Below are positions 1-64,000 of a stretch of DNA of 64,000 nucleotides, piece after piece. Each line of letters opens with the position of its first letter. Within the stretch, counting starts at the first letter, position 1. The stretch is from Ulota crispa (taxonomy: Eukaryota > Streptophyta > Bryopsida > Orthotrichales > Orthotrichaceae): positions 13,767,219 through 13,831,218 of the forward strand of contig OY987251.1 of assembly GCA_963920765.1 (NCBI GenBank), read 5' to 3'. The notes beneath the pieces were generated by a model. It saw only the letters and a list, made by a program, of their open reading frames with translations. It did not search any database and had not been told where the DNA came from. The position numbers and the translations under genes were made by a program.

Positions 1-327
1 TGCCATGTGGTTGTCTTGTTGTATTTAAATCCTTAAAATTCTTTGTCTATGGTAGCTTTTTAAAAGGTTAAAGGTGTCAGTAACTAGATAGACAAGTCCA
101 TTAGATGTGTTCAATGTTGTTTTGTGCCTATCAAGGTAGACAACCATGGTCTCTCCTCTTGGGATAAGACAAGGAAAAAAAAGAAGCATATATATGTGTG
201 TATGTATATATATTGTTTGCTATGTTTCTTTACGTTATCTAGAAAAGTGGAGGCTTTAAACTTTCATGGCAAGACAACCATAGTTGAGTTACTAGGTGTG
301 CTTTTTTAGGTTTGTATCTGAGTTTAC

Positions 328-3300
328 CTGTAGAGCTCCAAAGAAGCATGTAGTTGAAAATCATGGTGACGGCGTACGAGCAAAACCAATTGACTAGAGT
401 AGCAACGCTTCCAGCAACGCCCTTTACGTGAGCAGGGAAAATCTGTACATTAAAACAATCACGAAGTATTCAAATTAGATTAAAAAAAAGGAGCAAGAGA
501 ACTCTAGTTGCTTTGCAATTCATTGGAACTCCAAAGTTTTGCTACATGAAGAGATCAAGGAAAAGAGCTCTCACCTCGGACATAATGATCCATGGAATAG
601 CACCTAACCCCAACGAGAATGTTGCAATATAAACCTGCACAAAAGAGGACAAAGGAAAAAGCAATTTACCAACACCCCCAATATATTTTAGAACTACCCA
701 GCAAAAAAATGAGCAAAACGTTGCCCAAGCTCAAAGATTAAGCCCAGTAAAGTTATTTCCGTTGTTTTACAAAACTTAATTGAGATTAGTATTATTGTTT
801 GTGTTGTTGCCTTTAGTTTAGAAGCAAAATTGAAACATACCAAAAGGCTGATAAGTGCCAGCTCAGAAATGAAGGTGTTCAATGCCTCTGACATCTTCTC
901 TGGTTGCAAAGTCTGTAGCAAATGAACATACCATATTATACATATAAACTTTGTAAAACTTGGGAGAGAAAAAAGTACAAAATTTGACAAGGAAACAGAA
1001 ATAAAATCAAAATTCGAAAGGAGAAGTTCAAGCTGACCCGTAAGTAGAAGGAAAATCCCACAAGGAAGCAGCTGAGGGCCATGCCTCCTGCAGATATCTG
1101 CAAGCAGGCGCTTGTGTGTCAAAGGCATGGAAACTTTAAAAGCACAAAATTATGGTTTTTCTTCTAAATTTGTTGAAGTACAAAGGCTCCCATTAGATAA
1201 ACAAACTTCATAAATGTTACTTTAGTTGAAAGGTGTGCAAACAAACTTCGGTTAGAAACGCAATTTTTTAAAATTTGGTGTTAAATACCATGAGCAAAAT
1301 GCGCCTTCCTGCTTTGTCCATCAGTCCAGCTGCAGCAAGAGTCATAAAGACCTACAAAAACGTAACTAGACAAGTAACATCAAAATTCTAGCATTCGCCT
1401 TACCTATGGTAAAAGTTGAACTGACCTATAATATATTATCAGTAACACAATTTCCATGACAAATAAAGTTAAATATGGTAGTGAAAACACCAATTATTCC
1501 TATATTAGGTTAGAAACTTCAGCAAAAAGAGAATCTCAGTAGTAAAAGGCTTAGTACCTGTAGAGTACCCAAAGCAATAGAGGCTATGTCGGGATTTGAA
1601 ACACCTGCAGTTAAAAGTCCATGGAATTTGAGTTAATTTAGACAGCATAATTATTAATCATTATTTTCAAGTTTTTGAGAATCAAGCTAAAGTATTGAGA
1701 TACATTGAAATTTGCACCAAAGCAAAACATGTCAACATGAAAGTTTAGTTAAATGATTTCTTACTTTCATGGATTGCACACAACAAAAGTTGAAATTATG
1801 AAAAATCTTTGGCATTTAAAACGTACCAGCTGTGGAAAAGATTGAATTGGAGTACAGCATGACCGCGTTGATGCCAGAGAACTGCTGAAGAACCATCAAA
1901 CCTATTCCAGCCTTGTCATATAAAAACACGTCGCTTAATGTCAGCAAAAAATTAGAAGAATATTGGCAGGGTTTAGGTTTAAATTGCCAAAAATGGCTAT
2001 TACAACTAACAAAAAAAATGGCATTATAGTTGGTAAGTCTAACATAAATAAATGTTTTTGGAACACTTCTTTGTGATTCACAATATGTCTCCCGTCCCAA
2101 AACCCTCTAAGATCTCATCTCAGAATATGACTGATTGCTAGCTGAAAATGAGGATCTAGCAATTCACACTAGATCACAAGTCCCAAGTCCTAGTTCACTT
2201 AAAATGCCGCAATTTTTGGAAAATTTAGCACCAAGAAGGTGAGACTTTGCTCAAGAGTTGGGCGCAACAAAAATGGAGACCAAACTTCAAAAAAAGTCCC
2301 ACCACCAATACTTTTGGTTTAAAATATTCAAGGCTTCCCGTGGTATTTCTTTTTGCCCTTATAATCCAACAAAGTTGAGATCTTGCATTGATTTGGGGTT
2401 TGCAAAGTTGGAACATAGTGTAAACTTGATGGGGGTTTGGAGAGGTTTTCTTGCTTAACCCCTAAATGCCCAAGGCACCCAATTTGGGTGTTTGCAAAAC
2501 TTTGAAGATGAATAAAATCTTACCAAATCACTATTTTTGGTATTTTCTTTTGAACACAAATTTGTTTTGAAGTCTATTTTCAATATCAAAAATCTGATTT
2601 TGAAAATGAATCTTCATGATTTTTCTATTCAAGATTTTGTACAAGGGTGTCCACTGCAATCTTGAGTTTTCTAGTGTTGGAAGATCTTGAAAATGAGCCT
2701 CAAATACACTAGAGCTTGGAGAAAAATCCGCATTAGAAATCCATTTAAAAAAAGTATAGGAGTAGATTTTGAAAGCTGTAAATTGGTTGAGGTTAAACAT
2801 GTAGTGACCTTCAACTTCATATTTTTTTTGATAACCAACTTTTTAGATTTGACATGTGAAATGAGGATTAGAAAACTTAAAGTCACTTTTGCAGTTTTAA
2901 CACCTTCATGTTCAAATGTTATAATCTTTCAAACTGTAAGTGATATTGTTGTGTTTTCTTGTTCCATGTAATCTTTAACATGTCAAGTTTAAATTTGTAC
3001 AGTTACAATTTAAAAAAACGTGATGAGATTTATGAAAAGGTTGGTTGATTGTTCAGTTTCCGGAAAATGCCAAGAAGTTTAGAAAGGCCTTGGGCATTTA
3101 GGGGTTAAGTGAGTAGATAGGTTTAGAATTAAAGCAGTAGGCATGGTCAGACCAAAAAACTCACAACAAGTGGGCGGAAAAGTTTTCGTTGCTTCAGATC
3201 GCTCAACTTGACACTGGGCTGAGCACTTGAGGCTTCCATAGCCGCCTGCATTGGAAAAAAATCCATAAGGAATTTTGAATTAAATTTTGCAAAAAGAGTA

Positions 3301-6300
3301 AAGGAAAAGAATAGATAAAGCTATGAAATGCAAAAAAAATCGTACCTGAATGTCTGCAATCTCATTGGCAATGTTAAAATCTATGCCTCGCAGCTTTTGC
3401 AAACATGAAGAAAGCTCCTCTTTTTTTCCTGCCCTGGCCTGTTCACATAAGGAGCCACTTTTGTGAGCCACTTTTGTAAGCTTCAAATGCATCCAAATCC
3501 ATGACTTTTAAGTGAAAAAAAAAGACACTTTTGGTGGGTTGTAAATATGATTCTCATGGTTCGAGGGTAGTCTAGACTTGTTATTTGAAATCCTACTACT
3601 TCAAAGCTTCAAAAACTCAGAACTCACTCATATACTGTCCAAATACTGCATACTTAAGGTTGTTGAAACCGTCTTATAAAAGGAAAAAAACATCTACAGC
3701 AATTTTATACATCCTAATAATGGAAACCACTCAAAACAACTGAAAACCACAGATATGGGATCAAGCCAGCAGTGAACTGCTTTCAATAACAATAACAGAC
3801 GCAAGAGTTGCAAAAGGGTAACACAACATACCAACCATCGAGGGCTTTCAGGAACAAAGAGAAGTCCAACAATTAATGCAATCCCTGGTGCAACACCTGC
3901 CAAATTAATCAAAGTCAATACACAGGTATTTAAAATGCTTAACATTAAGCCCCATATGCCGAATACCAAAGGTACATAAACGTGCCCCTTAATCCTTTTC
4001 AAAGTCATTCTCTGTTCAATGAAAAGCTTCTAGAAAGGTGCAGTAGATATTGATAACCCTTGAAAATGCAAAGGAAAGTCACCTCTCAAAAGATGTTAGT
4101 GGTTTCTCAAATGGGTAATACATTTCAATAACATTAGAACTAACAAAATAAAGGTCATCCAAGAATCCATAATTCTACTATATATCTTTACGGGAAAATT
4201 TCAAGGATACCCCTGAAGTTTGCGATATTTTCATAAATACCCCTGCTTTTTCAGAAATTGCACTACTACCCTTGGACCAAAATTATCAGGCGTTTGTTTG
4301 TTATGCTCATACTTTCTTCATGACCAACGTTGAAGACGGGAATGTAATGAAACAAAAAAGAAGCAACGTCCGCACATACAAAGGAAGAAAGAAGTGGCAT
4401 GCACAACAAAACAAACGCCTGAGAATTTTGGTCCAAAGATATTTGTGCAATTTCTGAAAAAGCAGGGGTATTTATGAAAATATTGCAAACTTCAGGGGTA
4501 TCCATGAAATTTTCTCTATCTTTACTTACTATGCATATTTGCTATACTTAGATTCTGTACTCTGAACATTTGTGATGAGGAAAGACTTAAAAAATCCTGT
4601 TATGCCATGTTGATAACGTCACAATAATAGCCTTACCAAAACCCAAGGAAGAAGGTACTTTTGGTGACTCTCAGAGTGAAATGCTTTACAAATGTCTGAA
4701 GGTTTTTGAAGTGGTTTACAGATATCTGAAGGTGTTCAACTTTGCCTGCAGGAGAATTCCGGAAAACCATGTGTGATATCTCCTTTTTTAAAATAAAAAC
4801 TTCAAAGAGTTAAAAAAATTCATATATTATGGCACGTGTAAGTTTCTGCCCGAAGGCCTCAAACATTTAGAATCAATCTTAGGTCTAAAAAAGAGTCTTT
4901 TCAAGCTTCATTTACTAAAAAAACTACCTAACTTTATCAAGAAACAAAAGAATAACCACACCTCATTGCAACATCCCAATTATTTGCACAAACAAGTACA
5001 TAGTATTTATTTTTTCACATTTAAAAACCACTTGAAACATCAGACCTTTTGCTGCTTAAAACTTCAAAAACACTACAAGACTTTTGAGAGCTGAGATCCT
5101 CTTTGATTTGCTAACATAAATATTTGCTCAGTGCTTTAGAGCAATTAACGAGGTGTGGTAAGGTTGAGCAAGTGATTTCTGATACATACCAAGTAAAGCG
5201 AGAAAACGCCAGCTGAAGAACATGCCGAAAATGTATGAAAGGGTGATGCCGATTGTAATGGCAAACTGGTCCATGGTTCAGAGAAAAGACTGCAGTCAGC
5301 CCTGTTAAACCCTAAACCTCACGCAACTGATTTTAAGAGCAAAATCTTAAAATGAACCACCAATTTCATGAAATTAGAAAGGAGCAAGAAATCAGCACCT
5401 GATTCATAGTCCCGAGACCCCCCCTCAAATGCTTGGGTGAGATCTCTCCAATATACATTGGGACCTGATAAGCAAAGAAACAAAATTTTGAACAATTTTA
5501 AAATGCGAGTATTCCAAAATACCAAACACAGGCTGCAATGACTATACAGAAAATAGAAAAAACATTCCAGTGTGACAATTCTATGGCAGTAAGAAAAAAA
5601 CTGCAACAATAGAAGGGTTGAGAAACTTACAGTAAAAGAAATGATGCCTCCCCCAAAACCAATAAGGACCCTTGCAATAATCAAAGGAGTCGCAGTCTGC
5701 AAGTACATAACCCTCTTGTAAACATGTTTTCCTTTGATTTGTGGTATATAACTACCATCTAGCAAAATTCAGATTTCAAGCTTAGAGCAAATATTTCCAT
5801 AACAGATAACAGAATTTTTACTACACAAACTGACATCTCTTTAGAAAACAGATAAATGAAGATTTAACCCTTACAAAAATTGTTTAGGGTTTATTGCAAG
5901 TTCATGTTACAGATAGCTTGATACTAATTATTAAAGCTGCACTAAGAAAGCTCGTCAGTGGAAAATCCACCAAGTAAAAATAGATTTTTGGGCAGCTAAA
6001 GTTACCTTGCCCAATACAATGAGACTCCACCCTGCTAGCACAGGGATAACAGCCAGCAATAGTGCCTGTTGATTCAGCATAAAGAACACGGTTTTAGGTA
6101 ATTTAAATATACCAGTCCAGCTGAATGAATCTAACCAGCAATCCAAGCACACTTTTTTAAGAAAAATAAGCAGATTTTTTCAAGGTTTTCATACATAATT
6201 TGACTCAGTTTAAGATGCGAGCTCTGTAATTGCACATTCCCTGCATATAAGAGTGCATTTAGAAAACTTACTCGCCTCCGTCCAACAGAGTCAGCTAAGC

Positions 6301-7998
6301 GCCCACTAACAATTGCACCAAACATGCAGCCCACGTTGAGGATAGATCCAAAGGTCGAGAACTGCAGGAGAAGAACAAGAGCGTCCACGTCAGCATGCAT
6401 AGAAAAGCAGAGAAAAAACTCAGAGACAAGTCTGTACTTCACCAGGTACGGTACCTAGGTCCCTTTCCCGTAAAATGCAAAAGCCACCTATTTACAATGC
6501 AAATGTCATCCAAACATGAGATTTGCAAACACTGAGATTCTTATGGATTCTAGAAAACCAAAAAATACATACATAAAAAACCTTGCAATACTAATACTTC
6601 AATTGGTAGAAAAATAGTCTTGTCATTCAGACCGAACTACTTCAGACTTCATAGTTTTTCCAGATGCTAAATATTTTACTGCAACGGAGACTTGGTAAAT
6701 TATCCAAGTAAAAAATTTGAAGGATTTTCAAAGATTTTTATTATTGAACCATTCAAACCAAAGAGGATTACCCTAAATGATTCGTACAACTGCACTGTAG
6801 CATTTGCTCACCTGGGCAATCGTGAAACTCAGGTCCCGGATGATGGCCACTTGCGTCGGTGACGTAAAACCGAGCTGCCAAATACACAAAAACCAAAACC
6901 AAAATCAGTTCTCTGATATATATTTTTAAATCATCACAAAACTCCTACTACTTCGAAAGGGCAAAAAAACTAAAAACAGTCAGAGAGACGCAAAACCCTC
7001 ACATACAGTATACTAGTAGTTGTCAGTACTACTTTCAAACCTCTATAACATAAGATTTTCTACATGACATTCTAGCATGTAGTTTACGATAGTTGCAAAA
7101 CTTCAGTTGTCACACTTAAACCTGATATCACAGTCAGTATCTTTCAAATCCTTAGCAGTCAAGGTTTAGATGAATGGATACCATGCTTTACAACAAGTTT
7201 TTTCATGGTTTGCAACGAGGTTTTCCGTAGTTTATAACGAGGAATTAAATGGTTTATATTTGAGGTCCAGGAGTGATAGAAAGCCTAGAAAGCACAAGTG
7301 ACCCTAACTTCAAAGACGTTTTTGACACCCTTGCAAAAAAGCTGATTTTTCTTGTGGCAATCACTAGCCATTATTATTGAAATCCTTACAGTCGAGGTTT
7401 AGATGGATAGTTCCCACGATTTACAACGAGTTTTTTCATGATTCAAAACGGGGTTTTTCATGGATTATGACGAGGTTTTTCATGGTTTACAACAAGGAAT
7501 TAGACGGTTTACATATGAGGTCTAAGAGCGATAGAAAGCCTAATGAGCACAAGTGACCCTAACTTCATACATACCTTCAACACCCTTGCAAAAAAAGCTG
7601 TTTTTTTCTTAAGACAATCACGAACATTTTCTACTCAACCATACACAGAGATTCTCAAAACCATGATTTTCATTCAACACTAATTCCAAACACCTGCTGC
7701 TGATGTAGCAATAGTTAACCAAGCAACCACTTACCGCAAATCCCAGTGAAAGAGGCCCAAGAGTCACCACCAGAGTAGAAAAAACAGCATATCCGGAATC
7801 CGGCAACACGGCGTCTCTCCGAGACCTCAAATTATGGTGATGATGATGATGCCTCCCATGGTGGTGATCTCCAGCGCTCTTGGACTTCCCACTCGATCCT
7901 TCACTACTCAACAACAACGGCTTCTGCAAATCCTCACTTCCTCCCGCAAGTGGAGAATCACTCCCTGCCTCCATCCCATTGAAATCCTCCTCCACCAT
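328..7998 (-). CDS. ERD6-like monosaccharide transporter, 3' end cut by window edge
   Basis: Major facilitator superfamily sugar carrier of the ERD6-like group; known members move glucose across the vacuolar membrane in symport with protons. I joined 17 exons with GT-AG introns and consistent phases: 7998-7735, 6874-6812, 6361-6272, 6065-6006, 5696-5631, 5464-5399, 5265-5190, 3896-3832, 3438-3346, 3245-3165, 1911-1827, 1604-1558, 1351-1289, 1097-1038, 912-841, 634-575 and 442-328. They give about 475 residues. A final exon of about 37 residues is expected left of position 1, judged by the duplicated copy at 13,760. Visible family motifs are GRLADSVGRRR after the second membrane segment, PESPRWL at the end of segment 6, QQFSGINAVM in segment 7 and DKAGRR in the second half. 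The N-terminus (residues 1-65) is long and hydrophilic, with an acidic start, a dileucine-like PLLL and a run of eight histidines out of eleven residues (46-56). No frame break is seen. Exon joining is by eye. Confidence 0.88.
2455..3108. mobile_element. piggyBac-type miniature element in intron 10 of the transporter
   Basis: Both ends carry the target site TTAA (2455-2458 and 3105-3108). The element (2459-3104, 646 bp) has perfect 18-bp terminal inverted repeats, CCCCTAAATGCCCAAGGC. TTAA target duplication with C-rich ends is the signature of piggyBac elements. It contains no transposase and lies wholly inside an intron, so it should be spliced out. Confidence 0.75.
4183..4525. mobile_element. 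Mutator-like miniature element in intron 7 of the transporter
   Basis: An exact 9-bp direct duplication TATCTTTAC (4183-4191 and 4517-4525) flanks a 325-bp foldback sequence (4192-4516). Its inverted termini run for about 70 bp, starting GGGAAAATTTCAAGGATACC on the left and, reading inward from the right, GAGAAAATTTCATGGATACC. A 9-bp duplication with long inverted repeats fits the Mutator (MULE) class. No transposase is encoded. Confidence 0.7.
7150..7625. repeat. Tandem duplication of about 235 bp in intron 1 of the transporter
   Basis: The block at about 7150-7372 is repeated at about 7381-7625. Shared landmarks are a TTTAGATG(A/G)ATGG start, AGAAAGCCTA, CACAAGTGACCCTAACTTCA and CACCCTTGCAAAAAA. 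Inside each block a motif close to TTTTCATGGTTTACAACGAG occurs two or three times, so there is a smaller repeat within the larger one. The copies differ at scattered sites. Confidence 0.7.
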
Positions 7999-8096
7999 GG
8001 CTCCTCCTCACCCACGCCAGCTCTTGATCACAACTCCAGATTAGAATATTCCCTACAGCTCAAAATAAATCACATTCGAAACTTTCAAAGACTGTT

Positions 8097-8350
8097 CTCT
8101 GCAACAATCTCTGCAACGCAACAATCTCTACAACAATCTATGCAACAATCTCTGCAAAATAATCTCTACAACAAATCTCTGCAACAACAATCTCTATAAT
8201 AATCAATCTCTGCAACAACCTTCGCAACAATCTTCGCAACAATCTCTGCAACAATCTCTACAACAATCTATGCAACAACCTCTTCAACAATCTCTACAAC
8301 AATCTCTACAACAATCTCTGAAACAATCTATGCAACAATCTATGCAACGA
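8097..8350. repeat. 12-bp minisatellite in the transporter 5' leader
   Basis: About 20 imperfect units of CAACAATCTCTR (plus strand) lie about 100-350 bp upstream of the transporter ATG, in the probable 5' leader or a leader intron. On the transcribed (minus) strand the unit reads YAGAGATTGTTG, so the RNA would carry many TTGCAGAG-like motifs that resemble 3' splice acceptors. Runs of Gln-Gln-Ser-Leu codons on the plus strand are a by-product of the repeat. Confidence 0.8.
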
Positions 8351-9128
8351 TCTCTTGATTATGACCTGCAGAAAAATTTCTAAATAATGCGCTAAAACCT
8401 GACGCCCATTCGGATCAGTCCTTACGATTGAATTGCGTCTGGCACAAGATGCTTGTGCTACACGACAAAGGTACCAAACCCTAATTACAGAACCCCTGGA
8501 ATTTGGAATGTGCAGAAACCCACCTTCGAAAGACGGTGATCTTAGTACTGTAGTAAGGAAAGAGCGGAGTTTGGGTGAGTTGGGAGTGGTTTGAGAGCTG
8601 ATGAAGCTGTGTGCGAGTGTGTGTGAATGGCGTCCGTGCAAGAGAATGGCTGGTCAGAGAGGTAGGGTGAAGGGGTGATGGTGAAGGTTGAGAGGAGCGA
8701 GAGGTGTGGCTGTCTCGTTCGGAGACATCGATGGCCCACAAGAGAGTGATGCGGACTAGTAGAGCTCGTTGAGGAGGAAATGGTGTTTGGGAGAGGAATT
8801 AAGGTACTGTAGCAGGAGGGGAATATTGGACGGGGAAAGCAAGGACAGCGGGGATTGCGGGGATTGTGGGGATTGTGGGGAAGGGTGGCGTGAAGGCAAA
8901 TGTGCGAGAGGGGAGATGTGTCGAGCATGAGCGGTGCAGGAGCAGTGGCAGGAGAGAGAGAGAGCGAGAGAGGCATGCGTGCCTATTTTTGAATTGGCAT
9001 GGGGAATGGAGGGCCTGCGTTTCTCCAGCCGGCACTGTTTTCTGTCAAAGGTCCGTACGGTAATGGGTGTCGTTACAGAGGAATTCCCAACTCTGACGGC
9101 ATTTCCAACCAGTGTCCGGGGAGGTTTT
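8351..9128. other. Upstream region of the transporter; no gene seen
   Basis: Several overlapping open frames exist on both strands, but they are low-complexity products of a G-rich/C-rich strand bias (GTGTG, GGGGATTG, GAGAGAG runs) and match no family I recognise. This is the likely promoter side of the minus-strand transporter. Nothing more specific can be supported. Confidence 0.5.
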
Positions 9129-9989
9129 TTAACCCCTAAGAGCATCTCCACCTGTTGGACAGTGGAATGACACATCATATGGTTCAACTCAGCCCCTTTA
9201 TGGAGAATTGGCTTGTTATATAATTCTTGTGTCCACTGGATTGAGTTTAAGAGGACAAGTTACAATGTTTGGAATTAAAAACTATGTTAAAAATAACTGA
9301 AATTTATGAATGCTCCAAGCATTTTTGCCATTGCAGCATGAGCAAGCCAATAGTTTAGACTTTAGAGAACTGATGGCAAATAAATGAGGGCCTCACCAAC
9401 CATCAAGGCAAATAAATTGGGCCCTTACCAACCATCAAGGTAATAAATAAAAGTGCCAAAGCCACAATTCAAGCGCGCTACAAATGAAAACTATCACGAC
9501 AGCTGAGAGTGCCCAGTGCCTTCTTTGACACGGTTGAGCAAAAATTTGCCATCACCATGTCAACGCTAGACACTCTAAAATCAAAAACAATACTAAGGCC
9601 ACGGTAAATGACAAGCTAGAGCCAACTAGTGGAGATGCTCTAAAGGACAAAAACGTCCTCTGGCTCTAAAAAAAGATTCTAAGATTAAAAAATAAGTCGT
9701 TTTTCATTTGATTTTTTTTAGAAGTGACCATATACACATGGTCCATCATGGAAGATAAAAAATTACCTCTAGAGATGCAATCATTTTTTTTTGTAACCCA
9801 AATTGTGATTAGATTCATAAACATGATGTTAGCTCCCAAGCTGCCCTTCTTGCAATTTTCAGGAGGGCACCATGCACCATTGACTTCTCCAACTTTTTGA
9901 AGCAATACTATTGGTGCCCATGTGCAAAACACTATAGAATGCTACATGCAGGGCAAGGCACGGTGATCCATCTGTCCTTTAAGGGTTAA
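9129..9989. mobile_element. piggyBac-type element, interrupted at its left end
   Basis: TTAA at 9129-9132 and 9986-9989 bounds the element. The right terminus, read inward, is CCCTTAAAGGACAGAT. The left terminus begins CCCCTAA and is split by a second insertion (9140-9640). If that insert and one copy of its TAA duplication are ignored, the left end matches the right end at about 12 of 13 positions after TTAA. Its inner part (about 9660-9930) recurs at 10,935-11,195 and 41,384-41,640, which defines a family. No coding capacity is visible. Confidence 0.72.
9137..9643. mobile_element. Harbinger-like MITE nested in the piggyBac-type end
   Basis: TAA direct duplication at 9137-9139 and 9641-9643 flanks a 501-bp sequence with inverted termini GAGCATCTCCACCTGTTGG and GAGCATCTCCACTAGTTGG (17 of 19 matching). 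A 3-bp TAA target site is typical of PIF/Harbinger (Tourist-type) elements. A related element with the same TAA flanks sits at 41,677-42,195. Confidence 0.65.
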
Positions 9990-10917
9990 AAAACTAGGAA
10001 CATTTCCTAGTTTTATCTAGTCCACTAGGGGTTTTTTTTTTTTTTTTAATTGGTCATTGCCTAGACATGTATTTTTTGAACAGCCAATAACCTTTGTTTT
10101 TTTTTACACTCAATTGATTTCCTTAGCTTAGGAAAATAGTTTGGTTGAAATCTAAATTTCAATGTCTTATACTGGATTTTTTTTCTTACAAATGTCGCAA
10201 ACAAATCAATCTTTTTGCTTACCACATGCATGGCATAGCAAAACAAGACAATAATCAAGACATCAAAAAACTGTCAAGTTACCTCCAACCAATGCAAATT
10301 GTTTTATACTTTAAAAGGATTTATTGTTGACTTTTGTTACTTAAATATCTTTGGCTGTATTTGAACATTAGGTCAAGTCCCACCATCTTCAGATTGAGTA
10401 TCACGTTTCCTCTAATAGTGAGGATTGGGGCACCAAGTGCACCTCTTATCCCATTAACCATCAAGTGCATTGTTTATCCCATTAACCATTGCATTATCAC
10501 CCACTCACCCACTCACCCACTCACCCACATGGCCACCTCACCCATGTTTCTTGTTTTAAATTTTTTTGAGATTTTAGCACCTTGTAACTGCTTGTGAAAT
10601 AAAAAAGCATTTGGTTTTTGTTTAGAAGGTTGGAAAATTTCCTTATCATGGAAAGTTCATAGGTTGATATCCCATTGTTTCAAATTTCATTTGGCCCATT
10701 TCCTCATCTCCAAGTGCATGTTTGGCTAAATTTCCTAAAGATGAAATTGTAACTTGGTTGATTTCCTAAAGCCATGTTTTTATGGTCGGAAGCAAATCCG
10801 CCAACTTTCATTTGTTTTTGGCAATCCTCAAAAAAAGTCAGTTGACTTGTAATTAAAACTTGGTTCTCCCCGGACACTATTTCCAACCCCTCAACCCCCC
10901 TAACCCCTTCTTAACCC
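9990..10917. other. Intergenic, no gene seen
   Basis: AT-rich sequence with homopolymer runs (for example a T run at about 10,030) and a short CACTCACC repeat near 10,500-10,530. No open frame resembles a known protein. Confidence 0.5.
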
Positions 10918-11200
10918 TTAACCCCTAAATGTCAAGGCGGAAGAAAAAGGTTTGTTGGCTCTGAAAAAAGATTATGTATTACAACAAAAAATTGTTTTTC
11001 ATCTATTTTTTTCCAAAAGTGATCGTAAATACATGGTCCCTCATCACAAAAGGCAAAAAATTATGTCATTTGATGCATTCATATTTTTAGGCAACCCAAA
11101 TTGTGATGAGATTCAAAAACAAGGTGTTAAGTCCCAAGCTACCCTTCTTGCAATTTTCCTGAGGGCACCATGCACTATCAACTCCTGCAACTTTAGGAAA
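10918..11200. mobile_element. piggyBac-type element, right part missing
   Basis: It begins with TTAA (10918-10921) followed by CCCCTAAATGTCAAGGCGG, then about 260 bp clearly related to the inner part of the 9.1-kb element: the same order of GGCTCTGAAAAAAG, TACATGGTCC, AACCCAAATTGTGAT and GAGGGCACCATGCA motifs. The right terminus is not found. Similarity stops near 11,200, close to where the transporter pseudogene homology starts. Confidence 0.6.
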
Positions 11201-11269
11201 TTATATTATAATTATTGTACAATGAGATGAATAGTGACACGTTTTGCTCTGGTGTAAATTTTACTCTAT

Positions 11270-13872
11270 CTTAATACTTTAGATTGATTCTCACCAACTT
11301 GAAGAAAATGATTAAGAACTATGTTGTTTGAATTAATCCACATTCCATGGACTTTTGAATGAAGGTGTTTCAAATCCTAACATAGCCTCTGTTGCTTTGG
11401 GTACTCTACACTGTAGAGTTTAAATTGTTGGCAAATGAGTGCTAAGTTGTCCACTCAATATTGAAGGATTTCCAGAGGGAAGGGAAAGCAATGAATGAAT
11501 TTTGTCAAAATTTGCCAGCAATTTAAACCTTGCATTACAAGTACTAAGCCTATTCTTGCTAAGATCCTCTTTTTGCTAAAGTATCTAACATAACATAAAA
11601 ATAATGAGTGTTTTCCCTATTTGATGTTTCTTTGTTTGTCATGGAAATTATGTCATTGAAAATATATTATTGGTTGATTCAACTCTAACCACCAATAACG
11701 CGGATGCTAGACTTTTGATGTTACTTGCATGATTACCTTTTTGCAAGTCTTTATGACTCTTGTTGGAGCTGGACTGATGGACAAAGCAAGAAGGCGTATT
11801 TTGCTCATGGTAATTGGACACTAAATTCATAAACATTGCGTTTGTAACCGAAGTTTGTGTTCACACAAACTCAAATGAATTCATATTGAGAAAGTTTGTT
11901 AATTTAATGGGTGTCATTATACTTCAAGAACTTTAGAAGAAAAACTAAAATTTTGTGCCTTTGGAGTTTCCTTGCCCTTGACACACAAACACTTGCTTGC
12001 GTACATCTGCAGGAGGCATGGCCCTTGGAGGCATGACCCTCAAAGGCATGGTCCCGTCAGTTGCTTCTTTGTGGGATTTTCCTTCTACTTACGGGTTAGC
12101 TTGAACTTTCTCTTCCTTTCCAATCTTAATTTATTTCAGTTTCCTTGTCAAATTTTCTATCTTTTTTTTCCCTAAGTTTTACAAAGTTTTTATGTATAAT
12201 ATGGTATATGTTCATTTGCTACAAACTTTGCAACCAGAGAAGATGTCAGAGGCATTGTACGCCTTCATTTCTGAGCTAGCACTTATTAGCCTTCTGGTAT
12301 GCTTCAATTTTGCTTCTAAACTAGAGGCAACTATACAAATAATAATACCAAACTCAATTGAGTTTTTGTAAAAATAATAGAAATAACTATATTGGGCTTA
12401 GGCAAAGATTTGCTCTATTCTTTGCCAAGTTAATTCTAAAATATATTGGGGGTGTTGGTAAATTGCTCTTTTCTTTGTTCTTCTCTTTTGTGCAGGTTTA
12501 TATTGCAACATTCTTGTTGGGGTTAGGTGCCATTCCATGGATCATCATGTCTGAGGTGAGAGCTCTTTTCCTTGATCTCTTCATGTAGCAAAACTTTGGA
12601 GTTTTAATGAATTGCAAAGCAGCTAGAGGTCTCTTGCTTTTTTTTTTTTTTAATCTGATTTGAATACATTGTCAATGTTTTAATGCATAGATATTCCCTA
12701 CACTTGTAAAGGGTGTTGTTGGAAGTGTTGCTACTTTGGTCAATTGGTTTTGCTCGTACCCTGTCACTATGATTTTCAACTACATGCTCCTTTAGAGCTC
12801 TATAGGTAAAAAAATCAGATCCAAACCTAAGAAAACATGCTTAGTAACCTAACTATAGTTGTCTTGCCATGAATCTTTAAAATCTCCACTTTTCTAGATA
12901 AGGTAAAGAAACATAGCAAACAATATATATACATACACATATATATGCTTTTTTTTCCTTGTCTTATCCCATGAGGAGAAACCATGGTTGTCTACCTTGA
13001 TAGGCACAAAACGACATTGAACACATCTAATGGACTTGTCTATCTAGTTAATGACACCTTTAACCTCTTAAAAAGCTACCGTACACAAAGGATTTTAAGG
13101 ATTTAAATACAACAAGACTACCACATGGCATTTCTTAACGCACATACACATTGCAAAAGTATTAGGGAATGAAGGATTGTGTCTATGCAAGTATAAGCTT
13201 AGCATTTGGAGTTTCAAGTTTAGGATTTAGTGCCTAAACTTGATAGCTGCAACACTTGCTGTCTAATGACAACCCCAGGTTTAGACTAAGCACTTATTTG
13301 AATGAGATGTTAATAGTAAAAATTACCATGCCTAATATAATTGCAATTCAAATGTAGAAATAATGGCATCTTAACCTTTAAACATCTCATAGGCATAGTA
13401 AATACGTTGCCATATAATTGGCATTTGATGTCAACTTGAGACCTTAAATAGCTCTCTAGAATTGCATTGGTCTAACTTCTTTGTTAATCTCAAATGTAAT
13501 TAAGGTGTGGATCCATTTCAAACAGAACAAAAATACCATATATTGTATTGGTTGCAAAGGGTCTTTCAGATAATTAAGGGTTAAAGGCACCTAAAGGTGA
13601 TTCTTGCAATATTTTTGCTTATTAAGAATTTTACCAAGGAAAACATGGAAAGATATACAAAAATTATACTTTTTTGCTTAAGGTAGAAGGCTAGCACTTG
13701 CAATTAACCACTTTTTTTTTATAAATTTGTGGAGTTGTGGGAAACTTTGGTATGTGCAGGTTCTTTTTGGATATTTGCAGCCAAATGTGTAGGCACAGTA
13801 GTGTTTGTTGCAATGTTTGTACCGGAGACTCGTGGCTGCACACTTGAACAAATTGAAGCTTCTTTCAAGTGA
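11270..13872 (+). pseudogene. Inverted partial copy of the ERD6-like transporter (exons 12-18)
   Basis: The plus strand here matches the reverse complement of the first ~1.7 kb of the window, introns included, so it arose by DNA duplication and not through an mRNA. Exon equivalents lie at about 11365-11411, 11747-11810, 11999-12050, 12225-12297, 12497-12556, 12691-12805 and 13760-13872. Damage is plain: the exon-13 equivalent has one extra base (64 against 63), the acceptors before the exon 12, 13 and 14 equivalents have lost their AG, and the exon-17 equivalent has TGG changed to TAG at 12793-12795. The last exon is intact and ends ...LEQIEASFK-stop; its counterpart in the main gene lies outside the window. 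Exons 1-11 are absent. Confidence 0.85.
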
Positions 13873-15167
13873 GAAATAAAACTCTTCACACAATACTTTG
13901 CTCTACCAATCCGGTTGCTGCTAAGGCTGGAGCCCTTTTCGAGGAGAAAGAAAGAGAGAGAAGCAAAAAGCAGTCTGAAGTTTCATATAAATACTTTTTT
14001 GTTTTTTGCAATGGGATTTGCTTTCGATTACTTCGACACGACTCCTTTCTTCATTCTTTATTTTGACGTTGCCGAGGTTTAAAAAAATTCTTTGGCTCTT
14101 GCTCTGTGAGCCCTTTGTTTCTAGCTTTATTTTATTTTATTTTATTGTTAGTTTTATCAATTTTCTTTAGTTTTAGATAGACTTGAACCAATCCTTGTTT
14201 AGCTGGAATGCCTCTGGAAGGTTGGATGTAGTTGCTGAGTGTACAACTTTTAGCTTGATCAATATAAAGTAGCCAATCAAATGTGTGGATGTTTTGTGTT
14301 GCACAGGGGTTTTTGTCTATACCAAGTGTAGTTTGGTGTCTCTTTTTGGGGAAAGATATTTTTACAACAATGTAGATAGAATTTTGGGCATTAAACAAGT
14401 TTGGCTATTAGTTGTTTCTTGAATAAGTAAGTTTAGCAAATTGTTAGGGAACTTGCTTTTGGTAAGCTAGACTGTGCATTGCCTATTGGACTTGACCTAA
14501 GCTTATTTATATGATGCAATGTGCTCACACTATCATACTTTGTCATGCCACAAGAAGTTGCATATAAATGTTTTGAAGGATGAAGAGTATATAGTTTTAC
14601 AGTGCTAAGTGCCAAGCCGGGAGAATTGGTGTGTATTGTGTAATGGCAACAACTTATCATTTGCAAGCGATCGATTCGTAGGGCCAAGTGGAAGAAGTAA
14701 AAATTTGTATGTGGAAGTGGCATTCAAATCATCAGAGAGAGAATTTCACCCAAAGAAGCCTCTACTTTTGTTGTGCAAATTTTACTTGGGTAAGGGTTGC
14801 TTTTTACAATTAGGTTGCCTTCCCTTGGAAAGTCACCTCATACCTCATTGCTTGTGCACTTGGAGGTGCATGCAACTATCTACATAGTACTATTCAAATG
14901 GTTTCCAACTTGAATGCTACTAGTTAGTTTTTTTTTTGCAGCTCCATTGTTGTTGCCAGGCCCTTTGAAATTTGTATAGTACAACAACTATCGATGAAGA
15001 TAATCGTAGTATCAATAAGTATCTGCATAGTGTAAATGTCCAGAGTAAGTATTTACATACTGTAGAATGTCAAGAAATTAGAGTGGGGCAACTTAAACGC
15101 TACAATCAGCTGTAGAGTAAAGTAGTATGTTAAGGAATGCTCACGGTACCTAAGCACACATTTCAGT
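13873..15167. other. Intergenic between pseudogene and kinase gene
   Basis: The first part should be former 3' flank of the transporter copy. Short open frames on both strands have no recognisable features. The right end must include the 3' untranslated region of the minus-strand kinase gene. No repeat termini were found. Confidence 0.5.
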
Positions 15168-17651
15168 TCAGGCTAACGTCCGAAGTGCTTGTTGAATCTT
15201 TTCCAGTTCGGTACAAATGCTTGCAAATGTGGGTCTCTTCTCCGGTTTCTCATCCCAGCAATCCGCAATGAGCTGCTTGAGCTCTGGCAGGAGCTCCGTC
15301 GGCAGCTCCGGTCTAGCCCCAGCAATCACCGCATTGATCCCAGGAGACCCCGCACCCGCAAATGGAACCTTTCCGGTCAAAATCTCGAAGCACGTCATCG
15401 CAAAACTATAAACATCCGCAGCCTTGGGATCAATGGGCTGCTTCGACCACAACTCCGGAGCTCGCCAAAACCCAGTGCCCACCATAAGCGACATAGCCTT
15501 GTCGCTAGAGTCAATCAGCTCCGACACACCGAAGTCCGAAATCTTCACGTCAATGGAACCAGGATGCTTTGGCATCAACACGTTGCGCGCCTTCAAGTCT
15601 CTGTGAACCACGTCCTTGGAGTGCAGGTACGCCATTCCCGAGGCAATTTTGTTGATGATGTACACAGCGTCTTGGATTTCAAACGGCAGTCTCCTTTGCT
15701 GCATTCTCTTGTCGATCTCCTGTCGCAAATCAGCGCCCATGAGTTCCATCACAATCACGCACTGCCCGTTTGCTGACACCGACAAACCCATCAACCGCAC
15801 CACGGCAGGATGGCGAAGCTCAATCAGGAACTTCAGCTCGTTTTTGAGGATTCGCATCGTTGATTTGTACCTGAATGCTTTCGCAGCAAACTTGCAGCCG
15901 ATCCATGTGGCTTCGTACACCTCCGCAGTGGCGCCTCTGCCAAGGAGAACGCCTTGCTTCAAGTCAGCGCGGGCGATGCTCACGAACTCCGGCAACGTTG
16001 TGCCCGCGTCTTCGGTTTCTTCGTGACTCTCCGTGTCTATACCTTCGACATCGTTGAACCCCCATGCGGGAGTTGGAGGATCAGTCGTTGCTGTTGAACC
16101 TCCGAAGAGGCGACTGAGTACAGGGATCAGCTTAAAAAGCTTCAGGACGGTGGTTATGCCGGAGGAAATGCTCGTGACGGCGGGTTGTGCTAGAGGCTGT
16201 GAAGACCTGATGAAGTCGAGTGTGTGGTTGATCAGTTCAAAAGTCGGCCGTTTTTGTGGATCACGCTCCCAGCAAGCTTCAATGAGTCCTCTCAAGTTCT
16301 CGTCCAACTCGCTCGGTAGGTTTTGCCGCAGGTCCCCTGTTGCAATCCGTGTCGTGAGAGCGTCACCTTGTGTGTCTTGGAAGGGCAAATGTCCTGTGAG
16401 TATTTCGTAACAGACCATTCCGAAACTGTAGATGTCGATTTTCTTCAACAAAGCATCTGAAGGTGCAGGCTCGACTTCAGTGTATTTCGAAACCTCTGGT
16501 GCCGCCCATCGCGGTCTGCACCTCACGCTGCGCTCCTTGAACACCGCAGGGTCCCAAACGCCGAGGTTCTGGCAGCTTCGGAGATCGGAGACTTTGACAT
16601 CGATGTGGTCGCCGGGAAACTGCTTGATAAGAATGTTAGAGCACTTTAACTCGCCGTGCACGTATTGTTGTTCGTGTAAGTAATGCATGCCCCTTGCTAT
16701 CTGGGTGATAATCTCCAGTTCTTGAGTACGTGAAAACGGCCTTTTCTTACTTTGTCGTGATTTCATGAAGTGGCGTAGATCAGTGCCCATTAACTCCATG
16801 AGGATCAAGCATTTCTCCTCGTCTTGGGCGAAGCCCATGAGCTGGACGATGTGAGGATGGTGGAGTTTCGTGAGAGCTTGGGCTTCTTTCAGCAACTCGC
16901 CTCGGTTCCAAGTTTTGTCACCGGACTGGAACACCTTGACAGCACACTCGCAACCAAGCCACTTCCCGAAACGTACAAGCGCCCAACCATCGGTCTCCAC
17001 TGGATCGTGTCTGCTCAACCGCTCTGGACGCCGCACGGGCTTCCGTACTTCAACAAGCGATGGATCGATTTTGAGAAAGCTTGGCAAGGCGTTGTCACTT
17101 ATGACCTCACTCTTCTCAGACACCACCAGCTTCACTTGTTCCAGATCTGTGGGAGCCGCTTGCTGATCCTCAGCCAGTGCGTCCAAACTCTTCGAAAGCT
17201 CCTTCAAATCCTGGGCTGCGTCCTCTGTCAACATAGCGTTTCGCTCGCTTTCGGAGGTGGAAGATTTGGAGTCTTCGAGAAAGAACTGCGCACGCATTGC
17301 GTCTAAATCCATGTGAACCTCTTTGAATGCTTCGCGATCCTCTGTCCGGATGAGCACACTGGGAATACTGGCTGCCACTGTTACGTATTTCGACACCAGA
17401 GCCTTCGCTCTTTGTAAAACGGAGAGAAGCATGTCAAAAGCAGGATGATCCACCTTTCCTGCTGCTGATGTGTTGTCGCCTACCAATTCTATCTTTGGCA
17501 ACGCCTCACCGATGGCGTTCACACGATCGGCCAGGCGATGGCACTGGTGCTTGTTCACGACACAGTTACTGGACTTTTCTTTGATATCTTCGATGACTCT
17601 TAACGCTTCGGAGAATTGCGAAATAGGCTCCATCGCCTCCGCAGACTCCAT
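15168..17651 (-). CDS. MLKL-NTD-like/pseudokinase/kinase tandem protein, 827 aa, single exon
   Basis: An intact intronless frame starting MESAEAMEPI. Residues about 10-175 are helical and charged and resemble the N-terminal four-helix-bundle (HeLo/MLKL_NTD) fold by pattern: a QC-RLADRV helix and a KEVHMDLDAM helix. Residues about 222-482 form a protein-kinase fold with beta-3 Lys239 and an AAPE motif, but the glycine-rich loop is missing, HRD is HGE (332-334) and DFG is DLR (356-358), so it is very likely a pseudokinase. Residues about 562-822 form a second kinase with everything needed: GRGATAEV (571-578), Lys591, Glu605, HRDLKARN (683-690), DFG (706-708), APE (731-733), and a sequence of Raf-like/TKL type. 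The linker has a hydrophobic-basic segment (499-518) that could be an amphipathic helix. Known family facts: tandem kinase proteins act in plant immunity and MLKL-type bundles insert in membranes during cell death. A role in immune or stress signalling is an inference. Confidence 0.9.
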   Translation of the reverse strand: MESAEAMEPISQFSEALRVIEDIKEKSSNCVVNKHQCHRLADRVNAIGEALPKIELVGDNTSAAGKVDHPAFDMLLSVLQRAKALVSKYVTVAASIPSVLIRTEDREAFKEVHMDLDAMRAQFFLEDSKSSTSESERNAMLTEDAAQDLKELSKSLDALAEDQQAAPTDLEQVKLVVSEKSEVISDNALPSFLKIDPSLVEVRKPVRRPERLSRHDPVETDGWALVRFGKWLGCECAVKVFQSGDKTWNRGELLKEAQALTKLHHPHIVQLMGFAQDEEKCLILMELMGTDLRHFMKSRQSKKRPFSRTQELEIITQIARGMHYLHEQQYVHGELKCSNILIKQFPGDHIDVKVSDLRSCQNLGVWDPAVFKERSVRCRPRWAAPEVSKYTEVEPAPSDALLKKIDIYSFGMVCYEILTGHLPFQDTQGDALTTRIATGDLRQNLPSELDENLRGLIEACWERDPQKRPTFELINHTLDFIRSSQPLAQPAVTSISSGITTVLKLFKLIPVLSRLFGGSTATTDPPTPAWGFNDVEGIDTESHEETEDAGTTLPEFVSIARADLKQGVLLGRGATAEVYEATWIGCKFAAKAFRYKSTMRILKNELKFLIELRHPAVVRLMGLSVSANGQCVIVMELMGADLRQEIDKRMQQRRLPFEIQDAVYIINKIASGMAYLHSKDVVHRDLKARNVLMPKHPGSIDVKISDFGVSELIDSSDKAMSLMVGTGFWRAPELWSKQPIDPKAADVYSFAMTCFEILTGKVPFAGAGSPGINAVIAGARPELPTELLPELKQLIADCWDEKPEKRPTFASICTELEKIQQALRTLA

Positions 17652-18949
17652 AGCCTCGAATGACCTCTTATCTGCGTCAAGACCTTCTCACCTCAGCTTC
17701 ACTGTCTAAACTACGTACTCCATGTTCAAAAATTGAGGATAAGAAATGGCTACAGTCACGGTAATTGAGAGCCAAAAAAGAAGCAACACACGACCACTAA
17801 AACTTACACCAGGAATGAATTGAAAGTGCAATTCAACCCTAAATACTGAGACAGGATATCCAGGGAATCGTACCAGCCATTGTCAAAACCTCAGTGAGCG
17901 CCACAATGATGTCCGTGAAACTTATTCGAGCTGCCTGTGTGGCGCATGTTACAAACAAGGTGAGTAATGGAAGAGGATTTATAGATATCAGCTGCAATCC
18001 CGAAATTTTCAGCTTCAAAAGCATAAGAAAGTCAGAGCTTCTAGAAAGATCCAGAAAGGCACGCCAACAATCCTTGAAGCTGGCTATGTCTAAAAGCCAA
18101 GAAAACTTGCAACAATTTAACGAAACGCACAGCATAGGCACAACATAGGCACAACGTGTACACGAGATGGAAGTCAATTCTAAGAAAACGAAGTTTTAGG
18201 GACAAAATTGATTCAAAAACTGTTACCGACAGTGACCACACCAGAAACTCGTTTATTCGTACGATTGATTTCACAGGACTTGGCTAAACATCGTGATAAA
18301 AGTTCAAGCTCAGTAAGATCGGCTATTGCACCCTTAAATGTCTCCACAGCTCTGTACCGACATATTCACAAATGCTTACCGACAGTGACTAAGTTGTACA
18401 CTCACCTTATTCAAGCTTGGAGCGCTTCTCTCCTACAACCTCCAGGGCAATCTCCAAAACGGTCGGCGAGATCTGGAGTTTAAACCTTCAGTTGTGTGCA
18501 GCTGAAATACACCGAAGCGTTAATTAGCGCCGGTGATGACGAGCTCTAGTGCAAAAACCAACAGAATCTAGAACTCCCGAGTCCCAAGAATCTCCTACAA
18601 CGAAGCCATATCCGTTGTTGCGATCCGAGACGTTACTCTCACATTCTGCCGTAAAGCTCAAACACAAAGACGACATGCAAACGCAAGCGACCTTAAATCT
18701 CCATCGCCGCGCACATAGCGCGCTTGTTGTTGTCTGACTGTACTACTGTTCAGTCCAAATTGTCTGTACAAAAAGAAACTTCGGCACCACTTCTCGTTTC
18801 TCTAATCTCCATCTCTCAGTCATTTCTAATCTCCATCTCTCCATCTCTTCGTCATTTGCAGTATGTGCTGCACTGTATCAAAATAAAATCTATCTTGCAA
18901 AAGGACTTCGACAAATGGCCGACCCTGACATGCTACAGTAATTGTGAAA
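17652..18949. other. Upstream region of the tandem kinase; no gene seen
   Basis: Mixed-composition sequence holding the promoter and 5' leader of the minus-strand kinase gene. Open frames of 60-110 codons exist on both strands without recognisable domains. A motif close to TTACCGACAGTGACYA occurs twice (about 18,221-18,236 and 18,377-18,392). Confidence 0.45.
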
Positions 18950-19365
18950 TTTTTATAGGGACCGACTAGGTGGACACTCCCCAATTGCTACGCGGACACC
19001 CCATAGCCAAATTTATTAAATTTGAGATTATTATTATGTTGAAATATGAAGTAAATCAAAGCAATACTTTAGCATACATCTATATTTACAAATGTTGTAA
19101 ATACACAACAAGTTTGCCTCATTTGTGACAAGATTAGGAGTTAAACTAGTTACTCCTTTCATTTATTGGCTTGACTCTTGACCATGTCACAAATGAGACA
19201 AATTTATTGTATGTTCAGAGCGCTTGTAAACTTAAATATATGCTAAACTATTGCTTTGATTTTATTTCATATTTCATCATAATAATAATCTCAAATCTAA
19301 TAAATTTAGCTATGGGGTGTCCGCGTAGCAATTGGGGGGCGTCCACCTAGTCAGTCCTTTTTATA
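18950..19365. mobile_element. hAT-like foldback MITE with 8-bp target duplication
   Basis: An exact 8-bp direct duplication TTTTTATA (18950-18957 and 19358-19365) flanks a 400-bp element (18958-19357). Its inverted termini are long: ACCGACTAGGTGGAC near the left end pairs with GTCCACCTAGTCAGT near the right, and pairing continues through the GCTACGCGGACACCCCATAGC region and beyond, about 140 bp per arm. The 8-bp duplication suggests the hAT class. No coding capacity. Confidence 0.72.
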
Positions 19366-19662
19366 TTGTGTCTGTACAGAGTAAGTTACTGTTTGCCGAC
19401 AATTGAGAGATTTTTCGTGAGAATTGGTTTCGAGCTAGTTAGATCTCTCGGGATGTGTGGGGAACTGTGCAGTGCAGACATGACTTGACGTGACGATAAG
19501 GTCGGTGCAGCGTTCGGGGAGAAAGAGATACTTTAACTGGACCAGTTTTTCTATGATATCGTACGGTCACCGGTTCAAGCCGGTTACCGTAAAATTTCTT
19601 CCGGTTACTTTCGGGCATTTTTTGTTATATACCGGTCAGTTTCCGACAGTTTGAAATTCTAC

Positions 19663-20218
19663 TAAGGTAGGAATACCCATAAGCTTTAGTTTAAGGGTTT
19701 TGAACATGATGATTATTAATAAACATCTAGCCCATAAAAATAATGAATTTGCACTTTAGAATGTATTATTTGGATATTGTGAGGAGAAGTTGTGAAATTT
19801 TAAAGAGCAATACACTATATTCATTAATTTGGGAAAAATGGTACATTTTGGGAATTTCAAGGTTTTAGGAGATCTCCTAATATCAAGCTCAAGAGTTTTT
19901 TTTTTTTGTACATGTGCCCTCACCTGAGAGGAGGAATTTGCGAGGGAAAAAGTCATAGTGGCTTAGAATCTTGATACCTTGGAATCTGGTTTAAGGTGAC
20001 TTTTTGGGTTTAAGGTGGAGAACAGAATGGTACCTCTGTTTTTCCCAGATTAACAAATATGGTGTTGCAAATTGCCATTGCACCCATAACCAATAGTGAG
20101 GTTTCATGTTCACATGTTGGACATCCTTGTAATTACATCTATTTACTTCCACAAATTTTTCAAGAATTTAGAGGTGACGGTTATTGGGACACTAACGCTT
20201 ATGGGTGTTCCTACCTTA
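19663..20218. mobile_element. TA-flanked inverted-repeat element, family copy 1
   Basis: TA (19663-19664 and 20217-20218) flanks a 552-bp element with termini AGGTAGGAATACCCATAAGC and, inward from the right, AGGTAGGAACACCCATAAGC. The interior shares GGGTTTTGAACATGATGATT and GGTTTCATGTTCACATGTTG with the element in the ASF1 intron at 48,657. TA flanks fit the Tc1/mariner (Stowaway-type) class. Confidence 0.65.
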
Positions 20219-20314
20219 GTTATGATCTCTAAATTGCTACATTGAATATTGAGTTTAGGTTGTCCCACACTAATTTCTTAACATTTCACAATATATAAAT
20301 GGAAATCCATATAT

Positions 20315-20720
20315 GTTGATCACCCTTTTTCAACTATTCTACCACACTTGCTATATATGGCTGATATTTATAATATTAAAGTAGGTGTGTACCACGCGCA
20401 AAAACATCACTAATTTGAAAATACCACTTAATATAGAAGTTGCAACTCTGATGTTGTTTTTCAATTCCAAATCCCACTCATAGTATCAATTAAAAAATCT
20501 AAATTATGTTTAATTGAATTTATGCTCTTTTAAATTGATACTATAAGCGGGATTAAGAGCTGCAAAACAAAAACAAAACTGCATCTTCTATTTCAAATTG
20601 TATTTTCAAATTAGTGATGTTTTCCCCATGATAGTCTACACCTATTTTAATATTGTATATATTGACCATATATAATGGGGTGTGGTAGAATAGTCAAGAA
20701 GAGGTGGTACATGTATCAAC
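20315..20720. repeat. Foldback element of about 406 bp
   Basis: The two halves are inverted copies centred near 20,505: ACTATTCTACCACAC and TATATATGG on the left pair with GTGTGGTAGAATAGT and CCATATATA on the right. The pairing continues through the CATCACTAATTTGAAAATAC region. The outer ends read GTTGAT and ATCAAC. No clear target duplication was found, so the transposon class is open. Confidence 0.6.
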
Positions 20721-22879
20721 TCCCTTGAATTATATGTCAAACTATTGATGATTAACATCAGAATACTTTGTCTTCAATTAATTCAATTTGATCAACAAAA
20801 GGAATGTTCACATGGTGCTTTTAACTACTAACTACAAGTGACTACTATTTGATAAATCTTTCAGAATGCCTTTTTACGTGGGAATTTTGCAAGTGTGGAT
20901 TTCGACTCCATTCTCTTAAAAAGAAACCATTCCACTTTTCAATATTACAAAGAGAGCCAAACTGACTAATGCTAATATGTTTTTTGCATAATTTGTATAT
21001 TTACTGAAAGTTTCCCTAGCAATCTTGGATACTTAATGGACTACACTAAAATGAAAATAATGTACAAGAAACATTTGACCAGCAAAAAAACTAATTTTGG
21101 AGTACGACATTGCATGGGACATGAAAGTAGACTTTTTTAAGAGTGAGACATGGAAGAATAAATTCAAATTCAAAAATTGGTAATCATACATGATTTGAAA
21201 ATCTTAGTCAGCTTGGTAACAAGGCATTATTAATTATTGATTGTCACAAAAGGACACAGAGAAAACATTGAACCATAGTTGAAAATGAAACAAATATGGG
21301 AATTTTCCCAAATGGATGGATAATACCGGTAAAGATAATGGTGTTTTACAATACTTGCAACTTGCAAGTGATAGTCTAATGGAACCATGAAAAACCTCTT
21401 GAACTGCAAGCAATTTGGTGTCATAATCAAGAATAGGCAACAAGTTATTGTAAAGTTGGCTTTTTAGTTAGTTTTATTGCATCATCATACATTAGTTTGA
21501 ATAGGTAAGGATATTTCTAAGAAATCAAGGTCACCAGATCCAATTTTTTTATTCAAACCTTGTGATGGTTTGAATCATGTGTACATGTATAGTGATAAAT
21601 GTCTTCCTATATTTTTTACTGTTTTTTTCATTGAGTTAACTTTTGGGTTCTTTGGCAAAAAAATGCATATAATGCATACGCAAGCAAAAAAAATGAAATT
21701 ATTTCATATGAGTTGTATGAGGATAAAGATTTAGTTTTGCAAGAAAAAAACCAAAGGAAGTATACAAAGGGCCCCAAAAGATTAAGATTGAGAAGACAAA
21801 GAAAGCAAATCATCTATATTGTGTAAGGAGAATGACGAATGATACTATGATTCATATTTTGAATCAAAAATGAACAATGTGGCAATAACCCTTCCAAAAA
21901 ATACTCTTCTAATACCATGAGTAAGAAATTTTTATTTTGAAAGAGTAGGAGAAAATTTGTATTAAATTCCATTGCCATTGCAAGTGTAGAAATATAATAT
22001 TCAATCAAACAATAATGAATTTGGCTATGTCAATATACGTTTTTTGGCTGAGAACCTTGGTTTAAGAGAATGACATTAAAAAAATGAAAATAAACTATTA
22101 ATCAATGAATTTAACAATGAATGAAGATTTGAGTTTATTTCTGTACATAAACCGATTTGTAATGTGATTGAATATTAAGGTGTAAGCCTAACAACTTCAA
22201 ATGCTATGTCTTGACAATCAATGAATGAGGATCAAAGGACACAAGAGGACTACAATAGTTATAGAGTTTGTTGCAAACAATTTGGATGCATCAAGTTGAA
22301 TATTCATATTTTAATTTGAACATGTGCTATACACAATTACAAACGTAATATTTTAACTATTATTAGTTTGCAAACTTGGAAAATATGTGATTTTCAAATA
22401 TGAAATATAGCTCAAGGTGTAAAATTCCAAAATCTTCATAATTTGCATGTATACTATTACATTAAATGAAAATTTGCCCACAAACTTGTGTTTTCACAAA
22501 AAATCAAACACGACACCATTCTTGGAATTTATATTACAATTTAAATTCAGTTTCATCAAAACTATTAATAATTTCAACATGGGGATGTTGTCCCAATTTA
22601 TTGAATATAATGCTACAACAAGAAGCTCTGCAAATAATATGCTCTACATTTCATATTATTTCTATTTTTTAGCACACAAAACAACTCATAATATGCATCA
22701 TCACTATACACTAAATTTATATTGAGTTCATTTTTGTTTAACTTTTACTTTATTGTATTGTATCATTTTAAATGTATATATGTACAAAAGCCATTAGATT
22801 TAAGCTTTGATTTATTAGAGATGTTGTCTTAAAAAACAATCTTTACATGTTTGTGTGCACACATGCATGTATAGATATT
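20721..22879. other. AT-rich intergenic DNA, no gene seen
   Basis: Low-complexity AT-rich sequence with only short open frames. A fragment related to the TA-flanked family of 50.8-51.8 kb lies just left of this block (about 20,245-20,300), in the words TTTAGGTTG and ACATTTCACA. The left arm of the large inverted repeat begins at its right edge. Confidence 0.45.
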
Positions 22880-23255
22880 TACATACAAATATATTTTAAA
22901 ATGAATCATGTTGTTTTTGATATAGTCACTATATGGATTTGAAATGTCCTCTTTGTAATGTCTTGGTAGTAGGTTTAAAGAGGCATAAGCTTTGTAAATG
23001 AATTTGTTGGTTAAAGTAGATAAGGGATGCCTGCTTTAAAAGAAGCATCATTAGTGGGATTACAATCTTTCAATGAAACCTCGTTAGTAGGTTTAGAGAA
23101 GTGTTATAAAGGTATGAATCTTAAACCATTTTTTTCCATCTTTCTCATTTCCTCCACCTCTCCTCCTCCTGAGCTTCCTTCTTTTTGCATGTTTTACTTT
23201 TTAGCATTGCTTTTAGAGTGCAATTAGTTTGCAACCTGCTCTTTTCTTTTTTGCT

Positions 23256-25367
23256 TTGGCACATGGAGTAGCCATACCTGCAAGAGTGATCAAACACTAC
23301 CCTGGTCAAACTACTTACTTTTTGTATCTAATGTGCGTACTTGCAGCTTCCGATGGTCTCATGTTTGGTTATGATATTGGCATTTTAGGTACTCCCCATG
23401 TCCTCTCTATACTCTATTCCCTCATTCTTTGCTTTCTATTTGTATGAAAAGATGTAATTTGCGTTTGCTTTTGATCACCCAGCTGCTACCCTTTCATGTT
23501 CCATGTTCATATTCTACTTGCTTTTTTATAACTTGCACAAAAAATCTTCCCAAAAACACTTGCATTTGAAAGCTTTTTCTGCTTGCTTGCAATTTGTGCT
23601 TTTCTGTGGATTTGCTGGGTGTAAGTTAATTTTTAACTTGAATTTCTGTTGTGAGTGCAAGTGGGGTGACGTCCATGGACAAGTTCCTGGGCGAGTTCTT
23701 CTCGGCGGTGCTCAAGAAGAACCGCCACGCCGGCGCCGACAACGACGCGTATTGCAAGTACAACGATCAGAGGCTGCAGGCGTTCACAAGCTCGCTCTAC
23801 ATCATAGCGCTCGTCGCCTCGCTGCTTGCCTCCCACACCACACGCCACCATGGCCGCAAGGCCACCATGCTCGTCGCCGGCCTCACCTTCTGCCTCGCGC
23901 TCATGGCGTCTGCGCAGAAGCTCGCCATGCTCATCGTGGGCCGCATCCTGCTCGGCTGGGGCGTCGGCTTCGCCAACCAGGCCGTCCCCCTCTACCTCTC
24001 TGAGATGGCCCTCGCCGCCTGGCGCGGCGCACTCAACATCCTCTTCCAGCTCGCTGTCACCATCGGCATCCTCTTTGCCAACCTCGTCAACTACGGCACA
24101 GAGAAGATGTCGTCCGACGGCTAGCGCGTATCGTTGGCCATCGCGAGGGCGCCCGCGCTGCTCATCACCCTTGGCGGCATCATCCTCCCCGACACGCCCA
24201 ACTCGCTGGTGCAACGTGGCAAGCTAGACGCGAGGCGACGGATGCTGCAGCGCAACCACGACGTGGACGACGTGGACCGCGAGTTCCAGGACATCATGGC
24301 AGCCAACGCGGAGGCGGCGTCCGTTGAGGGGATGTTGTTCCGGAACGTGGTCAGGTGGCGCAACCGGCCGCAGCTAGTGATTGCCATGCTGCTGCAGGTG
24401 TTCCAGCAGTTCACGGGCATCAACGCCATCATGTTCTACGCGCCGGTGCTGTTCCAAACGGTGGGGTTTGGGAGCTCGGCGGCGCTGTACTCGTCGATGA
24501 TCGTGGGCGCGGTGAACGTGCTGTCCACGGTGGTGGCCGTGGTGGCGGTGGACCGCGTGGGGCGGCGCTGGCTACTCCTGGAGGCGTGCATGCAGATGTT
24601 TGTGGCGTAGATACGGATGGGATCCACTCTGTCGCCCTTGCTAAGTAGCACATATGCAGTCACCTCCAATTAGTCCTCCTTTTGCTTGCAACGCAATGCA
24701 ATGCAATGCAAGACCAGTCCCTAGTGGAGCTGTTGCGGCTGTCGTCATGTTGATTTACATCTCTGCTGCATACCAATGCGGTCAATGATTCAGGGTCCGT
24801 GGCCGTGGTGGCTTGGCTAATTCATCAGCTTGTCTTGCTTCTTTCGTTATGTGATTATGCATGTGGAGTGGTGACGGTGCAATGATGACTTTGTGCGTGC
24901 TTGTGCAGGTGGCGGTGGGCGTGATTCTGGCGGTGGGGTTGAAGCATGGCACCACTATGCCGGCGGCGCTGGGGTGGGTGGCGGTGGTGCTGATCTGCAT
25001 GTACGTGGCGGCGTTCGCGTGGTCGTGGGGGCCGCTGGGGTGCTTGATTCCGAGCAAGATCTTCCCGCTAGACGCGCGGTCGGCGGGGCAGGCCGTCACC
25101 GTGTCCACCAACATGTTCTTCACGTTCGTGATCGGGCAGGCATTCCTGTCCATGCTGTGCACTCTGCGGTGGGGCGTGTTCCTCTTCTTCGCCGCGTGGG
25201 TGGTGCTCATGATGGCATTCACGTTCTGGTTCATCCTCGAGACCAAGGCCATCCCCATCAAGGACATGGACTTCCTCTGGACGCGTCACTGGTTCTGGAA
25301 GCGTTTTGTTCCGAAGGCGGAGTCGGTGAAGAGCAGCAATTTGGAAATGGGCACGTACAAGTCATAA
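23256..25367 (+). pseudogene. STP-type hexose/H+ symporter pseudogene, left-arm copy
   Basis: Three exon equivalents, 23256-23388, about 23661-24610 and 24909-25367, would encode about 512 residues of an STP-type plasma-membrane hexose carrier. Motifs include GLMFGYDIGI, a PDTPNSLVQRG motif, QQFTGINAIMFYAPVLFQT, DRVGRR and a C-terminal HWFWKRF. It cannot be translated as one protein: the ATG position is TTG, the intron-1 acceptor reads CAAG where CAGG is expected, Trp in the SSDGW motif is TAG (24122-24124), and the CAG codon that ends exon 2 is TAG with the donor GT changed to AT (24608-24612). It also lacks two codons (Gly-Val after FCL) compared with the right-arm copy. Confidence 0.9.
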
Positions 25368-26452
25368 CGCGTCCTGAAGCAGGCCTAGTGAATGTGGCCA
25401 TGCTGTGTGAAGGGATCGATCCCTGGAGCATTCGTATTTGAGCGAGATCCATTGCTGTACATAATTTCTTCATAAACGCTAGCTTGTGAGCATCGAGCTG
25501 TGAAAGCATTCAGGCGTGTTTTGCGTTCCTTGGAATCGTGTCTTGTTTGTTGTGTGCTGGAATGTGTGTGACCTCGTCGTGTGCTAGCGTAAGTTCATAC
25601 CACCTCCGGAAGGGGCAAGCCTTTGGAAATGGAATGGCAGTCCAGTGAATCAGAAATTGTCGTTGCAAATCTATACATTGTGAGTATGTCATCGCTCACA
25701 TCGTTTTTTCATGGCACTTGTCTCCCTCACGATTGTTTTTCGAATGTCAAAGTGGAGAATCCAATCTTCCTGAGTGACTGCTTTTTATACGTTGATTTTC
25801 GTGCGGTGTCCTGAGATCACGGTCCTTCAATCCTTCGAGAAAGTGAATCCCTTTCTGGGCATAGATCTGTGCGCATTGTAAGCTGAGTAAGGCTGTTGTG
25901 GGGAGATCTGAGCAAGTATGGCATGGACTCCTGGCCAGAAAGATCCACTTGTTATCCACAATGATTAGGTCACTTCCAATGAATTCGTCACCTCATTTGA
26001 GAACGAGTACGTACGTAGTATGAAAGTTGAGAAATGGAGAGTTTCAAATCTTGCGGTCAGGACCATTGCTCCACCGTGCACTTCATTTGGTCAGGCACAA
26101 TTTTGGACGTACAACTTTTGCCATGCACTTGAACCTGTAGCTTTGTGTAAGCATGCGACCACCCACACCATTTTGACTGTGGACCCCTCTGTAGAACTTC
26201 AAAGCACCTCCACTTGAGCGAGTGTCTCTTGTAGATTGAGGATAAATCAGTGGAGGATTGGTTATGGGCTTGTGGTGACTCTGAGTACAATCATGTGGTG
26301 ACTCTGAGTACAATCATGTGGTGAATCTGAGTACATGTGGTGACTCTGAGTACAATAGAACTCTAAATTGATATGGTTGGGATTCCAAGAACTAGATTTA
26401 GTTTAAGTAAGTTATTAGTTAATTTTGTGGAAGTGAAATGAAGTGACTTTGA
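25368..26452. other. Downstream of the STP pseudogene; no gene seen
   Basis: Matches the right arm (about 42,400-43,190) in patches, for example CACCTCCACTTGAGC and CAATTTTGGACGTAC. Contains a short tandem repeat at 26,270-26,351. No coding frame of note. Confidence 0.55.
26270..26351. repeat. Short tandem repeat, unit about 25 bp, four copies
   Basis: The unit GTGGTGACTCTGAGTACAAT is repeated four times with small changes (one GTGGTGAATCTGAG variant, one shorter spacer). It lies within the left arm and is not seen in the right arm. Confidence 0.75.
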
Positions 26453-27514
26453 GGTTAGTGCAGGGCACCTTAAAAGTGGTAATTTATGTATATTTATCAC
26501 TTTTATCACTTTTAAGTTGGGTGGTATACCACTTTTAAGTCTTTGGATGATAATGGGGAATGCTAAATCATGAGCGGGAATACATGAGTTGTGAGCCATG
26601 AACCTAGATTTATAACCAAAATATTAGATTTCACCTATAAACGTGTACATAGGTCATTGTAATTGTGCTTTATAAACATCCATCTCTTGAAAAACTTACT
26701 TTTAAAAAAAAATATTAATTTTGAGCTCACAATTGGTGTTAGCTCACAAAATCTTGGCTCACCACTCATGGGCTCATTGTTTTACGCTCATAAAATAGCG
26801 TCGTTTGGATGGATATATTCACCATTTGTGTATGGGGTTCACCGCTTCTTTGCGGGTAATTTCCTTTCCACCATATCCCACTTCTTTGCCAATTATTTTA
26901 GTCCAAGATGACATTTGCCAATTGGCCTTGTGTCGGATTTTGCCTAGCCATGCTCTCCAGCTTACGTGGATCACTACAAGAAAACGATGCTTGAATTGAC
27001 ACATTCAAATTGACTAACTGTGTTTGAAGTGACATTAAAATCTTCAAAGTGACAAAAGGATGTCCAAGTTGACAACTTTCCTTTCTAGTGTCACAAAGTC
27101 ATGCACACACCATACTTGGAGGGCAATGGTTTTGCTATTATGTTTGACAATTACAACTACAAGACTACATTTGAGGCTGGTTGGAAGCTTGTCAATTAGC
27201 AATTTGAATCTTGCTTGATTGGAAAGGAAGGTGTTACCACACTATTCTCAAATACTACATTTGTGGAGTTTGATTTTTCCATTTTTGGATAGGAGAAAGA
27301 CATATATTGCAAGTCCATCACCAATTTGTTTTTGAAAAATGATTTGCAATCAAAAATATTTTCACTTTTGAATCAAATAAGCTTGTGGGCACTAATACAA
27401 ATGATTAAATGATTAAAAGTGGTTATAAACACTTTTAACTCTTACCAATTACCACTTTTAAGCTAATTGTGGATAAAAGTAGATTTACCACTTTTAAGGT
27501 GGCCTAGGTTAGTG
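26453..27514. mobile_element. hAT non-autonomous element, 1,046 bp
   Basis: An exact 8-bp target duplication GGTTAGTG (26453-26460 and 27507-27514) flanks 26461-27506. Termini are CAGGGCACCTTAAAAGTGG on the left and, inward from the right, TAGGCCACCTTAAAAGTGG. A (C/T)AGG start with an 8-bp duplication is characteristic of hAT. Both ends contain several ACTTTTAA/TTAAAAGT subterminal copies, as expected for transposase binding sites. No transposase. It is absent from the right arm. Confidence 0.8.
26972..27110. mobile_element. Possible CACTA-type terminus inside the hAT element
   Basis: CACTACAAGAAAAC at 26972 matches the usual start of CACTA (En/Spm) elements, and is followed by repeated short motifs of the form (A/G)A(A/G)TTGACA or AAGTGACA, like subterminal repeats. 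No opposite end was found, so this may be a solo terminus or chance. Confidence 0.35.
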
Positions 27515-27855
27515 TTGGGATAGCACCAAGGAGCATTACTACTATTGAATTAATTGCTTTGGTTTATGACTCACGTATGGTCTTACATTGAGATTTGTGT
27601 TGCATATTAGTTTACAAAGGATATCAATTTACAAGCATTTCTTATATGTTTTCACTAAATTTTACAAGTACATATCATGTTTGTTGGACCTCTCATGATC
27701 AGTACTTCATAGTTTGTGATGATATCAGCTCCTCATTATTTGAGTTTTTGTGCTAATGACACATGCATTCTAGAATCAATCTACCATCTGAAAATGTACG
27801 CAAAATCTCCAGCTTTAATGTTGCCGTTTGGGCACTCAAATGCCATGCAAAAAGT

Positions 27856-27968
27856 ACTACATTTGTGCATGCTGCCAGCTCCTTATTATTGATGGTGTAG
27901 CAACAATGATACCTACATTTGTGCATGCTGCCAGCTCCTTATTATTGATGGTGTAGCAACAATGATAC
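27856..27968. repeat. Exact 56-bp tandem duplication
   Basis: Two consecutive copies of a 56-bp unit beginning CTACATTTGTGCATGCTGCC and ending CAACAATGATAC show no visible differences, so the duplication is recent. The surrounding region to about 28,140 has no gene. Confidence 0.85.
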
Positions 27969-28139
27969 CTCATATGGGCGCAGTGGAATGCTCTCTAATC
28001 GCTTAACTTGCCCCCATGAGATCATTGAGCATGGCAAACGCTTTCTTAGCGTTTGAAATCAACAAAAGGGAGCTTTTTAGTAGTACAAAAAATATGTCTG
28101 GCTTGGAGCTTTTTAGAGGGACAGCGGGAGTACTAAATT

Positions 28140-30560
28140 TTGAACAACATCAGATTGCCAAGTAACTGAGAGTGAGAAGGGTCTGAGTTAAGAATTGATC
28201 TTTCCGACCCAACTCTAAAAATGTTGCAAGTCCATCTTGAGCGAAGGACGCCAGCTCCCGACAGCAAAATAGCAGACGCTGGCAGAAAACACTAAGTAAA
28301 TCCCCTCAAAACGCTTCCAATTTCGACAAGGTAAAAGGCGCTCCGAGGCAGGCAAATGACCGTCGTAATCTCAAACAACTTCTCAAAAGATCCCCACATA
28401 CTGCTGGTAATGTCACGAAAGTACCGACTGCTTCTCCTTTCGATTTGTACTTTCAGATTTTCGAGCTGAAGGAGCTGCTACACAGCCCCACCAGCTCAGT
28501 GCAGATATTCGACCAAAAGTAGCCAGTTCACAGCTAATCTGCTTAGAAATGCGATGCTGTTCAACAATAGAAGCTTACGACATAATCCAGATTTATGTCT
28601 AGATGCCCGATATAGACCTCAAGCTTCCTCTTGGACCACGGATGAAAGCACAAGGTTTCCATTCCGTACTTCCGGATCGAGGGTGAAAGCGGCCAGGACA
28701 CAGCCGTTTCCTGTTCTTCCGTCCTTGGCAACGCCCCTAACAGGGCATCACCATGCAAGCGGAGCCCAAAGCCCTCCATCCTCTCCTTAACACCACGTCC
28801 ATTTGAACAAAACAAGACCGCAACAAAACGTCAACACAAATTGGATTCGTCAAGAACGCCTCAGCCTCACACTTGCACAATACTTGCTGCTAAACATCAC
28901 ATCGCACATTCCCAACTCCAGATGGACTTCAGGTGGCCTACCACAAGTACTCGGAGAAACCTCCATCGTCAAAGCCAACGAACAAAGCATTCATGCTACT
29001 ACTCCACACAGAACATACGCTCCACACCCCACACCGCCATGCCATCTCGTTTCATCCACCACCCTCGGCCTTCTACACAAGCAACCTACTTCCACTCCAA
29101 CAAAAATGCCCAAAGCACAGATGCAGGACGCCTTTAACCAATCCCACTCTACTTCACCGCCCACCCTCCTGCACACCAGACCGAACCACGTATGCCACCA
29201 ACCACACAACCCTCAAATCATTCCAGCCCTCCAGAAACCAACCCCTTCGCCAGACACGATCATGGACGTAGCAAAATTAATCATGCATCTGTTCCATAAC
29301 ACTCCAGTATCACATTCCCTTTCATGCTCTCAGCCTTCCCGTGTCCACACAGTCATGTCGACGAAATAGTGTGTATTAACCAGGAAAAACGGAACAGTGC
29401 TTCTCACCGCCACAACGCTACACGTTGCAGCACAGCCCACTACTGTCGACCGCAACCCCGTCCTCGGTCTCTTCTCACCAGCATGTCCACGCATCCTGCA
29501 ACGCCACGCAGACACCTCATGTCAGATGCACCATCCAACCTCGCTTCCGTTCCAGCGATGTCCGAAACATCAGACGCACCAGAACCAACCATACTCCGGC
29601 CTCCTTAGCATCATGGCCCACTTCCATCCGGCTCATGCCGTCATCCACGCACCCCAGCGATACCCACATATCCCAACGGTCACCGCATGCTATCACCGAC
29701 ACTACACCGGGATACAAGAATCAGGCCTCGGCGCCACCTTCCATCTACCCCACAAATGCGCTCCTTTCACCCACCAAAAATCAAGCGGGACATCAGCTTC
29801 TCATCAAACACCCCTCCCAGTCCATCAAACCCAAAAACTCAAACCTCACCCAACCGAACACGCCACTGAAATCAAACCCTAAACCTGTGCGTGCCTACAC
29901 CTACTCCATCTGCCATCTCAACCGTCCACCACCCTCACCGACACTTCTCACATGCTACTGCAACCTTTCCATCCTTTGCCCGCGCATTCCGAAAACCCTC
30001 ATGCACGCCTCGCTCCACTGCCAAACCTCCGCTTCCAACCGCTGGCTTTTCCCAACCGCTCGCGCAATGCCAGAACCCTACAGTGACGATACTTGAACCC
30101 CGCCAGGCATCACCTATGACCTAAATCGACCGCACTATGCACCGTGCAGAAACCCTAAAACTAACCCAGTGCCACCACTGCAAAGAATGCGTGCAATTCC
30201 CACCCTACCGACTCCACGTCAACCACACCCTTCCACATACAACGCACCAACTCCGCGATGACACGAATTCTACCCACGAATTCAAATGCCACACTAGATG
30301 CCATCCTCGACTCATCCATGCGTCGTCATCCAGGCCGCCCATTTGCCCCTCGCCCCTTATCTCTCCCACCCTATTCCCATATTTTCCACGACTTCACTCC
30401 CGCTTCCCCTAGTCCACCACTAATCCGTCACCGCATTCGCAATTACGTGCCCTAAATTCCTCGCCTCGAGAACGAAAAAACATAAAAAAACAAAACCACG
30501 CCACCATAGCCAAGCCCCCTGCTGCTGCTACTCACCAGCTCCTCCTCCGCCGCCGACCTT
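28140..30560. other. Strand-skewed block downstream of left-arm eL14
   Basis: The plus strand is rich in C and A (CCAACC, CACACC, CATCCA words) over about 2 kb, the counterpart being G/T-rich on the eL14 sense strand. Open frames up to 223 codons on the plus strand are Pro/Thr/Ser/His-rich and not conserved in frame with the right arm, so they are treated as composition artefacts. It could be a long 3' transcribed region of eL14. Confidence 0.5.
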
Positions 30561-30968
30561 CTACGCCTTGGGCGCCCGCCTTAGCTTCCCCAGCTCGCGC
30601 CGCACGATGGAGCTCTGCTTCACGCGCGCCACCATCACCTTGAACCGGTCGAAGTCCGTCAGCTCCGCCCGCCGCCGGCGGACCGCCAGCTTGCGCCCCC
30701 ACGCGCTGTTGCCCCACTTGGCATCCACCTCCGCCTCCTCGTACGCCTTCTTCAGCACCTTCTTCGGCGGCGTGCGCGGCAGCTCCGGGATGGTGATGTC
30801 CGTCAGCGACAGCCGCTTGAAGTTGATCTGCGTGCGCACCATGTCCGGCGAGTCCACCAGCGCCCTGTTCTGGTCCACCACGTCCACGATCACCACCAGC
30901 TTCCCATACTCCGGTCCGTAGTTGATCAGCGCCACACGCCCGATCTCCACGAATCTCCGGAACACCAT
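30561..30968 (-). CDS. RPL14: 60S ribosomal protein eL14, left-arm copy, 135 aa
   Basis: Component of the large cytosolic ribosomal subunit. The frame [20 protein letters not shown] to ...KLRRAPKA-stop matches plant eL14 along its whole length (about 134 residues is usual), including [17 protein letters not shown] and the basic [13 protein letters not shown] segment. The ATG at 30968 was chosen because it gives the family's normal N-terminus; the upstream frame would add 49 unrelated residues that lack an ATG at the start. No intron interrupts the coding region. The protein is identical to the right-arm copy. A telo-box lies about 150 bp upstream. The promoter proper must lie in the spacer, because arm homology ends about 185 bp upstream of the ATG. 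Confidence 0.93.
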
Positions 30969-31113
30969 CTTCGCACGTCGGGGGTGCCGCAAGGGCTCGC
31001 TGGCAACGAGGCTGGGCTGGCTATGGCGGACTCGGAGCGGCGCCCAAGCTGCGAAAGAGAAGACGTCAGGGCGCTCCAAGTTCGGATTTAGGGCAACCCC
31101 CTTCGTGTGCTCC

Positions 31114-31122
31114 AAACCCTAA
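31114..31122 (-). promoter_or_regulatory. telo-box upstream of left-arm eL14
   Basis: AAACCCTAA, a motif common near the transcription start of plant ribosomal-protein and other translation genes. It is about 150 bp upstream of the ATG and is shared with the right arm. Confidence 0.6.
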
Positions 31123-31152
31123 TTCCAGGTCCTAGCCCAGGTCCCCAAAAAA

Positions 31153-34056
31153 TCCGTGATACTGAAAATCCCCTGCTCAACGCAGCGGTGCTGTAACAAG
31201 TGCAAAATTCATGTCTCAGAGGTATCTCTAAGAATTTGTTCGACCTAAGTTAATGATTATATTTATACCAAAACCAAAAAAAATTTATATTAGTCATTGC
31301 TTTCGTTTATTTTATTATGCCAAACTAGTGTAGGCACCCGTCAATATGACTGGACGCAAAATAAGATCAAGTTTAATTATGCAAAATATTTTCTCCTCAA
31401 GAAAATAATTACAATTTTTTGTTAGCACACTCCAGTTTCAAATTTTATCCATGCATTAAATATTTGTCTTTGTTTATAAAACATTCCCTTACAACACATA
31501 TTTTTTTTCAATACCCATAGAGTTTTTTACCCATGCAATAAAAAGAATGTCACGATTTTTCACGCAAAAAAGTACTAATTATTTTTTACCAACAAATTTT
31601 TTACCCACATGGTAATCATTCACGCAATTTATTTATTTATTTACCCATGCAATTTTGTCACATTTTTTTATTATTTACCCACGCATTTTTTTACCATACA
31701 ATTTTTTACCCATACATTTTTTTTCTCATGCAAGTTTTACCTATGCAAGTTTCTTACCCAGCCAAATTTTTATCCATACATGTTTGTTTACCCATGCAAT
31801 AAAAATATTGCTATAAAAGCATTGCCAAATGGGTAAATTGTATTCTGTTATATAGATAGAAGTTTTAAATTTAATATGAATTATTCAAGGATTTTTTTTT
31901 GCAAACAGCAATATAACACCATGTTTTGATAGCACAATTGTAATTATATCATGAATGTACTTGCATTTGTATGCTGTACAATTGTAAAAGCTATTACAAG
32001 TAATGCGTGGATTGATTTGTTAAGGTTTGTTCATAATGATTTAGAAACTCCAAACATTAATAGAAAATTATAGGCAACAAATGACATTTGATGCTTTTTT
32101 AGTATGAAGCAATTTATAATTTGAAAGTTTTGCAACACTAAATACAAATAAATTTGATGTAGAAGTCTAGTAAACAACATGCTTGTAATGTCTTATGATC
32201 GCTTGTGCTTTACATAAAAGAAAAACAGAGTAGTTCTCATGAATCATTACTAAATAATATTTCAAATCAAGAAAGTTGATTGGTGTATTGAAGGGTCATA
32301 TGCGAAAGTTATAAGTTGGTTGAGGAGTAAGTTTCCAAATACAGAACAAAATCAAAGAAGATGCTTGAATATTTGACAAGTCATCAAATTTAAGCCTACA
32401 AAACATTAATGTAATTATGTCAAGAAAAAATCCTGTCCTTTAAGTAGCCTCTCTCTTTTCTTTTGTTTTATTTGCTCTTCAAATTTCAATAAGGTATAGA
32501 ATAGGTATTTTCTCTTCCTTTTCATCTTCTACGATGTTGGTTGAAATTACCTTATCAAGTTACCAAAACAAAGCTCATGGGTTTTTTTGAAATGAACAAA
32601 TCGTAACTTATGAACATTTCTAATTTGTTAAAATTTGATCAAAAATGTTGGTTTCTTTTTAATATCACCTTGTTTCTGTATGGATTTCTTGAAAAAATCA
32701 AACTAAAATGTTTAGATGTTGATGTTACATGTCTTTTATTTTTCCAATGAATCATGAAGTTTTTTGGTGAATAAAATTATTTTTGTAAGAATTGTCATTT
32801 ATCAAAATGTTTTGCCCTTTTATCACCTATGGTACAACCAAAATGAAAATGCATGCTAATTTTTTGTGGAAATTGATCAATGAAACAATGATTATTGCAT
32901 GATGCTTGGAAAGTAGTAGTCAATTAATAGCAAATTTGGTGTACGATTATATGAGTACTTAAACAACTAAGTGTGTCGTAGTGACCAATACAATACAAGG
33001 TTTTTTTTCATATTTGGTATGGATTCACACCTTTACAACATTTGAGATCAACAAAGAAGTTGGAAAATAGATTAATGTGGTCCTAGTGAGCTATTTGAGA
33101 TCCCAAACTAAAACTTCTTGTTGGTAGCAAATGCCAATTATACAACAAAATATATACTATGCCTTATCACAAGTAGAAAAATGGCAATAAACAACTAAGC
33201 GACAGCAACTAAACCACAACTGCACTGACTATACAACAACTACAAAATGACTCCATTTCACTTGTACAATTGTAGTTTAATTATTGTTACTTAGTCGTTT
33301 AGGACCTATTTTTTTACTATTGTATGGTCATTTAAGGACTAATGCAAAGACTCTATAAGCAATGTTAAGCTCTCATAGTCTTTTAATTTTACAATCAAAA
33401 AACCATTTGGGATTTTTTTGTTGTAAAACCTAAATGACCAATAATTAACTAAAGCAAGACATACACCATTCTTGTCATTTATCAATTGGGCTATATGATA
33501 CTAATAATAGAGAACATGCATAAGTTATTGGATAGCAATAATTGTAAATGTCTACAATTACCATCATAGTCATTATGAACATTTGCAATTGTTGTGAACC
33601 AATTGTTTATTCATACTTTTTGTAATAGTATATGAAGGAGTTAGATTTCATCTTATTTTAGTCTATGAGAGAGATTTAGAAAACTTAGATTCTCACCTTT
33701 GCTTGATTTACTTTTTCATCCAAATATTGTTTACTCTATTGCAATTTACACTGGACTTTGAATGTTGATCTATATTTTATTTTTTGTCTCAAGTATCAAA
33801 ATTCAAGTAATGTATGACTTCATACCAATACATCATGTTCTAAAAAATTCAAAAGTTGTATACTTAGTTAGACTTTTATTCGAACTTTATGAACTATTCA
33901 ATTTGTTTTTAGCTTCAATCAGTTGCTTTCCAAGATTGAAAAATAGAGGCTCTCTATACATGACGATGAAAGTAAATAATTAAAATGCATGATGGTAGTA
34001 AGTATCCAATATTTGTTAGCAAACCTATAGCTAGTATTAGTTTATAATGAACAATT
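31153..34056. other. AT-rich spacer DNA, no gene seen
   Basis: First part of the 7.1-kb spacer between the arms. Very AT-rich and dominated by T and A runs, with a degenerate minisatellite at 31,495-31,850. A fragment near 33,000-33,060 resembles in inverted form sequence at about 13,480-13,590 and 51,330-51,420 (TTGATCTCAAATGTAAT-like words), so it is a dispersed repeat. Confidence 0.5.
31495..31850. repeat. Degenerate TTTTTTACCCATGCAA minisatellite
   Basis: About 15-18 loosely spaced copies of a motif close to ATTTTTTACCCATGCAA (variants CACGCA, CATACA), spaced about 16-28 bp. It starts about 350 bp from the arm boundary. No coding potential. Confidence 0.6.
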
Positions 34057-34956
34057 TTAACCCCTAAACGACCATTTGTCCTTCAAGGGATAAATGGGAT
34101 TTTGGGTAGGGTCATGCTATTACAATTTATGATCAAATTCTATAATTTTTCTCCAAATGTAGAGTTTTGCAAGAGTTACGCGGAAGAATAATTTTTACTA
34201 AATTTTGATTTATTGTTAAAAGTTACAAAGGTAAACATGTGAATGATAGTTGGAGGGGCAGCTTGGGCATACCATTTTTTGTTAACTTCTCCCAAGGGGA
34301 ACCAGTGAAGGGATGACCCTTCATTGGAATAATGGAATCTATCCAAAGCAATAGTGTACTAAATAAATACAATTGTATTTGATAAATACATTAAACTTTG
34401 AATTGCAATAGCTACTAGAGCTTTGGTTTGTTTTCCAATTTTCTTTCTTGAGATTGTCAATGAAGCTAAGCTTTTCCAATTCGCTGCTTGGATTTTTGTT
34501 TTCTTTGATGTATTTTTAAAAACTTGGTTGGCAAAAAACCTCAGTGTAGTGTGAACTTCAAGCATATGTTTGCAATGCATGGCCATGGAGGATGTGTTCC
34601 ATGTCTTGGTTGATCACAAAAACTAGGAGGGATATGCTTAACATGGTTTAGAGCATGTTAGACAAATCTCTTTAGCACCTATAGTGCAAAAATTGTTCAC
34701 CACATGTGGTCAAAGGCACCTAAAATTTTGGGCAAGGATAAAAAACTTTAGGTACTACTTTTTGATGATCAAATCTCTCTCAATCCATACGGTCAAAATT
34801 CACAAAATTTATATGGTATGTTCTTGAATGAGTCTACTACAAGATCTTCAGGTTAGTTTTGATTTTTTTTTTAAACTATCTTTGAGATCAAATCACTAGA
34901 AATGACAGTTTTGAATCCTTTTTGAGAAAAAATGTGCTTGATACTTTAGGGGTTAA
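34057..34956. mobile_element. piggyBac-type element X in the spacer
   Basis: TTAA at 34057-34060 is followed by CCCCTAAACGACCATTTGTC. The right end (34,949-34,952 plus TTAA 34953-34956), read inward, is CCCCTAAAGTATCAAGCACA. The element is about 892 bp with no transposase frame. Its right-end TTAA is also the left flank of element Y. Confidence 0.6.
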
Positions 34957-35679
34957 CATGTAAAAGCCCACTTGTCCCTTTGGGGGACAAAATGAATTTG
35001 CGCAGCTCACTAAGAGAGGATTTTTTTATCTTTATTCTTTGAAATTTGCACACATGATGTGCCTAAGGACTAACTTTAAGATCCAACAATTTTCATAACT
35101 TTTGAATACATGGTTCAAAAGTTATTGCATGATATGTTTTATTTTTTGAACTCTGGGCAGTCTAGGCAGCTTATAAAACTTCTTTAAAATGACATTTTTT
35201 TTAAATTTTTTTTAAATTGGTTCTTTAGACTTATATGTAGGTGGGAAGCTTTGAATCATTGGATTTCAATAAGTGAGACAAAAGTTATGAGAAGTTTTAG
35301 TTTGTGGGTAGGTATGGACTCAAACCATACCTACCCGCAAACTAAAACTTCTCATAACTTTTGTCTCACTTATTGAAATCCAATGATTCAAAGCTTCCCA
35401 CCTACGTATGAGTCTAAAGAACCAATTTCAAAAAAAAATCATTTTTAAAGTAGTTTTTTAAGCTGCCTAGGCTGCCCAAAGTTTTAAAAAATTAGCATAT
35501 CATGCAATAACTTTTGAACCCTGTAGTCAAAAGTTATGAAAGTTGTTGGACCTTAAAGCTAGTCCTTGGACACATCATATGTGATAATTTCAAAGAATAA
35601 AGCTGAAACATCCACTTGTAGTGAACTACCCAAAATTGCTATGTTGTCAAAAAAGAGTGCTTGAGCATTTAGGGGTTAA
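34953..35679. mobile_element. piggyBac-type element Y, abutting X and largely palindromic
   Basis: Left flank TTAA 34953-34956, shared with X; right flank TTAA 35676-35679. The right end, read inward, is CCCCTAAATGCTCAAGCAC and closely matches the right end of X. The left end (CATGTAAAAGCCCACTTGTCC) is a diverged form of the X left end. Most of the element is one long palindrome. Confidence 0.55.
34975..35667. repeat. Long palindrome centred near 35,321
   Basis: Arms of about 340 bp. The inner ~110 bp per side are almost perfect: AAACTAAAACTTCTCATAAC pairs with its complement across a short ACTCAAA centre. Outer parts have scattered mismatches. The single strand would form a very long hairpin. 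Confidence 0.85.
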
Positions 35680-36716
35680 ATTGACATCTAATTAATAAAA
35701 AATGTTCATCTCAATTAAGGACTCAATAACCGACATCATAAGTGTCAGTATTCTTACATAATAATAGCCCATTAATATTAAAAAATAAATTCCAGATAAC
35801 TTGTTTTAAATTGGTAATGATATCATTGTGTTATGATTATTTAAAGGACATAACTCAAAAAATCATGAGAGGTTTTAATATTTCATTGTGCACAAATAGT
35901 TAATATTCCAAAAATACTTTGATTACAAGATTTTGTATATTACATGTTATGTAATTTTTACAATGATGGTACAATATATATACCAATAAAAACATCTAAC
36001 ATATATTAGTTGGCTTCATGTGCATGGTGGCATTGGAGAACAACAAAAGATTAAATTGGTTATTGAGGAAAACGTTAAAAACATTTGGCACTTATTAATG
36101 CAATCAAAAATGTCATTTGAGTCCAAGAAAATTTCAAAATATTTGTGGTTTTTACTAAATAGACATGCATGATGCTTTTGTGGACATTAAAAAAAATTGT
36201 GCTCTAAAAGGAAGTTAGGGTTAATGAAATTTGTGATTAATATAAAAGCAAAGTTTGAAAGTCAATAAAAAGTCATGGAATGAAACAAAGTTGTTTGATT
36301 GAAAAAATAATTAGAAAACTAATACGTACATTTGAACATAATGTGTATTTAATTATTTAGGACTTTTGAAATGTAAGTTGTTAGACTTTGCATGAAACCA
36401 AATAACATCAATTTGGTTTAGTATGGAATGATAACAACTCTCCTCTTATGAGAAGTTTCTGAAAGTTTTGCACTTAATTTAAATACTTTATGACAAATTT
36501 CTCAATAAAATCAAGGATGAGTTGAATAATATTTCAGTGGGTGAATTTTAAAAGCAACATACTCAAGGCAAAAAGGCTCCATTAAATTTTTTGACTTAGC
36601 TTTGAGTTTTGAGATTGCTTAAAATATTCATTGTTATAGATTTTTTGAACTACATTGGTACAATATATTGATCAATTTGAAAAAAAATTGTGTTTACAAA
36701 CAAAAATAGAAAAAAC
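35680..36716. other. AT-rich DNA upstream of the PIH/CS gene
   Basis: No open frame or repeat terminus of note. It must contain the promoter of the following plus-strand gene if that gene is expressed. Confidence 0.5.
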
Positions 36717-37856
36717 ATGACTAAAGATGATGAAGTTGCTGAAATGATGGCACATTTGCGTAGCCTAAATTTGAATAATGAAGAAACTCAACGACTAACA
36801 AGTGTATTGAAAGATGATGAATTTAAGAAACTATTTGCTGAGTATGTGAATGAAATATCAGATCCTCAAAACAAAGAAGCAATGGAGAAACACATTAATG
36901 AATGTGAAAACAACCAAGAACATGGTACCAAAAAAAATTCAATGGAGGACAAAGATCTACTTATTCCATATTCAGATTTTTGTATAAAAACCTACAACAC
37001 AAAAACAAGTCAAAAGGTATTCATCAACATATGCTATTGTGAAAAAGTTGGAAATTGTGTGCCATTTGATGATCCAATACGCAAAGGCACTGAATGGAAA
37101 ATACCTTATTCATTGGGAGGTCCAGCACGAGAGAAGGACAAAACAAACAAAGAATGTCTAGTTTATGACTACATTGTGGGTACTGAAACACACAATGAGA
37201 CCGTAAGTAATAAAAAATTCAAGCATTTCCTTATTTCAACTGCACTTGAAGCAATTGAAAAGATGAAGAACGTTGAATTAGATAGAAAATTTTCTCTTCC
37301 ATTGATAAAATACAAAGGTAAAAACGGCTCTAAAGAACCACGTATTTTCACAGTAAATAAAGAAAAATCTACTAAGGATATACAACAATCTTCAAGTGCA
37401 AAGAGTTGCGCAAAAAAATATGAGAAAAACACAAAGGAAAAACTAATGGTTTCAACACCTACTAAAGATCATAAATGCACCTCCCAAGTAGAGGATGGCA
37501 AGGAGCCTTTTGATAATGCAAGATGGGAGAATGAAATTGCACCCCCATATGAGGTGCTTTATAGCAACACAACAACAGATTACACAAATTGTTGGAATGA
37601 TTCTCAATTAGTTGCTTTTAAAAATTTACCTAAAGCAATTATCTTACGCATCACTTTGAATGATGTTGTTAATTTCCATGACATTGTTTTGGATGTTGAA
37701 GAGAAACACATAATTTTGAGAGTACCAGAAAAATATAGATTGAAAGTAGACTTGAGATACATGATTAACAAGTTGCAAAGTCATGCACAATGGAAAAAAG
37801 ATATGCATCAGCTAGTAGTCACTTTGCCTATAGAATATACAAGTGTTGCAAATTGA
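36717..37856 (+). CDS. PIH1/Kintoun-family protein with C-terminal CS-like domain, 379 aa
   Basis: Family members are co-chaperones that work with HSP90/R2TP; the Kintoun (DNAAF2/PF13) branch pre-assembles axonemal dyneins in the cytoplasm. The N-terminal PIH domain spans about residues 30-200: FAEYVNEISDPQNKE-like start, QKVFINICYCEK (99-110), the hallmark IPYSLGGPAREKDK (129-142) and CLVYDYIV (147-154). A Lys/Ser-rich linker follows. The CS/HSP20-like domain is about 276-372, with LDVEEKHIILRVP and LVVTLPI strands. The first in-frame ATG is at 36717; the frame is open further upstream but lacks an ATG there. Single exon, intact, and very AT-rich in contrast to the GC-rich eL14 on either side. 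It is shorter than animal Kintoun. Which PIH subgroup it belongs to is unsure. Lack of introns could mean a retrocopy. Confidence 0.82.
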   Translation: MTKDDEVAEMMAHLRSLNLNNEETQRLTSVLKDDEFKKLFAEYVNEISDPQNKEAMEKHINECENNQEHGTKKNSMEDKDLLIPYSDFCIKTYNTKTSQKVFINICYCEKVGNCVPFDDPIRKGTEWKIPYSLGGPAREKDKTNKECLVYDYIVGTETHNETVSNKKFKHFLISTALEAIEKMKNVELDRKFSLPLIKYKGKNGSKEPRIFTVNKEKSTKDIQQSSSAKSCAKKYEKNTKEKLMVSTPTKDHKCTSQVEDGKEPFDNARWENEIAPPYEVLYSNTTTDYTNCWNDSQLVAFKNLPKAIILRITLNDVVNFHDIVLDVEEKHIILRVPEKYRLKVDLRYMINKLQSHAQWKKDMHQLVVTLPIEYTSVAN

Positions 37857-38306
37857 GCAACTTTAGGGACATCGTCTTTTACATGGTTCTTGCTTGGCAC
37901 CTACTAAATTATCTATAACCTCACAAAAAACTTCTATAAAAAAGTAATGTCTCAACATGTCACACTAACATCATAGAATGAACATAAAATAAAATAAAAA
38001 ACTCAATGGAACCATTTTGGCAAACAATACTAAAATTGGCTTAAGTAAGTCTTTGTAGATTATTTCACATTCAAAGATATTGACACAAATCTCGCATTGA
38101 TGAAGAATGTCAATCTAATATTGATAAGGTAAGATTTTTTCAAGCCCTAAAAAAATTTTGTTTAGCGTTTTTTATTGCCTAGTAATCAACTCTGAAAACA
38201 TCCAGCAAATCGAAAGAAAAATCAACCCAAAGTTCTACACCACAGAAACAATGCTAGTAAGTTTCAGGGCCAGGGTATTTTTGGGGACCTGGGCTAGGAC
38301 CTGGAA

Positions 38307-38315
38307 TTAGGGTTT
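38307..38315 (+). promoter_or_regulatory. telo-box upstream of right-arm eL14
   Basis: TTAGGGTTT, the complement of AAACCCTAA, about 150 bp upstream of the ATG and in the same place as in the left arm. Confidence 0.6.
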
Positions 38316-38466
38316 GGAGCACACGAAGGGTGAGGGGGTTGCCCTAAATCCGAACTTGGAGCGCCCTGACGTCTTCTCTTTCGCAGCTTGGGCGCCGCTC
38401 CGAGTCCGCCATAGCCAGCCCAGCCTCGTTGCCAGCGAGCCCTTGCGGCACCCCCGACGTGTGAAG

Positions 38467-38874
38467 ATGGTGTTCCGGAGATTCGTGGAGATCGGGCGTG
38501 TGGCGCTGATCAACTACGGACCGGAGTATGGGAAGCTGGTGGTGATCGTGGACGTGGTGGACCAGAACAGGGCGCTGGTGGACTCGCCGGACATGGTGCG
38601 CACGCAGATCAACTTCAAGCGGCTGTCGCTGACGGACATCACCATCCCGGAGCTGCCGCGCACGCCGCCGAAGAAGGTGCTGAAGAAGGCGTACGAGGAG
38701 GCGGAGGTGGATGCCAAGTGGGGCAACAGCGCGTGGGGGCGCAAGCTGGCGGTCCGCCGGCGGCGGGCGGAGCTGACGGACTTCGACCGGTTCAAGGTGA
38801 TGGTGGCGCGCGTGAAGCAGAGCTCCATCGTGCGGCGCGAGCTGGGGAAGCTAAGGCGGGCGCCCAAGGCGTAG
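38467..38874 (+). CDS. RPL14: 60S ribosomal protein eL14, right-arm copy, 135 aa
   Basis: The deduced protein is identical to the left-arm copy ([10 protein letters not shown]...RRAPKA) and the start was chosen for the same reason. Both genes point away from the spacer. Upstream, the two leaders differ by a 6-bp insertion (GAGGGT-like, near 38,330) and a few substitutions. Both look functional from sequence. The promoters beyond about 190 bp upstream are unrelated, so the two copies may be expressed differently. Confidence 0.93.
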
Positions 38875-41240
38875 AAGGTCGGCGGCGGAGGAGGAGGAGC
38901 TGGTGAGTAGCATCAGCAGCAGAGGACTTGGCCTTGGTTGGCACGATTTTGTTCTGTTTATATTTTTTCGTTTTTGAGGCGAGGAGTTAAGGGCACGCAA
39001 TTGCGTAGAGCTTGGAAGTGGTGGTGGCGGACTAGAGTAAGGAAGAGTGGAACTGAGGGGATCATGGGAGTTGAGCGGGAGAGATAAGGGGCGAGGGGCA
39101 AATGGGCGACCTGGATGGCGACTCATGAATGGTCCGAGGATAGCATCCAGTGTAGCATGGGAATTCGAGGGTGCAATTCGTGTCATCGCGGAGTTGGGTG
39201 CGTTGTATGTGGAAGGGTGTGGTTGACGTGGAGTCGATAGGGGGGGAATTGCATTCATTCTTTGCATCGGCGGCACCGGGGTTGGTTTTAGGGTTTCTGT
39301 AGGGTCCATACTGTGGTCGATATAGGTCATGGTAGGTGATGCCGGGCGGGATTCAAGTGTGACTACTATCTGGTTCTGGCATTGCGCGAACGGTTGGGAA
39401 AACCAGGCTTTGGAAGAGGAGGTTTGGCATTGGATGGAGATGTACATTAGGGTGTTCGAAATATGCAGGGAAGGGAGCGAGGGGTTCTAGTAGCATGTGA
39501 GAAGTAGTGCTAGAGGTGGTGACGGTTGAGATGGCGGTCGAAGCAGGTGTAGGCACGCGCAGGTTCAGGGTTTAGAGGTTTACTGGAATGTTCAGTTGGG
39601 TTGGGTGAGGTGCGAGTATTTGGGATCGATGGACTGTGAGGGGTGGTTGGCGAGGAGCTAAGGTCCCGCTTGGTTCACGGTCGGGAAAATGAGCTCATTT
39701 TGGGGGGTAGATGGAAGACGGCGCAGGGGCATGATTCTGGCATCCCGGTGTAGTGTTGGTGATTGTGTGTGGTGACCGTTGGGATATGTGGGTGTCGCTG
39801 GGGTGCGTGGATGACGGCATGGGCCGGATGGAAGTGTGGCATGATGCTAAGGAGGCCGGAGTATGGTTGGTTCTGGTGCGATTGGTGTTTCGGGCTTGGC
39901 TGGAACGGAAGCGAGGTTGGATGGTGCATCTGACATGAGGTGTTTGCGTGGCGTTGCAGGATGCGTGGACATGCTGGTGAGAAGAGAGCGACGGCAGGGT
40001 CGTTGTCGGTAGTAGTGGGCTGTGCTGCAACGTGTAGCGTTGTGGCGGAGAAAAGCGCTCTTCCGTTTTTCCTGGTTAATATATACCTACTATTTTCGTC
40101 GACTTGACTGTGCGGACACGGGAATGTTGAGAGCATGCAATGGAATGTGACACTCGAGTGTTGTGCGATGAGCACATGATTGATTTTGCCACGTTGATGG
40201 TCGTGTTTGGCGAAGGGGTTGGTTTGGATGGCTGGAATGATTTGGAGGATGTCTGGTGTCGTACAAGCGGTTCGGTCCGGTGTGCATGAGAGTGGGCGGT
40301 GAAAGAGATCGAGATTGGTTCGAGCCGTTCTGCATTTGTGCTTTGGGCATTTTCGTTGGAGTCGGAGCAGGTTGCTTGTGTAGAAGGCCGAGGTTGGAGG
40401 CTGGAACGAGATGGCAGGGCGGTGCGAATCTTGTGCGCATGTTGTGTGTGGGGTGGCATGGATGCTTTGTTCTTGTAGCTGGACTTCAGGTGGCCTACCA
40501 ACAAGTAGTCAGAGAGACCACCATCGTCGAAGCGGAGTTGGGAATGTGCGATGTGATTTTTAGCAACATGTACTGTGCAAATGCGGGTTAGAGGCGTTCG
40601 TCCAGTTTTTGTTGACGTTTGGTTGTGGTCTTGTTTTGTTCAAATGTACATGGTGTTAAAGGTGAGGACGGAGGGCTTTAAAGCTTCGCTCACATGGCGA
40701 TGCCCTGACAGGGGCTTTGCTGGAGAGCAAAAAAGCAGAAAACGGCTGTGTCCTGGCCGCTTTTACCCTCGATCCGGAGCACGGAATGTAAACCTTCTGC
40801 TTTCATGAGTACTCGAAGAGGAGGCCTTGAGGTCTGTATCGGGCATCAGGCTATCAATCAGGACGATGTCATAAGCCTCTATCGTTGAACAGCAACGTTT
40901 TTCTAAGCAGATTAGCAGTGAACTGGTTACTTGTGGTCAGAAATGTACGCTGAGCTGGTGAGCTGTTTAGCAGCTCCTTGAGCTCGAAATTTTGAAATAT
41001 AAAAAAATGAAAGAATTAGTCGGTAAGCTTATGATGTCAGCATTGTATGGGGAGAGATGGCGTTGGTCGTTCGCCTGCCTCGAATCGCTTGTTCATTCGA
41101 AATTTAGAAGAGTTTTGAGCGGGTTTAGTTGGATTTACCTGCCAACGTCTATTGTCTGTGTCGGGAGTTAGCATCCTTTACACCAGATGGACTGGAAACT
41201 TTTGTAAAGTTGGGGCAAAAAGATCCATCCGTCATACAGA
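38875..41240. other. G/T-rich block downstream of right-arm eL14
   Basis: Counterpart of 28,140-30,560, here with G and T in excess on the plus (eL14 sense) strand. Open frames on the minus strand parallel those of the left arm but are interrupted at different places and are low-complexity, so no gene is called. Confidence 0.5.
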
Positions 41241-41383
41241 TCGTTACCACTTAATTTTTCACCGAATTGAAGTTTTTTAGTTACATTGAAGATATTTGAG
41301 CCTGAGCGCGTATTGCGAACTACATACTATGGAAGCTGAGAAAGGAAACTTATGGCAATAACATCGCCGATGCGGACGTTTTT

Positions 41384-42270
41384 CGTCCAATGGAGAACAA
41401 ACAATATTCTGTACGATGGAAAAAAAAGGTATTTTTTAACTAATTTCTTTAGAAATGATCACAAAGACATGATTTATCATGGAAGGCAAGAAACAACCCC
41501 ACTAAATATACTCATATTTTTAGGTAACTCAAATTGTGATCATATTTTTAGGTAACTCAAATTGTGAGAAGATTCATAGACATAGTGTTATGTTTCATGC
41601 TGTCCTTGCAATTTTCATGAGTTAGTTTGCACTACTATTGAGTATCATAACTTTTAGAACTAGTATTTTTGTCTAAGAGCATCTTCAATCTAGCAGGTAT
41701 ATTGACTGTGGACCTGCATTCTCATGGTGGGTCCTAGCTTGAGAATTGGAAACTTGGTCCAATGCACCTTGCAAGCGGGACATAATTTTAGAGAGGACAG
41801 CAAAAACCTAGCCCACACCCAATAGTTTCAACAACCCCCAAGATTCCTTCAAATTGCTCTTTATGTTGCTATTAGAGAAATGACAACTACTTTGCAAAAT
41901 AAAATAAAGAGCTCTTGTCAGAAAAGCCTAACAAACACTTGACAGAAACAAAGAATAAAAGCTTGGTAGAAACAAAGTTTACAGCTCTTGCTACCAGTGT
42001 GCATTGGGTCAGACAAGTTGGTGTGCCACTCACGTTGCTTGAGGCCAAACAATGAAGTGCAATAATTGTTGTTAGTCGAGCCCAATGTAAACTTTAGACA
42101 AGCCGGTGTGCCACCCCTATAGGTTGAGGCCACGCAACAAAGCTCAATAATTACCATTAGCCAAGCCCCATGCAGGTTCTAAATTGAGGATGCCCTAACG
42201 TGTGGGCACTTGTCACACCGCTGTAGAGAACTGTAGAAGCAGTTTAGATAGCCCGGCGTTTAGGGGTTAA
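41384..42270. mobile_element. piggyBac-type element, left end truncated
   Basis: The inner part (41,384-41,640) is related to 9,660-9,930 and 10,935-11,195: TTTCTTTAGAAATGATCACA, ACATGATTTATCATGGAAG, AACTCAAATTGTGA. The right end is GGCGTTTAGGGG followed by TTAA (42267-42270). No left TTAA-CCCC was found. It contains an exact 28-bp tandem duplication (about 41,511-41,566, unit with TTTTTAGGTAACTCAAATTG) and a nested Harbinger-like element. Confidence 0.55.
41674..42198. mobile_element. Harbinger-like MITE nested in the 41.4-kb element
   Basis: TAA at 41674-41676 and 42196-42198 flanks 519 bp. Termini are GAGCATCTTCAATCTAG and, inward from the right, GGGCATCCTCAATTTAG. These are the same family as the 9,140-9,640 element but more diverged. 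Confidence 0.55.
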
Positions 42271-43191
42271 TATAAGATTTAACACGTATCAAACAAGACT
42301 GTGTGTTCATAACAGGTTATTCGAAAATATGTTCAAACTAGTGATACTATTAGTCACTTCAAGGCTACAATAAATTGACCACTGATATATCCTTAGCAAC
42401 CATCCACATCGTAGAACTTGAAAGCACCTCCACTTGAGCAAGTGTCCCCTGTAGGCTTACTCATAGCAGGCGCAAGTGCATGGCAAAAGTCGTACGTCCA
42501 AAATTGTGCTTGACCACAAGAACTGTACGGTGGAGCAATTTTCCTCAGTCCTACCCTTCTCACTTTTCACACTACGTACTCATTTCAACATTTGATGACC
42601 AAATCATTGTGAATGACGAATGGATCTTTCTGGCCAGAAATCCATGCCAAACTTGCTCGGGTCTTTGTACAACAGCCTTACCCTACTTATAAAGTGCACG
42701 TATCCGTGGGTTACCTTGGAGAGAAAGCTTCACCTTCACTGAGGTTTGACGGACAAAAATCTCAAAAACCGCACTAGAATTGAGGAATAAAAAATAGAAT
42801 CTAATTGGACAATCCACTTCCAATACAAAATCGTAAATGTTACAACGCTCGGAAAAACCTGAGTGACCGATGATATACTGGCCACTTGTTGATTCGCACC
42901 TGCATTTTTTACTAACTCACTAAACTATCCTTCCACTTCCAGAGGCTTGCCCCTTCCGGATGTGGAATACAGTCACGCTATCAACCCACGAGGTTACACA
43001 CCCTTCACCACACACCATACATGACACGATTCAAAGGAACGCACAGCACGCCTGAATGCTTTCACAGCTCGATGCCCGCAATCACTATGGAGAAATTATA
43101 TACAACAATGGATCACGCTCAATACGAACGCTCCAGGGATTGATCCCTTCACACAACATGGCCACATTCACTAGGCCTGCTTTAGGACGCG

Positions 43192-45283
43192 TTACAACTT
43201 GTACGTACCCATTTCCAAATTGCTGCTCTTCACCGACTCCGCCTTCGGAACAAAACGCTTCTAGAACCAGTGACGCGTCCAGAGGAAGTCCATGTCCTCA
43301 ATGCGGATGGCCTTGGTCTCGGGGATGAACCAAAACGTGAACGCCATCGTGAGCACCACCCACGCGGCAAAGAAGAGGAACACGCCCCACCGCAGCGTGC
43401 ACAGCATGGACAGGAAAGCCTGTCCGATCACGAACGTGAAGAACATGTTGGTGGACACGGGTGACAGCCTGCCCCGCTGACCGCGCGTCCAGCGGGAAGA
43501 TCTTGCTCGGAATCAGGCACCCCAGCGGCCCCCACGACCACGCGAACGCCGCCACGTACACACAGATCAGCACCACCGCCACCCACCCCAGCGCCGTCGA
43601 CATAGTGGTGCCATGCTTCAACCCCACCGCCAAAATCACGCCCATCGCCACCTGCACAAGCACGCACAGAGTCATCATTGCACCGTCACCACTCCACATG
43701 CATAATCACATAATGAAAGAAGCAAGATAGGCTGATGAATTAACCGAGCCACCACGGCCACGGACCCTGAATCATCGACCGCATAGGTACGCAGCAGAGA
43801 TGTAAATCAACACAACAATAGCCGCAACAGCTCCACTAGGGACTGGTCTTGCATTGCATTGCATTGCGTTGCAAGCAAAAGGAGGATTAATTGGAGGTGA
43901 CCGCATATGTGCTACCTAGCAAGGGCGACAGAGTGGATCCCATCCGTACCTGCGCCACAAACATCTGCACGCACGCCTCTAGGAGCAGCCAGCGCCGCCC
44001 CACGCGGTCCACCGCCACCACGGCCACCACCGTGGACAGCACGTTCACCGCGCCCACGATCACCGACAAGTACAGCGCCGCCGAGCTCCCGAACCCCACC
44101 GTTTGGAACAGCACCGGCGCGTAGAACATGATGGCGTTGATGCCCGTGAACTACTGGAACACCTGCAGCAGCATGGCAATCACCAGCTGCGGCCGGTTGC
44201 GTCGCCTGACCACGTTCCGGAACAACGTCCCCTCCACGGACGCCGCCTCCGCGCTGCCTGCCATGATGTCCTGGAACTCGCGGTCCACGTCGTCCACGCC
44301 GCGGTTGCGCTGCAACACCCGTCGCCCCGCGTCTAGCTTGCCACGCTGCACCAGCAAGTTGGGCATGTCGGGGAGGATGATGCCGCCAAGGGTGATGAGC
44401 AGCGCGGGCACCCCCACGATGGCTAGCGACATGCGCCAGCCGTCGGACGACATCTTCTCTGTGCCGTAGTTGACGAGGTTGGCGAAGAGGATGCTGATGG
44501 TGACGGCGAGCTGGAAGAGGATGTTGAGTGCGCCGCGCCAGGCGGCGAGGGCCATCTCAGAGAGGTAGAGGGGGACGGCCTGGTTGGCGAAGCCGACGCC
44601 CCAGCCGAGCAGGATGCGGCCCACGATGAGCATGGCGAGCTTCTGCGCAGACGCCATGAGCGCGACGCCGAGGCAAAAGGTGAGGCCGGCGACGAGCATG
44701 GTGGCCTTGCGGCCATGGTGGCGTGTGGTGTGGGAGGCAAGCAGCGAGGCGACGAGCGCTGTGATGTAGAGCGAGCTTGTGAACGCCTGCAGCCTTTGAT
44801 CGTTGTACTTGCAATACGCATCGTCGTCGGCGCCGGCGTGGCGCTTCTTCTCGAGCACCGCCGGGAAGAACTCGCCCAGGAACTTGTCCATGGACGTCAC
44901 CCCACATGCACAACATAAACTAACAATTCATCATTAGAAGATCCCCACAAAAGTTTAAACTTTTAATCAAGCAAGAAGCGGCATTTCAAATGCAAAGGTT
45001 TTTGGGGAAGAATTTTTGTGCACAATATGAAGAACAATTAGAACTTGAAAGGATAGCAAGGGTGACAAAAAGCATGCATAGAAGAACATCATTTTGCATG
45101 AAGAGAAAGTAAGGTGAGATGGATTAGAGGCGAGAGGAATTGTGGATTACCTGAAATGCCAATATCATAGCCAAACATGAGGCCGCCTGAAGCAGCAAGC
45201 ACGCAAACTAGGTATAAGAAGAAGGTGGGGCGGCCGGGGTAGTGTTTGATGAGGCCCGCAGGTGTGGCTACTCCGTGCGCCAT
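43192..45283 (-). pseudogene. STP-type hexose/H+ symporter pseudogene, right-arm copy
   Basis: Exon equivalents 45283-45151 (ATG present: MAHGVATPAG...), about 44900-43950 and 43651-43192 cover a full STP protein of about 514 residues, with the same motifs as the left-arm copy. Here exon 2 keeps its CAG|GTACGG donor and the Trp of the SSDGW motif. Breaks are different: intron-1 acceptor CATG where CAGG is expected, CAG to TAG in the QQFTGINA motif (about 44,151), an extra C in exon 3 after AGQAVT that shifts the frame (about 43,460), and TGG to TAG in HWFWKRF (43261-43263). An internal ATG could start a 249-residue fragment, which would hold only half of the membrane segments. Confidence 0.9.
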
Positions 45284-45720
45284 GGCCAACAGCAAAAAAG
45301 CAAGCTAGAAATTGTTGGCACTCCAACAAAAGTGGTGAAAAGAAGTATAGAGGAAAAAGAAGTGCATGCAAAGGTGGAGGAGAGGAAGTGAGGTAGTAGA
45401 TAGAACTAAGTTCCACGGGTTTCCTATTATAGCCCTTTTCTAACCCTACTAACGAGGTTCTAGTGAAAAAGTACAATCCTACTAACGAGGTTCCTTTGGA
45501 AGAGTGTAACACTTCTACTAAGGGCTTATTGTTAAGCACACGTGTCTCTTTTCTAGTTTTACCAATGAGGCTTTATACAAAGATTATGCTCTTTGAAACC
45601 TTTCAATATATTGTATCAAAAGGACATTTCTTTTTGTGATATTATTTTTGCAAAACCTTAAAGAAAATTCCTATCTATTTTGTATATACAATATTTAAGA
45701 CAACATGATTCATTGTGGAT

Positions 45721-48193
45721 TTCATATGTCTACTCATGCTTGTTTATATATGCGCATGTGTGTATGCGTGCACAAGTATATTTATACATACACAATGTAA
45801 AAGTAAATCTATAATTAAGTTTAATGTAAAAGTAAGTCATTAAGTGAAAAATATCTTATTGTATTGTCTTATTTTCTATTGTGGGAGAAGAATATTTTTG
45901 AAATTACAACTAAGTGAATTTTGATTTTGTTATCAAATTTTTATAAAATTAATTAAAACTAATCGAAACTCTCACAAGGATCTTCTTTAACAATCAATAA
46001 TAGTAATTGCAAAAAAAAAAGCTTGTAAGTCCTCAAAAGTTGCTTTTGAATCTATAATTAATTCTACAATTGAGTTTATGTTAAAGTGAGCTTAGAATGT
46101 TTCACTCATATTTACCTTCATGTGGACAAACATCAACAAAATCATTAAGTTGTGGACTTGTGGTGTAGTAAAAAATTAGTTGAATTCATGCCAATTTCCT
46201 TCTTGAGGGTTAAGGAAATAGCGTATGGGCACAAAGAGATACAAGGAATTGATAAAAAGTTTTCTTTTTTGTTTAAATTAGAAAATCATTAAGTAAGGAG
46301 CAAATCATTTTTGTACCCTTGTACATAGAATCATAGGGTATATGAAAGTGGTGCATAGCAATTTTATATTGAATTGCCTTTGCAATCACAACAAACCTTA
46401 CTACTAAGGTCATTGTAAGTAAAACAATTTTTTTATGCAAAACTCTCATAGGAATTATGTGTGTACAAACCAAAATTCCAAACTTCTCTCAAATTGTAAA
46501 TTTCTTACAAAGTACATAATGCATATGAGATTAGACAAGTGGACATTCAAATGAAACTTTTTTGCTTCTAATACACCTTGATGTTGGCATGTATCTTGTT
46601 CTTGTTTAATTGTTTATATTAGTCATAATTATTTTTTTGTCAATAAACTTTTTCAAATTTTGTGGTACTTATGACTTAAATTTATCTTCATCTTTTTTGT
46701 CACACCTTATTACATGGTAAACAATATACTTAAAAGAATGTCACATTAATTATTCAAAAAATGGTTTTCCTTTATCATTCAAGGATTAATTTGTTTGAGT
46801 CATAAAGGTGTCATGTGTCAAAATTGGGTGATACCACGGGATGTATTTCACATGGATTATTCCTCATCTTGGGTGGTACAATATTTATGAAATTTGTCCC
46901 ACAAAGCTTGCTCTCTATTTTGGAACTTCACAATTGTTATTTTAAAGAGGTAAAAACAAAATGGTTGGAGGATGATAAAAATAAAATTGGTAAGAAAATT
47001 ATTGACATGACAGCACTTGGACCAAAAGTATTTTAAAGATCAATTAATTATATGAAGATCAATGAAAATGTCTCTTAACAAAACCCATTATCCACCTATG
47101 TCACAAGTGCCAACTCATCAACACCAAATTCAGAGCCAAATCTTCACCTTGCTTCACAATGATTCCTTATAACGATTCTTCGTGATGGGAATGGAAATTG
47201 CACATCAACAGCTTTCTACCGTCCTTGAAATGATTCTGGCTTTCTTTTTTTAATACACGTGTCATGCTCAAGTTCAGGCAAAGCATCAAAGGTAAAAGAC
47301 GTATGAGCCTTGTTTTCAACACTTGGCAAAAGGTCTCATCTCACTATCAATCAGTTACTTGTTGCTTATTATACTTAACAACAGTTCGTAATGGAAATAT
47401 AAAGAGATCATCCCAGAAATGATATTGAACTCTTGAGAACTGTCTCCAGGAGTCACAGCAATGGAGAGATAGTTTCTGGGTATGAAAAAAATGCTGATTT
47501 ATGTAATACTTGGAGCTCTTTAAACCAAACCACGGTGTCGAATGATGTTTTGATGCTCATATTTTGTAGTGAAAACATTACACAAGAGAAGTTCTGGGAT
47601 CGGCAACGAATACTGAGAATTACGACTTCAACTTTGCAATAGAACTGGAATCTTAGAAATATATGACTGCTTTCAGTTGTGTTTCTAAGCTCGAAAGGAT
47701 CTAGCACAGCGCTTGTGTTAAACGTTCAGCAAGAGGGAGCTCAAGGACTAAAACGAAAAAAGATCAAAAGGTTCAGCAAGCCAGTAGATACAAAAAGAAG
47801 CATAAACGAAGACAAACAATCGTCAATTCTAGCATCCGGTAACACACAGACAAATCAGAGGGTAGCGAGAACCAAAAGTGTGCAAGTCCAATTAGCATGT
47901 GGTCTTTTGTCCAAAAGGCTCCCACTACATGCCACCAAATTCAAAAGGGGCCCACCGAAGCTGTGAGTGCGCCACTCTACTTCCTCGAGAGTTTTAAAAA
48001 CCAGCAGTACACATGTATCATGAGGTGTTCATAAGCAACCCCTGCCCTTCCCAAAAACTCAAAACCCTAACGTACTGATCCGGGACCTACTCCTACCCGA
48101 CGTTCAAAAGAGAGCATCATGATATCATCCAAAATTTTGCACCCTCGTGATGTTTACATTCTGCAGATGCGTACAAATCCCTTACCATACACC
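45721..48193. other. Intergenic between the right arm and ASF1; no gene seen
   Basis: AT-rich to about 47,100, then more mixed. A 95-codon frame at 47,679-47,966 is Lys/Gln/Ser-rich with no recognisable domain; it is not called as a gene. The right end holds the ASF1 3' untranslated region. Confidence 0.45.
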
Positions 48194-49430
48194 CTACTCC
48201 TGTTCAGGGTAACCTGATGAGATTTCCATTGGTCTCACTCCGTCATCTAGTTCCGCGTCGGTAGTCACTTGATACGGAGCTGGTGCATTGAACATGCTCG
48301 GATAGTTGTTGTTCGCAGGTGTAGTATCAGGCACTTGGTTTGTGGCAGGAGCAGGAGGTGTGGCGTTAAAGACGATTGGGAACTTTGTCACGCGCGGCTT
48401 GTCAGCCAGAATGTTGCGTTGCACTCTGTTGATCACCACCTTCGCCGGTGGCTCCTCGCGTAGATGCTCGTCCACGTACTCGTTGCTCACGTAGTACCCC
48501 ACTCTCAGAAACTCCTGCCCCACGTACGAGCATGTCAGCAGCAGCACCGTCACTCCTATGATGTCCTCCTCCGGGATCTTCGACGCCTCTGGAGGATCCG
48601 CCTGCCAACAATCCACCAACACATGCCACCACACCGCATCAGACCAACAGCTCATAAGGTAGCAACACCCATTACCGTCAAATTAAGGGTTTTGAACATG
48701 ATGATTATTAATAAACATCTAGCAAATTATAGGATCCTATCAGGAAGAGAAAAATGATGAGTTTGCACTTTCAAATGTATTATTTGGATACAAGTTCTGA
48801 ATTTTTAAAGAGCCGACTGCAATTGCACCTAATACCAACACAAAGGTTTCATGTTCACATGTTGTACATCCTTGTAATTACATCTATTCACTTCCACAGA
48901 TTTTCCAAGACTTTAGAGGTGATGGTTATGGATACAGTGATGGTTATAGGTGTTGCTACCTTAGACTGTCACTAAGTGATGACTATATCGAGAATCTGGG
49001 TCACATGGAGATATGGAGTATGATGCGAGTGTTGCCAACGAGGAGTATGCAAGAATACGCACCTGGAAAACGAATCTGTAGTTGCCCACGTTCACGGGAC
49101 CGACCAGCACGCTCTCCAGCACTTGATCGTACTTCTCATCCTCAGCGGAGCCCACGTATATCAGCTTCCATTCCAGATCTGCATCGTTGAAGCAATCATG
49201 GGCGATTAGGAGCTTGCAGGAATTGTAACATGACGACAATCATGGCAGCAACATCAACAACATTCAGATGCAGAAATGTCATATTTGTAATAAGGATGTC
49301 ATACTTGGAATAAGGGCTTACCGTCTTTGAGAGGGACGAGACACTCGTACGAGATCTCGAACTGGAAGGGGTTTTGGAACATGGACGGGTTGTCCAGCAC
49401 GGTCACGTTCGTCACGTTTACGGCACTCAT
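48194..49430 (-). CDS. ASF1: Histone H3-H4 chaperone ASF1, 210 aa, three exons
   Basis: ASF1 binds the H3-H4 dimer and passes it to CAF-1 or HIRA during nucleosome assembly. Exons 49430-49322, 49178-49063 and 48601-48194 join with GT-AG introns in matching phase (the first intron splits the Asp37 codon). The protein starts [18 protein letters not shown]. The conserved core ends near residue 155 and has the histone-binding Asp37, Asp88 and Val94 in their usual positions ([14 protein letters not shown]), plus [11 protein letters not shown]. The tail (156-210) is Pro/Ala/Asn-rich and acidic at the end, as in plant ASF1. Intron 2 carries a small transposon. No damage seen; length is normal for plants. 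Confidence 0.95.
48655..48963. mobile_element. TA-flanked element in ASF1 intron 2, family copy 2
   Basis: TA (48655-48656 and 48962-48963) flanks 305 bp with termini AGGTAGCAACACCCATTACC and, inward from the right, AGGTAGCAACACCTATAACC. The interior matches the 19.66-kb element (GGGTTTTGAACATGATGATT; GGTTTCATGTTCACATGTTG). It fills about two thirds of the intron. Confidence 0.65.
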
Positions 49431-50285
49431 TGTCGTAAGCTCCTACAACGGTCTTTGAATAACAACGCCAGCAACAGAAAGCTGGAAAGAAACCCTAACA
49501 TACGACTCCCAAGGAGAAACAAAGCTTTTGAACAATGCGGGACACTGCACGTATTTTGTCAAAAAACGCGCTGCAATGTGGAGAACTCTCTAACGCTCAA
49601 AAAATCAACCTACTAGACGTGAAATCGGATGTTAAGCAATGAACGAGAGGTACAGCCTTTTATAGCCATAAAAGAGACCTAAGCACACTCCTCCTTGAAA
49701 GCGGATTATCAGGTCCACTTGGCTTCAACTACACGCTACGTCCGGTCCAGGAATTATGGACTTTCTGCCTCCGGAAACGTCCGACACGCTCTTGCAAGAA
49801 AGTATAATTCAAAATATAAAGTTGACCACCACGTTGTGTTACCAAATGAAGCGAATCAGCACCAGCAGATAAGCCCTAAAAGCTAAACTCCTACAACAAT
49901 ATCTCTCCGCCAAGAAAACTGGACGTTGAAATCGAACGAGAAACAAAACACGGAGCGCAGATGTCGACTCGTAATAGCGCACAATGCATATCAGGAATGG
50001 TTTCAGCCAAGCCAAATCTCCAATTGCAGTGTCACGACGGTCCAAACGTTCAAGAAAGATGTTCTCGCGATTGCCAGTTCCTCCAATACGCCAAGAAAAC
50101 CCTAAACCGCAAACTAGGCCTGAAATGAGTATCCTCAAATGCACTTCTGCATGATTTTCTTCAATATCATCCAAGAATCCCGTCTAAATCGCCTCAATCG
50201 CAGGTCAATCGTCGCATTAGTACGTCAAGGACTCCACCCTAAACCCTAATTCTGTCACCGATACAGTATCCGTTTCCGCTTCTCG
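49431..50285. other. Upstream of ASF1, with a telo-box at 50,241-50,249
   Basis: Holds the ASF1 promoter. An AAACCCTAA motif lies at 50241-50249, facing a short plus-strand frame. No protein-coding gene is recognised in between. Confidence 0.45.
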
Positions 50286-50498
50286 ATGTCTTCCACCTCC
50301 TCCAATTCCGCTCCCGTTCAAAATTATGGCAAACGTGCGATCCAGGTGATGCTCTCACCTGCAGCTTCTAGGGTTGTTACTTCTGAGCTGGGAAACCATG
50401 ATCGTGAGAAAGCATTGGAATGCGCAAGTTACGAGGGGGGCGGTAGGAGGGCGGAGTTGGAAGGGAGGGGTGGAAATGAATCGGGAATTGGAATGTGA
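50286..50498 (+). CDS. Hypothetical short frame, possibly exon 1 of a lost gene
   Basis: Frame of 70 codons beginning MSSTSSNSAPVQNYGKRAIQ, about 37 bp after a telo-box, with a possible donor at ATCCAG|GTGATG after codon 20. I do not recognise it. The sequence that follows becomes a G/A-rich low-complexity run, and a TA-flanked element begins at 50,846, so a gene may have been truncated here. Weak call. Confidence 0.2.
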   Translation: MSSTSSNSAPVQNYGKRAIQVMLSPAASRVVTSELGNHDREKALECASYEGGGRRAELEGRGGNESGIGM

Positions 50499-50843
50499 AA
50501 GGGAGGGGGAAGGGGAAGAGTGGTAGGGAGGGTGAGGGAAGTGGGGAAGAGAAAGGGAATGGAAAGAGGAGGATTTTGTTTGAGGAGATTTTGGTTCCGC
50601 AACTGCTGCGGCGACGGAAGAGCTGGAGCGAGAGAGAGAGAGGAAGTAGAAGAGCAGGCGAGGCGGGAGAGACGACCAGCGTTTTGCGTCAACCAGCTCC
50701 CGCTCCCGCCCTCCTCCACGAGCCGGATGGGGAACGGATTGGGAACGTGGTGGGGACCGGTGGGGAACGAGTTGGGGACGTGTGATCCCGTGTCGTCGGC
50801 TTGGTTACTCATGACTCGAACAAAGTGGCTCCTGGCTGTGATG

Positions 50844-51525
50844 TACACCAAATAGTACATTTAGGTTGCCCCGTACTAATTTCTCTACATTTCACACTTA
50901 GTTAAGAATAACTATGATAAACAATGGAAAAAGTAAGCAAAGATTGGGTGTAACAATAAATATCAAAATTAGGGAACAAGAAAGATGGAATTTTACACAG
51001 AATGAGAAAATTATGTAGCAAAAAGAGAGTTGCATGCCCCTCTAGGTCATCAAGGGCAACATTTTTAAGTGTTACAACCATACATATTGAAGGGTTGTAT
51101 GATGGTGGATGCATAAAAAAATTGGAAAGCCCTTAGAGTAACTCAAATACGTCTGTACATACAGCCATACATACGGCCGCAAAGGGCGTTTGGGACTTTC
51201 AGGGGTTAAAAGACGAGGTTACTATAATACATAGTATGTACGCTGCTCTATAACGGGCATTTGCTACCAACAAAAAGTTTTAATTTGGGATCTTAACTAC
51301 CTCACTAGAACAACATCAATCTATATTCTAATTTCTTTGTTGATCTCAAATGTAATAAAGGTGTGGATGCACTCCAAATACAAGAAAAATTCTCCGTATT
51401 GAACTGGTTGCAAAGGGTTGCCTCATCCTTTAGGAAATAAACGCCAGAAACAAAAACCTTGATCAAGGGTGAGCCGTGAGGTAACTTTGCCAAGGTAAGG
51501 CAACCTAAATGCAATATTTGGTGTA
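50844..51525. mobile_element. TA-flanked element, larger member of an abutting pair
   Basis: TA at 50844-50845 and 51524-51525 flanks 678 bp with termini CACCAAATAGTACATTTAGG and, inward from the right, CACCAAATATTGCATTTAGG. It contains a lone piggyBac-type right end (CAGGGGTTAA near 51,200). Confidence 0.6.
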
Positions 51526-51829
51526 CACCAAATAGTGCATTTAGGTTGCCTCATACTAATCTCTTGACATTTCACACTATTTAAATACTTAGTGCAGCTA
51601 CAATAATTTTCACCAATAATTACTGCAATAAAAACCTTTTACTAGGCTTGACAACAACAACATAGTTGTAAGATGACAAATCAACTAGGTCCACGTGGTA
51701 AACCATGTGTAATCTTAGTATCTAAAAAAATTTAGGCACCTCCAAATGGCCAAGCCATAAGTCATGAAGTAACTTTCCATGGTAAGGCAACCTAATTGTT
51801 AAGGCAACCTATATGCACTATTTGGTGTA
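51524..51829. mobile_element. TA-flanked element, smaller member of an abutting pair
   Basis: TA at 51524-51525 (shared with the previous element) and 51828-51829 flanks 302 bp. Termini are CACCAAATAGTGCATTTAGG and, inward from the right, CACCAAATAGTGCATATAGG. The junction creates a 52-bp near-perfect palindrome (51499-51550). Confidence 0.62.
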
Positions 51830-54786
51830 ATTCAAAGGTTAGGTGTGACCACTAAGGGTGCATTCACACTAAGGTGATGAAAATGTGTGGTATAAAACAC
51901 AAGGGTTACAAAGGATTTTGCAAAACACAATCTGTGTAAGCAAAAATATATCCCTTATGCTTGAGAGTTCATCCCTATCATAAAGCAGCTAATGTTTGTT
52001 TGTCAAGGGAAATCCAAAATTCTCTATCAACACCAAAAATTTGAAATTATGTATTATGATGCTTCATGATGTGAAGCATCCGGTGTTTGTCGTCATTAGA
52101 AACTTTAAATTTAGAGAGGGGGAGGGAGAGGAAAAGACAAGAAAGGGAGGGTGAAACGTGATTTGAAACTAAAAGAGAGGCAAAGCAAAGTGCGGGTAAG
52201 GCATACTAGTTCACATATAAGAGGATATGTGATCTTTGTGGGGTGAGCATAGAACAAAAACGCCACATCTTTCGTGTGGGATCTAAATATCTTCACTATT
52301 CATTTCTACTGGCTAAATACTTTGAAGTTTATAAATCCATAGAAGCAATTGACGCCCTCACGTGAGCCCTCAAAAGTTTAAGGTTATAATTCACCCACCA
52401 TGTCAATAGCCACACTACTTCAAAATTAGAATTAGACCTCTTGGTGCAAGCACTCAATGAGAGTTTGAAATCTTGACCTCATGAGTTTCATGTTTCCTTG
52501 TTTGGTTTGAATGTATTCTAAGAGCAGGCATCCATTAGGTGGACAATGAATGTATTAAAACCCTTACATTAGAAGGTATATGAAATTGGTGAAGTCCATC
52601 AAAGTATGCTTAGTAAGCAATTTTTGTCTATTCTTCCACCATGTGACTAGTTTGGTTATTGGATGCTTCACGATTTTTGTGCAAGATGAGATGGAAAAAA
52701 AGAAGACTTGCAAAAATAAAGATGTTCGTTTTTTAATCTACTTAGGGCATTGTTTGTTTTGCCTTGAAATTTTCAAACCTACATGCTTCAGTGCTCATGC
52801 ACTATGACTTAGGGATTAAGTACTATTTTTTTATGAAAAGAAATGAAAAACGTAAAATTACAATGACTGATGCGCATTGTTGTTTGGTTTTAAGTTATGT
52901 TATTTGGTTAGTAACTAATGAATGTGACAATGTAATATTAGATGAACATGGCTTATTGATGTTTGATGAATTAAGTTGATTGGCTCTTGATGGATAGAGA
53001 AGTACCATCTAGGCCTTTTATGAACATGGATTATTAGTGTTTAATATAAATATTTGAAATATGGAGCTTTTTGTTCATGTACATAAATACTTTTTCACTT
53101 GCAAATTCTCTCTTACTCTCTTCTAGCCATTTGATTATTCTACCATCATCTTTCATCATTCTATCACCTATTCTTTTGGATCCACATGTTTTCATGTGTG
53201 AACCCTTTGTTAAACAATTCTTCCACTTTGCTCAAGAAATTTAAAAGTATGTTTTACAAAAATTTATCAAATTAAATAAATAAATAACTTTTCAAACTTT
53301 ATCTCCAATGGTGATGTTATGAAGGTTCATTCTACCAACATGCATTGCCATCTACATAGTATTTTAAACCTCCAATACTCAAGAGACAATATTGCAACTA
53401 TTTTCTCACTTTAACCCTTAAATTTTTTAGCAACCTAAAAAGGGTTGATTGTTTTTTAAAATAGCCATTTATGAACTTAGGAATGTAAAGAATCACTTGA
53501 ACTTTGGCTCATTTGAAAGAGAAACAAGTTAGCTATGTAGTGGTGTTTTCAAATTTAGAAGAAGAGCCACTATCAAATTTATAGAAATTTTCAAACCATG
53601 GTTGGTCTTGGAGTTGCAATGTTAAATTTTGGCCCTAGATTTGTGAAAATCTTTTATTTTACTCACAATTTTTGAAATTTAAGGGTAAAGTGGTCACTAT
53701 TGCAAGATCATTTTCTCACTCACTTTTTACCCTAAACATACAAGACTTGTTTCTATGCATGTGGAACTTGGTTACGTTGAGAATGAGCATAAGATGCCAA
53801 CATTTTAAAATCCTATGTGTCAAAAAGAGCCAATCAAAGCACAATTTCAACTACTCCAAAATATTGGTTTCCTTGTAGTACCATTTACATTTTTATTATA
53901 ATCTTTGAATCTAACCCTTGAATTGAAACCAAACTTTGTAGAGATGATAAGGACTTGGCTTTCTACAAGATCTTAGTTACTTTGGCCTAAAAATGACACA
54001 TCGTACTTCAAGCTTCACCCTTTCATAACTTACAAAATTGAGATCCAAAACACCTTCAAAATGGCTGAAATTTTTAAGGATTAAGTAGCATTTCTTGGCT
54101 ATTTTTTATTTACTTAATATTTCACAAGCATCCTAAAATAACTTGTACATGGTATTTAGTACTCTTGCTTTTAGGATTTTAACCACACTTAGATGAACAT
54201 TCATGCAAGAATCAACACCTATAAACTTTCCAAATTTTTATTGGGAATGCATACTAGTTCAAGGATCCTTTGATTTGTGCTTGAAAAAAATGAATCAAGC
54301 TTTTATTTAAAATTTACTTCGGCTTTTTAAATGTTTTTTTGCTTTCGCTACAAAACCCGCACATGTTTTCCAAGAAGGGAAAAGATCCTGCCCATATAAA
54401 ATTGAACACAAAGTCAAAGAAAATCCAAATTCCTTTGTTGAGGCGTCCTTAGGTGAAATTTAAAAAGAGAAATTTGAATTAGTAGCACATTGAAGATAAG
54501 TCTTTTAATTATGAAAATGAAGATGCAAATCTCTCTCTCTCGAAAATGGCTTTGTAGTGAAACATAGATACAAAGAAGAAGATGAATTCAAATCATGTAT
54601 GGATGATTGCAGTTATAATTGCATGGGTGGTTGTCATGGGTGGTTGTTTGATTTTTGCCGGCCAGTATAGTTGCACCATAATATTGTTGGATGCCTACAA
54701 ATTGTTTTTGCAATTAAAAAAACCACAAGGATATATTATAGAATTTGTAAAAATACAAAATTATAAATTTTCTCTTTAAAACATTC
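51830..54786. other. AT-rich intergenic DNA, no gene seen
   Basis: Open frames of at most about 75 codons with no recognisable features. No repeat termini recognised apart from those listed on either side. Confidence 0.45.
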
Positions 54787-55176
54787 TAAGGTAGTCACCT
54801 CATAAGCGTGAGTTTAAGCACTTTAGCATGGTTAGGGTAGTTGGACAAGGGTAAAAATCATATCACTAAATTGGAAATAGAGAACAAAAAAATTAGTTTA
54901 GTTTGCAAAGTTATCCACATAGTCATGTGTGCGTGGGTATTTTCCAGAGTGCTAAATCACTGAAATTGTAAGAACCATGCATAAGAGATGCTATAAACAA
55001 GGCTTGTTGGTTCTTAAATAGTGAGATGGGTACTCAAAATTGTCATACCAATCACCCACAACCATTGTTTTGTTATCCATAACCATCACTTAGTGCACTC
55101 ATAAGCATTTGCTTTTTTAATTATGATGTCAGTGACGCGCATGGGGATGGTCATGCTAATGGGTGTGGCTACCTTA
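54787..55176. mobile_element. TA-flanked element, family copy 3
   Basis: TA (54787-54788 and 55175-55176) flanks 386 bp with termini AGGTAGTCACCTCATAAGC and, inward from the right, AGGTAGCCACACCCATTAGC. These match the ends of the 19.66-kb and ASF1-intron elements. Confidence 0.55.
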
Positions 55177-56076
55177 ACCCTTTAAGGACCACGCGACTAT
55201 ATTTTGGTCACTAGGAATGGTTTTTGGCTTGTAAGTTGAAATCGCTCAATAATTTGGAATTTGGTCTTGAAGTGCGCATGTGATTACAAGAATTTTGCAT
55301 CCATCTAACAAAATAACAATGCAATTGGGTATGTGAGTTGATAAATAGTGGTGTTTATATGGCATGGCTTCAAAATACGTATCCGTTTTTTGTCAAAGAT
55401 GGATCAAAGCAACAACACAATACATCAAGTATGCAAGAAGAATGTCAACTTTCAATTGCATAATTCTAAAAAAATTCAAATTGCTTAAGAAATATGCTTG
55501 TATTGTTTTCATATACGGTAGTAGTATAATTGTAGTATTTGAAGATCTACTTAAATGGGGTTGTCATTTTGGCTTTAAAATTTGTCATCCTACATTTAAG
55601 GCCAATTCTTGATTGTTTTCACTAATTGGATTTTCCAAAACAATTATCAAATTTCTTGTAGAACCGTTTTAGGGTAGCAAAGAAAGTGGGGTTTTTGACC
55701 CTTTTTGTTCACTTAGCTACACCTTGTGATTGCTATTTTTGTCTATTTTGAGTGAAACTAGTCTTGTTGGAAAGGTGGGAAATCCTACTTTCTAGAAATG
55801 TAAGGCTCTTCTCAATCAAAGCTTGCAAGAAAGGTTAACATTCAAAACTACACAAGAATGAAACACAAGAGATTTTTTGCATACGGCTCACTCAATCATT
55901 ATTATATTTCACCTTCAATGGTAGATCTAGCTGAAATTTTGGTGCTTTACAATGAACAAGGTGTACTTCCCATTTGTACCGTTGGATTATTGAAAATGGG
56001 TCCATATTTGAGTCAATTCCAAATCTAAGCTTACAGCCCTTGTTTTCAGTGGATTTTGTGAAAATGGGTGTGGTCG
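55177..56076. other. AT-rich DNA left of the piggyBac remnant
   Basis: Begins with TTAACCCTTTAAGGACC at 55174, which resembles a diverged piggyBac-type end but has no partner that I can find. No gene seen. Confidence 0.4.
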
Positions 56077-56506
56077 TTAATCTCTAAATGACGAGATGTC
56101 CCTTTGTGGCCAGTTTAGGGTATATATAGCGCATTTGGAGATGTTCCAGTTTGAGGATTTGTCTAGCTTTTGGAGAAGTTTGTACCAGCAAGTTCCTCAA
56201 TGATTTGCGATGCTTGGCGGGTTTAGATTCTTAGTGTGCAGAGCTCAGGAATTCTTTAAACGTCAAGAGGGCTATGGCATATGTATATTTTTGGGAAGGA
56301 TTCGGCCCAGAGGACGATAGGGTGTGACGATGGCACGTTCCGTGCAAATGGATCCGCGCTGGCATCTTGTTCTTGATTCATGGCGGGAGATGGTTGAGGC
56401 CATTACTTGCGCATGTCTTGGAAGAAGTAATGGTGCCTCCAAGATGATTATTGAGAGTACTTGTGACAGTTTATGCTGGACGGATTTGGTAGGTGGCTAG
56501 CACGGT

Positions 56507-56959
56507 TTGGTAGTAGATTTTACAGTTTTGACAACGTTGAGAAGGCTTGCAAATATAATTCTGAGAAGTGGTTTGCAATCAAGAGGGGGTGTGCTTGGAC
56601 GATCGATTCTCGCGGGTGCGAGGGAGGGGAGCAAGGATTTACTTAGCGACATGGATTCAACATCAAAGTTGGGCTCCGTAACGTCTAAGGCGGAAGTGGA
56701 AACTATTTACAAGTGGGCACAGCAACACAGTGCAATCGATTTGGAAGGCCAGTTCATTGTTCAGCTCACTAATGCTGCGTGGATGTGTAAACAGAAGCTT
56801 TTGCCACGTAATCGTCGATCAGCAGGAGTCAAAGACGCACATTGGCATTGGTTTTTATTCAGGAGGCACATTCAATACTTGCTGGAGTGGAGGGAGTGTT
56901 GGAAGGAAGGGGACCTGCTTGGATTTAGTCGAGAGGTGAATTGGATAATTTGGCACTAG
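56507..56959 (+). CDS. Unrecognised 150-codon frame at the start of the piggyBac region
   Basis: Begins MVVDFTVLTTLRRLANIILR and is rich in Trp and Arg near its end (AHWHWFLFRRHIQYLLEW). No family recognised. A short frame starting at 56,339 (MARSVQMDPRWHLVLDSW) lies just before it. They may be parts of a transposon-encoded protein or of an unrelated fragment. No start signal or intron evidence decides between these. Confidence 0.25.
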   Translation: MVVDFTVLTTLRRLANIILRSGLQSRGGVLGRSILAGAREGSKDLLSDMDSTSKLGSVTSKAEVETIYKWAQQHSAIDLEGQFIVQLTNAAWMCKQKLLPRNRRSAGVKDAHWHWFLFRRHIQYLLEWRECWKEGDLLGFSREVNWIIWH

Positions 56960-59465
56960 CTGTTTTTGGACACTGGAATTTGCAGGAATTGTGAGATTGC
57001 GGGAAGAGGTACAAGTGACGGGACGCGTTCGACTAGTATTACAATCCCCAAGCTCACAACCACTACTACGGCAAAGACTGCTACTCTCAACAGATCCAGG
57101 AGCCATGAGCACGGTGCCACAAGGTATCTCCAATGACCGGACAATCCATCCCACTCTAGACATTTTCACTCTCTCGGAGGGTCACTTGGAGGGGGGGCAT
57201 GCATTGGAGAATTGTCTGGCAGTGATGGGAACCCCCCACAGCCAAGAAGGCAAGAAGAGTGCTTTTGCTTCCTTCAGTAGGAAGGATGGTCCGGGAATTG
57301 CATCAGTCGGAGCATCTCCTGGGCCATTCCGATACCGTTCTGGGAGCCCACCTACAACTACCAAGCAATTTTGAAGTGGCCTTCTCTCCCCCTCGGAATT
57401 TTGATGTCAGGGACAGAGGTGTGGTCTCCCGAGGTTCTCAAGGGAGAAGGGATATATGGAGCAATAGAGGTTGTAGAGGTGGGCAACTTGCATCAAGGAT
57501 TATAGACATGAACATTGATGTAGTTGGGTTAGAAGAAGCTTCTTGAGGATTATCACAAGAAGCACAATGGCAACATGGTGTTGGTCAAGGTAGAGGTGGC
57601 CAGAGGAGCGCGCGCAGGAGTGGAGGAAGGGGGAGAGCAACGCTCCAACAACGACCCTCGGCGCCAAATGGTTGGATCCCCCCTGGAATTGCAACAGCCC
57701 TGAAGAGCCCAATTATACTATAGTCAAAAGTTGCAACAACCAGGATTTCAAGGTAAGTTCATTTCCTACATATTCCTTCCCCTTAAGGATTTGCAGCAAA
57801 ATTGCAAGGAGACTTTTGTGAGGCTTTGCGTTAGTCTAGGGTGGTTTATGTGCTCCTCAATCTTGTCCACATCATGCACTGAGAAAGCGAGGTTCTCATC
57901 ATGATGGTTTCAAAAGTGTTCTTGGTATTTAGCAAGTTCTTTACTAGCTTCATCATCTCCGATTAGGCCCTTGCATACTGAAAAGTGAATTGCCACGTGA
58001 ATGAAGATTGCTCCTAAGGTGTATGTTTGCTGCCTTTTGGTGACTCAGCCTTGTCCTGGAGGTGTCGCTGCAGTCTTGGTCCATGCCCTCTTAGTACATA
58101 CTTTACTTAAAGCTGCTGACTTCTAGGCATCGTCCACATGAAGCAATTACGGCACTAGGGTTGTACATCTTCACATCATTTTTCCTCATTTACCATTTTT
58201 TTGTGTGGAGACAACACAATACATCCATCCAATTTTGTAGCTGGACATGGAGGTGGTTTAGTTGCCAAACGCACTAGCATGGCAATGATCCCATACTCTG
58301 AACAAGGCACAGGATTAGGAGATCTTCCAAACACCCACACGGACGTGGGCAACACCGGCGTCTAGAACACAACATTCCATGTTGGAAAGTGCTTGAATCA
58401 ACATCCACATGCAAGAAACTCCAAAGATCATGCAGACAGTAACCGGTCTTTGTCAGATCCAAGTGACGTTGAGTGGCAAGGGGAGTACCAAGATTTCGAT
58501 GATAAGGGCGACAATAGTATGCCCTCCTCTCCCGCCTCATCTTTTATTGAAATTCCAATGTCTAAATTAGGACTCTATGCCTAGGCAAAAGGCACGTCAA
58601 GATGGACATTTGACGAACTCTGGGGAGATGATCAATGGCAACAAATTGAGCTGTCTCTGGTGGGGGATTGTGCTTTCCATGGGCCAACACCGGGATCAAC
58701 TAGACAACTTATAATGACACCTGCAAAGCCTATGCACTACTTTATGCAGTTCTGGCCTGACTCTGTGCTTCAACCAATCCTCAGGAAACAAATCGGTTAG
58801 CATTCCCAAATTTGGTAGAAGTAAATTGCAATTTTGTCACGAGTATGTAGTTCATGCCTTCTGATTCTCATAGGTGCTAAAAGAGCAATTATTTAGTCTT
58901 TGAAGTTTAGTATATTACTTCACAAGAGAGGACCGGCATGGTTCATGAGAGCTTGTCTTGCCTTTTCTAGTGTTTGGACAAGCATTGTCGTGATTTCCGG
59001 TCAATTGCCAATGTAGCGGCAACTTGTGATTGTAAGCGAGGTTGTCTTAGCAAACATGAATTTGCCATAATCAATGCAATGGGAAGTCCATTCATTGCAA
59101 GCTAGGGAACAGCCGTATTATGCTGTCAAGATTATTCATCTTGGGGGTCATAGTTGAGATGTCGTTGTCATTTGTTGTTGAGCAAGGTCCTGCAACAGTC
59201 ATAGTTTTGAAATACTAGATTAGGGGTATCCAAATGAATATACGCCACTTACATGGAAGTCTTGCTATGCCCTTGCAGGACTTTAGCTTCTAAGATGATA
59301 ATATTTTAGGCCCTAGGGTGGGGAGATATACAGTTCTAACAAGCCTACTTTGATATAGACTAATCTGATGACTAACAATGTTTTGGGGGATTCTCACGCA
59401 GGTACGCAAACTAGGTTGTCAAGGGTGAACCCCATTTGAAAAATGGGCGCCGGGACTAGGTAGAC

Positions 59466-61400
59466 CTTACCCAGGAGGAACTTCTTTGCTGGTTTGGAAT
59501 AAATATTTTTATGGGATTGAAGGTGGTCCCGCATCGTTGACTATACTGGAATGTGCGGCCTCTGTTCAACTGCCCCATAATAAACTCAGCAATGTCTTGT
59601 GACAGGTTTGAGGCCATTGTCCAATGTGTACACCTGGTTAACACTGAAAACCTGGTAAGTGACAGGCGAGACTTGCATATTGACAAGATAGGCAAGGTCA
59701 GGAGTTTGATTGAGTCATTTGCTAGGATTAGCCAGTTGTTATACAATAACAAAGCCATCTGCACTGTCATTGAGATTATGGTGCCCTATAAGAGACGGCA
59801 TTGTGGCATATGCCAATACATGAAATCTAAACCGGTTCAATTTGGCATCAAGATCTGGGTTCTAGTGTCAAGCCAATTGAGGTAAAACTAAAATCCCAAT
59901 TGCTCATTCTTTATTTCAATTTTTTCAATTAAAAACTTCTTAGTGATCTGCCTATATGATGTGCTAGTTATTAGTTTCAAAGTTCATGTCAATAATACCA
60001 ATGATGGAATCCCATAAATTGATATTGTAGAAATAGAAGCGAATCTTACTTTAGGATTTTTGTATCTTCTTAGACGGTTCATATGATGGAGGTTACTCCC
60101 CTTGAACTCTAGTTGGGTTTCACGTGATGCTGACGCATGTGAAGGTCAATTCTTGCTCGTGGTGAGGAAATGCTTGGGCTGTGTATGTTGTCTGAAGGTG
60201 TATTACTATGGCCATTGTCCCGGTCAATCCCTTGCAGTAGTATTAATTGGTTTTGCTTGTTTGACCCAAACTATATTGCCACCTACAAAGATGTGGTATA
60301 TTACTTGCACAAATTTGTAGATTAGTGAAACCAATAGGAACTTTGACCTCTATGTCCTAGTGGCTCCTAAGTATGCATCTTGGTGTCGATCAGTGCGTGG
60401 TTGTTGACCGAGTATCATACATACGCCTTTTCCAAAAGTGACTGTTATGTTGGCAATGAGAGAAGGTGACTAGATTGATTTTGGCTTTGCCTGTAGAGAT
60501 GCAACATCGACACTCAGCGTGGGAGGTCAAAACTCAGCATTGAGATTGTGGCTATTTCTGGTCGTTTTGTTCTCAGTTTTTTGGCTGAAATATCCATTTC
60601 CCATTATATTTTTTGAGTTAGAAATATGAAACAACCTAGGTGCTTAGGCCTGCTTTGCAAACAAGTCGCTTGAAAATATGCAGTTCACCATTAGCTCAAT
60701 AGTTTAGAAGGTATTATCCACCAAAATTGGGTTACGTAGTTACCATCATTTTTGCATTCAGCTAGAAACCAAAAAGAAGTAGATTTTTGAGAATAAAAGT
60801 ACGTATGAAGGAATAGGTTTTTTTGACTTTGTAGGATTTGGTGGTATTAGAATCTTCTCTAGTTATGGCCTTTAGACACATAGTATTGCCTAAGTAAATG
60901 GAATGTCTTTCAAATTTGAGAGCGATAATCAAAATTATTGACGATGATTTGCATCAACGTGGATAATGTTCTTCTAAAATGTATTCTGTGCTTGCGTGTC
61001 CAGGTACATTTCAAAAGTGATGATTTATCTAGGAGCTGGAAGTGATGTCGAAGTAAGTGCCATAATAGGAGAGGATGCAGTGCTCCAAGTAGTTCGAGGC
61101 TTAGAGCATCGTGGATACACCATTATTACAGATAATTTTTTCATTGAAACGAAATTGTTCATGTGACTTTTGGAATGAGGATTCTATGCCATTGATATCG
61201 CTAGGAAGGGATCCAAAGGGTTTCTTTTGTCACTAGCCGAATTCTAAAAGGCCACCTTTCCACCTAGGAGAATTTTGATTACAAATATGCATCGCACGAG
61301 AAGCATCGTTGTTATCTGCTGGATCAACTCAAAGTCAGTGTGCTTTTTGAGTATCGCTACAAATCTAGTGGAGGTCGGAGCGGTGGCAGGCCGGTGGATC
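59466..61400 (+). pseudogene. piggyBac-type transposase fragments (DDE_Tnp_1_7)
   Basis: 59,466-59,885 reads, with one stop, LTQEELLCWFGINIFMGLK, then MSCDRFEAIVQCVHLV, IDKIGKVRSLIESF and CQYMKSKPVQFGIKIWVL, in the order of the piggyBac transposase core. The first catalytic aspartate, normally in an IDE-MV-FKGR motif, is replaced (VIEIMVPYKRR). After about 1.1 kb of unreadable sequence, 61,010-61,240 gives GEDAVLQVVRGLEHRGYTI then ITDNFF, the site of another catalytic aspartate, followed by stops and GFYAIDIARKGSKG. 61,277-61,365 resembles the later VVCW-D-K-V-FLS segment. Inactive. Confidence 0.72.
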
Positions 61401-61480
61401 AAATATTGTTATATTGAGAAGAACGTGCTTTGGGAACACGCAGGGTGTCTCGCTGCAATCGTGCGTCATTGACAAATCCG

Positions 61481-63246
61481 TTGTCAGTCTTAATCTTCAC
61501 TCTTCAAATCTTCAGTCTTCAGTCTTCCGTTGACCTATCTTGTAGCTGGCTCTAGGGGTATACAGATCAAGGTAGAGATAGAAGCCCATTGAATATGAGA
61601 CGGGTAGATCGGAACAGCAGAAATGAACTGCCGTCCGTGTGACAAGATCTTAAAATCAAATTCACGATATGCTGGTCAAAACTCCAGATATTGAGAACAG
61701 AGCAAATCTTGACCATGTGGATGATCAATACCATTTCGTCACTACAATATTAAATGGGGTTAAGTTTGGTTTAATCCAAACTGCCAGCAACAAAGTTTAC
61801 AAAACAATAAAAAATGAATTGATAAACGAGATTTTAAAATCGGCTAGGAATAACAAAGCCACATCCTACACATACATAAAAAATAAATCCAAAACATTCA
61901 TCTTGAAATCTTCATATCTTTAGATCTTCAAGCCTTCATGTTTTCAAGTCTTTATGTCTTCAAATCTTAATGTTTTAATAATAAGAACGGGAAAAATCAC
62001 AAATAACAAGTCCTAGAATAACTGCGATCTTCTATTTAGTGTCACAGATGGCTCAAAGATCCAAATGCTAAATATAATAGCAATTTGAAAAGCCCTTCTA
62101 ATCCTATAACATTCCTCTAAATTTCAACCCAATCTAAGCTATTATCCAAAAGTTATGCCGGTTCAAAGTAGAGGCTCTTCTTCCTCCTCGCAAACTAAAT
62201 ACAGTTTCTTTGAACCTCTATAAATTTTTTTCTACACATCATCCACAAAAATGTGATATCAATTTGAAAAGATGATATTATTAGCTGCAATCACTAAAAT
62301 TTTCATATCAAAATAAAACTCTATCTAAAAGTTCTAGTTAATCAAAGTGTGAGTCTTACTATTTTGGAGAGCATCCAAACCCCCAACTTCTACCCATTAT
62401 AATTTATTCAATAAGACTCCAAATAGAATGGTTTAAAACAATTTGAAAAGCTAAGACAACAAAATATCACTTCTGAAAATTCAAAAAGAAAATTTCATAC
62501 CGTCCAAAAGTTGTAACTTTTCAAAATTTTGGCATTCTTCTAACAAAATGGCAGCCACCTCCAATCCTTCACATTTTTATAACTTTCTCTTCCAAGTTTC
62601 AAATCTTGAATTTAAAGACTTTCTAAAAAGCTAAGACTAAAATAAACACTTCTTCTAAATCTTCTGCAAAATAATATACAAATCATAAACTATGGTTTGT
62701 CAAAGTCTCAGCCTTTCTTCATAGCTTGGCTTATTGATTCCAAAATTCAAACACTCATAATTTTTGTATCACAACTCTAAATCAAATTTGCAAATTTATT
62801 TTAGAAAGGTAATTATACAAAAAACAACTTTGTCAAATTTCAATTTAAAATCATATATATATAAAAAATTCTCTCACATTAAAGTTTTAAGATATCTCTC
62901 TTCTTCCACTAACACTCATACACTAATTTCCAACAACTAAGAAATCTCTCCTCCTTAATTTTGATTCTATCTAAAGTAGGGAGGTGGAGCACATTAGCCC
63001 ATGTCCCTCTTTATCCTAATCCCACTATAAATGTTAAACCCTTTTTTTTTCACACTTTTTCTATTCACTTCTAAATCTTTAGAATTTTTTTTTCAAACAA
63101 AAGCAAAATATATGAGCCTTCCAAAATATCTAAATAAATATATAAAAATGATTAAATCACAAAATAAACACCACTATAAAGTGACCACGTGCCATTGCTG
63201 GCATATAATAGCGTCAAACGCTTGTTTTCAGTTGCTAAATCGTGAA
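61481..63246. other. AT-rich intergenic DNA, no gene seen
   Basis: Contains repetitive TCTTCA-type words near 61,490-61,975 and long A/T-rich stretches. Frames up to 84 codons are not recognisable. Confidence 0.45.
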
Positions 63247-63420
63247 TTTGGATGGCTGGAGAAGCGGTCGTCTTTGACCGCTCGCCGATCCGAGTTTGAA
63301 CCCCATCAGATTTGTCGAGCGGTGATGACAGCCCACGCCTTGGCAGCTAGTGAGGCAGAAAATTAGTCCAACCAACCCGCTACCTACCCCCTTAGTTGTG
63401 CATGTGACAAGATGGCGCAA
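63247..63420 (+). repeat. Possible tRNA-derived SINE
   Basis: GGATGGCTGGAGAAGCGGTC resembles a tRNA start with an internal A-box (TGGCTGGAGAAGCGG), and GAGTTTGAACCCC about 35 bp on resembles a B-box (GWTCRANNC). Such paired RNA polymerase III boxes occur in tRNAs and in SINEs. The sequence does not close into a good cloverleaf, so a SINE head is the better guess. The 3' tail and target duplication were not identified. Confidence 0.35.
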
Positions 63421-64000
63421 TGCATTGGAATCTATGGCCGCTGCGCTGTCACCAAACCATGGTCCTCACCACGACTACCCCTTTTGCCACAACTGTTGAT
63501 TTATTGAAATCAACATAAACATTAATAAATATTGAATATCTACATGATGGAAAGATCTCTATCAAGACAATGTAAATGCATGAAGTTCCCAACAAATCTA
63601 ATTTTACTTGAGTATCAGGCAAACATGCAAGGAGTCGACATTGTGATCCAGATGAGAGATAACTACAGTATTCAGTGGCAATCACATAAGTGGTGGCAAC
63701 AAATTTTTATATTTGTGGTGGAGTCTTTATGCTTGAAAATATTTTTTATCGAGAGGATGCAAAACAAGTTGGACTTCCAATGGATGCCAGGCTGCAGTGG
63801 CACTATGACCTGGCGATGGCGCTGGTTGGGCTCTACTTGGAGGCCGGCAATGTTTGTGGACCGCATCGCACCTTGACGTAACCAGGGTTTCACATGATTA
63901 AATCGCACGCTACCCATCTGCGTCTGTACACAGTGTGCAAACAACGCACCCGCCAATTTTGTGGAGGTTGTAGTTGCATCTTCATATGCGAAGGTGCTTG
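63421..64000. other. Right edge of the window, no gene called
   Basis: Overlapping frames of 63-114 codons on both strands between 63,532 and 63,956 show no recognisable motif. The region may run into a gene beyond the window. Confidence 0.35.

Follow-up and report, generated by a model that had tools for sequence, protein, structure and literature searches.

An MLKL-type N-terminal domain joined to a pseudokinase and a second kinase in one protein of Ulota crispa

An intron-free gene in the window, the 64,000-nucleotide stretch of Ulota crispa DNA analyzed here, encodes a protein in which an N-terminus of the MLKL type is followed by a pseudokinase (K1) and by a second kinase with complete catalytic motifs (K2). 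Our tentative reading, to which we give slightly less than an even chance, is that an ancient kinase duplication within a plant MLKL-type protein gave rise to it, making it a putative executor equipped with the kinase that activates it. Within this reading, the identity of the N-terminus, the states of the motifs, the age of the architecture, and the constraint on K1 are supported; we infer the death function and the order of activation.

Results

The gene is a single exon that fills 15168..17651 on the minus strand, where all features below also lie, and its frame, stop codon included, encodes 827 aa counted from the ATG. Twelve open codons lie between the upstream stop and this ATG, giving 839 codons from stop to stop, whereas open runs reached at most 247 codons when 15000-18000 was shuffled base by base 200 times. 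The plus strand of 15168..17651 contains many stops. The preliminary description had reported one intact 827-residue protein here, and this is borne out. A location inside the large inverted duplication of the window was ruled out by the presence of a single copy in the window. Relatives were found in no viral contig, and the 11 stretches of prokaryote genomes that matched the pattern included no true relative. In an NCBIfam search, 0 of 17 matches reached their cut-off.

The N-terminus had been said to resemble MLKL. A profile search of it, one of the two checks proposed as able to refute this, returned the Pfam family MLKL_N (PF22215), a four-helix bundle, on residues 21-144 (17220..17591) with 35.6 bits (E, 7.9e-9; cut-off, 27) when residues 1-208 were searched alone and with 31.8 bits in the whole protein. 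None of four control copies (one reversed, three shuffled) was matched. In an MLKL_N scan of the 275-Mb genome, this gene ranked best of the three places reported. With 23.4 bits, below the cut-off, the profile also grazes a U-box/ARM-type protein at its N-terminus, and a bundle of this kind therefore need not kill.

The reversed control reached an E value of 2.2e-4 with PF11641, under that family's cut-off, so that matches below cut-off at such a level can be chance. For this reason, the remaining Pfam matches of the N-terminus (DUF6586, 5.6e-4; SPACA9; DUF7792; RPW8, 0.094) were set aside. Weak DUF1221 matches of paralogues call for the same caution. DUF1221 gave no match to this protein in the Pfam tables up to an E value of 10, and in the genome it was found at one place only, in a different gene and with 23.6 bits against a cut-off of 25.

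A profile of the N-terminus and its paralogues (A2; five rows from four loci) matched seven distinct sequences in the PDB, all labelled MLKL (E, 6.8e-5 to 3.5e-4; next match, 0.38); these are versions of one protein and thus not seven independent matches. Positions 23-163 of A2 align with chain residues 15-155 of MLKL 6d74. The single N-terminal sequence found no MLKL chain in the PDB, and its three weak matches there, to an RNA export factor (E of at least 0.17), were judged to be chance. A second profile (A3) was made from the N-termini of 11 single-kinase paralogues with a long N-terminus, read stop to stop (L006, L008, L009, L010, L013, L016, L018, L020, L021, L026, and L029); outside it stand L007, L011, L012, L014, L015, L017, L019, L023, L024, L025, L027, L028, and L030. 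The first ATG lies well inside the A3 rows of L009, L016, and L020 (at residues 162, 61, and 67), and part of those rows may therefore be another exon or non-coding. The sole PDB match of A3 better than an E value of 0.34 was the N-terminus of 6lba (E, 2.9e-7). Compared with each other, A2 and A3 gave a probability of 96.8 (E, 2.6e-10), against at most 0.35 in the controls (2 reversed, 40 column-shuffled).

Structure prediction was the other check proposed. AlphaFold2, run without an alignment, placed five helices plausibly at low confidence (mean pLDDT, 50.9), an outcome that speaks neither for nor against a four-helix bundle. Four are predicted at residues 8-26, 34-53, 70-95, and 103-123 (17283..17630), with a second prediction similar, and the fifth, also of low confidence, at residues 143-161 (17169..17225), the position of the MLKL brace; the alignment of A2 to 6d74 extends up to 163. 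Foldseek and VIA searches with this low-confidence model returned generic bundle matches, with no MLKL among the 50 matches listed for each. Residues 1-165 carry a net charge of -11 and, judged by this composition, are unlike a simple lipid-binding basic patch. Collectively, the MLKL_N match above cut-off and the matching of A2 to MLKL structures uphold the proposed resemblance and support a predicted relationship of the N-terminus to the membrane-attacking part of MLKL.

K1 occupies residues 218-490 (16182..17000; PF07714, 161.7 bits on 209-498). HGE replaces HRD at residues 332-334 (16650..16658), as it does in 6ka4 and in the K1s of the other tandem copies, C7 and C9, and DLR replaces DFG at residues 356-358 (16578..16586), with DLR also in C7 and DFH in C9. 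The glycine loop is absent; Lys 239 and APE (384-386) are present. Because K1 retains the Lys, the catalytic-loop Asn, and, in DLR, the DFG-type Asp, it may be able to bind nucleotide. K2 occupies residues 555-827 (15171..15989; PF07714, 167.7 bits on 499-827) and possesses a glycine loop, GRGATAEV, at 571-578 (15918..15941), Lys 591, HRD at 683-685 (15597..15605), DFG at 706-708 (15528..15536), and APE at 731-733; by these motifs, it is probably a live kinase. Among copies, the K2 motifs vary, with HGD for HRD in C9 and GTSASA in C7 against GRGATA here. The two kinase stretches and their motifs agree with the earlier account, in which a complete kinase follows a pseudokinase marked by HGE, DLR, and the lack of a glycine loop.

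Among solved structures, K1 is closest to 6lba (111.9 bits) and 6ka4 (110.0 bits), with the next at 95.6 bits. For K2, 6lba is best by single stretch (120.6 bits; next, 109.3), and 6ka4 ranks only 29th (96.1 bits). We take 6lba to be AtMLKL3 and 6ka4 to be AtMLKL2, which the PDB labels "Protein kinase family protein" and "F22L4.1 protein," respectively. By these scores, plant MLKLs are the solved structures to which both kinases are most closely related, with less specificity in the case of K2.

Two further stretches flank K1. The interval between the brace and K1 contains a stretch that is basic in composition, residues 198-215 (SLVEVRKPVRRPERLSRH; 17007..17060), and K1 is followed by a hydrophobic amphipathic linker, residues 495-516 (16104..16169); none of 300 shuffles of residues 491-555 attained the values of its best window, 499-516. 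In C7, the linker sequence has hardly changed, and in C9 it is 25% identical; the latter identity, together with a dN/dS of ~1.1 in the recent pair, weakens the idea that it contacts a membrane. The amphipathic linker pointed out previously thus stands as a sequence feature, with its proposed membrane contact weakened.

To place the gene among its relatives, 55 of 402 candidates in the genome were scored, giving 62 places, and loci were taken for 30 of these. The order N-terminus, K1, K2 was found at at least three loci among the places scored: the window copy, the recent copy C7, and the old copy C9. Both C7 and C9 are frame-interrupted as assembled, and C10 and C8 hold fragments. Since the order recurs in two copies, one of which (C9) is only 39% identical to the window copy, the architecture appears to be old. 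HGE is conserved in K1 of all three tandem copies. Between the window copy and C7, the sole close full-length pair and one that contains a broken copy, dN/dS was 0.27 for K1, 0.47 for K2, 0.58 for residues 1-165, 1.09 for the linker, and 1.59 for the short stretch 166-217 (52 codons). The pseudokinase K1 is the most constrained part between the recent copies. As the two other tandem copies are interrupted, the gene type may be dispensable.

K1 and K2 are 38-41% identical. In a seven-row kinase tree, K1 grouped with the Arabidopsis MLKLs (87/89), and a clade of K1 and K2 had a p-AU of 0.099. In a 28-row tree that included 14 single-kinase rows (L007, L011, L015, L017, L021, L023, L024, L027, L030, L034, and 32 places without a locus lie outside it), K1 was placed among other kinases of this genome, and neither K1 nor K2 united with the Arabidopsis MLKLs to the exclusion of the genome's other kinases. 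The reading of K1 as an AtMLKL orthologue and of K2 as a later fusion was dropped because the seven-row grouping vanished with 28 rows. Holding the K1s and K2s of all copies as one clade was not rejected (p-AU, 0.574); in likelihood, the constrained tree exceeded the free one by 1.58, the free search having failed to reach it. The two kinases may stem from an internal duplication. In the 28-row tree, the K1s of the copies came together (100/99), as did the K2s (93/86, short of the star), and the tandem therefore seems older than the split between the window copy and C9.

Discussion

In the reading that we favor, the first kinase would have become a conserved pseudokinase after the duplication, while the second remained catalytic. 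At rest, the bundle would be kept silent by the brace and K1. The trigger could be a cue from a pathogen or the binding or modification of K1. K2 would then phosphorylate the brace or K1, either in cis or on a neighboring copy, the bundle would be released, and the protein would oligomerize at a membrane, perhaps with help from the basic stretch 198-215 and the linker helix; the outcome may be ion leak, calcium signaling, or cell death in defense. One chain would thereby unite roles that are split in mammals between RIPK3 (kinase) and MLKL (pseudokinase and executor).

The plant MLKL family (AtMLKL1-3) combines a DUF1221/HeLo domain with a pseudokinase. The protein described here resembles it in its kinases, which have 6lba and 6ka4 (K1) and 6lba (K2, by single stretch) as their top solved matches, in the HG(E/D) catalytic loop of K1, and in an N-terminus that profile A3 of the paralogues ties to the one of 6lba. 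It differs in having two kinase-like domains, the second catalytic by its motifs, where plant MLKLs have one, and in showing no match, up to an E value of 10, to the DUF1221 that forms their N-terminus. Animal MLKL (4btf, 2msv, 6ux8, and others) shares the bundle and the start of the brace, by profile match, and the pseudokinase after the bundle; unlike here, it has no second kinase and is activated by a separate kinase, RIPK3, which is reported to phosphorylate MLKL and send it to the membrane (PMC8816944). A bolder form of the favored reading, a one-chain necrosome in which K2 is a built-in RIPK3 for the K1 and bundle of its own chain and the N-terminus links animal MLKL bundles to plant DUF1221/HeLo by shared descent, beyond shape, appears unlikely to us.

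A real though rather doubtful alternative is a kinase signaling protein, whose bundle would serve dimerization, localization, or partner binding, whose K1 would regulate allosterically or act as a decoy for effectors, as has been suggested for kinase fusion proteins, and whose output would be phosphorylation by K2. The catalytic motifs of K2, the acidic character of residues 1-165, and the grazing of a U-box/ARM-type protein by MLKL_N are in line with this, as is Pm13, a grass protein of 476 aa described as joining an MLKL_NTD bundle to a single kinase with all key residues and as giving mildew resistance (PMC10951266). Pm13-type proteins share with ours the MLKL-type bundle and a kinase with key catalytic residues; here, however, a pseudokinase is inserted between the two. 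The Pm13 authors place it in LRR_8B, put forward cell death as a possible effect of the bundle, and call for deciding experiments (PMC10951266). Against a signaling protein, A2 matches solely MLKL below an E value of 0.38 among solved proteins, and a purely catalytic role would favor neither the greater constraint on K1 than on K2 in the recent pair nor the altered HRD in K2 of C9.

The preliminary description also likened the protein to the tandem kinase proteins of cereals, and a resistance protein of that type could have gained an MLKL bundle by fusion, which we consider very unlikely. Tandem kinase-pseudokinase proteins are reported to confer rust and mildew resistance, and a survey of them includes one Physcomitrella protein (PMC6170490). 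Yr15/WTK1 and Sr62 likewise carry two kinase domains per chain, one of them degenerate in WTK1, but their kinases are described as WAK, RLCK_8, Pelle/DLSV, and similar types (PMC6170490, PMC8956640). WTK1 has the kinase ahead of the pseudokinase, the reverse of the order here, and the 92 surveyed proteins are described as being without additional conserved domains, whereas MLKL_N is present in ours (PMC6170490). Both kinases here are nearest to plant MLKLs among solved structures, a direct comparison outside which stand WAK and LRR_8B, the commonest types in the survey (PMC6170490). Given these MLKL relatives and the possible internal duplication, the likeness lies in the architecture, two kinases with one degenerate; this protein probably does not descend from cereal-type tandem kinases.

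Janus kinases, too, have a pseudokinase ahead of a kinase in one chain, a likeness of order and logic only; they are receptor-bound and have other N-terminal domains. The comparison has already been drawn for plant tandem kinases (PMC6170490). Finally, the interruptions of C7 and C9 and the fragments at C10 and C8 could mean that a lineage-specific family is dying out and that the gene, its one remaining intact copy, has no present role, a view to which we give little credence against the 839 open codons of the window copy, its third-position GC of 0.61, and a K1 dN/dS of 0.27 versus C7.

Among the matches listed from the open PubMed Central literature, no paper described an MLKL bundle with two kinases. 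The relationship between plant and animal MLKLs has been called not clear, and bdelloid rotifer MLKLs are reported to group with those of plants and fungi, for which horizontal transfer may be the reason (PMC11476962). With the rotifer proteins already reported, a kingdom-spanning sequence link is not wholly new; here, the link passes through a plant's own gene family. The chain of profiles from animal MLKL through this N-terminus and its paralogues to Arabidopsis MLKL bears on the kinship of plant and animal MLKLs. If K2 activates the MLKL bundle of its own chain, the protein would be a self-contained death switch, testable by point mutants of one gene, and an example of an executor and its activator fused.

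Results

An intact MLKL-type tandem gene

The gene lies at 15168-17651 on the minus strand, where one intron-free frame runs for 827 residues from its ATG, bearing out the intact protein of that length placed there by the preliminary description. Twelve open codons separate the ATG from the upstream in-frame stop, and the resulting open run of 839 codons compares with a maximum of 247 in 200 single-base shuffles of 15000-18000. GC content at the third codon position is 0.61 in the gene versus 0.40 across the whole window. The contig carrying the window, C10, belongs to an assembly of 274.8 Mb in 157 contigs.

When residues 1-208 were scanned alone, the Pfam family MLKL_N matched residues 21-144 at 35.6 bits (E value, 7.9e-9; cut-off, 27); in the whole-protein scan it scored 31.8 bits. 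Four control copies of the N-terminus (one reversed, three shuffled) were scanned; none gave MLKL_N, and the reversed copy hit an unrelated family at an E value of 2.2e-4, under that family's cut-off. The Pfam scan of the N-terminus found no DUF1221, the usual plant MLKL domain, and an RPW8 match at an E value of 0.094. As a single sequence, the N-terminus matched no MLKL chain in the PDB. A profile (A2) of the N-terminus and four added rows from three paralogous loci matched seven distinct sequences, every one labelled MLKL, at E values of 6.8e-5 to 3.5e-4 (next match, 0.38), although these are versions of one protein and thus a single piece of evidence. The alignment spans the bundle and enters the brace. 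The profiles therefore uphold the MLKL-like N-terminus noted previously, and on sequence grounds its identity is MLKL-type. AlphaFold2 without an alignment predicted helices at 8-26, 34-53, 70-95, 103-123, and 143-161, a spacing that, at a mean pLDDT of only 50.9, might fit four bundle helices plus the brace; structural matches of this low-confidence model were generic bundles.

A genome-wide MLKL_N search reported three places: the window gene (35.8 bits), a recent copy on contig C7 (26.8 bits; 27.1 with neighbours, barely above cut-off), and, under the cut-off at 23.4 bits, a protein labelled U-box/ARM-type by eye from its sequence. In the last (locus L046, 1-1902 minus; genome G000, C10:3099900-3100217) the match sits at the N-terminus; this protein hardly matches A2 (probability, 3.3) or A3, the profile of single-kinase paralogues (14.1). 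Its bundle and that of MLKL may be distant kin, judging by this likeness, and the match urges caution, as bundles of this kind may do other jobs.

Single-kinase paralogues and sequence likeness to plant MLKL

Other paralogues have roughly 200-270 residues ahead of their one kinase. Of the 11 N-termini that make up A3, three gave weak DUF1221 matches, below cut-off in the rows listed, and a DUF1221 search of the whole genome found no place above cut-off. Against the PDB, A3 matched the N-terminus of the Arabidopsis MLKL chain 6lba at an E value of 2.9e-7, with nothing else better than 0.34; a second Arabidopsis MLKL chain, 6ka4, was absent from these matches. A2 and A3 matched each other at a probability of 96.8 (E value, 2.6e-10), against at most 0.35 in controls (2 reversed, 40 column-shuffled), and still at 95.5 without the three DUF1221-like rows. 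A second-helix QCxxL motif occurs in all four A2 rows covering that site and in several A3 rows; MLKL chains have it as KKQCRRL. Sequence likeness can thus be traced stepwise from animal MLKL, via the window protein, to plant MLKL.

Several paralogous loci had features of their own. L009 pairs an N-terminus weakly resembling DUF1221 with an HRD kinase (853-2529); 175 bases later comes a frame encoding an HGE kinase-like domain (2705-3706), perhaps making a kinase-pseudokinase tandem in reversed order. In L025, a frame of 645 codons (1441-3375) encodes both an HRD kinase domain and, after it, an HGD one, and has no MLKL_N match. The kinase loci L010 (G000 C5:23294670) and L011 (C5:23329178), 34.5 kb apart, agree in match score, in the length of the frame, and in where the motifs fall, reflecting either duplication in the very recent past or an effect of the assembly.

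Pseudokinase and kinase domains

The motif states agree with the pseudokinase and complete kinase described previously. K1 (about 218-490) has no glycine loop, with HGE replacing HRD and DLR replacing DFG. Its Lys is retained, as are APE, the Asn of the catalytic loop, and the DFG-type Asp. K2 (555-827) has the full set of glycine loop, Lys, HRD, catalytic-loop Asn, DFG, and APE. The two are 38% (BLASTP) or 41% (local alignment) identical. Within a PDB that holds few plant kinases, the best solved relatives of K1 are the Arabidopsis MLKLs (111.9 and 110.0 bits; next, 95.6). The catalytic loop is also HGE in 6ka4, and HGD in 6lba, so the unusual loop in K1 resembles a feature of MLKLs rather than random decay. 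K2 scored 120.6 bits with 6lba, above human MLK1 (109.3) and below only a tandem EGFR chain with two stretches of 64.5 bits each; 6ka4 ranked 29th (96.1 bits), making this placing less specific than that of K1.

Tandem copies and their divergence

Searching the genome with the whole protein gave at least 62 places, a lower bound since 55 of 402 candidates were scored. The order N-terminus, K1, K2 was found at three: the window gene, the C7 copy (82-85% identical, depending on part and method; a change of frame around residue 150 and a stop inside K1), and a copy on contig C9 (39% identity over 776 codons; two frame changes with no space for introns there). A linker-and-K2 fragment sits 2.7 kb left of the window, with a degraded one on C8. 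As assembled, none of these is intact apart from the window copy. HGE is present in all three K1 domains; the DFG position reads DLR in C7 and DFH in C9, and the HRD site of K2 reads HRD in C7 and HGD in C9. In the C7 K2, GTSASA replaces GRGATA.

A 28-row tree recovered the K1 domains as one clade (100/99) and the K2 domains as another (93/86, below star level); the tandem thus seems to predate the C9/C10 split. Constraining all seven K1/K2 domains to one clade was not rejected (p-AU, 0.574). A grouping of K1 with the Arabidopsis MLKLs in a 7-row tree (87/89) was lost on this wider sampling, where the MLKLs joined neither K1 nor K2.

Compared with C7, the window gene gave dN/dS ratios of 0.27 in K1 and 0.47 in K2. 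Residues 1-165 gave 0.58, the 52 codons of residues 166-217 gave 1.59, and the linker gave 1.09. These values are likely inflated because one member of the pair is broken. The pseudokinase K1 is the best-protected part in this comparison. Against the nearby fragment, dN/dS was 0.55 for K2 and 0.61 for the linker. Identity to C9, with silent sites near saturation, was 46% for K1, 44% for K2, 30% for residues 1-165, and 25% for the linker. The amphipathic linker is almost identical in C7 and unrecognisable in C9.

Surroundings of the gene

An inverted repeat (1-1562 and 11536-13130; 83% identical over 1.6 kb) lies close to the gene and to its fragment left of the window. A large inverted duplication (23039-31167 and 38262-45497; DNA about 83% identical over two blocks) carries ribosomal L14e genes in its arms (30564-31118 minus, 38314-38874 plus; 99% protein identity) and, in one arm, a sugar-transporter frame (44154-44927 minus); a PIH1 gene (36684-37856 plus) lies between the arms. 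The L14e at 38314-38874 marks the source as a plant: its seven best solved matches score 179-186 bits, with the next at 133.5. The best of them carries the label wheat germ, and the remaining six we take to be plant ribosomes. An ASF1-like histone chaperone exon is at 48197-48682 minus. Hairpin-like inverted repeats (18959-19357, 20401-20623, and 35024-35608; arms of 92-185 bases, 78-96% complementary) are possibly small transposons.

Discussion

RIPK3 phosphorylates the MLKL pseudokinase, and MLKL then goes to the membrane (PMC8816944). By analogy, K2 would most likely act on K1 or the brace, freeing the bundle; we infer each step beyond domain identity. The main rival is a signalling kinase whose bundle would be used for assembly. 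In plants, the three Arabidopsis MLKLs are redundant in TNL-mediated resistance (PMC9950082). Resistance to mildew is conferred by Pm13, which joins a bundle to a kinase with key residues; its authors propose a possible role of the bundle in inducing cell death and call for experiments (PMC10951266).

NLR-associated proteins, including MLKL, are reported from every species tested in one survey of 33 green-lineage organisms, with MLKL per species not specified (PMC11218826), and one count gives 714 MLKL_NTD-kinase proteins in grasses and Arabidopsis (PMC10951266). Tandem kinases form an established class; a survey of 92 such proteins lists one from Physcomitrella and reports none with further domains (PMC6170490). 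Among the matches listed from the open-access literature, none describes an MLKL bundle with a pseudokinase and then a kinase behind it, and genes of this type may well sit unremarked in plant databases.
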